Shown piece by piece: positions 1 to 64,000 of a DNA stretch of 64,000 bases (the stretch's first letter is position 1; each line of letters opens with the position of its first letter). The position numbers and the translations under genes are program-made. The notes under the pieces were generated by a model that saw only the letters and a list, made by a program, of their open reading frames with translations, was not told the DNA's origin and ran no database searches. Source of the DNA: Eudorina sp. 2006-703-Eu-15 (lineage: Eukaryota > Chlorophyta > Chlorophyceae > Chlamydomonadales > Volvocaceae); NCBI GenBank assembly GCA_003117195.1, contig BDSI01000015.1:311001-375000 (forward strand). Reading direction: 5' to 3'.

Positions 1-3000
1 CGCCTTGCGCAGCCGGTCCCGCAGCAGCAGGTCCAGGCCGCCGGAGACCCAGCCCACCAGCAGCGGCCGCAGCTCGCGCGCCTCCGGGGACAGCAGGAAA
101 GACGCGAGCTCCTGCACATGAGCACACGAGACCAGGCAGGGAGGGGAGGGGTTCAAGGGGTTCTTCCAGCTGTGGGTGTGTGTGTTTTGAAGCGGGGACA
201 GGGGCGGGTTTCGTACATATACACACCGTTTTGAGCGGCCGCAGCCGCAGCGGCAGTTGCGCGCCATCAATGCCTGCCGAGCGGGCGGCTGCGTGGCATC
301 GCTGCTTTGCTCGTCGTTCTCCCAGCGCCCATGAAACGTATTCATTCACAGTAGTCACTGCACAGTAGCTGCTACGAACACGCTCAGCTTCAGCAGCGAG
401 AAGCACCACCACCACCGGCTGCGTTTCGAGCCCGAATGGAACGCTCGCGCGCTTTCCTTCCGATCCCCGATCTCATCCAGTCCGTCGGGAACGGCTGTGT
501 GCGCATGCGGTCCGGTCCCTGCGCGGACGGCCACCCGGCCCCCAGCGCCGCGGGGCCACCACCCGGCCCCCAAGGAGGCCACCCGGCCCCCAGCGCCGCG
601 GGGCCACCACCCGGCCCCCAAGGAGGCCACCCGGCCCCCAGCGCCGCGGGGCCACCACCCGGCCGCCCACCTGCACGCTGGCCCCCTCCGCGGGCAGCGC
701 ATCGAAGTCCACAAAGCCCTGGCTGTTGTCCGCCACGTAGCCCAGCGCGGCGTTCAGCAGCGCCGCCAGCCGCCGGGCGGCCAGCTGGCTGCCGGCCTGT
801 CGGGGAGCATTTCCGCGGGCCGACGGCAGGAGGGGGTCACACGCAGAAACGAGACGTGAAAGGTGACACAGGCACGTGGGCATCTGGGGCCCAACCGAAA
901 GGGCGCGGTAAAGTAGATAAAGTGGGCATCTGGGGCCCAACCGAAAGGGCGCACGGCACCGATGAGGTCGTCTGGCTATTTACAGGCGGAAGGCCGACGG
1001 ACGACCGACGGCTGGCGAAGGCCTTTGGGGCCTGGGCGAGCGCAGAAGAAGAGCTCATCGGAACATACGCCCATACGGGATCCAGGGAATGGCTCCCGCA
1101 GTCCCTCCGGACATATGACGGCTTGCGTGCACTGCCCCCATGAAGTCATGTGCGGGGTAGTCGGCGACGGTTTGGGTCCTGCCCCAATCATGGATTTTGT
1201 TTTTATTGATTGTGTGCCCCGGCCCACCTCCGCGTTGGGGGTCGCCACGTCTCGGATCATGAGCAGGTCTCGGAGCAGCGCGGAGGCGGTGGAGGAGTCG
1301 TTTCGGAGCACCTTCAGGAGACCAAGGCAGAAGGCGGCAACGATTTTAGATAGCACAGGGGTGCGCAGCACAGCACAGCTCAGCACGGCATAGTACAGCG
1401 CAGTACAGCGCAGCGCAGCACATCACATCACAGCACAGCACATGGGGTACGTGTGCCAGTTGTCAGGTGGGGTCAACTGCTCAGCGGTGGTGGCGCACAC
1501 CGACAAGGCCTGGGGCGGGGACGCGTCGGTGTGGGGGTGGCGTGTTAAGCCCTGAGTTCCAGTTCTGCGCCGTCAGCCATGGCCCGGCCGAAGCAGGGGC
1601 CTGCCGGCCACGTGACTCGCTCTCCTCCGTGAGTACGACAAGGGGCGTACGACACGACGAGCCTGTCGTACTCACCTTCCTGGCAACGAAGGGGTAGGCC
1701 TGCGCCACCATGGCGTACTGCGGGTCGCCCGCCAGCGCGATTCCCTCCAGGGTGGCCACGCTGCGGGCCAGAAGACTCATGTACGGCGGTACAGAGAAGG
1801 GGATCTCCAGCGTGGCTGACAGCAGGTCCTGGCTGAGAGCCGTGAAGTTGAAGGCCGCGGCGCCACCTCCCCGGAGGTAGGGGGACAGCACCTGTGAAGA
1901 CGGACGGGAAACGAATAAGGGGGAAAGAGGAAGGGGGAAAGGAAGGGGGGTGAGAAGGGCAAAGGATATATTATTGCGCGTGTTTTTGTGGGTGCTCCCA
2001 CGGCCATCGTTAAAGGTAAGGAAATCATCTCTCGGTTCAGGAGCTGTTTGCCAGGTAGGGCGCGGCTGCTCACCCGGTCCATGACGGGGATGATGACGGC
2101 CCGGTCGCATCCGGGCGGCAGGAAGCCCAGCTCGATGAAGTCATCTATCAGGGCGGACCAGTCGCGGTTGGCCAGGTGGATGGTGGCGGCGACCATGGCC
2201 TGCAGGGGGGATAGGAAATTGGCAGACATATTGATACTGCGCTGCTGCCAGAGCGAATATCCGATAGAGACTCGACAGGGGGGGGGCCAGCCGGAGCCGC
2301 GGCCGCAGCCGCAACGGGGGCGGGGGCTGTGGTGTTAGCGCCCAGGCCGGCTCGGGAGGAGCGGGACGGGGCAGGACGGAGCTGCGAACGGATGAGGCAG
2401 CAGCAGGTTTGGAAGTGTACCTTTGGATGCACAGCAGGGAGCCGTGATGTCACAGGAAGTCACGAAGGAAAGCGGGTCTGGTGCGGTTTCCAGGAGAGGC
2501 AATATCGACGCACTGGTAATCTGGTGTGTTGGCCGGTGCGGCTGCACGAACCCCCCGCGGGTGATGGAGGATGGGTGCGCAGCAGGGTTAGTTGGTGCGG
2601 GTTGATGAGATGAGGTATCTACCTAAGGCTATCTGGGCCCGTTGGACGCCCGGTCGGTACGAAGGTCCACCTTGTAACGGTCACAAGTCGTGGGGCTTTC
2701 AGATCCCATGCCCCCTTTGCTTCCGTTAAGCCTCTGCCGTCGCAGCTGCCGCTGTCCCGCCCCGGAGCAGCTCCAGGGAGCTCCAGCGGGGGAGGCAGCC
2801 CTCGCGCGCGCGACACCACGTGGACCTCGGCCCCTTCGCTCTCCCCCCCCCCGCTAGGTCACCCCACCGGTACGGCAACTACACACGCCACTTGGGAGAG
2901 CCCAAGGACGTAAGGCCCACCCGGCCCACCTGGCGATCCCGTTGCGGGATCTCCGCCACCAGCCCGAAGTCCAGCAGCGCCAACTTGCCCGCGTGGGGCC

Positions 3001-6000
3001 CCTCCGTCACCTGAGTCGGGTCCAGGGGAAGGGAAGGGGAAGGGCAAGGGTTGAGGGTTGAGGGTTTAGGTCGCCCGGCCAGACGTGCAGGGCGGCTGCT
3101 GACGCAAGGGGGCGGGCTGCGGCCTGCGGCCTGCTGGGCGGCTCCGCCTTCGCAACGAACTCCGAACCCCGTCACCACTCGCTAGGTGACGCTCTTCAGT
3201 GCCCCGTGCCTCTGCGGGACGGCACGGGCCGCCGCACGGCACATCCCCAACCGCCAACCCCCCACCCTAGGGTTTACCTTGAGCAGGTTGCCCGGGTGCG
3301 GGTCACCGTGGAAGAAGCCGATCTCCAGCAGCTGAGTCAGGAAGGCCTCCTGGCCCACCTGCATGTACGATACGGTGTAGTACGGCACAGCGTTGCAGAA
3401 CATCGCATGTACGGCACATGCACCGTCGGTAGGGCCCGGGCCCCCGGGGCCTTGGACCTCTCCACGCACCCGAGCTCGTCGTACAGCAAAACCCCGCTCT
3501 TCTTTGTCCACCACACAACTCCCCCGGGGGCACTAGCCGGTTCCGGAGAGGCGGTTTCACAGCTCCCGTGCCGTACCGTACTCGATCACCTTGCTCGATC
3601 ACGCCCCGGTCCTCCCCCAGACCAGCACGGCCGGGGTATAGTCAAGACGCAGCCGGACCCGTCACCGAACGTGGCGCGCTGCTCCCCAGACCCCACCTTC
3701 CTCTCATCTCTGGACCCACGCACCGTGACCAGTCCCCACCTTCCTCGCATCTCTGGACCCACGCACCGTGACCAGTCCCCACCTTCCTCGCATCTCTGGA
3801 CCTACCCACCTTGACCAGTCCCCGGATCTCGGGGGGACTCAGCGTCGTCAGCTTGACTCCGGTGACCCACTCCATCGTCAGGACGCGTCTGTGGGGCGAT
3901 GGATGACGTTGGGCAAGGTGAGGGCGAGCTGGACACGCGCGGCAGCGCCATCAGCCCATGGAGGTCGGTGAAGGGGAGACGATGTTCAAATGGCGGTTGG
4001 GGACATCGGAAGGGCCTGGGGCGATCCGGGTGACCCACGGGTCGGCAGCGGCCGCTAGATCCCGATTTCTTCGTTTGGGACGTGGCCACAACCCATTCTC
4101 GATTTTCCCCCAAAGGTGTCGGGCCTGAACCGGACAGGAACCCCGAAACCCCGGACCGGAACCGAACCGGAACCCCGGACCGAAACCCCGGACCGGAACC
4201 GGACTGAATCGGACTGAACCGGACTGCAAGCTCAGCCATGCGCGCCAGTCGAGAGCTGCCTGACCGCGCGAGGCGAGGGCTGTCGCCACTCCGACCCGAT
4301 TCCGACCCACGGGTCGCCAGTACGGTATCATGCTGCGCGCCCCGCCACTCGCCTGGTGGTGAGGTCCATGTAGGGTTTGGGGATGACGATATCCTTGCTG
4401 GCGAATTCACTGGCCTCCAGGAGCTGCGGGAAGGGAAGGCGGCCCGTACGGGGGTATAGGAATTTGGTAGACATATGTATATTGCGCTGCTGCCAGAGCA
4501 AATACCGGTATACGGAGGAGACAGCGAGGAGCGGGTTCACGATTCACGGGCATCAGGATTCCAGGATGGTGCCAGGATGGGCAGGACAGCGGGGGTGAGG
4601 GCCCCTCAGGCTTAATGAGCCCCAGCTGAGCTAGACCTGAGGAGGGCGCCGGCACGCGCGCTGCGCCTGCTGCGACCGGGCCCCAGGCCCCCAGCCAGCC
4701 AGCCAGCCAGCCCACCAGCCAGCCAGCCAGCCCACCAGCCCACCAGCCAGCCAGCCAGCCAGCCAGCCGGCCAGTCAAACCCCCATTGCATACCTCCGAC
4801 ATGCGCGACGCGTTGAGGGCCTCGTTCCGGAAGTCCATCTCCGTGTAGAGCCCCTCGGCAAAGGTGGACAGCAGACGCTGGTAGTCGGTGGTCTGCGCCG
4901 TGAATCGCTTCACGAGCTTCTCGTACACGCCCACCGCGCGGCGCATGACGTACAGGTCCTGTACGGCACGATACATACCAGCAGAGCCACGCGGTTGTGC
5001 GGTTGTGCGGTCGTCAAGAGTCGACGTGCTCGGCAACCTCTGGCGCATACGTCAATGTCGACACCCACCCTTTCTCAAGTGATGCGTCAATATTCGTTTG
5101 GTGGCGGCTACAAGACCACTGTCACTCTTAACATTCCTGCCCTTCACCATTTCTAACCGCGGCGCGCCGCGCACACATTGGGAGCTGCCAAGTGCCCCCA
5201 TAATACCCTGCCGTGCAGAGTACCACTCCCCATCAAGAGGTCCATCCCGCCCGCGGCCCCGGCCCCACCTTGCTGATGGTGCCTAGCGCCTGCGGCCGCT
5301 GCACTTTGACCGCCACCTCCTCGCCCGTTGACCGCAGCCGCGCGCGGTACACCTGCCAGACGGACACAGACATGGCCGAATAAATGGTCGTACACATGGT
5401 CGTACAGCGCAAGTATTCGTACACATTGTGGTGTTCGTCAGCTAGGTAATATATCGTGGGAATCTTTCTTTAATATAAAATGCGGTGGTGTTCGGTCGTC
5501 CTCCACGTAGACGACCGCACACGAAGTGACCGACCTTTACCTAGGCACAGCATCACGTCCAAGAGCTAGACCACGGACCGCGTACGCAACGCGGGCGGCG
5601 TAGAACCTGCTGTTTTACGCCGCCCGCGTTGCGCGGGACGCAACCAGCCGACCACCACCATCGACCGGGCTCCCGTAGCGGTGTGCATGTCTTGTGCATG
5701 TCAGCTGCCGGAGTGCGCGGGCGCAGTCTGCACAGCAGCCGGCCCGTCCGTACCCGTGCAGGCATTCGTCCGACCCGTGAGGCTCACCGTCCGACCCGCG
5801 GGCACTCCGTTCGACCCGTGGGTCACCCGCCTGACCCGTGGGTCGCTCTTACCTGTGCAAGGCTGGCGGCCGCGATGGGCCGCTCCGAGAACTCGATGAA
5901 GATCTCGTCCAGGGGGGCCCCCAGTTCTTTCTCCACCACCGCCCGCGCCTCGACCGTGGGGAAGGGCTCGATGCGGTCCTGCAGCTTGGACAGCTCGCGC

Positions 6001-7913
6001 AGGACGTCCGGGGGGAGCACGTCGGGGCTGCACAGAACCGGGGGGGGGGGGCAGAGGGAGGAGGATTGTTGGCACGGTTGTATTGAGCGGGGGAGGGAGC
6101 TTGCGATGATCTCCCCTTACCCCGGTACCCTTAACCCGGTACCTCGAACGCCCCAATCCCCGCCTCTGTACCTTGCATCTCCAGCTCCGAAACTCCTCTC
6201 CGCTCTCCCCTGCCTGCTTGCCCTGGTCCTCCCCAGGCGCTCCTGCCCCTCCTCCCCGGATACCCTAACCTCACCACTGCTCTGTGACTGGGAGCGACGG
6301 GTATCCGGCCCTGTCCCCGGCCAGCCCCGTCCCCGCCCCCGTCCCCGCCCGCCCCCGTCCCCGTCCCCCGCTCCCACCCGCTACCGCCCGCTCCACCCAC
6401 CGGATGCTGAGGATCTGTCCCAGCTTGATGAAGGTGGGCCCCAAGCGCTCCAAGTTGTCGACCGCCTCCCGGGCCAGACCCGCCCGGTCCCGGTCCAGCC
6501 GCCCCGACAGGACGGCGTTGGCCAGCTTCGTCAGCCAGGGTGCTGCGGGGCCGGGGCGGGTGCGTTGGCGCACACACACGGTTATCTTTTACTCACTGTC
6601 GAGCTGGACTCCTCGTTTGTCGCGGCTCAGTTGTGTTTAGAGAAGAGATCCGCCCGGCCCAAACCGAGTACCAGCTCAGTTGTGTTATACAATCGGACAC
6701 ACATGGCGGCCCGGGCAGGTTCCTCGCCAACTACACACATATGATGGATCCTTTTGGATGGTTCGTGCAGTGTCCGTGCCGCCACATGTCCCAGCCAGGC
6801 CCTCAAACCCCCGCCCGCCCCGACACGGACCTCCGCACATGCGCGCACAGCCCTCCAAAGGTTCCGAAACCCGCCTCACTCCCGTCCAAAAGGCTCCCGC
6901 CGTTTCACCATTCCGCTCCGGAACCCGCAGCTCTTCTCCTGTTGTCCGACACAGCCCCTCCAGCAGTCGCAGCAGCCGGCACCCAACGCCCACGCCCACG
7001 CACCTGACACCGCCGCGAACTTGGTCCACCGTCCCGCAAGCTCCCCCGGCCGTCGGCCCCAGTACGACGCGATGCGCTCCTCGTTGTACACCAGGGGCAG
7101 CCCGTCCTCGTCAACCTCGTCGGGATCGAAATCCGCTGCGTCTAGCCGCCGCCGAGACACGTACGACACGCTCTGTACGACATGGGCGGACGACATGGAC
7201 GAGGGATGGGTGTGGGGCAGCAGCGGATGCGCGGGGGTGCAGCGGACTGGCGGGTGCGTGCTTTTGCTGCTGCTGTACGGCAACGTGCATGTGCCGTGCG
7301 GTGTGGTGATGGGTGCTTTCAAGAGCCGCTGGATGGGACCGAGAAAGGACCAGGTCGACGGCGCGCACCAGGCATCAGCAGGGCTGATTTCACGACAGGA
7401 TTTCGCGGGCTATGGGCTACGGCCTACGGGCTAACAAAGTTACAACGGAATGAACACTGCCGCATCGCTTAGCGTCCTTCCTAAACAAGAGCAACAAAGC
7501 GCTCGGCAATTGGGTACACAACGCCCAGGCACTGTCGCTGTTACGTGACATGCTTGCGGCGTTTCTGAAGAGAGAGGCCGGCAGCTGGGCGGAGCCGTGG
7601 TGCCAACCATACGTCGCCTCGACTCACTACTCACCCGCACGTCCCGAAGCTCTAGGTCGCGCAACTCTGAGGAGTCGACGCCAAGGTCTTTGAGCTCACT
7701 AATATCCTCCAGGCGAGTTCCCACGCCTGGAACGGCCATGCCGCGCGATCGCGTCGTCGTTGCGGCAACCATGACGCTCCGACGAGCTTGTGGAGCGGGA
7801 AGCACTGACGAGCCGTGCGCACCCACAGTGTTCAGCGCACCCTGTAGTCCTAATGAAGGCATGTCTGTAAGCCGTGAGCGCATCCTTGTGCGCATCCTCA
7901 GGTGATTGAGCAT
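1..7913 (-). CDS. ABC1/UbiB-family atypical kinase, ABC1K1-like, chloroplast type (3' end outside window)
   Basis: Fifteen exons join without a frame break into 663 codons: 7913-7635, 7172-7004, 6542-6401, 6027-5853, 5352-5269, 4958-4794, 4423-4353, 3888-3810, 3358-3278, 3010-2930, 2199-2074, 1891-1676, 1311-1228, 796-671, 111-1. Visible motifs: KLGQ (residues 189-192), the alanine-rich loop AAAS (249-252), VAVKVQRP with the ATP-site lysine at 271, HGDPHPGN (405-412) and DFG (429-431). These define the ABC1/UbiB/ADCK fold. Family knowledge: plant and algal members sit in plastoglobules or thylakoids and regulate prenyl-lipid metabolism. The first exon is Arg/Ser/Ala-rich, as in a chloroplast transit peptide. 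The long segment after DFG (AIHL-like helices, then FSVPPYMSLLARS and AYPFVARK) resembles the ABC1K1/ABC1K3 C-terminal extension. The start is the first Met of the exon. Subfamily assignment is inference; kinase-family membership is firm. Confidence 0.9.
531..662. repeat. 48-bp minisatellite, about 2.7 copies
   Basis: A 48-base GC-rich unit starting CCACCCGGCCCCCAG repeats at 531, 579 and 627 (last copy partial). It lies in the intron before the last visible kinase exon and stops just before the 5' splice site of the preceding exon at 671. Confidence 0.85.
876..952. repeat. 31-bp direct repeat, two copies
   Basis: The unit beginning GTGGGCATCTGGGGCCCAAC occurs at 876-906 and 922-952, 46 bases apart, in an intron of the kinase gene. 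Confidence 0.75.
1368..1441. repeat. CAGCACAG-type simple repeat
   Basis: A run of imperfect CAGCACAGCA and TACAGCGCAG units fills this part of a kinase-gene intron. It is low-complexity sequence without coding signal. Confidence 0.6.
2206..2265 (+). repeat. Dispersed short repeat, family 2, copy 1
   Basis: Contains the block GGATAGGAAATTGGCAGACA followed by ACTGCGCTGCTGCCAGAGC. The same block recurs at 4452-4513 and, inverted, at 61385-61430. It is in a kinase-gene intron just upstream (on the gene strand) of exon 11. Confidence 0.6.
2470..2690 (-). repeat. Dispersed repeat family 1, diverged copy
   Basis: Read on the minus strand this holds, in order, GTTACAAGGTGGACC, ACGGGCCCAGATAG, CCATCCTCCATCACCCGCG and TTGCCTCTCCTGGAAACCGC. 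The same ordered blocks occur in every array unit (for example 35000-35196) and at 52062-52285. A non-autonomous mobile element is the simplest reading. Confidence 0.65.
3691..3819. repeat. 43-bp minisatellite spanning a 5' splice site
   Basis: Three 43-base units at 3691-3733, 3734-3776 and 3777-3819. The third covers the end of kinase exon 8 and its donor (AAG then GTGGGT on the minus strand). The other two carry near-copies of that exon end and donor inside the intron (CACG then GTGCGT). Confidence 0.85.
4126..4222. repeat. CCGGAACC-type degenerate tandem repeat
   Basis: Repeats of ACCGGAACCCC, GGACCGAA and GGACTGAA fill this part of the kinase intron between exons 7 and 8. No coding signal. 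Confidence 0.6.
4452..4513 (+). repeat. Dispersed short repeat, family 2, copy 2
   Basis: Shares GGGGTATAGGAA, TTGGTAGACATAT and TTGCGCTGCTGCCAGAGCAA with the copies at 2206 and 61385. Lies in the intron just upstream (on the gene strand) of kinase exon 7. Confidence 0.6.
4687..4783. repeat. (CCAG)n microsatellite
   Basis: Imperfect CCAG tetranucleotide array with CCCACCAG interruptions, ending about 10 bases from kinase exon 6. Confidence 0.85.
5585..5633. repeat. Perfect 18-bp inverted repeat with 13-nt loop
   Basis: The arm CGCAACGCGGGCGGCGTA (5585-5602) is exactly reverse-complemented at 5616-5633. Sits in the intron between kinase exons 4 and 5. Confidence 0.85.
6637..6672 (+). repeat. 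Short dispersed motif (AGAGATCCGCCCGGCCCAAA type)
   Basis: GTTTAGAGAAGAGATCCGCC and CGGCCCAAA here resemble GTTTCGAAAAGAGACCCGCC/CGACCCAAA at about 30648-30677 and a weaker form near 63779-63808. All three are in non-coding sequence. Confidence 0.4.
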
Positions 7914-9707
7914 GGTTATGACGCAGGCAAATTAAATTACTCCAATTCCAAGGAATACTTCTGTCCGCGACTATCGCAATAGAACTTAACATGTAGCAAC
8001 AAGCCATGCTTTGAGGCGGAGCTGTTTTTACCGTTACTTCACTGTACGGGAGGGCTTTATTGTCTGGTGAAGGATGCTTCCAAGCCGTCATGCACACGAC
8101 ACGCAACTTTGGCCATGCACTTTTGTTCTGAATGACAAGAACTATTTTCACCAGGTGTTTTTCTCTACAAAACGCTCGGCGAGGTGTGTCATCATCATAG
8201 CTTGCGCAAGTTTTCAACTTCAAAGGCCTCCTGCGGCACATGCAATAAGAATGCAATTACACATTATGGATACGGCGACCGCGACCGCGCAACTGACCTA
8301 ACGGTTCAGCTTCACAGGTCCGCGACGCTGTCGATCCTTGTCAGCACCTCTGCACTTTGCTCCTTCCAGCCGCGGCCATATGACCACATCCACGTTTTTC
8401 ACTCGCATTGCGCGTCCGTAGTGACAGGCGATGGACTATGCCGGCATCTTGTTAGATGTGACTGCACGGCAGCTAGCCTGCGCTTTGGAATCAAAAATTG
8501 ACAACTCATTTTAAAGCGCCCAAATCCGGAACTGGGCTACCCTGAGGATTAAAAAGGATGATAAGATAGAATCCGACAGCATCTGCTGGCGAGGGCTGGC
8601 GCGGTGACGCCGACCGCCTGGGCTGGGGTTAGCAAGTCACTGCACGCTGAGATGCAGGGCGCAACCAAACACACCTGCCTGTGGCCTAACTGCATGCATT
8701 CCTACGTGCACCGATCCTGACGCGCCTTCAATCGACAGCTGGAGCTTGACACGCGAGGCTTCGAAGCCAGCTCAGCCCTCGTACTACCTCCTGATCGACG
8801 TACGACACTGCCATACTGCGCTACAAAGGCATGCTCGAAATGGGGATTTGGCTGTTCTGCCGCCTGATGTACTCATGTGGGCTTACTGCTCCTGCCGTTC
8901 TCCTCGCGGGAACTGATACGCCTGGCCGAGATGCTATGCCGCCAGAGTCGCCCTACTGCCAACCGCCAGGTAGGGCCACCAGTGGCTGTGGCGGCCCGTG
9001 TCTGGAGCGCGCTGTGTCAAGCACATCCGGTGTCATGATGTCAATTTTCAAGGGCCGTGCCGTGCCGTTAACGGGCTGCGTGCGCGTCCGTTCATCCTGA
9101 CCTTAAGCAACCGCCCGTGCCCAAACCCTTCATTATATATCCGACCGCTGAGCAGCTATATCAGCAGTCAGGCGGTAACGCAACCCTCTATCACTCCCAG
9201 AGCCCTCACCGCCGGCCATGTCTGTGGCGGCTGGCGGCTGGTGGTTGGGGCTCACCTGACGTACCACGACGCACGACGGCTCCGAAACCCGAACAGAAAT
9301 ACCTCTGACAGACGCCAAGCGGTCCGCTGCCGTCAAATCCATCCAGGCGCTCGTTAAGTGTCTCGGGAATCGGCATTCCAACACACCGATCGCCGCCACG
9401 CACCAACCAGGTCCCACGGACGGCCTCCAGTCGACTACGCCCTACCTAGGCGTTTCGATGTTTTAGTAAAGCAGGTCACGGTGGCCCCCAGGGGCCACCA
9501 GTGACAATCGAAGCATCCCCGCCACACACTGTGAAGGGGAAACGTCGTCTAGCGTCTGCGCCACAAAGCAAGGCGCGCGCAGCGAACCGGCGCTTGATTG
9601 CTGGCGCCTGCCCGCCTGCTGCTGTTCGATCAGCTCAGTTCCTCCGCAATGTAACGCAAACACAACGTAAAGCTCCTCCGGTTGGCGAGCAGCCGGGCCA
9701 CAGCACA
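7914..9707. other. Intergenic interval, no gene recognised
   Basis: Lies between the 5' end of the kinase gene and the 3' end of the cupredoxin gene. Short open frames on both strands lack splice signals or conserved motifs. The part near 7914 should contain the kinase promoter, but I could not identify elements in it. Confidence 0.5.
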
Positions 9708-10670
9708 TCACGCGGGCGCTGCGCGCTTGACGATGATCGTGCCCTGCATCGCCTCGTGTCCCTTGACGGTGCAGCGCAGCGGGTATTTGCCGGGTTTCAT
9801 GGGCATGAAGATCCAGGTGGCGGAGGCGCCCGCCTTGAGTGCCACCTCGGAGATCGCCCCCTTGACCTCCACAGCGGGATCCCCGACCAACACCATAATG
9901 GAAAACGCCTGGGCGGGCAGGAGTGTGGAGGCGCAGGTAAAGCGTCCGCATGTACACTCTCCGCTTACTAGCTCCACGCGTAAGCTCCCATCGCGTGGAG
10001 CGCAAATGAAAGTGGAGCATGAAGCGCTGCTGGCACATACAGGAGGAAATGTGTCAGACTGAGACATCTCGGTGGGGCCGCAGCCAACATGCCGACCCGC
10101 CTTGCACGATCTTATCGAACCCTCGCATATTCTGCGCCACAAGGACTGCGGCAGAGGCGCGTTGTTCCCGGCCCGCGCGACCATTGTACGTACCTTGTGG
10201 GCAAACTCATAGGGCGTGAAGTAGTGCGTGACGCTGGAGGGGTTGCTGAGCTTGAGCTTGTAGATCCTCCCGGCGGTGAACTCCAGAGTGCTGGGGGTGA
10301 AAATGAATTCTCCGTCCTCGGTGCCAAGCTGCACGGAAACCTCCTCGATCGGGGCATCCGGGAAGAGATTGTAGTCTTTCAGGGCTGCAAGGGCAGGGCC
10401 CGGAACGGAGGCATCAAGCGCGGAGACCAGCACTCCAGCAGCTAGCACGCTCAGGGCCTGACGCCGGCTCACGGCTGCGTGAGGAAGCGCGGCCTCGCGG
10501 TATCGCGGGGGCTCGGTGGCTTGCGTAAACGGCTGGACGCTTGCATTAGGCCTGCAGCAAGGTGACCGCTGAAAGCGAGCCTTTGAGTTTTGGAGGGTTC
10601 CAAGAGGACAGCCCCTAATACGTCCATCCCTTTTCGGGGAAAGGCGAAAATTGGCACGGAAAACTTGCAT
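9708..10670 (-). CDS. Cupredoxin-domain protein with thylakoid-lumen (Tat-like) targeting
   Basis: Two exons, 10670-10194 and 9908-9708, with a 285-base GTACGT...AG intron, give 225 residues. The N-terminus is basic and Ser-rich (transit-like). It is followed by SRRQALSVLAAGVLVSAL and a PALA|A cleavage site, a twin-arginine plus hydrophobic segment typical of lumen proteins. The mature part has the cupredoxin pattern: a His in THYFTP, then near the C-terminus Cys, His and Met in CTVKGHEAMQG, the expected ligand set for a type 1 copper site. Copper binding and lumen location are inferred. The C-x4-H-x2-M spacing differs from true plastocyanin (C-x2-H-x4-M), so this is a related small blue-copper protein and not plastocyanin. 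The exon join is in frame and the start is the Met that precedes the targeting peptide. Confidence 0.82.
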   Translation of the reverse strand: MQVFRANFRLSPKRDGRIRGCPLGTLQNSKARFQRSPCCRPNASVQPFTQATEPPRYREAALPHAAVSRRQALSVLAAGVLVSALDASVPGPALAALKDYNLFPDAPIEEVSVQLGTEDGEFIFTPSTLEFTAGRIYKLKLSNPSSVTHYFTPYEFAHKVRTMVARAGNNAPLPQSLWRRICEGSIRSCKAGRHVGCGPTEMSQSDTFPPVCASSASCSTFICAPRDGSLRVELVSGECTCGRFTCASTLLPAQAFSIMVLVGDPAVEVKGAISEVALKAGASATWIFMPMKPGKYPLRCTVKGHEAMQGTIIVKRAAPA

Positions 10671-11635
10671 GCTAGCAGCTGTGCGAAAGATCGAGAGCAC
10701 TAAGCGATGAGGGGTACAGATACAGATATAAGATATAAAAGTTCCAAGTGAAGTAAAATGTGGTATGCACGAAACAGCTCGAACCAATGATGCACGAACT
10801 CTCGGAGATTTAACCGCTGGAGTTCCGGAGCTTATGCAATCGAGGATGCCTGCGACAATGCACACGAGGGCCATTGAGTATTTTTTCACGTTAAATACTT
10901 GCTGCCAAAACTATGGTTGATGTGTACAACCTTCATTCGGAAGGGAGTGGACAGCTCTTCTTCCAAGGGCCCCGTAGAACGCACGGCCGCCCGGCTACAG
11001 TCAGAATTTGAGGAACGCAATTCTTGTAGGTTTTTAACGAAAATGTTCGGCTTTGCAACCCATGAGAGCATGGTCAACATGTGTCAATCATTATAGAACG
11101 TCCGCAAAACGTTCGCAGCACCTGATACCGAAAATAGTTATTTATTCAGGACGGGCATAATTTGATTGATTTGAACATGTGCTCCTGTCAGCTTCGCTTC
11201 GCGGGAACCGACGGGACGGTTAGGGAGATCGCGAACGAGGCATCTGCGCTGACCGGGATAGGATTTTGTAAAGCAATACAGCGCAAACGCTCAAGTTAAT
11301 GGCACGAGTTTCGGGCAGTTTTCATCGGATCCAACGTTCTGTACTGTGGCGTCGTGCCGGAAGAAGCTCAACCTTTGGCACATATCCAATAGGGCAGGAC
11401 CTCAGCGCCTTACAGCTGATTGCTAAAGTCGGTTGCTCACAGACGCCTGACTCTCTGGTATCGCACACCTCTTCTACAAAGCCATCGCTCGCCCGCCGAC
11501 CCCTGGGTCGTTCGCCTTCTCGAGCCCGCAAGTCCTCGACCAACAGCCGCCACATCGGCCCAGCCAACGTGCGTGCAACCAGGGCGCGCCCATACCGTCC
11601 GTGTTGGTCTCCGTCGTCAGCAGCCAGCAGCAGCC
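10671..11635. other. Intergenic interval between divergent genes
   Basis: Separates the minus-strand cupredoxin gene from the plus-strand small hydrophobic gene. It should contain both promoters. No coding frame with volvocine codon bias and no clear TATA element was recognised. Confidence 0.45.
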
Positions 11636-11869
11636 ATGGGTCTCATCACCGCCACGCTCCTCGGCATCGCGCTGTTCGTGACCAGCCCCGTGTGGCTCCC
11701 GCTGGTCCTGGCCGCCGTCGTCTTCCCGCACTTCGTGCCCTTCGTCTTGGGCGGTTTGGCAGTGCTGACAGCACCCATCTGGATCCCGCTGTCCATCATC
11801 GCCATCCCCGTCATCATCCTCACCAGCCCCATCTGGGGGACCATCCTCCTGCTCGCAATCATCTTCTAG
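11636..11869 (+). CDS. 77-residue hydrophobic protein with repeated T-S/A-P-V/I-W motifs
   Basis: A single open frame in a good initiation context (CAGCCATGGG). It uses strongly C-ending codons, unlike the shadow frames around it, which supports a real gene. The protein has no Lys, Arg, Asp or Glu and only one His (residue 32). Hydrophobic segments are broken by three related motifs: TSPVWLP (16-22), TAPIWIP (45-51) and TSPIWGT (63-69). Membrane or lipid-droplet insertion is likely from composition. The proline-containing turns recall the proline-knot hairpins of oleosin-like proteins, but the canonical knot is not present, so that comparison is inference. The in-frame Met codon at 11420 is less likely as a start, because the intervening sequence is Pro/Arg-rich and does not match the codon pattern. 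Confidence 0.6.
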   Translation: MGLITATLLGIALFVTSPVWLPLVLAAVVFPHFVPFVLGGLAVLTAPIWIPLSIIAIPVIILTSPIWGTILLLAIIF

Positions 11870-14019
11870 CGCGCCGCCGCCGCCTCACTGGCGGGCCCTG
11901 CACCCGTGCTGGGGACGCACGCACGCCGCTCACAGACCGCGAAGGGGACGTGCTGCGGCGAACGCACCAACCGGGTCATGCGGTCCTCGTGAGGCTCTGT
12001 TTGGCAGAGCACCGTCGAGGCAGGCGCTTGCATGCATCGACTGACAGCGGAGCGGGGCGCAGTGCGGCGCCGTTTTGCCTGCCTGCAGCGCGGGCTGCGT
12101 GCCGCCGGAGCTGCTGGGCACGTCGTCGCTATCCGCCATGCACGTCCCCGGCTGAGCGGCCGGCGGCTGCTGTTCGTCGGGAGATAGATGTATGCGACGC
12201 CCGCGTTGACGGACGGCGGTTTGGAGAGCACGCACGCGTACGTGCGTGTGCTGCATAGGTAAGCTCCGACAGCAGAAGGTTGGGCGATGCGCATGTGGGC
12301 AGATGGGCGGCTTATGGAAGTCAAGTGGGCGGACGCTCGGACGGGTAGTGAGGCGGGTGGCTGGGTGAGGTTGGAAGTATGCGGGCCGTCGGTTGTTTAT
12401 GCGGACGGGATGTGGGCAGCACGCTGATGCAGGGCACAACAAAAAACCGGCAGCAGGATAGTCGAATACGGACTGGGGCCGAGAGGCGGGTGGCGGAGAC
12501 ATACAGGCATCAAGTTTCAGGTAGAATCATCCCATGATAGTCGTACAGAATGTCCGTACAGCCATACGTGGCCCGCAGACCCCATCGGCCACGCATGAAC
12601 CCATCCGGTTCAGAAAATGTTGATGGACATACATACATACATACATGAGCGAGGCACACGAAGCAGTCTCGGCACTGAACGATGCTCATGCTGGCTGGCC
12701 CAGCTTTGTTCCATCACGTACACTACGTTGGACGTTAGTTGTTCGTTGTTCGTTGCAACTTGGCTTGCTTGGCTCTGGTTGGCACTTGGGCGGTGGCGCA
12801 GGAGGCACGGCTTGACGTCCAGCAGGCGGTCGTTGACTGCGCGGGCGGCACGGCAGCGTGGCGGCCGACATGTGTGTCTGTGCGCCGGCTGCTGTACCGG
12901 ATGGACGGAGGCGGTGATGAACGCAGGGTCGATGGGTACGATCGATGGACGACACATGGTTACCTCTCGCTCGTTCATTCGTTGCATGTACGATGCATAT
13001 ATGCGCGATGTATGATGTACGTACGGAGCACGTACGGAGCGCGGTGTACGATGCACGGTTACCTCTTCATTCCCTTATGTGCGATGTACGTACGGAGACC
13101 TGCGGGGAACATGTGCGCGATCACTCATCGGCGCCGCCTATCTAGCTACCTGCGGCACAGCCGTACGCCGCTGCTGCGTGCCTGGTCAGGCTGCCGTACG
13201 ATCATACGATCGTGCGTAGTGCGAGCGCTGGTGCGCTGGTCTGGACGGTGGGGACATGCGTCCATGGATTACCGTATTACCGGTAGTGTCGTCCATGCGC
13301 AGATGACCGGAATACCGGCGGACTGCATTATTGCCCGGCAGCGACTTTACGACTGCTGGCTTTTTGCTCGCTGTGCGCCTGGTTCATGGCAGTATTCACA
13401 AACGACTTAGCGTCTGCACACTGATTAGCCCCCCACGCACCATACGGGTGCGTGGTGTGATGATCGTACATGATGAAACGAACGTGTGTCGTACAAGCAC
13501 GTCGGTGGTTCGCCGACGCTGACGCAGTCGAAGGAACTAACCCACACACAGTCACGCACCGGTCACGGCAGCGCCGGACGCTACCAGGTTGAGCCGATGT
13601 GTCGAGCCGCATGCGCTGAGCTTTCGTCCATTCGCAAGTATAGCTCGCTTCACTTTCGCCCAAGGAATTTTCTGCTTCACAGTGTATGGAAGGAGCAGGC
13701 CATCTGATGCATCGGGTTGGATCGTTGGAAGGTATCGTAAGCAAACACCGTGCGTGTCTGCTGCTGCCTACCGCGCTACAGGACGCGGGAGGGCGTTCCT
13801 CGGAGGCTGTGCCGACCAAAGCCTACGCGCAATGCATCATCAACGTCATGACATCGCAGTACAGATGATTGCTCCCATGCCTGCTCTCATGCCCCCAGCC
13901 CGGATGCAACTCAGACCCGCGGCGAGTCGCGGGTGAGCCCCACGCCTACCGCACCCGCCACGCACTTTCTCCAACATTACGTAAGATAAGGTAATAGATG
14001 GCCGTAATCGTGATTTGTC
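11870..14019. other. Gene-poor interval with small repeats
   Basis: No supported gene. Contains an ATAC microsatellite at about 12627-12646. Between about 12950 and 13110 lies an imperfect duplication around GGTTACCTCT and GATGTACGTACGGAG. Rich in GTACG words; open frames here have no motifs or splice logic. Confidence 0.5.
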
Positions 14020-15745
14020 ATGATCTGATTGCTTGATCAACGAACTTGTTGGCGCTAGAAAGCTTGCTGACTGACATTCAGCCTCGTGCAGCAAGGATAT
14101 GATGTTCGCGACCATCATGCCGCGCGACCAGCAGCAGAGAATACGCAGTCGGTGAGTATAGTTCGATTTCATTGATGAAAATGTGACGCAGTTAAAAAGC
14201 AGACTGCGCTCACTGCTGTAAAGGAAAAGAATGGATCCGGTGTACAGACAATCGCCAATGGCAATTTGGCAGCACGCTTTGGGCTATCGAGGTTATTGAT
14301 ACAAAAAAATAAAAGTTAAAACTTATTCAATTTTTGCAGGTTAATTAAAACTTATCAAGTTAATAACGAGAGAAGGTTGACCCGAGTCAACGTTGCAAAG
14401 ATACCTACTTCTTCGTCTATTTACCACGCACTTCATTGAGATTCTGCAATATAATCTTGGTATTAATGGTGGAGTCAACCCGAATGTGATAACTTGATGC
14501 ATTTCGACGTCCTCGTTTCACAGTTCCGCGTTGTGCGCCCACGCAAGCAATAAATCTGTGAGCAGGAATACCTTACCATTATTTTGACTTTTAAAATTGA
14601 TTATTTGATTGTCCCCGCGAGTGGTTCGGTTGTATATCGCTCGACGCTGACATGACAATCTTTACTGTTCCATCCCCCCATGCAGATGAACCGGTGTACT
14701 GTTCAGGACTATAAAGTTTCTGCTGTGGAAAGCATTGTTGGGCTGTCCTAAAGCTAGCGGCCGGGAGTGTTGTGCGAGCCACCTTCGCTCGATTACTTGG
14801 AATGGCTCGGAAGAGTATGATCCTGGTAGGTGGGACTAGGGTTTAGGGTTTGGGGTATGGCCCATTAGGTGGGCACGCAGGTGGCCGGGCCGCGCGGGCA
14901 CACTTCGGAACTTGAGTGGGCACACAGATTGCATGTATGAGGTTAAGGAATGACTTGCAGCAGATGGGAGAGAGCGCCAATAAACAGGTAAGCATGCTGA
15001 CCTGCTACTTGCAGCATAGCTGATGAGGATTTATGATGGTTATACACGCAGACAGGAAGGCGCTGACCGTCAGAAAGTCCAAGCCATGAATGAATGACCG
15101 TTACAGCGGACCCCAAAGGGATCACCGGTGTCATGCATTTTCACGTCCAGCTCTGCTAGTCTCTATCAGTATCGCATGGTTACGGTGGTCGTGCGGGGCC
15201 GTGGTGCTGCCGCCCCACGTCCCCGAATTCTCCACGTTTCTGCTGGCCGGGGTTGCAGGCTTTATTTAAGTGCTCGAAAGATTGATTGGAGGGGCACGCT
15301 ATAACAATGCATTTGCGGGTACGAATCCCAGGGTGATGCGCGGCATGGCTGAATGTCTGCAGGCAAACGCATGTACATGCTGACAGTCCATGATTTGACA
15401 TGGCGCAACATGTGCAATGAGAACACACGAGGGGATAAAAGGGGTTTTTACGAGAACACACGAGGCGCCCAGCTGTCACATCAGACGGCTACTTCCAGAG
15501 GGGAAAAGACGATGTCAGACCAGGGCAAGCTGTCACTGGACAAAGATAGAATGCATGGACTGCACGATCATTTTTTTGCCATCCAATTTACCATCAACTA
15601 TCTGCAGGGAGGCCCTCAATCTAGCGGCCACAGGGAGTATGGACTGCGGCCTGCTGGTGGCCGTGGATATGGATGTGGCTTTCTGGAGCTAGCAGCCTTA
15701 CTCAGGAGAGTAAAACGATCGCAGGTGAGTGGGCTTGCGGCCGAA
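14020..15745 (+). pseudogene. Diverged segmental copy 1 of an unidentified spliced gene
   Basis: Aligns in order with 17625-19037: CTGACTGACATTCAG, GGTTGACCCGAGTCAA, GCGAGTGGTTCGGTTG, AGCTAGCGGCC and GTGGGCACACAG blocks all recur at matching spacing. The best coding piece ends LAALLRRVKRSQ before a GTGAGT donor at about 15724. Relative to the other copy it has lost one base after GTGGATATG, which shifts the frame. An earlier putative exon (from about 14686) has stops in every frame. Protein family not recognised. Confidence 0.5.
15088..15133 (-). mobile_element. LINE 3'-end fragment
   Basis: The reverse complement matches the 3' end of the LINE at 31664-33915: CACCGGTGATCCCTTTGGGG, then CCGCTGTAACG and an ATTCATTC tail. 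It is only a 46-base stub inside the segmental copy. Confidence 0.6.
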
Positions 15746-16366
15746 TACCGTAGGGACACTAATGTTCTAATCGTTAAGACCTCCACAATGATTTTGGAAT
15801 AACTTTCAGACTGGAAATGCTTTTAGGAAATGCTGGATAATTTTGGCGCGACCAGGAAGTTGTTGGGAAGTCGCTTGAATCCGAGTAAACCTTTAAGAGA
15901 CTTTTACAAACCCAGCCATTCCTGGGGCACGTCCAAGCGCTTTCCAGGCTGTCAGCGACTCCAGTCACCAGCCGCCCGTCACAGACAATCACCCTGTCGT
16001 CTAGCAAACGACATCGTTTGCTAGACGACAGGGTTCAAAGTCGCGACTTTGCAGCCCTGGGGATACGGTGGGGGTAATCCAAAGATGGTGCTACCTAGCA
16101 TGCACACACGCCCCACGGGGCGCCCTTATGGGCGGGCCACACGCCGGTGACCTGCTGCGCGCTCCTTTAACAACAACAGTGCCGTAAGAGCGAGCGGGGC
16201 TCCGGATAGCAGGCGCCTAGCGGTGCGTCTCTAAAAATGTCTTTAGAGCGCGGGGGGAATTTCCGGCTGCCTGGTAATTATTTTAGAGAACTCCAAATAA
16301 TTATCTTGGAACGTTTTTAGAGGCCCAAATAATTAGTTACTTAAAACATAAGTGTCCCTACGGTAT
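15745..16366. mobile_element. MITE-like element with 26-bp terminal inverted repeats
   Basis: The ends 15745-15770 and 16341-16366 are inverted repeats matching at 24 of 26 positions, beginning ATACCGTAGGGACAC. The interior has no transposase. It lies directly behind the putative exon and donor of the segmental copy. Internal hairpins at 15991-16051 are listed separately. A two-base AT/TA target duplication is possible but cannot be separated from the repeat ends. Confidence 0.65.
15991..16051. repeat. Two adjacent perfect palindromes
   Basis: ACCCTGTCGTCTAGCAAACG plus one A (15991-16011) is exactly inverted at 16014-16034 with a two-base loop. It is followed at 16036-16051 by the perfect palindrome CAAAGTCGCGACTTTG. 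Both lie inside the MITE-like element. Confidence 0.85.
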
Positions 16367-17328
16367 CATGCCGTTTATAATTAAAATAAAATTATTGCTA
16401 TAATAGTATAATACTATTTATACTATCAAAATAATAATAGTAATAATAAAAATAATAATAACTGTATTGAGAGCATTGGACAGCAGCCAGTTTATGGAAA
16501 CGGAAGCCTTTGCAAATAAAAAGCGGTACCATCCAGCGGCCGCTTAGCAATCGATACTCCGTCCGCTCACATCCCACCGTTGCTCGCTTTTCACCAGCGT
16601 ATGATGACGTTTAATTGCCGTCGCAAAAGGAAGCAAGTGTGCATTATAAGACCTAGGTATACACCTGACTGACTAGAATACTCTCACCCGTCAATTACGG
16701 ACACCGTGTAGCACGAATGACTTAGGTATGCACGGGTACAAATTACGCAACGAAACATGCTGGCGCCTGCCGGAAAATTATGTTTGCCACACTGCAATAA
16801 TACAACAAGCATACACATCTACCGTGTCGTACAATGTTATCAATGTGGAAATTCGTAGTAATTGACATCCTTGTCCTTCTTGCATGCATGTCCCTTCGCA
16901 AGCAATCAGTACTCGCGTGGACAATCCCCATCAGGCAATAATGAAGCTTGTGCTGGCATGCTTGCTTGGGGAAATGCTGACTCGCTTGCGGCAGCTACGC
17001 CTCCTACATACCAGCGTTCACCCCTGCACCTTCCCACCGTGCTAACCGTGCACGCGCTACGACGAGCTCAACACTGCCATTATACGAACACAATGTAGCT
17101 AACCTAGCTATCAATGAGTCTTTAAATCAATTGAATGCGCCGGGAACTCGACAAGCACGCATGCAGGCATGTATAAATCTACGCACTCAGCAGGACTAGC
17201 GGGACGTGCAATAGGTTCATTGATATTTTGCGCACGATCGAGATGTCGTCAGCGCGCCCTGAAAAATGCCACCACCTAGAATGAAGGCATGGCAACATGA
17301 GAAAGTAGGGATATTATGCAATTCAGCT
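16367..17328. other. AT-rich interval, no gene recognised
   Basis: Starts with a low-complexity TAATAATA stretch (about 16375-16465). It has no supported gene or RNA, only short open frames without motifs. Confidence 0.45.
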
Positions 17329-17465
17329 GATTTGGCCGAGCGTTGTCAATGCGATTCCCGCCACGGCCGGCAGATCGGTCACAAAGAACACGGCTGAGCC
17401 GTTGAACTCAACCCGCGCGCCCACTATAGAGCTGGCGGTGAAGGTTGCGAAGGTCGCTAACGCAG
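17329..17465 (-). pseudogene. Detached copy of the last exon of the large modular gene
   Basis: Encodes SSIVGARVEFNGSAV and TDLPAVAGIALTTLG, matching the end of the functional last exon at 21023-20730. Upstream of about 17465 the match stops, so the exon is truncated and no linked upstream exons are visible. Either a remnant of a duplicated gene or a dispersed exon end. Confidence 0.65.
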
Positions 17466-17624
17466 CTCCACGCTCTCCGGCCACACCGTATACGCAAGCA
17501 AGGTGACGACACTCAGTGTATGTAGCACGACCGACCAGCGACAGGTCGCCTCGGCCCTGAGGGTGATAGCGGACACGGAGAGCTCCCTCAAACACGACAG
17601 AAAATTGGTTGGTAGATAACCGTC

Positions 17625-19037
17625 ATCATGATTCTACTGCTTGAACACCGTGTCTGTTGGCGGTAGTAAATTTGCTTACTGACGTTCAGCTGGGACATGA
17701 TTATGTCGAGCAGCCAGCATTCGAGTATTGAAATTTGGTACAACTATGTCATATTTTCTGAAGTGGACTGCGCGCATTCTTGTAAAGGAGGTATCGATTG
17801 AATGTACGGACAAACGTCCATGGCAATTTGCCAGAGAGCTTTGAGTTGTTGATTCTACCGATATTTACATTTATATATATGCTTAAAGGTAAACACATTC
17901 TTCTGCAACGAGCATTCCTCAGTATTGGTTAACAACAAATGCAGGTTGACCCGAGTCAATGTTAGAAAGATAGCCATTTCACCCAGTCCTTAGCACATTT
18001 AAAGCATCAACAATGTTGCTCAAAAGGTGAGTAGCTTAAATCTATCCGAGCTCGCGTAACGCGTTTGGTGCATTTTACGTCCTCGGGAGAATCAATGAAA
18101 TATCCACGGTTCCGCATAGCTCGCCCCCCAAGCAATACGTCTGAAATCAGGATTTGTGTTTTGATTCAATTGATCCTTTCTCTATGCGAGTGGTTCGGTT
18201 GCCCATCGTTCGGCATTGACAGAACGATTTTCGCTGTACCTTCCCCCTCCGCAGATAATGTGGTTCTCGTCCCAAATTATAAAGCTATAGCCATAGGTTT
18301 TGCTGTTGACGTTCCTTATGCTAGCGGCCAGGAGTGTGGAGTGAGCCTCCCTTACTCAGTAGAGTAAGATCCCGGTAAGTGGCTGGGATTCGGCGCAGGC
18401 AGGTGGCCGGGCTTGGCGGGCAGCAGTCTGGGTGGGCACACAGGTTGCATTAGGGCGGGTGTTTGTGGCGGAGGGATAGCGTGGGGATGACGCAGCAGAT
18501 GGAGCAAAAAGAGCAAGCACGCAGGCGTGCTGATGATCTGCTGCCACCGGTAGCTGAGGAAGGATACAGGACGATTAGAGGCGCAGGGAGGGAGCTTCTG
18601 ACAGGCAGAATGTCCAACACATCAGACGGAAAGGGGCAGTTGTGACGATGCGCGCTTGCACTATGATAGTAATGTTAGTTGGCAGGGAATCTGCAGGGGC
18701 CTGCGTGGGCCATGCAGAGGTATGTGCGGCGGAGGTCGACACGTAGAGAGACGGCCACACAGAGCGGCGGGCACAGAAGACCATGAGGGACACGACAGAT
18801 ACGGGACAAGCTGGATTTCGACTAAAAACCGTGTATGCAACAACAAACATGTAATCCATGACCTTGCCACCTTCAACGTCTGCCCTCCGTAGGTAGGCCG
18901 CCAATCTCGTTGCCGGGCGTTTGGACTACTGTGACCTGCTGGTAGCCGTGGATATGCACTTTGGCTTGCTGGAGCTAGCGGCCTTACTCAGGAGAGTAAA
19001 ACGATCGCAGGTAAGTGAGCTTGCGGGCGGATATCAC
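17625..19037 (+). pseudogene. Diverged segmental copy 2 of an unidentified spliced gene
   Basis: Partner of 14020-15745. A putative exon between a CAG acceptor near 18255 and a GTAAGT donor near 18374 reads PNYKAIAIGFAVDVPYASG but meets a stop before the donor. The last piece (about 18920-19008) reads LLVAVDMHFGLLELAALLRR before a GTAAGT donor and is uninterrupted, unlike copy 1. Function unknown. It could be a decaying gene or part of a mobile element. Confidence 0.45.
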
Positions 19038-19089
19038 GTCTTTATGCTAGGGTTGGATATGGGTGGGCGTAGTGGGCGCTGGCCGCGAC

Positions 19090-19235
19090 CCACAAAAAAA
19101 TATTAGTATTAATGGTAAAATATAAAATATGGTATTTATAATTATACTATTACTGATATTAGTAATAAATATAATTTAATATAATTATACTATTACTGAT
19201 ATTAGTAATAAATATAATTTAAATAATTATAATAA
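19090..19235. repeat. AT-rich tandem duplication
   Basis: The unit TATACTATTACTGATATTAG, with its AT-rich flanks, is repeated twice at about 19142-19222 in a stretch that is nearly pure A/T. Confidence 0.75.
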
Positions 19236-20553
19236 CAACCGCCTCGGTCTTAAACCGATGCGTGCGTTTGGGGGGCGCAGATGGAGAGGTTATGGCTTAT
19301 GCATGGGTTACCTCTGGTCTTTGCACCTCCCACCACCGCGGCGGCGTAGCTAGGAAGTTGACTTAACCGGGCAGCAGCAGGGTTCCTGCAGAGTATTCAT
19401 TGTAGCTGCTGCATGCATGGACGGGACAGTTCCACATACGGGCGCCTACGAGCTATCTGGGCCCGTTGGTACAGCGGACCCCGCGGCGGGTCATCAGTGA
19501 CAGCAAAAGCTCCCGCACCAGACACTGCATAAACGAAACTGCGCCACCATGGTGCCCCGGACAGGCTCCATGTTGTATTATGCTCTGTCTCGCATAATAA
19601 ACAATGTGCTCTTTATGGTATTTTACTGTTCTGTATTTGCTGTCACTTTTAAGGAAGCTGTTCCTTACACTTTGCTGAAACGTAACTGTTTACGAACCTG
19701 TATTTCGGACTGCCGAATCCTGTTATTCTGCTGGTAATTGTAATCTGTTTACAATTAGGACAACTGGTCCTGGTAGCTGATTCTGTGTGACTCCGGTTGC
19801 TGAGTTCAAACTGACGGTTAAACCGTTGCCTCACTGACCCTTCGTCCAAGTGGCGGCTCGCCGTACACTACTGGGCGCGGACCTGGTGCATTTAAGCACA
19901 CTGCGACTCAACAATCGGTAGTTCTTACTACCACCTAAGTACGTGGATACAACACTCCACAAGTGCACCGAAACACTCCCCGGGCCCATTCTACCAAGGG
20001 AACGAAACACCCTGTTCATGAGAACCAACCACAGCCAGGGATAAAGCAAGCCCCTATTAGCGAACCACCGCCCCGACTAAGGCGGGCTTAAGTCTCCGGC
20101 GGTGGCCCGTTGCCTTGGGGGGCAACGGGGGCTCGATCCAGGGGCTGCCCGTGCGATCCCTCCGGGTCGAAAACCCGCCCAACCCTATCAAGGGCGCCAA
20201 TGGTCCAAAGAGCGCACAGTCCCCCCGTCCACCCTAGACCAGCTACTTCTCGGCTAATACCCTGGCCTGACGGCACAGGGCCACGGTACACAGCTGTATG
20301 TACTCTGCAAATTCCGCCAGCCAGTACCGAATAGCTCTCAAGCATTACGCAGTACCGCTATTCCATAATATGCAAGAGCATGCGACATCCGCTATGACAT
20401 TACATCGCCGTTGCCAAGCTAGTACATCAATTTAACTGCACATCCCGCAATCATGCCAGCCGCGTGTCTTTCAGTCATGCAGCAGCGTACATCAATTCAT
20501 TATGCCACCAGCCTCGAAGCCATCTGAGACTACATCACACGCACGCACAAAAC
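19236..20553. other. Non-coding interval with repeat fragments
   Basis: Holds a short piece of repeat family 1 near 19446 (CCTACGAGCTATCTGGGCCC) and a LINE-tail-like ACAGCGGACCCC near 19472. No open frame with coding character was found. A solo LTR between about 19570 and 20340 is possible, but I could not define its ends. Confidence 0.4.
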
Positions 20554-20558
20554 TTACA
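20554..20558 (-). promoter_or_regulatory. Candidate TGTAA polyadenylation signal
   Basis: TGTAA on the minus strand about 170 bases after the stop codon of the large modular gene; a second TGTAA at 20685-20689 is about 40 bases after it. TGTAA is the usual volvocine poly(A) signal. Which one is used is unknown. Confidence 0.35.
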
Positions 20559-20729
20559 TAACAGTAATCGTTGCGGTGTATGCGGCGCGGGTCTTGCGGG
20601 TCACTCTACGTAGGGCGCGAGTTGCACATAGATCGATTTGCATGAACACACGATGGTCGACGACCTATGTGCATGGACTGCACATTACACACGGGAATCT
20701 GGAGAACGCAGCAACTGCGAAAAAACGGT

Positions 20730-21841
20730 TCAGCCGAGCGTCGTCAACGCGATTCCCGCCACGGCCGGCAGGTCAGTGACAAAGGACACGGCTGAGCCGT
20801 TGAACTCAACCCGCGCGCCCACTATCGAGCTGGCAATGAAGGTTGCGAGGGTCATGCCCGCACGTGACGCCGCGGTGGCGGGGTTGACCGCAACGTTGCT
20901 CAGTCCCGGGCAGGTGTACGATGGCGCGGCGTCCTTGGAGGCGTCGTAGATGGGTGCAAGGCTCACCTGCGATTGGATGCAGTGGTTCACCACCGACGTA
21001 AATACGTCGTGCGTGGAGTATGCCTTCCATGATGGGACCAACTAGCTACTCGAGCCGGGACGAGGTAATTGAAAGGCACCTTTTCTACACGGTCTTTCCA
21101 TACAAGCAAAGGGCAGGTCAGGGAGGTGTATGCCTGCATTTTAGGTCATCCGTTAGTTGTACCGGTACAGTGCTGACATAAATGATGCATGTAAAGAGGG
21201 AGCATACGCGACCAGTGGTTATTAACAAGTAAATGACCACTTTATCATTCATGCATTCATCCTCACCGCCTGAACTCCGGCGGTCTGGGTCGTCCGCAGC
21301 AGCAGGATCAGCTTTATGGAGATGATCATGGGGTCCAAGGTTCCCCTGTTCAGGAGGTAGAGTCCGACCGCCTTGACAGCCGAGGCAGGCATAGGCGGGA
21401 ACCCGACGTCCAAGGAGCGGTTGGATTCCTGACGGCGGGACGGGGCGCGTACAATATCCATCAGTGATTTCCATAGGTGATAATATTGCGGATGCCATTG
21501 ACGCCATATGTGGTTTGATTGTGCATGGACATGCATATCACAAGGCAAGCGCTTGTGTTCAGTCGGCTGTTTACCCCAAGCAATCACCTCGCTATTTGTA
21601 CTGCTGCGATACAGCAGTACAGGATGTACTGCAAAAGGCACCACTGAAGACAACGACCCGACCACCTGCATGCTACACCGACGCTGTTCCGCTGCCTAAA
21701 TACCAGTGGCTCTGAGAAACAAACGCCCACCTTGCGTAACGCTGGCGACCATGCCTGGGCTGCGGCGGGGCGAGCGCACACTTTGATCTGGAGCGCGTTA
21801 TCGTTTGGTGGCCCCACCACCTTGACTGCCTGATCCGGATT
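20730..21841 (-). other. Three C-terminal exons of the modular gene
   Basis: Exons 21841-21731, 21428-21267 and 21023-20730, all phase 0, with stop TGA at 20730-20732. They encode NPDQAVKVVGPPNDNALQIK, ESNRSLDVGFPPMPASAVKA, LLNRGTLDPMIISIKLILLL, and a final domain with two Cys (NHCIQSQ, YTCPGLSN) ending TDLPAVAGIALTTLG. Family unknown. The last exon is copied at 17329-17465. Confidence 0.65.
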
Positions 21842-24800
21842 CTGAGATCGGGGGCGAGAATAATACAGGGGTCGACAAGCAGACGGATGTCGTGCGAGGC
21901 ATGTGCCGTATGCAACGAACAACGGACGGGTGTATGAGGACCGAGGGACGAGGAGGACGAAGTGTGTCCGGATGATGCATGCGGTTGGTCGACCACGCAA
22001 ACATGTAATGCAGATCAGTACAAAACAGCATGGGCCGGTGCTTTTTGGCTGCCATCGAACCTACAAAAAAGAAAATATCTCTAGATATCATAGGGGATAA
22101 CATGCAAGCCGGCGTGGAATATGATAGCGGCTTGCTTTGTTAGTGGTTTACTCTTGTTTGGCATACGCGGCGGTTCACTACCCATCAATGAATCGTTTGG
22201 AGACGGTGCTTGTGTCATGATGTTGCATACACGTGGAACTGCATGTGAGTTAGGGATTCCATTGCATTGCGTGTACTTTTGATTAATTGCTCACATCGGG
22301 GGCAGTGGCGTTGGTGGCCCACACCACGGAGGTGCGAGGTGGAGGTGGTGGTGGAACCGGAGGTGATGGGCTCGGGGGCGGTGGTGGCGGTGGCTGACGG
22401 GTGGGCGGCGGAGGAGGAACAGGCGGCTTAGGGCTGGGTGGAGGTTTGGGACTGGGGGCGGGGTAAGGGCTGGGCGGTGGGTTGGGGCTGGGCGGCGGGC
22501 TCTTGGGACGTTTTATGCGGGGCGGCGGTTGAGATGGCGGGTTGGGAGGTGCCGGGGATGGCGGCGGTGGGTTAGGTGGTGGCGGAGAAGGTGGTAAGGG
22601 TGATGGCGGGGGCGGCGATGGCGGAGGCGGTCCCGGAGGTGGTGGCGAAGAAGGTGAAGGGGATGGTGGGGGTGGAGGCGATCGAGAAGGTGGGGGTGAC
22701 AAGGTTGACGTTGTGGGGGAAGAAACGGCCGGCGAGGGAAGCGGTGGCGGAAATGTTGAAGTTGGCGTAGGCGAAGGAGGCGGCAGGGCCTGGGAGTTGG
22801 TACTTGGTGGAGGCGGAGGTGGAGGTGGCGGTGGCCATGAGGATTTCGGCGATGGTGGAGGGGCTGGCGGCGACGGTGGGGGCAGAGGTGGCGGGGGTGG
22901 TGAAGGACCTGCGGACATCCAGTCAGCATCGAAGCAAGAGAGTTACCGCCAAGCGAAACACATGTAACGGAAATGAATAGTGCTGTGCACTTCAGTTTCC
23001 TACCAGAACGAACAAGCAGGTTCCTCCCAAACGTAATCCTCCATTACCTCCATGTAACCCGCCACTTCGGACGCCTTCGCTATCATTGCATGCCCATCAA
23101 TGAGACATTCATCACACATACACATGTCGTCGAAACCCAGGCACCTACTCGGAGGGGGATTCGGATTCTGAGCAACCGTCGCCCCGGTGGCTGCTGCGAG
23201 GCTGCTGGCGGTCATGGGCGGCCTGGGAGGCGGGCGAGGGGGCGGCGAAGGCCGACTGGGAGGGTCCTGCACACCCGGTGGGTTGGGTGGCCGCGGCGGC
23301 GGCGATGGCGGCAGCGGCACATCCTCGTAGGTCGTAACACTGAATGCCACCGTGACATTGTCGCCAAGGGAAGGCAACAGCTGACGCCGAAGCTGAGTCG
23401 TAGAGCTCATCGACAATAGCGCCATCAGTCCTTCCTCCTGCAGTTGGAGGTCAGACAGAAGGGCCTCGCTGGCCGGCTGCGGGTCACCTCGCCTCTGAGC
23501 CGCGGCCGTAAGCCCCAGGAGCTGTACCCGGTGCGCAGCAGCCGTGTTCGATTGTTGGAAGGAGGATGCCTCGACTGACGACATGGCTGACCGCCGACGA
23601 GTGGCTATGGTCTGACCGTTGATGTCGACGGCCGTGACCTTGATCTGGTCCACCGGGATGCCCCAGGTCCGCGACACCTGCTGCTTGAACTCCTCGATGA
23701 AGGAGGTCACGGCCGTCTGGATGGATGGAACGAAGTGCACAAGTGGGATATCATGGCAAGATGGGACGCAGTGTCTACCACGCACTGATGCAGCAGCGAT
23801 TATCAACAAAGAAACATAAATAATATATGCGCCAGTTCCAGGACGTATTTATCATGATAACTGGCTGCGACCATCGAAGCTTAACGTCGCAGATAAAGCC
23901 CGTTTGCTGACGCTGCTGTTGGCTGGTGGAATCGGATATGCTACTCCAAACATCCGTTAGCGGTGTCCGTCAAAAAAACTATTAGATAATACGTGCGCAA
24001 CAGATCGATTTGTCCCACAACATATCTAGCTTTGTATGCTCGCACGTCACATTACCTGATTCACACTGCCGCCCACGGTCAGAATAACCCCGGTGAAGCC
24101 AACCGTGTACGACGTCGTCACCGCGGCGATGCCAGGAGGTAGTGGCGGAAGCGGGCTCGGAGGCGATGGAGCTGCGGGCGGCGTAAATTGTATAAATCCT
24201 ACACTTATTACGTAGAAGTCTTGCATAATCCAGCTGATACAGGGGCTTCAATTTTAGGGGCAGACTGTATGTATGCCGCGCTACTCCTGAAACAGAAACA
24301 GCTATACCAGTAATACCAGTATTAGTAACAATATTTGTGATACTAAAAAAATGAGTTGTAGTAGTAGTAACAAATAACAATATCTTATCTTATATGTTAT
24401 GAAGTAAATATAATTATTTCATACATCTATAACAATTTATATAAAAATCAAGTAATAATTGTTATAACGAAATCTAACTATCAATCTCCGCTCCCGACTT
24501 ACAGCGTTGGGATGGCGGTGGCGGGGATCCTGACACGCTTGACGGCGGCGACACAGCTCCCATGGGGGTTGGCGGTGATGCGGACGCTGTAGGAGGTGGT
24601 GGTGGTTGCGATGCATTTGGTGGTGGTGATGGCAATGCAGTACGAGGTGGCGGTGGAACGGATGCCGTGGAAGGCGGCGGCGGTGGTGGCGGTGATGGCG
24701 GTGGAGGCTTTGACGGCCGGGGAGGGGACGGGGGCGGGTTAGGAGTCGTTTGCGGTGGCGGCTTTGGTGGTCTGGGCGTCGGAGGGGGCCGAGGCGGACT

Positions 24801-27800
24801 TGGCAAAGGTGGTCGAGGCGACGGAGGCGGCATCGGCCTCAGCGGTGGCGCGAATGGCGCTTGTTGGACAGTAGAGCCAGTTGCTGCGGCCAATGTCTGA
24901 ACTGACAGCGGCCGGGACGGCGGAGGTCTTGGCGGCCGCGGCGGCGTTGGGCGAGGTGAAGGCGGATCGCTCACTCCTTCCGGGTTGGGCGGCCTGGGAG
25001 GTGGCGAGGGCGGCAGGGGAACCTCGATGACCTGTGTGACGCTGAAGTCGAGGGATGCGGTGTCGCCCTGTCCGTTCGAAAGCGACCGACGCGCTGGCAC
25101 CTGCGAGGGGCCCGCCAGCGCATGTACAGCACGAAACAGGTCTTCCTCCTTGGCCTGTAGCTCCGCTAGAAGCTGACCAGTCGTTTGCCGCGACTCGCCC
25201 AACTGCATGAGGGAAACCAAGCCGCTGCTGGTCTGCCGTAATCGCCCTCCGATCGCGGCCTGCGACGTCAGCGGTGATGCACTGCCGCGGTCTAGACCGA
25301 GCTTGCAGATCTGCAAGCTCGGCCGCAGACCTGCGACGGGCCACCTGAACCGTCTTGCCGTTGATGTCGATGGCGGTCACACGGACTTGTTCCAATGGTA
25401 TCCCCCAAGTGTCGGAGATTTGCTGCTTGAAGGTAGCTACAAATGCATCTATGGCTGCCTGCATGGGCACCAAAAGGGCAGCAATCAACCTAAGAAACGC
25501 GCATTAGGTCCTTGCTTGGCCGGCGGGGCCCCGATTGTAACAGGAATTCGAGCCCCTTAGCATCAAGGGCGCTTTTCAGCCTCGTATCCCACCGAAGGGG
25601 TCTGTCCGCTCATGGGTGATCCCATTGTGATAATCACGTTATGATCACGCCTTGTTTCGGTACTTACATGAACAAAGGCACACACTAGTTACGTGACAGT
25701 CGTTATCGTCAGCTAGCTACATAGGCAGCATATGCAAAGTCCCAAACACCGAGGTTGCTGACCTGGCTCAAGCTGCCGTCGGCCAGGGTAAGTGTAACAT
25801 TGGCAAAGCCCGCTTGGAAGTTTGTGGTGACGGCCGCGAGACCAGGTGGGAGCGGGGGCGGTGGGCTGGGTGGGAGCGGAGGCGACGGCGGCAGAGACGG
25901 AGGCGGAGGGGGGGGTGGTGGAGGCGGCGGCGGGCCTGTTCGCGGTGGCAAAGCAACGTAGGGAAACGGCATTATGAATTATGGTAACCGCAGGCTTCGC
26001 TACTGGCAGATTCGTGAGCACAACATTTAGGATTCGCAGACGCGTAAGGCAGGTTTGCAACATACATGAGTAGATTGTTACGTGTGCGGAAGGACATACA
26101 TGTGTGCGATTGTCCACCCAGTGCAATGCAGTGAATGCAGGAACAGAAGGCATGAAATTATGACTGCGCAACCAATTAGATAGATTATTCATGCTGTTTC
26201 CAAAAGCTTGAGCAAAATCTTTAAATCCCTGAACAATGCTTGACCATATTTCAGGAAGTTCTTTAATAGAATTAATCTTAACGCTGAAACAAAAGTCACA
26301 CTATTTAAATTGTGTGTGAATCCGGAAGATAGAGATCCATCTAATCCAGAAACTTGGGGTGAAAATTCAAGAAATGAGTCATGCCCTTGCGGTCGCCAAC
26401 AATTTTAAATATTAGCGCTGCACTCAAAACTAGATAGATCAACCGTCGGATTTAATGCATGTTCAATAATGTTTTATAAAAGTGATAAAAACCGTTCTAT
26501 GGTATGTACTAGATCTTGATCCTCATCTAATTTCTTCGAGATAACCGGCATAATTATCTTAATCAGTTTCTTGCCAATCAGAGTGAACAATTACCAAAAA
26601 GATAAATGGCGCAATATTTACGCACGCTGTGCTTGCTAATATAATTGCACTATTTCTATGGATATTTCAAGTAATTTTTGATATGCATATGAACAAGACT
26701 TTTCTGTCAGTACACATTTTTATGATAAGAAAAAACAGCACTGCAGATAGATATTATTACAGAGAAAAATATTTAGCTGCCTGAACTGGTAGCTGCTTTA
26801 ACAGGTGTTGCATAAAAATAATAAAGACCGATAAAGCTGACATATGAGGAAAGGGTATGACAAGTAGGGGGTCGGCTTCCTTGAAGCCGGAAAAAGGGTG
26901 GGGCCCTCGACAATCCGTACAGGCCGGGTGCTTTACAACGAAAACTCTGTTACCGCGCAAGAGTGTGAGAGAGTGAAAGGGTGCCATTGAGAGTGTTGTT
27001 GCTGTTGTAGGTGAATCGGTGTGCATAGATTGGAAGTTCAATTTAGCACGCGCCCCCCATTCATAACTCATTACGTCATCACGTGGCGCTTGTTGAAACA
27101 GGTATGAGCGCGAAAGGCGTTGGGTGGGCGTTGACCTGAGTTCATGGAGACCGTGGAGCGTTACTTTGACCGTTTGTGCGCATACAATTTTTGTCAGCTA
27201 AACCAAAGATACCTTGCCACAGAGGACAATTAATATGACAAGTCTTGTGAATTAGTTTAGCGGATAATGAACGTTTTGCCGGTAGGTAAGCATGCTTCGC
27301 ATCGTGCCTACATTAATGTACACGGGACCGGCAACAGCGAGCGGTGTTTCTTATTATTGTTTCTTTTCATCATTCTCAGCAGATTTCCTTTGAGGTCCGC
27401 AACCTCGTTGTTAATTTGAGTGCCGCTTCGGCGCATGAACAGGCTCGAACCGGACAGGGCACCCAAGCTGTTAATCATGCCGAGCTGCGCCACGGTCGGA
27501 ACCTTATTCACGTTCTGGCCGCTTGTTGTCGACGTGCTGCTTCTCTGTGCCGCAAACTGCCACATGTGCCGCATAAATATTGCTAGGCAGGACACATGCC
27601 TGTAACGAAGGCCCTGCACCTTGTTTCTCTGAACTTTTTTGGCATCGTGTATTATGTATCTAGTAAGATACCAATAAACTTGTGGTTCACATTGTTCTTG
27701 TTTCTGTAAAAACTCAAATGCGACATGCCGGTCAGCCTTCTGTCGTACTTCGAATCGCAATTCGCCATGCCCACTCTGTTCGCTGTTGCATTCGTTCCCT

Positions 27801-30800
27801 CAACATGAATTCAGCATTGCCTTTCAGCTGGTGTTGTCCTCAACCGCGTGCGACATCGTCTCCACAGCTCTGTTTGGCGCCGCTTTCATGAGTGCGGTGG
27901 GGCGAATTTTCGCTTTCCAACGGGCCAAATTGCCGGGCAAATGGTGCCCACAGCGCGAAGAACTTTGTGTTTTCGGAGCTAATTGAGCGGAAAATCGCGT
28001 TTACCGTATCACAGTGGTCAGCTTAATGAGCAGATCAATAAATTATGCGAGCTTTTAATTAGCAATTAAAGTATTAAATATAATCATTAACCCAAAACGA
28101 ATTGTTATTTAGGACAGCATTCATAAATTTATCACCTTATGCAAATCAGCATTACCATTTACCTTGGTAATTTAATTCAATAGATAAATCCATTTTCTTA
28201 CCCTCTCATTAAATTTACACACCATCACCAACCGCGGGACTGCTATCTTTAATAAATTAAATATTTATGGGCCCAAAACCCTGGAATGTTTGTATTTCCC
28301 GGACCCCCAGAAAACCTGCGAGATTTCATTTATTGGACGCTGTAAGGAGCCGGAAATCTGCCCTCCCAACTATTTTCCAGACTACCAAAAGAGCCTGAAC
28401 CTGTGTACTGCCAAAACACACTCTGATGCCGTGTCCCGGACTCCTGGTTACCCTCCCATATGCATCCGCGACGCCAGGAAAGCGCGCTTCAGCCCTTCAA
28501 GGCTGAGAATCCTTGTCGTAGCTATAATGGCAGTGACCCTTCTGTCGGAACATGCAGATCTCGGCCTGCCCGGAGGCTTTTATTTCCTGGCATCTAGGAA
28601 GGCCCCCAAAATCTGCCCTGCCAAAGGTTTTTTGGCTACTGGCGGAATTTTATTTCCCCGTTTTGGAAGTTAGCAACACTGAGCGGGAGGTTCATGCATT
28701 TATGCCGCCCCACACCAGGCAGGTTACTATTGCCCCAGGATTGCTCTCCTCACTCGGCGGGGAGGGGCCTGGGATTTGAACCGCTTATCTTTAGACAGAT
28801 AGGAGTAAAGACTGTAGATGCAATTGCGGTTGATGAGCTAAACAGGTTAAATAAGCGATTGGAAGATCCATAAACTACATAGACCAATCGAGCCAGGTAC
28901 CGCCCGCTAAGGCGCACGACAGTAGCGAGTGGCGATGCATGGACACATACTTAATGGAGGGGGAGGCGCACTATTTGGCGGCGGGGTCTGCACTGGTGGT
29001 GGAGATGTTGCCGGTAGGGGTGGCGGAGGTGGTGCACGGCGTGGCGTACGTGGCGACGGAGATGGAGCCGGTAGGGGTGGCGGAGAAGGCGCAAGGCGTG
29101 ACGGCGGATTTGGCGCTGGTAGGGGTGGCGGAGGAGGTAGAGGAGGCACAATGCGTGGCGGAGGAGATGGCGCTGGTAGCGGTGGAGGTGGCGGCAACGG
29201 CGGCGGCGTCAAGCCTGCAGCATCCAACAGCATCCAGCAGCAAATGTAAATAATTATACCGATAGATATGAGCAATACTGAAAATGCGTTGATATTATTT
29301 GCTTGCTCTTACACCCTCTTTGATGAAGACGACGGGCGTGGGCAGTCGATTTGATCCGTTCTATACAAATTACAGACTCCTTAGCCATCCAGCCACTCCA
29401 GCTAGCCTTCCACGTTGCTGGATACTGCAGATCGGCCAAACCGAGGCGGCCGACGCAGCAGGCTGATTCCTATTCATACGCACACTATCTACACTTCGAT
29501 AATCTATCTAGATTTGATTACAGGTAGCTAGGGCACCGCCACGCACTGATGCGAACTTACCAATAGGTGTATGTGCAGAAATCAAGGAACACAAGTGCTT
29601 AATATGATGGACGTGTCGGTGGGATAACATACAGGCTATACCGTATCGACTCAAATTTTTGCGAGACGATTATCTTGCGAGGCCAGAAAATAATTAAATT
29701 TTCAATATACAATACAATGTTTGCGAGGCGCCGATTGGGGCATATTTCAAAATTTCTGAAATTTGCGAGCTCGTGAGCAGCATATTACCATTAGCAAACA
29801 CGCATCATATCGTCAGCAAAGGTATCGTACTCTGACTAAAACAATTAAAGAAACTACAGACGCTCTGTTTCGGAGGGCATTCCTGTCATCGCCTACTCAT
29901 CAACGTGCGCTGCGGCTGCCCACCTATGCTTAGAAAGAACTGCAAAACGGGCGGCTGCCTTATATATTTATTTTTACGAAAACATTTTTCGAGATGCCTT
30001 GGAGTTTCATTTAAAACTCTAGGGTTTAGGGTTATATATTTATTTTTGCGAAAACATTTTTCGAGATGCCTTGGAGTTTCATTTGAAACCCTAAAGATTT
30101 GCGAGGGGTCCATGCGAGGTTTTCTTGACACTTTGCGAGGCCCCAAACTGTCAATTATTTATTCGCAAAAAGATTGAATCGATACGGTACAGGCTTTAGA
30201 TGCAAAGGCGGTAAATGAGAAAAACACGCAAGTTATCCGCGTTTCCATAAACAGATAATGAAACCAGGTGCCGCCCGACACTAAAAGCGCATGAATGTGG
30301 CGAGCGGCGATGCATGAGCACGTACTTGATGGAGGCGGAAGCGCACTGCTTGGCGGCGGGGCCTGCACTGGTGGTAGAGATGGCGCCGGTAGGGGTGGCG
30401 GAGGAGGTAGAGGAGGCGCACGGCGTTTTGGTGGAGATGGTGGCGCAAGTAGAGGTGGAGGTGGCGGCAATGGCGGCGACGTCAAGCCTGCAGCGAACAT
30501 CCAGCAGTAACATCGTCCATGACTATGCAGTCCAGTTATAAGTCCAGTAATCACTGTTGTTGCATTCCGGCAGATATAATTAGTCCGCTGGACCATGGTG
30601 ATATGTATCCATGTTGATACATATTATATATGGTGTGTACATATGTCTGTTTCGAAAAGAGACCCGCCCGACCCAAATATGTGTATATGGTTAACGTGGT
30701 GTAAACATATGATGTATGTATGGTGTATGAGAATGCCCTCAACACAGATGTAGGTAGCGGCTCATGAGCATCACTCGCCTTCTGGGGATGGAGGGTTCGG

Positions 30801-33800
30801 GCTCTGGACCACGGAGGTGGCGCCCGTCGCAGCTGCCAGACTCGCAGTTGTCATCGGAGGGGAGGGTGGCGGCCGAGGCGGCCGAGGCGGTGGCGAGCGC
30901 GGAGCGATCGGATCCAGCACGCCAGGCGGTACAGGCGGCCTCGGCGGCGGCGAGGGCGGCAGTGGCACGTCAGTGTACGTGGTGACAACAAAATTGACGG
31001 TAGCGGTGTCGGAACCAGTGGTGGTCTGTTGCAGGGCCCGCCGGGATGCCTGCTGCTGCTGTGAGCCGAAGCTGCTGAGCAGCTCCTCCTCCCGGGCCTG
31101 CAGGGCCGCCCAGGCCTCGGCGCCGCTGATCGGCTGCTGACTGTCCAGCTGCTCCAGGGAGGAAAGGCCCAGGTCGTGGAGAGCTGCCAGGCCTAAAATG
31201 TCAAGAGCGCTTCGCCGCCGGGCCACCGCCGGGACGGAGACCCCGTTGACGATCACAGCGGTGATGGCGATCTGGTCTACAGGGATGCCCCACGCGACGG
31301 ATAATCGCCGCTTGAAGTCTGCCACGAATGCTTGTACGGCGGTCTGTTGGAAGGCGCAACGAAAACACAGAAGACTGTTTCGTCAACCGCACACCTTTGT
31401 GATTGAATCACTACACCTTGCGTGCTCGCTCCTTTTAATAAAGAAAGCAACTCAGCGCATGCTGTGGCGGGATAAGCATAGGCCAAGGGAAGAAAGGGAA
31501 ATCCATAGCTTCATAAAATACATTGGAGTGGAGCTGCTGACATTGGGTCCACACTTATACACTTATACACTGTATCCACCTAGGTGGATTGCGTCTCCAC
31601 GATGGCAAAGTCGGAACAACCCGACTAGCCGCAGCAGACTTCGGCAACCTATGAATAACAAGAATGGCTAGGCACGACAATACCACTGCCGAAAATCGGG
31701 AGCCGGACGCAGAGGAGGTCCCTGTTGTCCGCATCACCCGCGAACGATGGATACAGATCGCGGGACCCAACCCCCAAAAGCTGCCAGTAAAGCAGTTTCA
31801 CATTGTAATAAAATTTGATCGGCTAAGCCGCAAAATCGACGTCATCAACTTCGTGGCCCAGTTTGTTCGGCCGCGCATCATTGGGCTCGTCCAGGCGACG
31901 CCAATCAGTTTGGAAGGGGTCTCGGACTCATTCCGAGTTTTCGACATGAAAGACGGCCGGCAATACGCCCGGGTCACGATCGGTGTCCCACAGGAGAACG
32001 CAGACTCGGTCCGGGACCACCTCCGACGGTGCCTGGGACCATGGGGGGAGCTGACCCTGGGCAGGTTCTACACAAAGGCCGGAGTATACCCGCCCGCAGA
32101 CCCAGCCGCCCGAGGCGCAGCCGGGGATAGGGACTGCTCCCGGAGGAACTGCCCGAGGGGGGCCGCCCCGGCCTCGAGCATGTATTCCCAGACCTGGTGG
32201 ACTGCACCGGGCTGCAAACGATCGGACAGTTCATCCGTGTAGGGGAGGACGGAGGCGCTCCGGATGGTAATAACAGACGGCTGGGCAGAGCCACACTACA
32301 TAGACTCCGCTCGCATGGCACGGTGCGCCACACGGGCATGGGCGACCTTCCCATGGGCGACCTTCCCATGGGCGACCTTCGTACAGGATTGCCTGGGCTC
32401 TCGCGCGGGGGCCAGGCGATGGGGTGATTGGCGGCAATGGGCCGAACTAGACCAACGCCTGGTGGACCTTCACGCAAGGCTGCCAGCGGCCTGGGTGGCA
32501 GCAGCCCTAGAGGTACGGGCGAACGGGGCCCAGGGGGCGCAGGTGCCCACGAAAGAGGAGGTGACGGCCATGCTGCTCGATCGCATGGGCTGGCAGTTGA
32601 AAAATGGGCGGAAGGTGGCCCTGAGAGAGTATTCTGTTCGAGTGGGGACGGCGATGCAACTAGCCGAGGTGGCGGAACGTCGCAGTGCGGCCCACTTGCT
32701 GTTTGCCTGTGAGGCGGTCGGTAGGACTGGGGCCACCGACCCGATCACTCAGGTGGCGGCCGCCCGGATCCAGGGACTGCTGAGCCGCCTCTGGCGTAGT
32801 ACCCGGTGGGAAAATGAGCATAAGGAGGCCTTTTGGCGCCTTACAGTCGATGGCGTCCCGTTGTTGGGCAATTCCCACATGCGCCACGCGAGGGTGGCGC
32901 GGTGTGGATGCTGTTGATACCCAACGGAAGGCGGGGGGACAGAAACACCCCGCCAGCACCATTTCTGGTCGTGCCGGGTGGCCCAGGCGGTGGCGGGTCA
33001 GATGGAATCGCGCCTAGGGGCGCGGATAAGGAGGACGCATGTCTGGCTGGCTGAACCCCCGCCACCCGTGGAGCAATGTGTATGGGATGTGGTGGTGTTG
33101 GCCGCGATCGCGGCCATGGAGACTGGTCGCCGATTCATATGCATGGCGGCCGCCCTGCAGCGGTCGGTCAGCACCTGGTCAGGGTACGACTGTACGGCCG
33201 GGACCGGAATTGGCAGAGCAAGGGGAGCGGCGCGCAATTGCTGACTTTTGGGGGCGCCTTCACGGGTTTGCCCAGTTGGGACTCCCGAGACGTGGATGGA
33301 CCTCGGTGGGCCCGTTCCACCCTTTGAAAGTGTCGGGGGGAGTCTTGCGGTGTGCGGGGCCTGCTCCTGATGAGGGATCGCCCCCTCTATCCCGCCCTCT
33401 ATCTGTTTGTATTCGGGTTATCCGACCCGGGGCTCAAGTTGGGGACCTGGCCTGCCCTCAGATTAGGTAGGAGGCAGGGCTCCCGTTGGTATGTCATTGC
33501 TTGGCCTAGGTATTTCTTCTGATGCGGGCTACTCCACTAGCGGTCGCTGGGCAGTGTCACGAGCCAGGCGTGGGTCTTCCAAGACCTCGAGAGGGTGCAG
33601 CGTTGGGTGCCTCAGGGGTGGTGGTAGCTGGGTGATGGGGTGCCTGTGTGGGCGACTTCCCCTGTGCTTGGCTTTATCCACTTCTGGGGATTCTGCCCTC
33701 TGCTGTGCCTATCCCTTTGGTAGTGTTGCCCCGCTGCGCGCCGCTGCTTGCTTCGGTGTCTGGCTTGGTGGGGTCATGGCCCGGTGTGTTTTTGGGTGCG

Positions 33801-36800
33801 GCGTTGAGGTGTGGAGGTGTCCTGCCGCCTTGGCGGTGGGGCCTGCTGGGGCTTGCCCTGGTATACACCGGTGATCCCTTTGGGGTCCGCTGTAACGTTT
33901 ACTCATTCATTCATCAACCCCGCTCAGTTCGCACACGCCACGGTTCAAGACAACGGGGGCATTACGAGTATTTATGCTTTTGAGCTCCATGCATGTTCAG
34001 GTCGAAGTTCAGTAAACAATATGTATGTATTCTATCTGTACCTACCTGGTTGACCGCACCGGTAGCAGACGTCAGCGTCAGATTAGCGAAGCCCGCGCTG
34101 TAGGAGGTGGTGACGGCAGCGATACCCGGGGGCAGGGGCTGCGGTGACAGCTGTAGGGGCGGCGGACCTGCGCGCAGGTCGGTGTTGTGGTATAATCAGA
34201 CATTTCGGTCGTGTGAGATCGATGCGATGACGTACCTTTGTATCAAAATGCGCTAAATGTGCTACGTGATGTATATTTATATATTTAATATTTATTGGAA
34301 GAATAAAACACCTTCAATTGCCATAAATGATGTTCTAGGGTGTTGTGGCCCTGGTATTGTTGCTTTTTACAGATTAATTAAAAATCGTGTATAACTGTGG
34401 CGCTTTCGGATTCTTGGAGCTTGGCGTGAAGCAGGAGGGTCTTAGCGTTTAATGGAGCTAGGCTGAATATGTATTATTAAGGTACTTTGTATGATGATTA
34501 GCATTACAACACCATAAATTGGCGGTCTGGTATGATTACACCTATTATCTTATTATTATGATGATAATGAATAAGAATAAGAAGAATAAGAATACTATTA
34601 AGAATGCGGTAATTACAAAATCAAGTATGGCTATCGACAAGTTAGCAATGCTGAAGGGGCCCCTTGATCTACTTGGGCTTACTTTGAAAAGGAGGTGGTG
34701 CATGTGATGGCGGCGGTGGCGATGGCGGCGGTGGCGATGGCGGCGGTGGCGATGGCGGCGGTGGCGATGGTGGTGGTGGCGCTGCAGGCAGAAACATCGA
34801 TCGCAGGCAAAATGAGAATGTGCACCTAGATAGCTCACGGCCACGCAGGACGTGAGGGAACACATATTGAACGCAATCGTGCACGCCGAACACCACTCTA
34901 ACCACTCATATGCGCCTACGAGCTCATATCTGGGCCCGTTGGACACCCGGTCGGGACTAAGGGTCCTGCTCGCAACGGTTACATATAATGTAACCGTTAC
35001 AAGGTGGACCCGTATCTCGACCGGGTGTTCCAACGGGCCCAGATAGCTCGTAGGTTCCTCGTCTCATCAACCCCTACCAAGGACTGCGCACCCATCCTCC
35101 ATCACCCGCGAGGGGGTCACGCAGCCATACCGGCCACTACACCAGGTTACCCGCGCGCCAGGATTGCCTCTCCTGGAAACCGCGCCAGACCCGCCTAATT
35201 ATAATCACAATGCGGTGAGGGGACGGGGACGGGGTTACATATGATGAAGTCCCGGCCTGCTGTTCGTGAGCTGCCATGCAGCCATGCCGGCCAACACATA
35301 CACCAGCTTACCAGTTCATCATGCACATCATGCTGTGACGTCGGAGTAGTCGGAGCAAAGGCACGAGTAGTAATTGATTTTCGGGATCCTCCCCGACGTT
35401 ACACCTTCGTTTCAAGACACAACAGACACAACCCGATCAGCAGCTACCTGGCTGCTGCTGATCGCAATCCTTTTCATTCACCTGGTGGCGGCGGGCGTGG
35501 AGATGGCGGCGGTGGTGGAGATGGCGACGGCGGTGGTGGAGCTGCAATTACAACAGGTAGGGCGGCATCAGCGACGCAGAACTACCGTTTGCGCGGAATC
35601 TCACCGACACATGCCAGGGTTCACCATACGATGGCAGCAATTTGTAATCTGCCCAGCCACAAGGTGGTCGGTTGCTTGCATCAGAATACTCGCTTGCATC
35701 AGAATATTCGCTTGCATCAGAATATTTAACCAGCAGGCTGATGAAAGCCTGAGAAATTAGAGGAATCCACCTTGCTTCCCTCTTCAGGAACGTAGCTCAT
35801 GCAGCAAAAATGCCGTACGTACGCCTGTGGTTTAAGAAAAACAACTCACGAAAACGTTTGATGTACAGGCAGAGCCCGTTGTTCCGGGCCGTACTCCCGA
35901 CGTTGGACTTTGTGACAAGATGCAAAGGGATAGCATACCGAGTACCAACGAGTTCTCCAGTTCCGATGGCCCGAAGTCCGGCTCTCACCGCGACGTTTTT
36001 GCACCCTGCTTTTGCTTTACATTGCTATGTAACTATTGTATAGCAAACTTTAGAGGTTCACGTCTGCTGCACGCGTGCAGCAGAAGGGTTGCAAGCTTGC
36101 CGACGGACCAAACAACGACAGTTTCACGGCCAGAATGCTTCAAGGTTGATTTTTGATATCTGCTTGACAGACGGATGTGGTAGTGCAGAGGCGTCTAGCG
36201 TTACGATAATAATGCAGATGCGGTAACCGCCGTTGGCAGCGCGTACTGCAGGTTGGTTTCGGGGCTACCCTACCTGCTTGATCTTGCTCAATCTATGCAC
36301 GCCGATCCACCAACATCAACGACACCCTCAATGGCACCCTTTCACTCTCTCACACTCTTGCGTGGTAACAGAGTTTCCGTTGTAAAGCAAGCGGCCTGTA
36401 CGGATTGTAGGGGGCCCCGCCCTTTTCCGGCTTCGAGGAAGCCGACCCCTACTTGTCATTCACCTGGTGGCGGCGGGCGTGGAGATGGCGGCGGTGGTGG
36501 AGATGGCGACGGCGGTGATGGAGCTGCAATTACAACAGGTAGGGCGGCATCAGCGACGCAGAACTACCGTTTGCGCGGAATCTCACCGACACATGCCAGG
36601 GTTCACCATACGATGGCAGCCATTTGTAATCTGCCCAGCCACAAGGTGGTCGGTTGCTTGCATCAGAATACTCGCTTGCATCAGAATATTTAACCAGGCT
36701 GATGAAAGCCTGAGAAATTAGAGGAATCCACCTTGCTTCCCCCTTCAGGAACGTAGCTCATGCAGCAAAAATGCCGTACGTACGCCTGTGGTTAAAGAAA

Positions 36801-39800
36801 AACAACTCACGAAAAAGTTTGATGTACAGGCAGAGCCCGTTGTTCCGGGCGGTACTCCCGACGTTGGACTTGGTGAATCCCAGGCCGTGTATACCGGAAT
36901 CGGCGAAAACCGGCGACACGTAGATGTAGCCCATGCAACTCGGATTGGCATTGCATAAGGCTGTTGGATTGGTGACGTACATATCGATGTCGTAACCAGG
37001 TGCATCGGTGTTCTCCATAACGTTGTAACCGGTCACCGGAGGGCACACTGCAGGCAAGGAGCGAGGCAAGTAGCTAGATCATCGACCGTGACAACGCGGC
37101 AATATTTACATTATACACCAGACATTTAGTACGTTTCGTGGTTTCATAATCATTCAATGTATTGGTGTAATCCTTATAATTAATTATACCAAAGTATACT
37201 GCAATACATAAATTATTTAAAAATACTGTTATTATTATTATGATTACACCTATTATCTTATTATTATGATGATAATGAATAAGAAGAATAAGAATAAGAA
37301 TACTATTAAGAATGCGGTAATTACAAAGTCAAGTATGGCTATCGACAAGTTAGCAATGCTGAAGGGGCCCCTTGATCTACTTGGGCTTACTTTGAAAAGG
37401 AGGTGGTGCATGTGATGGCTTCGGTGGCGATGGCGGCGGTGGCGATGGCGGCGGTGGCGATGGCGGCGGTGGCGATGGTGGTGGTGGCGCTGCAGGCAGA
37501 AACAGCAAAATGAGAATGTGCACCTAGATAGCTCACGGCCACGCAGGACGTGACGGAACACATATTGAACGCAATCGTGCACGCCGAACACCACTCTAAC
37601 CACTCATATGCGCCTACGAGCTCATATCTGGGCCCGTTGGACACCCGGTCGGGACTAAGGGTCCTGCTCGCAACGGTTACATATAATGTAACCGTTACAA
37701 GGTGGACCCGTATCTCGACCGGGTGTTCCAACGGGCCCAGATAGCTCGTAGGTTCCTCGTCTCATCAACCCCTACCAAGGACTGCGCACCCATCCTCCAT
37801 CACCCGCGAGGGGGTCACGCAGCCATACCGGCCACTACACCAGGTTACCCGCGCGCCAGGATTGCCTCTCCTGGAAACCGCGCCAGACCCGCCTAATTAT
37901 AATCACAATGCGGTGAGGGGACGGGGACGGGGTTACATATGATGAAGTCCCGGCCTGCTGTTCGTGAGCTGCCATGCAGCCATGCCGGCCAACACATACA
38001 CCAGCTTACCAGTTCATCATGCACATCATGCTGTGACGTCGGAGTAGTCGGAGCAAAGGCACGAGTAGTAATTGATTTTCGGGATCCTCCCCGACGTTAC
38101 ACCTTCGTTTCAAGACACAACAGACACAACCCGATCAGCAGCTACCTGGCTGCTGCTGATCGCAATCCTTTTCATTCACCTGGTGGCGGCGGGCGTGGAG
38201 ATGGCGGCGGTGGTGGAGATGGCGACGGCGGTGATGGAGCTGCAATTACAACAGGTAGGGCGGCATCAGCGACGCAGAACTACCGTTTGCGCGGAATCTC
38301 ACCGACACATGCCAGGGTTCACCATACGATGGCAGCAATTTGTAATCTGCCCAGCCACAAGGTGGTCGGTTGCTTGCATCAGAATACTCGCTTGCATCAG
38401 AATATTCGCTTGCATCAGAATATTTAACCAGCAGGCTGATGAAAGCCTGAGAAATTAGAGGAATCCACCTTGCTTCCCTCTTCAGGAACGTAGCTCATGC
38501 AGCAAAAATGCCGTACGTACGCCTGTGGTTTAAGAAAAACAACTCACGAAAATGTTTGATGTACAGGCAGAGCCCGTTGTTCCGGGCCGTACTCCCGACG
38601 TTGGACTTTGTGACAAGATGCAAAGGGATAGCATACCGAGTACCAACGAGTTCTCCAGTTCCGATGGCCCGAAGTCCGGCTCTCACCGCGACGTTTTTGC
38701 ACCCTGCTTTTGCTTTACATTGCTATGTAACTATTGTATAGCAAACTTTAGAGGTTCACGTCTGCTGCACGCGTGCAGCAGAAGGGTTGCAAGCTTGCCG
38801 ACGGACCAAACAACGACAGTTTCACGGCCAGAATGCTTCAAGGTTGATTTTTGATATCTGCTTGACAGACGGATGTGGTAGTGCAGAGGCGTCTAGCGTT
38901 ACGATAATAATGCAGATGCGGTAACCGCCGTTGGCAGCGCGTACTGCAGGTTGGTTTCGGGGCTACCCTACCTGCTTGATCTTGCTCAATCTATGCACGC
39001 CGATCCACCAACATCAACGACACCCTCAATGGCACCCTTTCACTCTCTCACACTCTTGCGTGGTAACAGAGTTTCCGTTGTAAAGCAAGCGGCCTGTACG
39101 GATTGTAGGGGGCCCCGCCCTTTTCCGGCTTCGAGGAAGCCGACCCCTACTTGTCATTCACCTGGTGGCGGCGGGCGTGGAGATGGCGGCGGTGGTGGAG
39201 ATGGCGACGGCGGTGATGGAGCTGCAATTACAACAGGTAGGGCGGCATCAGCGACGCAGAACTACCGTTTGCGCGGAATCTCACCGACACATGCCAGGGT
39301 CCACCATACGATGGCAGCCATTTGTAATCTGCCCAGCCACAAGGTGGTCGGTTGCTTGCATCAGAATACTCGTTTGCATCAGAATATTTAACCAGGCTGA
39401 TGAAAGCCTGAGAAATTAGAGGAATCCACCTTGCTTCCCCCCTCAGGAACGTAGCTCATGCAGCAAAAATGCCGTACGTACGCCTGTGGTTAAAGAAAAA
39501 CAACTCACGAAAAAGTTTGATGTACAGGCAGAGCCCGTTGTTCCGGGCGGTACTCCCGACGTTGGACTTGGTGAATCCCAGGCCGTGTATACCGGAATCG
39601 GCGAAAACCGGCGACACGTAGATGTAGCCCATGCAACTCGGATTGGCATTGCATAAGGCTGTTGGATTGGTGACGTACATATCGATGTCGTAACCAGGTG
39701 CATCGGTGTTCTCCATAACGTTGTAACCGGTCACCGGAGGGCACACTGCAGGCAAGGAGCGAGGCAAGTAGCTAGATCATCGACCGTGACAACGCGGCAA

Positions 39801-42800
39801 TATTTACATTATACACCAGACATTTAGTACGTTTCGTGGTTTCATAATCATTCAATGTATTGGTGTAATCCTTATAATTAATTATACCAAAGTATACTGC
39901 AATACATAAATTATTTAAAAATACTGTTATTATTATTATGATTACACCTATTATCTTATTATTATGATGATAATGAATAAGAAGAATAAGAATAAGAATA
40001 CTATTAAGAATGCGGTAATTACAAAGTCAAGTATGGCTATCGACAAGTTAGCAATGCTGAAGGGGCCCCTTGATCTACTTGGGCTTACTTTGAAAAGGAG
40101 GTGGTGCATGTGATGGCTTCGGTGGCGATGGCGGCGGTGGCGATGGCGGCGGTGGCGATGGCGGCGGTGGCGATGGTGGTGGTGGCGCTGCAGGCAGAAA
40201 CAGCAAAATGAGAATGTGCACCTAGATAGCTCACGGCCACGCAGGACGTGACGGAACACATATTGAACGCAATCGTGCACGCCGAACACCACTCTAACCA
40301 CTCATATGCGCCTACGAGCTCATATCTGGGCCCGTTGGACACCCGGTCGGGACTAAGGGTCCTGCTCGCAACGGTTACATATAATGTAACCGTTACAAGG
40401 TGGACCCGTATCTCGACCGGGTGTTCCAACGGGCCCAGATAGCTCGTAGGTTCCTCGTCTCATCAACCCCTACCAAGGACTGCGCACCCATCCTCCATCA
40501 CCCGCGAGGGGGTCACGCAGCCATACCGGCCACTACACCAGGTTACCCGCGCGCCAGGATTGCCTCTCCTGGAAACCGCGCCAGACCCGCCTAATTATAA
40601 TCACAATGCGGTGAGGGGACGGGGACGGGGTTACATATGATGAAGTCCCGGCCTGCTGTTCGTGAGCTGCCATGCAGCCATGCCGGCCAACACATACACC
40701 AGCTTACCAGTTCATCATGCACATCATGCTGTGACGTCGGAGTAGTCGGAGCAAAGGCACGAGTAGTAATTGATTTTCGGGATCCTCCCCGACGTTACAC
40801 CTTCGTTTCAAGACACAACAGACACAACCCGATCAGCAGCTACCTGGCTGCTGCTGATCGCAATCCTTTTCATTCACCTGGTGGCGGCGGGCGTGGAGAT
40901 GGCGGCGGTGGTGGAGCTGCAATTACAACAGGTAGGGCGGCATCAGCGACGCAGAACTACCGTTTGCGCGGAATCTCACCGACACATGCCAGGGTTCACC
41001 ATACGATGGCAGCAATTTGTAATCTGCCCAGCCACAAGGTGGTCGGTTGCTTGCATCAGAATACTCGCTTGCATCAGAATATTCGCTTGCATCAGAATAT
41101 TTAACCAGCAGGCTGATGAAAGCCTGAGAAATTAGAGGAATCCACCTTGCTTCCCTCTTCAGGAACGTAGCTCATGCAGCAAAAATGCCGTACGTACGCC
41201 TGTGGTTTAAGAAAAACAACTCACGAAAACGTTTGATGTACAGGCAGAGCCCGTTGTTCCGGGCCGTACTCCCGACGTTGGACTTTGTGACAAGATGCAA
41301 AGGGATAGCATACCGAGTACCAACGAGTTCTCCAGTTCCGATGGCCCGAAGTCCGGCTCTCACCGCGACGTTTTTGCACCCTGCTTTTGCTTTACATTGC
41401 TATGTAACTATTGTATAGCAAACTTTAGAGGTTCACGTCTGCTGCACGCGTGCAGCAGAAGGGTTGCAAGCTTGCCGACGGACCAAACAACGACAGTTTC
41501 ACGGCCAGAATGCTTCAAGGTTGATTTTTGATATCTGCTTGACAGACGGATGTGGTAGTGCAGAGGCGTCTAGCGTTACGATAATAATGCAGATGCGGTA
41601 ACCGCCGTTGGCAGCGCGTACTGCAGGTTGGTTTCGGGGCTACCCTACCTGCTTGATCTTGCTCAATCTATGCACGCCGATCCACCAACATCAACGACAC
41701 CCTCAATGGCACCCTTTCACTCTCTCACACTCTTGCGTGGTAACAGAGTTTCCGTTGTAAAGCAAGCGGCCTGTACGGATTGTAGGGGGCCCCGCCCTTT
41801 TCCGGCTTCGAGGAAGCCGACCCCTACTTGTCATTCACCTGGTGGCGGCGGGCGTGGAGATGGCGGCGGTGGTGGAGATGGCGACGGCGGTGATGGAGCT
41901 GCAATTACAACAGGTAGGGCGGCATCAGCGACGCAGAACTACCGTTTGCGCGGAATCTCACCGACACATGCCAGGGTCCACCATACGATGGCAGCCATTT
42001 GTAATCTGCCCAGCCACAAGGTGGTCGGTTGCTTGCATCAGAATACTCGTTTGCATCAGAATATTTAACCAGGCTGATGAAAGCCTGAGAAATTAGAGGA
42101 ATCCACCTTGCTTCCCCCCTCAGGAACGTAGCTCATGCAGCAAAAATGCCGTACGTACGCCTGTGGTTAAAGAAAAACAACTCACGAAAAAGTTTGATGT
42201 ACAGGCAGAGCCCGTTGTTCCGGGCGGTACTCCCGACGTTGGACTTGGTGAATCCCAGGCCGTGTATACCGGAATCGGCGAAAACCGGCGACACGTAGAT
42301 GTAGCCCATGCAACTCGGATTGGCATTGCATAAGGCTGTTGGATTGGTGACGTACATATCGATGTCGTAACCAGGTGCATCGGTGTTCTCCATAACGTTG
42401 TAACCGGTCACCGGAGGGCACACTGCAGGCAAGGAGCGAGGCAAGTAGCTAGATCATCGACCGTGACAACGCGGCAATATTTACATTATACACCAGACAT
42501 TTAGTACGTTTCGTGGTTTCATAATCATTCAATGTATTGGTGTAATCCTTATAATTAATTATACCAAAGTATACTGCAATACATAAATTATTTAAAAATA
42601 CTATTATGATTACACCTATTATCTTATTATTATGATGATAATGAATAAGAAGAATAAGAATAAGAATACTATTAAGAATGCGGTAATTACAAAGTCAAGT
42701 ATGGCTATCGACAAGTTAGCAATGCTGAAGGGGCCCCTTGATCTACTTGGGCTTACTTTGAAAAGGAGGTGGTGCATGTGATGGCTTCGGTGGCGATGGC

Positions 42801-45800
42801 GGCGGTGGCGATGGCGGCGGTGGCGATGGCGGCGGTGGCGATGGTGGTGGTGGCGCTGCAGGCAGAAACAGCAAAATGAGAATGTGCACCTAGATAGCTC
42901 ACGGCCACGCAGGACGTGAGGGAACACATATTGAACGCAATCGTGCACGCCGAACACCACTCTAACCACTCATATGCGCCTACGAGCTCATATCTGGGCC
43001 CGTTGGACACCCGGTCGGGACTAAGGGTCCTGCTCGCAACGGTTACATATAATGTAACCGTTACAAGGTGGACCCGTATCTCGACCGGGTGTTCCAACGG
43101 GCCCAGATAGCTCGTAGGTTCCTCGTCTCATCAACCCCTACCAAGGACTGCGCACCCATCCTCCATCACCCGCGAGGGGGTCACGCAGCCATACCGGCCA
43201 CTACACCAGGTTACCCGCGCGCCAGGATTGCCTCTCCTGGAAACCGCGCCAGACCCGCCTAATTATAATCACAATGCGGTGAGGGGACGGGGACGGGGTT
43301 ACATATGATGAAGTCCCGGCCTGCTGTTCGTGAGCTGCCATGCAGCCATGCCGGCCAACACATACACCAGCTTACCAGTTCATCATGCACATCATGCTGT
43401 GACGTCGGAGTAGTCGGAGCAAAGGCACGAGTAGTAATTGATTTTCGGGATCCTCCCCGACGTTACACCTTCGTTTCAAGACACAACAGACACAACCCGA
43501 TCAGCAGCTACCTGGCTGCTGCTGATCGCAATCCTTTTCATTCACCTGGTGGCGGCGGGCGTGGAGATGGCGGCGGTGGTGGAGCTGCAATTACAACAGG
43601 TAGGGCGGCATCAGCGACGCAGAACTACCGTTTGCGCGGAATCTCACCGACACATGCCAGGGTTCACCATACGATGGCAGCAATTTGTAATCTGCCCAGC
43701 CACAAGGTGGTCGGTTGCTTGCATCAGAATACTCGCTTGCATCAGAATATTCGCTTGCATCAGAATATTTAACCAGCAGGCTGATGAAAGCCTGAGAAAT
43801 TAGAGGAATCCACCTTGCTTCCCTCTTCAGGAACGTAGCTCATGCAGCAAAAATGCCGTACGTACGCCTGTGGTTTAAGAAAAACAACTCACGAAAACGT
43901 TTGATGTACAGGCAGAGCCCGTTGTTCCGGGCCGTACTCCCGACGTTGGACTTTGTGACAAGATGCAAAGGGATAGCATACCGAGTACCAACGAGTTCTC
44001 CAGTTCCGATGGCCCGAAGTCCGGCTCTCACCGCGACGTTTTTGCACCCTGCTTTTGCTTTACATTGCTATGTAACTATTGTATAGCAAACTTTAGAGGT
44101 TCACGTCTGCTGCACGCGTGCAGCAGAAGGGTTGCAAGCTTGCCGACGGACCAAACAACGACAGTTTCACGGCCAGAATGCTTCAAGGTTGATTTTTGAT
44201 ATCTGCTTGACAGACGGATGTGGTAGTGCAGAGGCGTCTAGCGTTACGATAATAATGCAGATGCGGTAACCGCCGTTGGCAGCGCGTACTGCAGGTTGGT
44301 TTCGGGGCTACCCTACCTGCTTGATCTTGCTCAATCTATGCACGCCGATCCACCAACATCAACGACACCCTCAATGGCACCCTTTCACTCTCTCACACTC
44401 TTGCGTGGTAACAGAGTTTCCGTTGTAAAGCAAGCGGCCTGTACGGATTGTAGGGGGCCCCGCCCTTTTCCGGCTTCGAGGAAGCCGACCCCTACTTGTC
44501 ATTCACCTGGTGGCGGCGGGCGTGGAGATGGCGGCGGTGGTGGAGATGGCGACGGCGGTGATGGAGCTGCAATTACAACAGGTAGGGCGGCATCAGCGAC
44601 GCAGAACTACCGTTTGCGCGGAATCTCACCGACACATGCCAGGGTTCACCATACGATGGCAGCCATTTGTAATCTGCCCAGCCACAAGGTGGTCGGTTGC
44701 TTGCATCAGAATACTCGCTTGCATCAGAATATTTAACCAGGCTGATGAAAGCCTGAGAAATTAGAGGAATCCACCTTGCTTCCCCCTCAGGAACGTAGCT
44801 CATGCAGCAAAAATGCCGTACGTACGCCTGTGGTTAAAGAAAAACAACTCACGAAAAAGTTTGATGTACAGGCAGAGCCCGTTGTTCCGGGCGGTACTCC
44901 CGACGTTGGACTTGGTGAATCCCAGGCCGTGTATACCGGAATCGGCGAAAACCGGCGACACGTAGATGTAGCCCATGCAACTCGGATTGGCATTGCATAA
45001 GGCTGTTGGATTGGTGACGTACATATCGATGTCGTAACCAGGTGCATCGGTGTTCTCCATAACGTTGTAACCGGTCACCGGAGGGCACACTGCAGGCAAG
45101 GAGCGAGGCAAGTAGCTAGATCATCGACCGTGACAACGCGGCAATATTTACATTATACACCAGACATTTAGTACGTTTCGTGGTTTCATAATCATTCAAT
45201 GTATTGGTGTAATCCTTATAATTAATTATACCAAAGTATACTGCAATACATAAATTATTTAAAAATACTGTTATTATTATTATGATTACACCTATTATCT
45301 TATTATTATGATGATAATGAATAAGAAGAATAAGAATAAGAATACTATTAAGAATGCGGTAATTACAAAGTCAAGTATGGCTATCGACAAGTTAGCAATG
45401 CTGAAGGGGCCCCTTGATCTACTTGGGCTTACTTTGAAAAGGAGGTGGTGCATGTGATGGCTTCGGTGGCGATGGCGGCGGTGGCGATGGCGGCGGTGGC
45501 GATGGCGGCGGTGGCGATGGTGGTGGTGGCGCTGCAGGCAGAAACATCGATCGCAGGCAAAATGAGAATGTGCACCTAGATAGCTCACGGCCACGCAGGA
45601 CGTGAGGGAACACATATTGAACGCAATCGTGCACGCCGAACACCACTCTAACCACTCATATGCGCCTACGAGCTCATATCTGGGCCCGTTGGACACCCGG
45701 TCGGGACTAAGGGTCCTGCTCGCAACGGTTACATATAATGTAACCGTTACAAGGTGGACCCGTATCTCGACCGGGTGTTCCAACGGGCCCAGATAGCTCG

Positions 45801-48800
45801 TAGGTTCCTCGTCTCATCAACCCCTACCAAGGACTGCGCACCCATCCTCCATCACCCGCGAGCGAGGGGGTCACGCAGCCATACCGGCCACTACACCAGG
45901 TTACCCGCGCGCCAGGATTGCCTCTCCTGGAAACCGCGCCAGACCCGCCTAATCACAATGCGGTGAAGGGACGGGGACGGGGTTACATATGATGAAGTCC
46001 CGGCCTGCTGTTCGTGAGCTGCCATGCAGCCATGCCGGCCAACACAAACACCAGCTTACCAGTTCATCATGCACATCATGCTGTGACGTCGGAGTAGTCG
46101 GAGCAAAGGCACGAGTAGTAATTGATTTTCGGGATCCTCCCCGACGTTACGCCTTCGTTTCAAGACACAACAGACACAGCCCATAGCTACCTGGCTGCTG
46201 CTAATCGCAATCCTTTTCATTCACCTGGTGGCGGCGGGCGTGGAGATGGCGGCGGTGGTGGAGATGGCGACGGCGGTGATGGAGCTGCAATTACAACAGG
46301 TAGGGCGGCATCAGCGACGCAGAACTACCGTTTGCGCGGAATCTCACCGACACATGCCAGGGTTCACCATACGATGGCAGCCATTTGTAATCTGCCCAGC
46401 CACAAGGTGGTCGGTTGCTTGCATCAGAATACTCGCTTGCATCAGAATATTTAACCAGGCTGATGAAAGCCTGAGAAATTAGAGGAATCCACCTTGCTTC
46501 CCCCCTCAGGAACGTAGCTCATGCAGCAAAAATGCCGTACGTACGCCTGTGGTTAAAGAAAAACAACTCACGAAAAAGTTTGATGTACAGGCAGAGCCCG
46601 TTGTTCCGGGCGGTACTCCCGACGTTGGACTTGGTGAATCCCAGGCCGTGTATACCGGAATCGGCGAAAACCGGCGACACGTAGATGTAGCCCATGCAAC
46701 TCGGATTGGCATTGCATAAGGCTGTTGGATTGGTGACGTACATATCGATGTCGTAACCAGGTGCATCGGTGTTCTCCATAACGTTGTAACCGGTCACCGG
46801 AGGGCACACTGCAGGCAAGGAGCGAGGCAAGTAGCTAGATCATCGACCGTGACAACGCGGCAATATTTACATTATACACCAGACATTTAGTACGTTTCGT
46901 GGTTTCATAATCATTCAATGTATTGGTGTAATCCTTATAATTAATTATACCAAAGTATACTGCAATACATAAATTATTTAAATACTGTTATTATTATTAT
47001 GATTACACCTATTATCTTATTATTATGATGATAATGAATAAGAAGAATAAGAATAAGAATACTATTAAGAATGCGGTAATTACAAAGTCAAGTATGGCTA
47101 TCGACAAGTTAGCAATGCTGAAGGGGCCCCTTGATCTACTTGGGCTTACTTTGAAAAGGAGGTGGTGCATGTGATGGCGGCGGTGGCGATGGTGGTGGTG
47201 GCGCTGCAGGCAGAAACATCGATCGCAGGCAAAATGAGAATGTGCACCTAGATAGCTCACGGCCACGCAGGACGTGAGGGAACACATATTGAACGCAATC
47301 GTGCACGCCGAACACCACTCTAACCACTCATATGCGCCTACGAGCTCATATCTGGGCCCGTTGGACACCCGGTCGGGACTAAGGGTCCTGCTCGCAACGG
47401 TTACATATAATGTAACCGTTACAAGGTGGACCCGTATCTCGACCGGGTGTTCCAACGGGCCCAGATAGCTCGTAGGTTCCTCGTCTCATCAACCCCTACC
47501 AAGGACTGCGCACCCATCCTCCATCACCCGCGAGCGAGGGGGTCACGCAGCCATACCGGCCACTACACCAGGTTACCCGCGCGCCAGGATTGCCTCTCCT
47601 GGAAACCGCGCCAGACCCGCCTAATCACAATGCGGTGAAGGGACGGGGACGGGGTTACATATGATGAAGTCCCGGCCTGCTGTTCGTGAGCTGCCATGCA
47701 GCCATGCCGGCCAACACAAACACCAGCTTACCAGTTCATCATGCACATCATGCTGTGACGTCGGAGTAGTCGGAGCAAAGGCACGAGTAGTAATTGATTT
47801 TCGGGATCCTCCCCGACGTTACGCCTTCGTTTCAAGACACAACAGACACAGCCCATAGCTACCTGGCTGCTGCTAATCGCAATCCTTTTCATTCACCTGG
47901 TGGCGGCGGGCGTGGAGATGGCGGCGGTGGTGGAGATGGCGACGGCGGTGATGGAGCTGCAATTACAACAGGTAGGGCGGCATCAGCGACGCAGAACTAC
48001 CGTTTGCGCGGAATCTCACCGACACATGCCAGGGTTCACCATACGATGGCAGCCATTTGTAATCTGCCCAGCCACAAGGTGGTCGGTTGCTTGCATCAGA
48101 ATACTCGCTTGCATCAGAATATTTAACCAGGCTGATGAAAGCCTGAGAAATTAGAGGAATCCACCTTGCTTCCCCCCTCAGGAACGTAGCTCATGCAGCA
48201 AAAATGCCGTACGTACGCCTGTGGTTAAAGAAAAACAACTCACGAAAAAGTTTGATGTACAGGCAGAGCCCGTTGTTCCGGGCGGTACTCCCGACGTTGG
48301 ACTTGGTGAATCCCAGGCCGTGTATACCGGAATCGGCGAAAACCGGCGACACGTAGATGTAGCCCATGCAACTCGGATTGGCATTGCATAAGGCTGTTGG
48401 ATTGGTGACGTACATATCGATGTCGTAACCAGGTGCATCGGTGTTCTCCATAACGTTGTAACCGGTCACCGGAGGGCACACTGCAGGCAAGGAGCGAGGC
48501 AAGTAGCTAGATCATCGACCGTGACAACGCGGCAATATTTACATTATACACCAGACATTTAGTACGTTTCGTGGTTTCATAATCATTCAATGTATTGGTG
48601 TAATCCTTATAATTAATTATACCAAAGTATACTGCAATACATAAATTATTTAAATACTGTTATTATTATTATGATTACACCTATTATCTTATTATTATGA
48701 TGATAATGAATAAGAAGAATAAGAATAAGAATACTATTAAGAATGCGGTAATTACAAAGTCAAGTATGGCTATCGACAAGTTAGCAATGCTGAAGGGGCC

Positions 48801-51800
48801 CCTTGATCTACTTGGGCTTACTTTGAAAAGGAGGTGGTGCATGTGATGGCGGCGGTGGCGATGGTGGTGGTGGCGCTGCAGGCAGAAACATCGATCGCAG
48901 GCAAAATGAGAATGTGCACCTAGATAGCTCACGGCCACGCAGGACGTGAGGGAACACATATTGAACGCAATCGTGCACGCCGAACACCACTCTAACCACT
49001 CATATGCGCCTACGAGCTCATATCTGGGCCCGTTGGACACCCGGTCGGGACTAAGGGTCCTGCTCGCAACGGTTACATATAATGTAACCGTTACAAGGTG
49101 GACCCGTATCTCGACCGGGTGTTCCAACGGGCCCAGATAGCTCGTAGGTTCCTCGTCTCATCAACCCCTACCAAGGACTGCGCACCCATCCTCCATCACC
49201 CGCGAGGGGGTCACGCAGCCATACCGGCCACTACACCAGGTTACCCGCGCGCCAGGATTGCCTCTCCTGGAAACCGCGCCAGACCCGCCTAATTATAATC
49301 ACAATGCGGTGAGGGGACGGGGACGGGGTTACATATGATGAAGTCCCGGCCTGCTGTTCGTGAGCTGCCATGCAGCCATGCCGGCCAACACATACACCAG
49401 CTTACCAGTTCATCATGCACATCATGCTATGACGTCGGAGTAGTCGGAGCAAAGGCACGAGTAGTAATTGATTTTCGGGATCCTCCCCGACGTTACACCT
49501 TCGTTTCAAGACACAACAGACACAACCCATAGCTACCTGGCTGCTGCTGATCGCAATCCTTTTCATTCACCTGGTGGCGGCGGGCGTGGAGATGGCGGCG
49601 GTGGTGGAGATGGCGACGGCGGTGATGGAGCTGCAATTACAACAGGTATGGCGGCATCAGCGACGCAGAACTACCGTTTGCGCGGAATTTCACCGACACA
49701 TGCCAGGGTTCACCATACGATGGCAGCCATTTGTAATCTGCCCAGCCACAAGTTGGTCGGTTGCTTGCATCAGAATACTCGCTTGCATCAGAATATTTAA
49801 CCAGGCTGATGAAAGCCTGAGAAATTAGAGGAATCCACCTTGCTTCCCCCTTCAGGAACGTAGCTCATGCAGCAAAAATGCCGTACGTACGCCTGTGGTT
49901 AAAGAAAAACAACTCACGAAAAAGTTTGATGTACAGGCAGAGCCCGTTGTTCCGGGCGGTACTCCCGACGTTGGACTTGGTGAATCCCAGGCCGTGTATA
50001 CCGGAATCGGCGAAAACCGGCGACACGTAGATGTAGCCCATGCAACTCGGATTGGCATTGCATAAGGCTGTTGGATTGGTGACGTACATATCGATGTCGT
50101 AACCAGGTGCATCGGTGTTCTCCATAACGTTGTAACCGGTCACCGGAGGGCACACTGCAGGCAAGGAGCGAGCAAGCGAGGGCAGCAGACAACCGACCGT
50201 CGCGCACACCGTGAAATCCATGCAACTGATGATATCGATCCACTATATTGGTAATCTTGGCCGTAAATTACTAACTACAATAGCTGCCTGCATCTAAAAC
50301 TGTCAATCCTTCCGGCATAAGCACACCACAAACCCTATGACAAAAAACACAAGTAAGATCTGATTGCATACACAGCGTTGGCTATCATGCATGTAATGCA
50401 TGTCGACCATGCAGTTTAATAACGGGCGGCGGGCTAGGCGGGCGCCCCTATGACTCTTTGGTACAATGGGTCTGTAGCCCCGATAGCCCCGAGGGGCCAG
50501 TAACGGAGTTACGGAGTAGACGGAGCGGGCTGCTATGCGCTCCAGGTCCGCCACAACGGAAACCTCAGCAGCACAGCCTCACAGCACCACAAGCGAGCAG
50601 GCCCACTAGGCCCACCCGCTCTCGCTCCCTGCAGCGCGCGAACAGACGCGCAACGTCTGTAATCTTGAAGACCGTGTATATACGGTCAGCAGCACGCAGT
50701 AGCTAGATAGCCTACATACTTGCAATGAGGCTATCTCTATCTCGCGCACGTGCACGATGCCTGACTACTTGATCCAACTGCATAGAAAACAAACAAGCTC
50801 AACCCATATCCCGCCCGATTACTGCTATGTCCGCCTATATGTAATAAGCTGATTAGTTTCGGGGCCGAGCGCGTAGAGCGCGCGGGCTGGGCGGCGTGCA
50901 TGGCGCGCGATGCAGTTCGTTGGCTGGCAGTGCTCGAAAGCGAGCGAGCGAACCTACCTAACTGATGAGAGAACTACACATATCATTTTTTGATTATACA
51001 ATATATATATATATATGAAAACGCCCTATCTGTGTGTGTGTGTGTGTGTGTGTGAATCGTTACACATCTGCCGGGCCGACACTGGCCGGGGGCGCTAACC
51101 CGCCCCATACGGGAGACCGCCGAAGCACTTTCCCCCGGATACGGGGGAAAGGGGCGTAAGGGGCCTCTGTCCCCTCGCTCTCAACCTAGGGCGCGTGCCC
51201 GATCCCCGGGATCGGTGACCGCTGTGCCCCCTCAAGGGAGTGGGCGAAGGCCCATCCCGGGCGGTCTGCGCCTCGCAGTCCGCTGTTCAACCTCCTCAAG
51301 TCCTTGCAGCACCCAGGGCGCGTTTCGGAGGCGCGCCCCTGCTTGGTGCGGTAAAACTAGCCTGGTCCCGCGTCCCAACCTAATCGTACTAGCTAGGGTT
51401 GCACCCTCCGGCAGGCCTGCCTGCCCAGCTGAGCCAGAGCGAGGCGGCTCGCACGCGTCAGGCCTTGCTGGGTCCGGGTATGCAGTCGGGTGCTCCATGA
51501 TGGGGCTATGGTTTGCACAAGGCAGCACATCACCACGCAAGCTTCCCTGTCGTACACCCCTTCCCGTCGCAAGCGGCCCTCGCCTACACGTCCCGCTCGC
51601 TGCCAACTCCCACTGGTCTGGCCCGACCCTCCTCGGGCACCCACGGATCCCCATCGTGCCCGGAAGTGGGCTTCCCTAGTCCCAATCCCTACCCCCTAGC
51701 GTCTCGCGCTGCTATCTATCCATCACGAGTCTACGTCTACTGGCTGCACGCAGCGGATCCGGCCGTCCACCACCGATAGGATTGGGTGGTCTGGTCCCAC

Positions 51801-54800
51801 CCCCTCCCATCCCCGTCGCGGTCGGCCCAGTTCTGCGAAACTGGCCACCCGCTGCCAGAACTCCATGACTGCGCGCGCCTTAGCTACATCAACCGGCGAC
51901 GGGGCAGCCGGCGCCCCCGGCACGGGCTGTGCGCCGCCGTGGAGGGTCGCTGCACGTAACCCCACCCTCGCCCGCTCCATGGCCGTCAGCGCCGCCAGGG
52001 CAACGATGTCCCAAACCCCTTGCTGTACCCCCTGTGGCGGCTCAGCCAGGTGTGTATAATGAAATGTAACCGTTACAAGGTCGACCCGAGTCCCGACCGC
52101 GTGTTCTGACGGGCCCAGATAGTTTGTAGGAACCTCATCTCATCAGCCCCTACCAAGGACTGCGTAACCATCCTCCATCACCCGCGGGGGCTCATGCAGC
52201 CATACCGGCCAACACACAAGGTTAGTTCGTTACCAGCAGCGCGCCAGGATTGCCTCTCCTGAAAACCGCGCCAGACCCGCCGAATCACACATATATATAG
52301 GGTTTAGGGTTACATGGGTTTAGGGTTATATGTATATACTAGGGTAAACCCTAAACCCTATATATATATGTAAACATATATATATATATAACCCTATATA
52401 TAACCCTATATATATAACCCTATATATATGGTGTGTGCATGATTAAGGTTGGGACTAATAAGCGCCTGTCGTCGGATAGATCGCCATGGCCCCATATTCT
52501 TGTTACTGTACATGCGCCTGATCACCTCGCAAGGCAAAAAAAGGTTTTTTATTTTTTCATTTCGACTTCTTGAGGTATTTCTCAGTTCTCGCTCCTCAGA
52601 TTGTAGATAGGAAACCGTATTTATTTAAATATTGCGCAGTGCGAAGTTAATAAGCTGCTGCGTACATACTGCGTTAGCGGCACAAGCGCGCGCTGCCCAA
52701 AATGCACCCCTGGGCATAACGAGAGCTTTCACTGATATACCCCATCTCATATCACTCCTTGCCCTATTTAAATGCACCAGGGTAGGGCTTTGCGCTTTGG
52801 GGCGCGGGAGGCAAGGCAGGGTCGGTAGCTAGGGTAGCCGTGGTCTATCTATTTGCAGTTTTAGCAGTTTCGCGCACATCTATAGCTAGCTGTTGGCGTA
52901 TTGCTTTTTACGTTAGCGGAGGCCGGCTGGGAAATTATTTATTTGCGCGAAACTAATGGCATTAACGTTGATATCAACTGGGTACGGTAATCGACATCTG
53001 GAAGGCCCCTCCAGCGCCTCCGCCCCGCCCGCTGGCCATTCCGTTCATTTGTTCTACTCGTTCCCTACTATCCCCACACACGCACCTAGAGGTGGCGGCG
53101 GCGAAGGAGACCTCACAGGCGCTGGTGGAAAGGTATATCCTGCATGAACATGCACATACATGGGTACGTACGGCGGTGGTGAGCACCGGACGCGCATATG
53201 CAGACAGAATGACTTGAGCCATCGGTGGCGGCATAAGCAATAAAGACGCAGAACTCAGCGTTTTTAGGTTAGTATTTTATTATATATTTATCCAGTAAAG
53301 GTAAACATATAATATATTATTGTAGTTCTTAAAAACATACTTACTTACACGTATTTGTTTTCGTAATCCAGCAAATATATTACATATAATATCTGTACAA
53401 ATTCTTAGTTGTGTAGATTAATAATTCAGGACGGCCTTAAGATATACCTCAAATACAGATGAAGCACTGTCCCAGCATCTCGAGAAGCCCTTGGCATGCC
53501 CGCTCTCACTTATTACATACAGCCCCGGCCCCGTAACACACGCCGCGGTTTCGAACCTAGGCGCATCATAATTATTATATTAATATTAATTATTTTATCC
53601 ATCATTATTATTATATTTATTTTATGTTATAATATTTTTACGTTTATTTTAAACCCATCCTTATTGTCTAAAATTATGTTCATTGTTAACAATGAACAGA
53701 TACGCGTGAGTTCGACCGTACAGCGCACCTTGAATTTTAATCCAATAGCAGCAATCACGGCACGGGGTCAGGTCCTTGAAGGTTGCCGTCCTTGTCCAGC
53801 CATCATCGCCGAACGATGTGCAATCCGGACGGGCAGCGCACACAGCCGCGGCGTTGCTAGGCGTCACTGCATACTCCAGGTCGAAATCAAAGCTCTCGAC
53901 TGACACGTTGAAGTATGAAATGTACCCGGCGTACGTTGGGCAACCTGCGCGCAGCATTATTTGAGCGCGTGCGTGAATGGCTTCGGTCGGTGCATACAGG
54001 CGATGCAGGCCAGGTCGGTGCCATGCACGAAAACCTTAATTATTGAGGACGAACATGCAAGTCAGCACGCGCGCCGACGTAGGTGCACTCCTGCGTTAGT
54101 TCACGGTCAAAAATGTATCTGGATGCCTTTAGACATACATACAGCCACGTAGAGCATCACAAATGCGCTGCAGATGTACGGATGCACTGATGCGGCCTGG
54201 CAGATGGGGTAGATGGGGCGATGCAGGCAACATGCATACATTTATCCCTGCCGACATGCGACTGACGGTCGGTGCAGTCCGCGAAGTCCTCGCTTGCGAG
54301 CGGATGGTACGCAAGGATGGCCATACATATGGGGAGCGAGCGAAAGTGCGTTAGGGAGAAGGCCCCCAAAGTCCCGGGGTCAAAACCCCGAGCTACTCGA
54401 GCTAGCGCACGGCCATCATGGCTGGGTGTATGAAATTGATGCATGTCGACCTCACCCCATTCTGACGTGGCTATAACTCTCATCCTTGGGCACCCCACGC
54501 ACGCAGCGCAACCGACATGGGCGCGCGGTTCACGGTTCTTTATTTGCCGTTATAAAATGCATCACAAGGCGCATGCTTGACATCTAAGGATGGAGCACAT
54601 GTATGTGTACGCATGTAGCTAGCTAAGAAGGAAGCAGGGCTTCCACGCATCAACTGCTTATTTGGTTCACCTTCCTACATCCCAAGCACGAGGACGGAAC
54701 AGTGGCACGCACGTACGCGCGCGTCCGGTTGCCAGCAGCTTGAGTCTTACAGACTCGAAAGACATCATCAATAACTACCGTAATCCGTTCACACCGTCAA

Positions 54801-54994
54801 TTCAGCACACGATAACATCCGAATGCTCAAAAAGCTGGTGGTGCTGTGTGGGCTCGCTCCATCGAACGACTCATGAAACGCATCCGCCTGCTCGCAGGCA
54901 AGAGAATGCACGCACCTGCCGATCTTGATATCGTCACCCCAAAAGCGAAGATGCAAACTGTAATCAGTGTTAGGGATCGACAATGTGGGTCCAT
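20730..54994 (-). CDS. Giant modular secreted glycoprotein (PAN/Apple-like plus HRGP modules), reconstructed
   Basis: Exons on the minus strand can be chained from a signal peptide at 54994 to a stop at 20730. Order: signal peptide; PAN/Apple-like exon; short Pro-rich exon; seven array units with PAN-like and HRGP exons; then modules A, B, HRGP, HRGP, A, B+HRGP, A, B, HRGP and three C-terminal exons. Every join I could define is in compatible phase, nearly all phase 1. Two exceptions: B at 31343, whose donor is unclear, and B at 25458, which carries a frameshift. If all exons are used, the product is about 2,400 residues. Pro-rich SPPPP exons are expected to be arabinosylated hydroxyproline rods, as in volvocine wall and matrix proteins. 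PAN-like folds bind protein or carbohydrate. Role inferred: extracellular matrix. It may instead be two or more tandem genes, or partly decayed. The A, B and C-terminal domains match no family I can name. Confidence 0.6.
22295..22908 (-). other. Long HRGP exon
   Basis: 614 bases, phase 1 in and phase 0 out (GAT then GTGAGC). About 190 residues of SPPPP, NPPPSP and PKPPP repeats, then TSVVWATNATAPD. The Ser-Pro-rich rod is expected to be hydroxylated and glycosylated. Confidence 0.75.
23149..23716 (-). other. Module B exon, copy 3 (intact)
   Basis: 568 bases, phase 0 in and phase 1 out (CCGA then GTAGGT). Encodes TAVTSFIEEFKQQVSRTWG, IPVDQIKVTAVDINGQ, TRRRS, a Gln/Ser-rich middle, FSVTTYEDVPLPPSPPPRPP and ATGATVAQNPNPPP. 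The intact reference for module B. Confidence 0.7.
24056..24171 (-). other. Module A exon, copy 3
   Basis: Between CCCGCAG and GTAATG, phase 1 in, phase 0 out, encoding PLPPGIAAVTTSYTVGFTGV and GGSVNQ. Confidence 0.65.
24503..25458 (-). pseudogene. Module B plus HRGP exon, copy 2, frameshifted
   Basis: Opens in phase 0 with AAIDAFVATFKQQISDTWG, IPLEQVRVTAIDINGK and ARRRSAAELADLQ. The rest (SLMQLGESRQTTGQLLAELQ, then VPLPPSPPPRPPNPEG and a long Pro-rich rod to CGCT/GTAAGT) is in another frame. The exon is 956 bases (3n+2), whereas phase 0 in and phase 1 out needs 3n+1. The shift maps near the 26-bp palindrome at 25297-25322. Either an inactivating mutation, an undetected small intron, or a sequencing error. 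Confidence 0.6.
25297..25322. repeat. 26-bp perfect palindrome inside a coding exon
   Basis: CCGAGCTTGCAGA followed immediately by its exact inverse TCTGCAAGCTCGG, at the point where module B copy 2 changes frame. Confidence 0.9.
25763..25935 (-). other. Module A exon, copy 2
   Basis: Between CGAACAG and GTCAGC, phase 1 in, phase 0 out. An all-Pro/Ser lead precedes LPPGLAAVTTNFQAGFANVT and LADGSLSQ. Confidence 0.65.
26165..26760. pseudogene. AT-rich decayed bacterial-like DNA, including a SecA C-terminal fragment
   Basis: Plus strand 26295-26408 reads NPEDRDPSNPETWG, then SRNESCPCG. This is the spacing of the alphaproteobacterial SecA tail, where DP-x-x-P-x-TWG precedes a SEC-C zinc motif of form RN-x-x-CPCG. 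It stops four residues after CPCG, so the motif is truncated. The minus strand of the same block has uninterrupted AT-rich stretches such as LIGKKLIKIIMPVISKKLDE (about 26592-26480) and INSIKELPEIWSSIVQGFKD (near 26280-26210). Base composition and codons are unlike the host genes. Interpreted as old bacterial (possibly Rickettsiales) DNA in an intron. The SecA match is by eye only. Confidence 0.45.
26865..27035 (-). repeat. Dispersed repeat family 3, single copy
   Basis: The minus strand repeats the blocks at 36285-36460 (AATGGCACCCTTTCACTCTC, CGGTAACAGAGTTT, GGCCTGTACGGATTG), with substitutions. Confidence 0.7.
27036..28950. other. Intronic interval, no feature recognised
   Basis: AT-rich in 27980-28260. 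A plus-strand open frame at 28290-28673 has internal similarity (FPDPQKTCE, FPDYQKSLNLC, SRKAPKICPAKG), but no family or splice logic was recognised. May be repeat-derived. Confidence 0.4.
28951..29214 (-). other. Proline-rich exon
   Basis: 264 bases between GCTGCAG and GTATGT, phase 1 at both ends. Encodes LTPPPLPPPPPLPAPSPPP with PLPPPPPLPAP repeats. Clearly paralogous to the exon at 30487-30326. Confidence 0.65.
29961..30090. repeat. 72-bp tandem duplication with TTTAGGG junction
   Basis: TATATATTTATTTTTACGAA...CTTGGAGTTTCATTT occurs at 29961-30018 and 30033-30090, joined by CTAGGGTTTAGGG. Nearby TTTGCGAGG words recur from 29655 to 30140. The whole AT-rich block is probably mobile-element-derived. 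Confidence 0.65.
30326..30487 (-). other. Proline-rich exon
   Basis: 162 bases between GCTGCAG and GTACGT, phase 1 at both ends. Encodes LTSPPLPPPPPLLAPPSPP and similar runs: hydroxyproline-rich rod sequence. Confidence 0.65.
30775..31343 (-). other. Module B exon, copy 1
   Basis: Starts after TTCCAACAG in phase 0 with TAVQAFVADFKRRLSVAWG, then IPVDQIAITAVIVNG and ARRRS, a helical Gln/Leu-rich part, FVVTTYTDVPLPPSPPPRPP and ATGATSVVQSPNPPSP. The 3' donor is unclear: the only nearby GT (CGA then GTGATG) would leave phase 2, unlike the other copies. Confidence 0.6.
31664..33915 (+). mobile_element. Internally deleted LINE retrotransposon
   Basis: The first part (31664-32242) encodes an ORF1-like protein starting MARHDNTTAENREP with a compact RNA-binding-like region (QFHIVIKFDRLSRKIDV). 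From about 32170 the frame changes to the tail of a LINE polyprotein (LEHVFPDLVDCTG, HLLFACEAVGRTG, VWDVVVLAAIAAMETGR, FWGRLHGFAQLGLPRRGW). No endonuclease or reverse transcriptase motifs lie between, so most of ORF2 is missing. The 3' end carries CCGCTGTAACG and a TCATTCATTC tail near 33905. The element is antisense to the modular gene and sits in its intron. Confidence 0.7.
32338..32382 (+). repeat. 15-bp triplet repeat in LINE remnant
   Basis: ATGGGCGACCTTCCC three times in a row (last copy with one change), encoding MGDLP repeats in one frame. Confidence 0.85.
34046..34167 (-). other. Module A exon, copy 1
   Basis: Between CGCGCAG and GTAGGT, phase 1 in, phase 0 out. Encodes a Pro-rich lead, then LPPGIAAVTTSYSAGFANLT and a short tail ending VNQ. 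Copies 2 and 3 are at 25935-25763 and 24171-24056. Family not recognised. Confidence 0.65.
34915..35054. repeat. 140-bp foldback inside each array unit
   Basis: CCTACGAGCT...CTGGGCCCGTTGG at the left is inverted as CCAACGGGCCCAGATAGCTC...GTAGG at the right, centred on CGGTTACAT/ATGTAACCG near 34985. The same foldback occurs once in each unit. It forms one end of the repeat-family-1 element that runs on to about 35196. Confidence 0.8.
36063..36084. repeat. 22-bp perfect palindrome in long units
   Basis: TCTGCTGCACG followed by its exact inverse CGTGCAGCAGA. Present in the extra segment of units 1-4 and absent from the short units. Confidence 0.8.
36285..36460 (+). repeat. Dispersed repeat family 3 in long units
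   Basis: Blocks AATGGCACCCTTTCACTCTC, GGTAACAGAGTTT, GGCCTGTACGGATTG and GGAAGCCGACCCC recur in inverted orientation at 26865-27035. In the array it occurs once per long unit, just beside the short Pro-rich exon. Confidence 0.7.
37242..39939 (-). repeat. Array unit 2 (long)
   Basis: PAN exon 39745-39509, short Pro-rich exons 39221-39162 and 38239-38180, long SPPPP exon 37489-37391. Same truncated PAN copy as unit 1. Confidence 0.85.
39940..42607 (-). repeat. Array unit 3 (long)
   Basis: PAN exon 42422-42186, short Pro-rich exons 41898-41839 and 40916-40878 (39 bases, 21 fewer than unit 1, frame kept), long SPPPP exon 40187-40089. Confidence 0.85.
42608..45283 (-). repeat. Array unit 4 (long)
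   Basis: PAN exon 45089-44853, short Pro-rich exons 44566-44507 and 43584-43546 (same 21-base deletion as unit 3), long SPPPP exon 42855-42757. Confidence 0.85.
45284..47000 (-). repeat. Array unit 5 (short)
   Basis: PAN exon 46808-46572, one short Pro-rich exon 46284-46225, long SPPPP exon 45531-45433. Lacks the roughly 1 kb segment with the truncated PAN copy and second short exon. Confidence 0.85.
47001..48672 (-). repeat. Array unit 6 (short)
   Basis: PAN exon 48480-48244, short Pro-rich exon 47956-47897, SPPPP exon 47203-47150 reduced to two PPPPS repeats (45 bases fewer, frame kept). Confidence 0.85.
48673..50172 (-). repeat. Array unit 7 (short, partial)
   Basis: PAN exon 50154-49918, short Pro-rich exon 49630-49571, SPPPP exon 48875-48822 with two PPPPS repeats. 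The unit stops just upstream (on the gene strand) of the PAN acceptor, so it lacks the AT-rich spacer at its high-coordinate end. Confidence 0.85.
51001..51053. repeat. AT and GT microsatellites
   Basis: A TATATATA run (about 51001-51016) and a GTGTGTGT run (about 51030-51053). The second reads as the 3' tail of the adjacent minus-strand LINE fragment. Confidence 0.8.
51054..52058 (-). mobile_element. 5'-truncated LINE fragment (3' end)
   Basis: On the minus strand the end of a reading frame (about 52046-51723) reads VWDIVALAALTAMERAR, then FWQRVASFAELGRPRRGW and a stop. The other LINE at 33076-33470 has the parallel VWDVVVLAAIAAMETGR and FWGRLHGFAQLGLPRRGW. About 650 bases of 3' untranslated sequence follow, ending TGTAACGATT and a CA microsatellite tail (51028-51053). 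Reverse transcriptase and endonuclease are absent. Confidence 0.7.
52062..52285 (+). repeat. Dispersed repeat family 1, copy next to LINE
   Basis: Begins ATGTAACCGTTACAAGG and ends CCGCGCCAGACCCGCC, parallel to 34991-35196 in the array but clearly diverged. It abuts the 5'-truncated LINE fragment at about 52058. Confidence 0.7.
52289..52432. repeat. Interstitial TTTAGGG telomere-like foldback
   Basis: GGGTTTAGGGTTACATGGG and TTTAGGGTTAT are followed by the inverse CCCTAAACCCTATATATA, then further ATATAACCCTA units. TTTAGGG is the plant and Volvox-type telomere unit. The stretch lies in an intron of the modular gene, joined to a copy of repeat family 1. Confidence 0.75.
53086..53121 (-). other. 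Short proline-rich exon
   Basis: 36 bases between TTCCACCAG and GTGCGT, phase 1 at both ends, encoding PVRSPSPPPPL. Small, so it rests mainly on splice sites and phase agreement. Confidence 0.5.
53729..53944 (-). other. PAN/Apple-like exon outside the array
   Basis: 216 bases between a CAG acceptor and a GTGCGC donor, phase 1 at both ends. Encodes CPTYAGYISYF, an acidic stretch, AAAVCAARPDCTSFG and CRDCCYWIK. The Cys-GY, LC/VC...C-x-G/F and C-L/Y-x-I-K pattern is the same as in the array exons but diverged, so it is an older relative. Confidence 0.7.
54916..54994 (-). other. Exon 1 of the modular gene: signal peptide
   Basis: ATG at 54994 opens 26 codons: a short N-region (MDPHCR), a hydrophobic core (LTLITVCIFAFGV) and ISRSA before a GTGCGT donor. 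The exon ends one base into a codon (phase 1), which fits the phase of the next PAN-like exon. This makes it the best candidate first exon. Confidence 0.6.
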
Positions 54995-57900
54995 TCCTAA
55001 CAACAGCCGCGCACAATATCACGGCTCAGAATTGCAAAGACATCATGGAATATCAATACAGATAACACAAACCTTCTTCCAAGAGATTTCTTCTCGGCTT
55101 TTGTGTGATCCGTGAGCACGACAGCAGCTCCAGGAGGGCGCAATCCAGTACTGTGGGCACAGGCACAGAGTTGCCATAGTAGATCAGTGTTCATTATAAC
55201 ACTATTTAAAGTTAGAAATTCATTGTCAAAGAACTATTCAGGAGTTTCCGAAATCGAGGAAACTACATAGGTTACATGTGCTTTTTCTAAAAATATAGCC
55301 TTTATCTCGGCTGTCTCAAAGCGGCTCGAGGTGGCATAGCTGGCTCTGGAAAGGGGACGGTGGCGATTGGGATCGGGCCGTACACTGCAGCTACTAGACG
55401 GAAGGAACAGCTTGTCTGGAAATCGTCCGTACATGTGACCGACAACGCACGCGTTGCGAACCTTTCACAATATTGAAGGAAGTAAGTTTGTATTCATATG
55501 GTAAAGGAGAGTGGTCGCTATATTTGTAACTCTGCTTTGAACGACGGTAACGACGGCGCACACCGATTGGGCACACCATGCAGCAGTACCAGAAGTGATT
55601 AAGACGCACAAAGAAATAGATAAGACGTCGTCCAATTTGTTGCATAAGCGCGGTAGGTGCACTTGTCGTAATCGCCGAGCGCGTGCGGAGGCAGGCATCC
55701 AGCTTCGATATATCTGTCGTAATCCGCGTATGTGGGGTAGGAAAATCCGGCAAGTTACACCTACTTCACCTTAAAGCTTATTTATGTCCAAATTGATGTC
55801 AATCTTGTCGACATCTTACGGTCTCAATGCTCGGCCTACATGCGAGCCTACCCCCCCCCCTTACGAGATGTGCGCGTACTTGAATATATTTCCTAGCGAT
55901 AGCTATCAACCGACTGGGACACATCCGCGCAATCATCCGTCCTTACCGTAACACAACAAACCTTTGCGATGGTTTATCTTTGGTGCTGTGCGTGGCTCGC
56001 CCCCACGTACCTGCTGCCCAATATTATATTTCTTCCGTCACGCATTGCGTTATATACGTAGACGGAGCCGCCGGATGTAGCATCCGTGAGCGACACTTGA
56101 CCCTCCATGTGTGTGCGCGCATGTGTGGACAGACCGGATGGCTGGATGGAGTTGCTTGTGCGCCGGACGGAGTTTGGCGTTGCCAGTGCAAAAGGCGAAA
56201 ATCGTTCTACTATTTGTACGGCGCATCGCGGCAGTCCGTCGAACAGGCAACGAATGAACAAATGAACCAACGCAATATCCTATGTAATACAGATGCCGTT
56301 TCCAGTGCGGTCGGTGTAGTCCGTGAGCTAGCTGGAGTCCGTGAGCTGGTTGCGCCGTTCCATGAAAAAAGAGGTGTACATACACAAAATGGTGTGCACA
56401 TACTTACAATAAACGGCATAATCATGTCGTTTGAGGGCGTTCGCGCGCGCATATATAATATATATAATAGCGAAATTCGGTGTGTGGGTGACACAACGAT
56501 CCAGAGATTAGTAGAGGGCTGGACTCACCACTTGTCACCGGCATGCCGACACACGCGGAGTAGGTCAAACCCATGACATGCGAACGTGCCACCCGGCGGT
56601 GCTCTTATCTTCCGCCCTATGGCAGCCCGACCCCCTGTTAACGGGGTCCAGACCCGGTAACTCGCTGGTTACTGGGGCAGGTTACTCGGCAGGTCGCTAG
56701 TTACCCGGGAGGTAAACAAGCTACTTCAAGAGTGGCAGTTTTTCTTGCGTTTTGTGGTGCATCTACATGGGAAAAAGCAAGTATGGCATTGGAATCTCTT
56801 CCCACGGGTAGTGACGGGTCTGGATTGCATCAGAACGGGGACCCTGCTGATTTCACTCCAAAACACACACGCGTCATGCCCTGCTGGTCGTCGGCCGATT
56901 GATGAGCTACGTATGCCGGTGACTGCCCCGCTATCATTGTACTACCTATTTACCCTTGTTAGTTGCTTCTTGATGGGTACGTACCATCCTTCGATTCCAT
57001 GCGATCCATGCAAGCCTTGGCAGGGCCGCAGGCAGATACGCATATAGTCCGTTCGTGAAGGCCGTTACTATTACAGCCCGGTGCCCGAACTCGCTGCCTT
57101 GATGCTATGATGCCGTTCGGTCACTCTGCTGTACATACATACGTACACTACCGGCGGCGGCATTTCTCGCTCTTGCGGAGCAGGTCGCGCGGAGCAGGTC
57201 GCGCCGGTCGGTGTGGAAGTAGTCCCTTCAGAATGCCTGCCTGGATGGGCCCGTGGGACATACAGCAGGCCACGCAGCGATCAAGATGGTGAAGTTGTAG
57301 GGAGATACGGGGCCTAATAATGCGGCCAATCGTTGGCCAACCCGCGCGCCGCCGTGGTGAGGAAAAGGTCCCCGCGGACGCCATCCAAGACGCGGCCACC
57401 CGGGCGGCGATCGATCGATCGATCGAGAGGGGCCATCCAGCGAGAATATGTGTTATACACGGCCCGCCCCGCCGCCGTCCAAGCAAGTCTGAGGTCTCGG
57501 CCACGCGTGAGGTCGGGCGCCACGTACGTATTTTCGTGAATGGTTGACGCACGGCTTGTCTGTTCATGTATGTATAACCTCGATAGCCTTGCTCACTTTG
57601 ATGGGCCAAATGTAATTACATTCACGCAGGCCAGGGTAGGTCGCGCTTGCTTGGGCTGGGCACAGCTTTGGTCATGCATCAGCGCCAACAGACGACACCA
57701 GCCCTGCCTGTTGGATGTACGTGCGTGACATGATGGCAATGCTCACTGCTTACTTGCGATACACAGAGCAGATCAGCATTAGTTCAAGGCGGGAGCCGCC
57801 ACGAACTGCGCATTGTCGCCGCGGAGTTTCGTCCGGGATACGGACTGGCCATTTGATGACCACGCAGACGGCGCGGATGGGCATCGGTGGGCTACCGCCG

Positions 57901-58466
57901 TCATCAATCCTGTCCGGAGAACACAGTCCTATGTACAATGTGTGGGCGGGGGCAGTCGGTTGTGTGCGTGTGAAGGTCTCAGGTACATGCGTTGATAAGC
58001 GTTACCAAGCAACTGCACAGCGTCGATCGCTCTGTTTCCCCGGACCGTACGTCTGCTGGAGAATTAGCTTGCTTGTGCGGTGTTAGGTAACCGTATGTAT
58101 CTGCCGCAACGCATCACGTTTCGCTAGGTCTCCATTGATGGTGACGAGGCTCGGTTTCCGTCGATGTATTACGGCAGCCTGTAGAGGCCTGTACAGGCCT
58201 AGTAAACGCGGTGCGCGCAGCAATATCTTACGCCCATGAGGCAACGGTATGTAAATGTCTTTTCTATGGACATCTGTTGTTAGTTGCCGTGACTGTGGTG
58301 AACTGGTGATGAAAAAATGATACGACGCTGAGGTCGTTGTAAGTTGGAGCAGAGTCGTTAATCAAAGCGCTCTCAATTGATCTATGTTGGTATTGTGATA
58401 TTCTACTCTGCAGATTACTGAATGACGATTACTGATATCACCCAGTAGCACAGGTCGCGACGGAGT
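54995..58466. other. Intergenic interval between divergent secreted-protein genes
   Basis: No supported gene. Contains a C10 run near 55851 and a CGAT microsatellite near 57408-57428. Promoters for the large minus-strand gene and the plus-strand ShKT gene should lie near its two ends. No clear motif identified. Confidence 0.45.
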
Positions 58467-61400
58467 ATGCTGCGACTACTGAGCATTTTGGTTTGGCTTT
58501 GTGTTTGGACCTCACGTTCTAGGGCTGTGAACTATGTATTCGATGAATTTCTATTCAGTAAAGACACGTGGGACTCATGGAAGCTTGACGATCCATTGGA
58601 AGACTTGAACCCCTCTGACTTGATTCCCAAGGTGAAGGAATTATACCGCGGTTATGAGCTAGCAGAATATAACAGCATAGATGGACCCAAGGCGCGCTTG
58701 CCTCCTTCTCAAAAGGCGTCACCGTAAGCATGCACCAGTCCAAGTGTTACGTTCCAGGGCGTTGTACAAAGACCTCACTGATCTTCAATCACGCCTGGCA
58801 GATCTTCCGGAGGGGGCCCGGACGTGGATGCCCTGGACGACGAGAGTATGGTCGAACCTGCAGCAAAAGCGGCCCAGTGCACAATGTGCCATGGTGCGTC
58901 ATTTCGGCAGCAAGTCTTGCGGCTCGGGTTATTCGAAGTATCGAGCTTCTGAAGCCTGCTCCGCGGAGGTCCGGTGGGCACGTCCCGGACACCGAGGGCC
59001 TTTCGCCTTGGCAGTGAGCGCCACTTCCCTGGGGGTGTCGGTGCCTTTCCGGGCGTCATGCCCCTATAACTCAACGCCCCCATGCCGTCAAACCTTATAT
59101 AGAACGCACAAACCAGATGACCCCATCTGGGCCCGTCCGTTCCGTGCCCCTTCGCGAGGTGGACATACTTCGCACGCTGGGCTGGAATAGGTCGCGGTTC
59201 CGCCGGCATTCACCCTTCATCTGATGCCCCACCCGCGGCCCCGCAGTGCTGGTGTCTGTTGTCTGGTCTCGCCTGACCAACCGCGTCATCAGTGGCGACA
59301 GCGTGACGGTGCCGTACATCAAGGAGCAACTGAGGGACGCATGCGAAAAGGATGTGAGTGTCGCAGCAGCGCTGATATTTGAGGCGGCGGGGCATGTCCT
59401 CTTTTTCCTCTGCCCCTCCCGGGTTTCTTCCAGCTCTGCACAACACACACGCCTCCTTCAAGACATCTAGACATCCCATTCCTGATCTCGGAGGCCGGCC
59501 CCGCTTCCCGCCTGTCGCTCGGGCGCCTCGACTCCGAACGTCGCACTTGTTTGCTGGCCCTGGTCGCCCAGTAGTGCATCCCGCGTTTGCGCCCTGTCCC
59601 GCCACGACCTTGCGTCACACGCGTCTTCACGAACGACCCCGCGCCGCACCGCCCCCTGCCAGGCGCTGGACGCCATGCTCCGGAAAAACACCATTCTGCG
59701 CATGGAGAGGAGCGGCGGCGGCGCGACCTCATTGCTCCTGTTCGTGGTGCGGGAGCGCCGGGACGGCAGCCGGGGCGCCAGCGCCACGGAGGCGGAGGAG
59801 GAGGCGGTGGCGCTGTCCTGCAAGGTGGGACAAGGGATAGGGCCGCACCTGACCGAGCTAGGGGGCTCACCTGGATTGCGGCGCCGGCATTCTGCGGGCG
59901 GGATGTCCCGTCGGGTGGTGCGAGGCGCCGCCGCCGGGCCTAAGGACAGGGCCATGGGGCCCAGACGGCTGTTCGCGCAGGCCTGGGACGGTGGGCCTTT
60001 GGGGGGAAGGGCGGGTGGTGCGCGAGGTGGTGGAGCGTCACGGAGGAAAGGGTTGGCCCACAGACATTCCGCCAGAGCGCTGGCCAATCACGTGCCGTAA
60101 GCCTGGGCTCAGACCGGACCCAGATGGGTCCATTGCTGCCTGCGGCGCTGGTGCAGGTATGGGGGTGCAGGTGGGGACGACACACGGTAAGTGCCTGCAG
60201 GGTCGGATCCGGGTGAGCTCAAAAGATTATCCCTGGGATCACCTCGCTTCGGGGTTATCATCCTTCGGATGAGCACGAAGGCAGGGCGTGTGCATAGGCG
60301 CCTGTAATGATCCGGCGGGTTCTGCAAGACGGTACTCCGACAGCAGGCGGCAAAGGCTGAAGAGCCGCGAAAGGCGCCGGAGCCAGCCCCGTTCCCGGAG
60401 GGCCCGCAGACGAGATAGGGGCGGAGAAAAGCCACTCCAGGGAACAGGAAACCCTGCGGGATCGCGTCCGCGGACACGGAGAGCGACACAGGGGTGACAC
60501 CCCACCGAAGGACGCGGGACCCACCGAGCGTTATTCCCCTCGTCACATCCCAGCGCAACTGCGCCGCAGACCCCCAAAAAATTTACACTGGCGTCATAGA
60601 CGAAGTCGAGCACAGACAGGCAGCGAACACCACGCGAATGCAAGCATCGCGAAACCGCGTGAGGAATATGGTAACGCCTATCATGGGATAAATCCCTAAT
60701 TCGCACGGAGCGCAGCGATCGTGATCCACGCGCAGTTCTTACCGTTGCTCCGAACCCAAGGCTCAAAGCTTGCGGACCAGCAGTGACGGTACTCTCGCGT
60801 CTGTGCACGGATTGTACTTGGCAGATCGCGGCTGCCACAGCGGCATTAAGGACCGAGGACCCGCAGGTGCTCTGCAGCGCCGAGGTCATGTCAGCTACCT
60901 TGTGTTGCTCCCCCTTCCTCCCAATTTCCTAGACGCCTGCGTCCCTCCCCACCTCCCGTGGGAGCAAGGATGTCCACAACTCGCTGGCCCCCTCTCCCTG
61001 TTGCCCGCCGAAGGGCCTGGTCAGCGAGCACGGTGACGACCTGGCGGACGTGCTGGTAACCCAGCTTGCCAACTACCGGCGTGAGGTGCGGAGGGCGGAG
61101 GGGAGGGCGGCCCGGAGGGCGGAGAGGAGGGCGGCCCGAAGGGCGGAGAGCGGAGACGAGGCGACTGGCGTAGGAACATGCCGCATGCCATGGATATGAT
61201 AAGGTGCTTGACAGTTACTTGACATTGCTGCTGGCCGGGGCTCCGGGTGGAGCGCCGGGATTGGGGTCAAGGCCGCGTCAGGGGCGGGGCGGGGCCATCA
61301 TGGGGCCAGGGGACGGCTTCGGCGCCCTCGTGGGCTCCCGGTGGGTGATGGTACTGTAACGTATTTCAATCGGACCGTTTCAATGGCAGCAGTGCAGCTT

Positions 61401-63938
61401 CAAAATGCCTACCAATTTCCTATACCCCCATCCCCGACCCTACCTTCCCTGGTTCGTGTGTCGGGGTTTGTTATCGATCCCCCATCCCCGACCCTGCTCG
61501 CCAGGCTCTGCGGCTGCTGGTGAAGCATGGCCGGGGCGGCGGCAACACGCCGGACGCGCAGGCGTCGGCGGAGCCGGAGCCGGCTGATGCGGGGTCCTCG
61601 GAGTCCAAGAGCGGCAGTGGCAGCCGGGGCCACCTGCCCCGGCTTGACAACATCGACGGCGCCACGCGGGATGAGGATGACGATTACGTGGACCCGGATG
61701 ACCTGGACGACGCGGGAGACGTTAAGAAGGCGGCGGGCGGGCGGGTGGCGGGCGGGCTGAGCAGGGCGGCGGCGATTGGGGCGCGACGCACGGTGCGCGG
61801 CCTGTCGATCCAAGGTGCGGCGGCGGCGGTTTGTGCGAGCTGTTGCAAAAGGGGCCGGAGGGCGGCGTGTTGGGTGAAATGGAAGATGGCATGGGATGCC
61901 CGATGCTGGGTGCAACGGACCGCGAGGGTCCTGATAGGGAGGGGATGCAAATCACAGGATTTCAGATGACTCGTGTTCTGCGACGTCGGGGTGGGGTAAA
62001 GGCGTGCATGACAGACGCGACGGACTGCGAGGCGTTTGCGCCGCCGGATTTAAACCTCACATTTGTTGCCTGGGAAAGACATTGGAGCGCGCCTCCGCGC
62101 CGAACGTATTCAGGTAACCGTCACAGGCAGTCGAGCGTGAACTGAGTCGATCCGCGCAGGGCGCTAAGGTAAAAGTTGGTATCTGTACCCGCGCTTGTCC
62201 CTTGGCCCGGGCCAGCCACCTTTGGCCCGGGCTGGACGTCCTCCCAACGCCGCCGCTCTCGACGCCGCTGCCTCTTGTTGCCTGTTCGCAGTGAAGCCCG
62301 GCGAGGCCGAGTGCGAGGACCTGAACCACATGTGCGCCAGCTGGGCAGCGTCCGGGGAGTGCCGCAGCAACCCCAACTACATGATCGGCACGGACAGGCA
62401 CAAGGGGCAGTGCAGGAAGGTACGATACGGCAGGGAGTGGAGGCAGGGGGGACCCGCCTCGTTACACCTCACCCCCTCCACCCCCCATCTTTGGGTCCGT
62501 GTTTTTCTCTGGGCTGGTTGTTCCTAGTGCTTGTTATCTCTGTAACTTCGCCACGCCTGTCCCCGTCACCGTTCTTGTTCATGATTTGCTGTCAATGCTC
62601 TATTGTATCCCCGATGTGCCCGGGTTCGATTCTGGGTTTTACTTCTGTGTTGTTGTAAAACAACACAGGCCTGCGGGGTGTGCCAGCCGGACGACGTGCT
62701 GGCTGGCTCCCCCGAGCTGGCGTCTGAGCTGGACTCGGTGTCGGCGGCGCTGCTGCTGGCGGTCAAGAACCTGGGCTGCGGCGCGGGGGGCCCTTGCCTC
62801 AGCGGCGTCAGCGGTATGGCGGTGGGCTCGGGGCTGCTGAAGCAGCAGCTGGGCGACCCGCAGGAGCCGAAGGAGCTGCCGCCGGGCATGAAGCAGCTGC
62901 CGGGTGAGAGAGGGGGGTTGGGGTGGCTGCTGGGGGACAGGGGACCGGGGCAGTGGGAATCTGGGGGAGGGGGTTGAATGTGCGAGGGGTATGGGTAATG
63001 AGAGGGATTGCAAGGGATGGCCGCATGGAACGAATTCGCCTTGTGCATTCGAAGGCGTGTGTTTTAGGTGTGCCGACGCGGAGGACCAGCGACTGCCTCT
63101 CTGCCAGCTGGATCGCGGATTGATTTGCGAAGTACTTGGGTCCTGGGCCGGCAGAGGCCTGGTTACGCTGGAAACCCAACCCCTGGTGATTTTGGGACCC
63201 TGACCGTCTCCCTCCCCACCCCCAACGACGCCCCCAACGACGCTTCTCCGGTCCCGTCCGTGCAGGCGGCTTTATCCTGGGCAAGCCTTGGTGGGCCCAA
63301 CCGGAAGTCCGCATTGTGCCGGCGGCCCAGAGGAAGCCCCTTCCCGCGACGGAAGGCGCCGCGGCCGCGTCCAGCGGCGCGGCCGACGGAGTTGGAGCGG
63401 GGGGCCCCGGGGCCGAGTCGGGCAGCAGCGCCAGCGCCAGCACCGCTGCCGCGGCGGGCCCTCCTCCAACCCCCGCGGACGTGGACCGTGTGCTGGCCCC
63501 CGCGCTGGCGCACAAGCTGTTGTCCATCCCGTCAGACTTCTTCATCTACGAATACCTCTACAAGAACCACACCAGGCACTTCCATGCGGATCGCAACGGC
63601 GACATCACGGGTAGGGCAGGGCGGGGCGTCGAAGGCTTGAAGACAAAGGTGAAAACTTCCCCAGCACACACACAGCCCGGTGACAAATACCAACGATCAT
63701 TACCTGGTGCCTGAAAGGCAAAGAGTCTGGGGGAGCGAGGGTGTTTGCGTTTGCGTGCATGCCAGCTGGCGCGCGTGTGTTTAGAAACGAAACCCAACCG
63801 ACCCAAACAGTTCACGCATTCGCTGCTGTGCCCCGCCTGCCGTCATCTGTCCCCGCAGAGGACTGGCTGCTGGGTCGCTTCACGCGCGAGACCGTGTCAC
63901 TGATGAGCAGCGCCACAGAGGAGGTCGCGGGGCTGGAG
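58467..63938 (+). CDS. Secreted protein with saposin-like Cys segment and ShKT domain (3' end outside window)
   Basis: Exons: 58467-58723, 58802-58893, 59247-59353, 59663-59824, one uncertain exon ending at 60170, 61014-61085, 61505-61814, 62292-62419, 62669-62903, 63266-63610, 63859-63938. All joins except the one into the uncertain exon agree in phase. It starts with a signal peptide (MLRLLSILVWLCVWTSRSRA). Next comes AAQCTMCH joined to VLVSVVWSRL and LRDACEKD, a C-x-x-C...C helical pattern like saposin-B or canopy proteins. An acidic stretch DEDDDYVDPDDLDD precedes AECEDLNHMCASWAASGECR, NPNYM, GQCRK and ACGVC. This is a clear ShKT domain (six Cys, WA-x-x-GEC, NP-x-YM). ShKT domains occur in secreted or ER proteins, often beside oxidoreductase or protease domains. 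Function not established. The next exons (GKPWWAQPEVR, SDFFIYEYLYKNHTRHFHAD) are unrecognised. Confidence 0.72.
61081..61158. repeat. GGAGGGCGG purine-rich tandem repeat
   Basis: Imperfect units around GGAGGGCGGAGAGGAGGGCG directly follow the donor of the exon ending at 61085. Confidence 0.7.
61385..61430 (-). repeat. Dispersed short repeat, family 2, copy 3
   Basis: Reverse complement carries GGGGTATAGGAAATTGGTAG and CTGCACTGCTGCC, matching the copies at 2206 and 4452. In an intron of the ShKT gene. Confidence 0.55.
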
Positions 63939-64000
63939 GTGGGTTCAGGGTGCGCCTGGGCAGGGGCTGGAGGTGGGTGGGGTCAGGGGGTGCAGGAATC

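Follow-up and report, generated by a model that had tools for sequence, protein, structure and literature searches.

Seven tandem cassettes of PAN-like and Pro-rich exons in a probable single gene of Eudorina sp. 2006-703-Eu-15

In this work, a window of 64,000 nucleotides from Eudorina sp. 2006-703-Eu-15 (contig BDSI01000015.1, positions 311,001 to 375,000) was analysed, and a tandem array of near-identical units was observed within it. Judging from the sequence, the array is likely a coding multi-exon tandem repeat, i.e., one minus-strand gene in which a cassette was multiplied seven times and whose product would be a secreted Pro-rich PAN protein. The gene would extend from about 54,994 to 20,730 on the minus strand, and its secreted product, Pro-rich and with PAN/Apple-like domains, would probably be a Hyp-rich glycoprotein. 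Each cassette would consist of one PAN exon and two or three Pro-rich linker exons with phase-1 introns throughout, and the seven copies would have been made by recent unequal exchange among tandem copies.

The seven near-identical units claimed by the original prediction are present with the following exons.

34531-50172, minus strand: whole array of seven tandem units, from U1 at the low end to U7 at the high end (5' in the gene)
49918-50154, minus strand: PAN exon of U7, 237 bases
48244-48480, minus strand: PAN exon of U6
46572-46808, minus strand: PAN exon of U5
44853-45089, minus strand: PAN exon of U4
42186-42422, minus strand: PAN exon of U3
39509-39745, minus strand: PAN exon of U2
36811-37047, minus strand: PAN exon of U1
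49571-49630, 47897-47956, 46225-46284, 44507-44566, 41839-41898, 39162-39221 and 36464-36523, minus strand: Pro1 exons of U7 to U1, 60 bases
43546-43584 (U4, 39 bases), 40878-40916 (U3, 39 bases), 38180-38239 (U2, 60 bases) and 35482-35541 (U1, 60 bases), minus strand: Pro1', extra exon of the long units only
48822-48875 (U7) and 47150-47203 (U6), minus strand: Pro2 exons, 54 bases
45433-45531 (U5), 42757-42855 (U4), 40089-40187 (U3), 37391-37489 (U2) and 34683-34781 (U1), minus strand: Pro2 exons, 99 bases

There are two kinds of unit: U5-U7 are short (1,672-1,719 bases), and U1-U4 are long (2,531-2,698 bases) and also contain an added Pro-rich exon, a dispersed element (about 542 bases) and a PAN remnant of 22 codons. 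The PAN/Apple-like exon of 237 bases had been predicted for every unit without a strand; it lies on the minus strand, and its DNA itself is identical in all seven units, with the acceptor CTGCAG and the donor GTGAGT in each. For the U7 PAN exon, the codon score of the exon finder favoured an extended start. The 18 Pro-rich exons (7 + 4 + 7; 60, 39, 99 or 54 bases) all keep the canonical splice sites expected of them, as well as the frame. For these exons, the codon score of the exon finder favoured a different reading frame, and the frame used here was adopted because it matches the PAN-exon phase and yields SPPPP. The SPPPP-coding repeat itself may be the source of the in-frame indels of the Pro exons. 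All 25 array exons (7 PAN and 18 Pro-rich) have AG/GT sites and phase 1-1, and their lengths are multiples of three; when joined, they give 2,880 bases and 960 amino acids with seven PAN domains and no stop. Chance does not explain the array, because across the four exon classes every one of the 25 exons is preserved in frame and at its splice sites, and no stop interrupts the joined sequence. The joined open frame also supports the earlier expectation of tandem PAN-HRGP repeats in the product if the array is spliced through. The array thus resembles a KIV-2-type repeat, with near-identical, phase-symmetric tandem units of whole exons and introns, placed in a single gene by the model.

The PAN/Apple identity of the exon was upheld by remote similarity, whereas the Pfam curated cut-off for PAN was missed (PAN_4, 16.7 bits vs 27 required). 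With a profile of 11 PAN-like exons, nine of 11 matches in the PDB (E up to 10) were factor XI or plasma kallikrein, both of them apple-domain proteins, at E of 2e-5 to 1.2e-3 (factor XI heavy chain, 2e-5). Furthermore, four core Cys are invariant across all 11 PAN-like sequences, five of which match Pfam at E up to 0.1. The structure prediction of the PAN exon from a two-sequence alignment was poor (mean pLDDT 38.9).

The modelled order around the array, from 5' to 3', is a signal-like exon (~54.95 kb), a divergent PAN exon (PAN0), the array, three repeats of one domain without a name, Pro-rich exons and a C-terminal domain with the stop at 20.73 kb.

54916-54994, minus strand: first exon, with start ATG, signal-peptide-like sequence (by eye), phase-1 end and donor GTGCGT
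53729-53944, minus strand: PAN0, divergent eighth PAN-like exon, phase 1-1, upstream of and outside the originally reported span
53086-53139, minus strand: candidate short Pro-rich exon, phase 1-1, by prediction only
34046-34167, minus strand: M1a, Pro-rich with an AAVTTSY... motif
30779-31343, minus strand: M1b, unnamed domain and Pro-rich sequence, requiring a GC-type donor
30326-30487, minus strand: candidate Pro-rich exon
28972-29214, minus strand: candidate Pro-rich exon, alternative donor also predicted
25763-25935, minus strand: M2a
24503-25458, minus strand: M2b, a relative of M1b and M3b whose frame is broken by 1 base
24056-24171, minus strand: M3a
23149-23716, minus strand: M3b, 70% identical to the paralogue on contig C43 across 135 residues
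22295-22908, minus strand: long Pro-rich exon, counterpart at C43:575651-576243
21731-21841, minus strand: C-terminal domain exon 1
21267-21428, minus strand: C-terminal domain exon 2
20730-20966, minus strand: C-terminal domain exon 3, including the TGA stop, 78% identical to C43:573819-574040

A single frame is kept from the exon with the start ATG to M2a, the array included, and again from M3a to the stop; the frame break of M2b lies near 25.3 kb and could be a lesion or an assembly error. PAN0 is 33% identical to the array PAN in the alignment, with Cys in common. The signal peptide, judged by eye, together with Pro-rich SPPPP rods gives the model the sequence features of a Hyp-rich glycoprotein, and these two features are the basis for the original description as a matrix-type gene. 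No Pherophorin domain (Pfam) was found in the pieces scanned, namely M1b, PAN, PAN0, M3 and the C-terminal part. Pfam likewise gave no family for M1b (E up to 1) or for M3 and the C-terminal part (E up to 0.1). A protein search with M1 (residues 248-400 of a condensed model) returned none of 3,943 candidates at E up to 0.001, in a library possibly poor in such algal proteins. The structure prediction of the M domain from a two-sequence alignment was poor (pLDDT 43.4), and Rfam models had no matches at gathering scores in the whole window.

The claim of a young amplification of a coding cassette inside one gene is supported, and it is strengthened by the C43 paralogue, which has an exon array of its own. 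The exon order is common to both genes: a signal-like exon (C43:605839-605923, counterpart of 54916-54994), PAN, Pro-rich exons, two PAN exons, and after these the corresponding M, long Pro and C-terminal exons, again ordered alike. From the signal-like exon to the last PAN, with 35 Pro exons in between, the C43 exons join into 1,319 amino acids with no stops. These Pro exons (31 of 90 bases and four of 93 bases) are all in frame, and 34 of the 35 form a tandem array with units of 485-490 bases. The C43 gene differs from the window gene in what was multiplied, namely the Pro-rich linker exon alone and not the PAN cassette. A third gene, on contig C27, also has seven near-identical cassettes with a PAN domain (above the Pfam cut-off) and Pro-rich sequence. 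However, its cassette additionally has F5/8C and one further domain without a name, and its Pro-rich repeats lie within long open frames; the comparison of this gene with the window covered PAN only. The exon subset amplified would differ from gene to gene: PAN and linker in the window gene, linker alone in C43, and PAN and F5/8C in C27.

By comparing adjacent units in order, 9, 0, 3, 7, 0 and 10 substitutions were counted over 1.5-1.7 kb, with the extra part of the long units left out, and by these few differences the array is young. The distances do not form a clean edge-to-centre series (U1-U4, 5; U1-U2, 9). Nevertheless, the steps are largest at both array ends, and the four units with the element are direct neighbours; both observations are what unequal exchange should produce. 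The inserted sequences are listed below.

35916-36457, 38614-39155, 41291-41832 and 43959-44500, strand not assigned: dispersed element (about 542 bases) of the long units
35851-35916, 38549-38614, 41226-41291 and 43894-43959, minus strand: 22 codons left from a second PAN exon, adjoining the dispersed element
49006-49323 (U7; extent approximate), strand not assigned: MITE-like element containing an inverted repeat, within the Pro1-Pro2 intron of every unit

The dispersed element was scored at 40 places of 885 candidates, four in the array at 100% and 36 elsewhere at 92-97%. Its ends, read by eye, are TGACAAG (35913-35919) and CTTGTCA (36452-36458), and since these motifs overrun the given ends, the element is possibly a few bases longer. 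The MITE-like element was scored at 39 places of 2375 candidates (38 at 93-95%, one at 90%). The PAN remnants (91% identity to PAN over 22 residues) were dropped as functional exons, as they are without the PAN acceptor and without most of the domain.

We consider it unlikely that the array is instead old and was homogenised by gene conversion. Some support for such homogenisation comes from C43, whose PAN copies are closer to each other (dS 0.08-0.21) than to those of the window gene (dS 0.50-0.76). On the other hand, the introns and both kinds of inserted element in the window array are likewise uniform, and the element-bearing units form one contiguous block, which argues for recent amplification; the two processes may also have acted together.

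A decaying gene, with exons still intact only through the youth of the copies, is also rather unlikely. The frame break of M2b, together with the PAN remnants and the dispersed element in four units, would be in keeping with decay, as would the exon-intron contrast within the array, which was not significant: 2 of 396 exon columns vs 19 of 1,334 intron columns were variable (Fisher p 0.19), and with PAN taken by itself the count was 0 of 237 (p 0.10). The contrast was not significant in the C43 array either (3/93 vs 24/397, p 0.45). However, the remaining exons of the model are open, as is the C43 paralogue across its joined length. Moreover, dN/dS between the paralogues, though averaged over all the time since their split, is below 0.5: 0.25, 0.32 and 0.44 for PAN of the window gene against C43. 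Within C43, the PAN values were 0.15, 0.26 and 0.46, and four other exons gave 0.07-0.23. By these ratios, the PAN domain is constrained on average since the paralogue split.

An assembly artefact, in which a shorter array was expanded or a larger true number of units collapsed, is very unlikely, although the 15.6-kb array may be longer than the reads. The C27 tandem repeats begin at base 1 of their contig, and C27-like PAN exons are found on the small contigs C349, C783 and C1137; because of this contig edge and these scattered exons, arrays of the assembly may be incomplete. Each adjacent pair of window units is nevertheless distinguishable, by substitutions or by an exon length difference of 21 or 45 bases, so the copies are distinct. 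Furthermore, a search of the genome located exact copies of the PAN exon at seven places on C15 only, and the next-best match is 66% identical. It is likewise very unlikely that the array represents seven small genes, each on its own, or transcripts with alternative single cassettes, and not one seven-repeat protein: the exon finder covers internal exons only and mutually exclusive exons do occur in other genes, but the symmetric exons continue in frame with both the 5' and the 3' part of the gene, and the C43 array of like kind has a single signal-like exon on one side and a single C-terminal part on the other.

In the reading that we prefer, the array would be spliced through in one gene, and the product would be secreted, hydroxylated and glycosylated. 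All cassette exons are symmetric, and therefore each added or lost unit is expected to make the protein longer or shorter by 117 to 152 residues without a frame change, each step being one putative binding module (PAN) with its stiff spacer. This suggests that the protein could grow or shrink in modules via copy gain or loss. The human LPA kringle IV-2 repeat is similar in that a kilobase coding unit stands in tandem within one gene for a secreted protein of repeated modules. It is described as a coding repeat that gives many isoforms of the secreted protein (PMC7613587), with 1-40 units of 5.6 kb each (PMC11462820). The array presented here differs in its PAN and Pro-rich exons, its unit of 1.7-2.7 kb and its algal host, and it is known from one assembly.

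Pherophorins are secreted Hyp-rich matrix proteins of volvocine algae with SPPPP-type Pro-rich rods and globular domains. The predicted product would share the secreted SPPPP-type rods with globular domains, but the window gene is without a Pfam family in the scanned pieces (M1b, M3 and C-terminal part). Volvocine matrix gene families expand via gene duplication. No description of exon arrays in volvocine matrix genes was found among the open-licence papers listed, judged by title and abstract start. Volvocine algae are presented as a model of the step to multicellularity (PMC10066295), for which the extracellular matrix is seen as important (PMC12377771). We tentatively hypothesize, as a possibility short of an expectation, that in this alga phase-symmetric exons of a secreted PAN/Pro-rich family are coding macrosatellites, in which a strain-variable unit number sets the length and valency of matrix fibres, and perhaps their avidity. 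The idea is testable across strains because two paralogues multiplied different exons, and caution in gene annotation is warranted because such arrays are likely collapsed or split. An in-frame exon array would offer another, faster route than duplication, in which size and valency are changed by whole modules. The hypothesis, if true, would make unit number a quick genetic dial on the volvocine-type matrix.

Self-alignment of the window (bases 311,001-375,000 of contig C15, in a genome of 181 Mb) and a repeat search recovered a tandem array that spans 34,531 to about 50,172, and the array observation of the original prediction was right, if slightly understated. Self-matches of at least 150 bases outside the array were copies of two dispersed elements also present in the units. 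The array is coded on the minus strand, with unit U7 at its 5' end and U1 at its 3' end.

Features of the array and of the gene model (window coordinates)
Each unit, minus strand, 5' to 3': PAN-like exon (237 bases; acceptor CTGCAG, donor GTGAGT)
then Pro1 exon (60 bases; acceptor TTGCAG, donor GTGAAT)
then Pro2 exon (99 or 54 bases; acceptor CTGCAG, donor GTAAGC)
Extras in U1-U4, the 3' four units: second Pro1 exon (60 or 39 bases), 22-codon PAN exon remnant, dispersed element of about 542 bases
54,916-54,994, minus strand: predicted signal-like exon with ATG
53,729-53,944, minus strand: predicted PAN0, a divergent PAN-like exon
53,086-53,139, minus strand: predicted Pro0 exon
3' of the array, predicted order (M, an unnamed domain in three repeats): M1a, M1b, two Pro-rich, M2a, M2b, M3a, M3b, long Pro-rich, three C-terminal exons
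20,730: predicted stop codon, in the last C-terminal exon

The canonical splice sites proposed for the PAN and Pro-rich exons were borne out, as the class-specific acceptor and donor are intact in 25/25 array exons. The PAN exon, said to encode the same protein in all seven units, is a single DNA sequence in 7/7 copies. Every array exon has a length divisible by three and every junction is phase 1; joined, the 25 exons form a stop-free stretch of 2,880 bases (960 residues, 34% proline). The exon finder, judging only by its codon score, favoured a different frame for the Pro exons, and the present frame was adopted because its phase matches the PAN exons. We consider it probable that this is a single minus-strand gene for a secreted Pro-rich PAN-like protein, whose cassette was multiplied sevenfold by recent unequal exchange. 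The earlier interpretation is plausible: a young amplification of a cassette within one gene, which would give tandem PAN-HRGP repeats if spliced through and whose copy number may drive the evolution of an extracellular protein.

The flanking exons are predictions from a simple exon finder and manual joining; the training set of the finder comprised 14 segments (1,154 codons) of the window and of contig C43, which holds a paralogue, mostly picked for conservation between them. The predicted reading frame is unbroken over two stretches, ATG to M2a and M3a to stop, and M2b has a 1-base frame break (window 25100-25460) near a perfect 26-base palindrome, CCGAGCTTGCAGATCTGCAAGCTCGG. With M2b left out, the model totals 6,302 bases, of which the array makes up 46%. 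The donor of M1b would be of GC type. Downstream of the gene lies a partial second copy of a C-terminal exon (window 17335-17472; 83% over 46 residues).

The window PAN exon scored 16.7 bits against Pfam PAN_4, below the cut-off of 27, and 5/11 relatives matched at E up to 0.1. The top match of a profile of 11 PAN-like sequences was coagulation factor XI (E 2e-5), and 9/11 of its matches were factor XI or plasma kallikrein, the heavy chains of which consist of apple domains. Four cysteines are invariant in all 11 sequences. Judged by sequence, the window exon is likely PAN/Apple-like.

Substitutions were counted in a unit alignment of 1,730 columns, without the extra part of the long units. 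Only 21/1,730 columns are substituted: 19/1,334 in introns, 2/99 in Pro2 (adjacent), 0/237 in PAN and 0/60 in Pro1; this contrast between exons and introns inside the array does not reach significance (all exons, p 0.19; PAN, p 0.10). Neighbouring units differ by 9, 0, 3, 7, 0 and 10 substitutions, and any two units by at most 14. A MITE-like element is present in each unit, and elsewhere it was found at 38 places at 93-95% and one at 90% (39 scored as a sample of 2,375 candidates, the array's own copies being absent among the matches listed). Further copies, about 80-85% alike, lie at window 2472-2685 and 52063-52285. The four array copies of the 542-base element are 100% alike, and its 36 other scored places reach 92-97% (40 scored of 885 candidates). 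Multiplication of the units therefore came well after both insertions. The largest neighbour distances fall at both array ends and the element-bearing units form a single block, a pattern that would be expected from unequal exchange. The unit history is no simple series, since U4 and U5 differ by 7 and U1 is closer to U4 (5) than to U2 (9). On C18:1302732-1311295 and C857:2621-7166, the 542-base element recurs roughly every 4.01 kb, a hint of a further tandem array whose unit includes it.

The paralogue on C43 (573.8-606 kb, minus strand) has the exon order of the window gene, and joining its signal-like exon with its three PAN and 35 Pro-rich exons yields 1,319 residues with no stops. Its Pro exons measure 90 bases (31/35) or 93 bases (4/35) with identical donors, and 34 of them stand intact in a tandem array inside the gene (C43:587098-603808; 33 full intervals of 485-490 bases). 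Therefore, the sister gene amplified a different exon. Between the two genes dN/dS is 0.25-0.44 for PAN exons and 0.07-0.23 for four other exons; PAN copies within C43 have dS of 0.08-0.21. A third relative, on the minus strand of C61, keeps the window gene order: its PAN-like exons lie at 507-508 kb, followed by matches to the M domain (497 kb) and to the C-terminal part (494 kb).

Contig C27, whose tandem repeats begin at base 1, carries a PAN exon, an F5/8C exon and another exon in seven copies each (exact 25-30-base probes), its PAN (29.1 bits vs 21.4) and F5/8C (31.1 bits vs 28.2) exceeding the Pfam cut-offs. C27:1-38753 holds seven near-identical PAN and F5/8C cassettes and long runs of Pro-rich repeats of about 480-515 bases. 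Similar PAN exons occur on the small contigs C349, C783 and C1137, which suggests a larger array, incompletely assembled.

The cassette is frame-neutral because its exons are symmetric and in phase 1, so unequal exchange could change the number of units and keep the protein frame. The LPA KIV-2 array (PMC7613587; PMC11462820), a polymorphic coding repeat, follows the same working principle, whereas the present array is known from one assembly. Each unit contributes a single PAN module plus a Pro-rich spacer of 38 to 73 residues (117, 132, 145 or 152 residues in total), and unit number would probably affect the length and valency of the putative extracellular protein.
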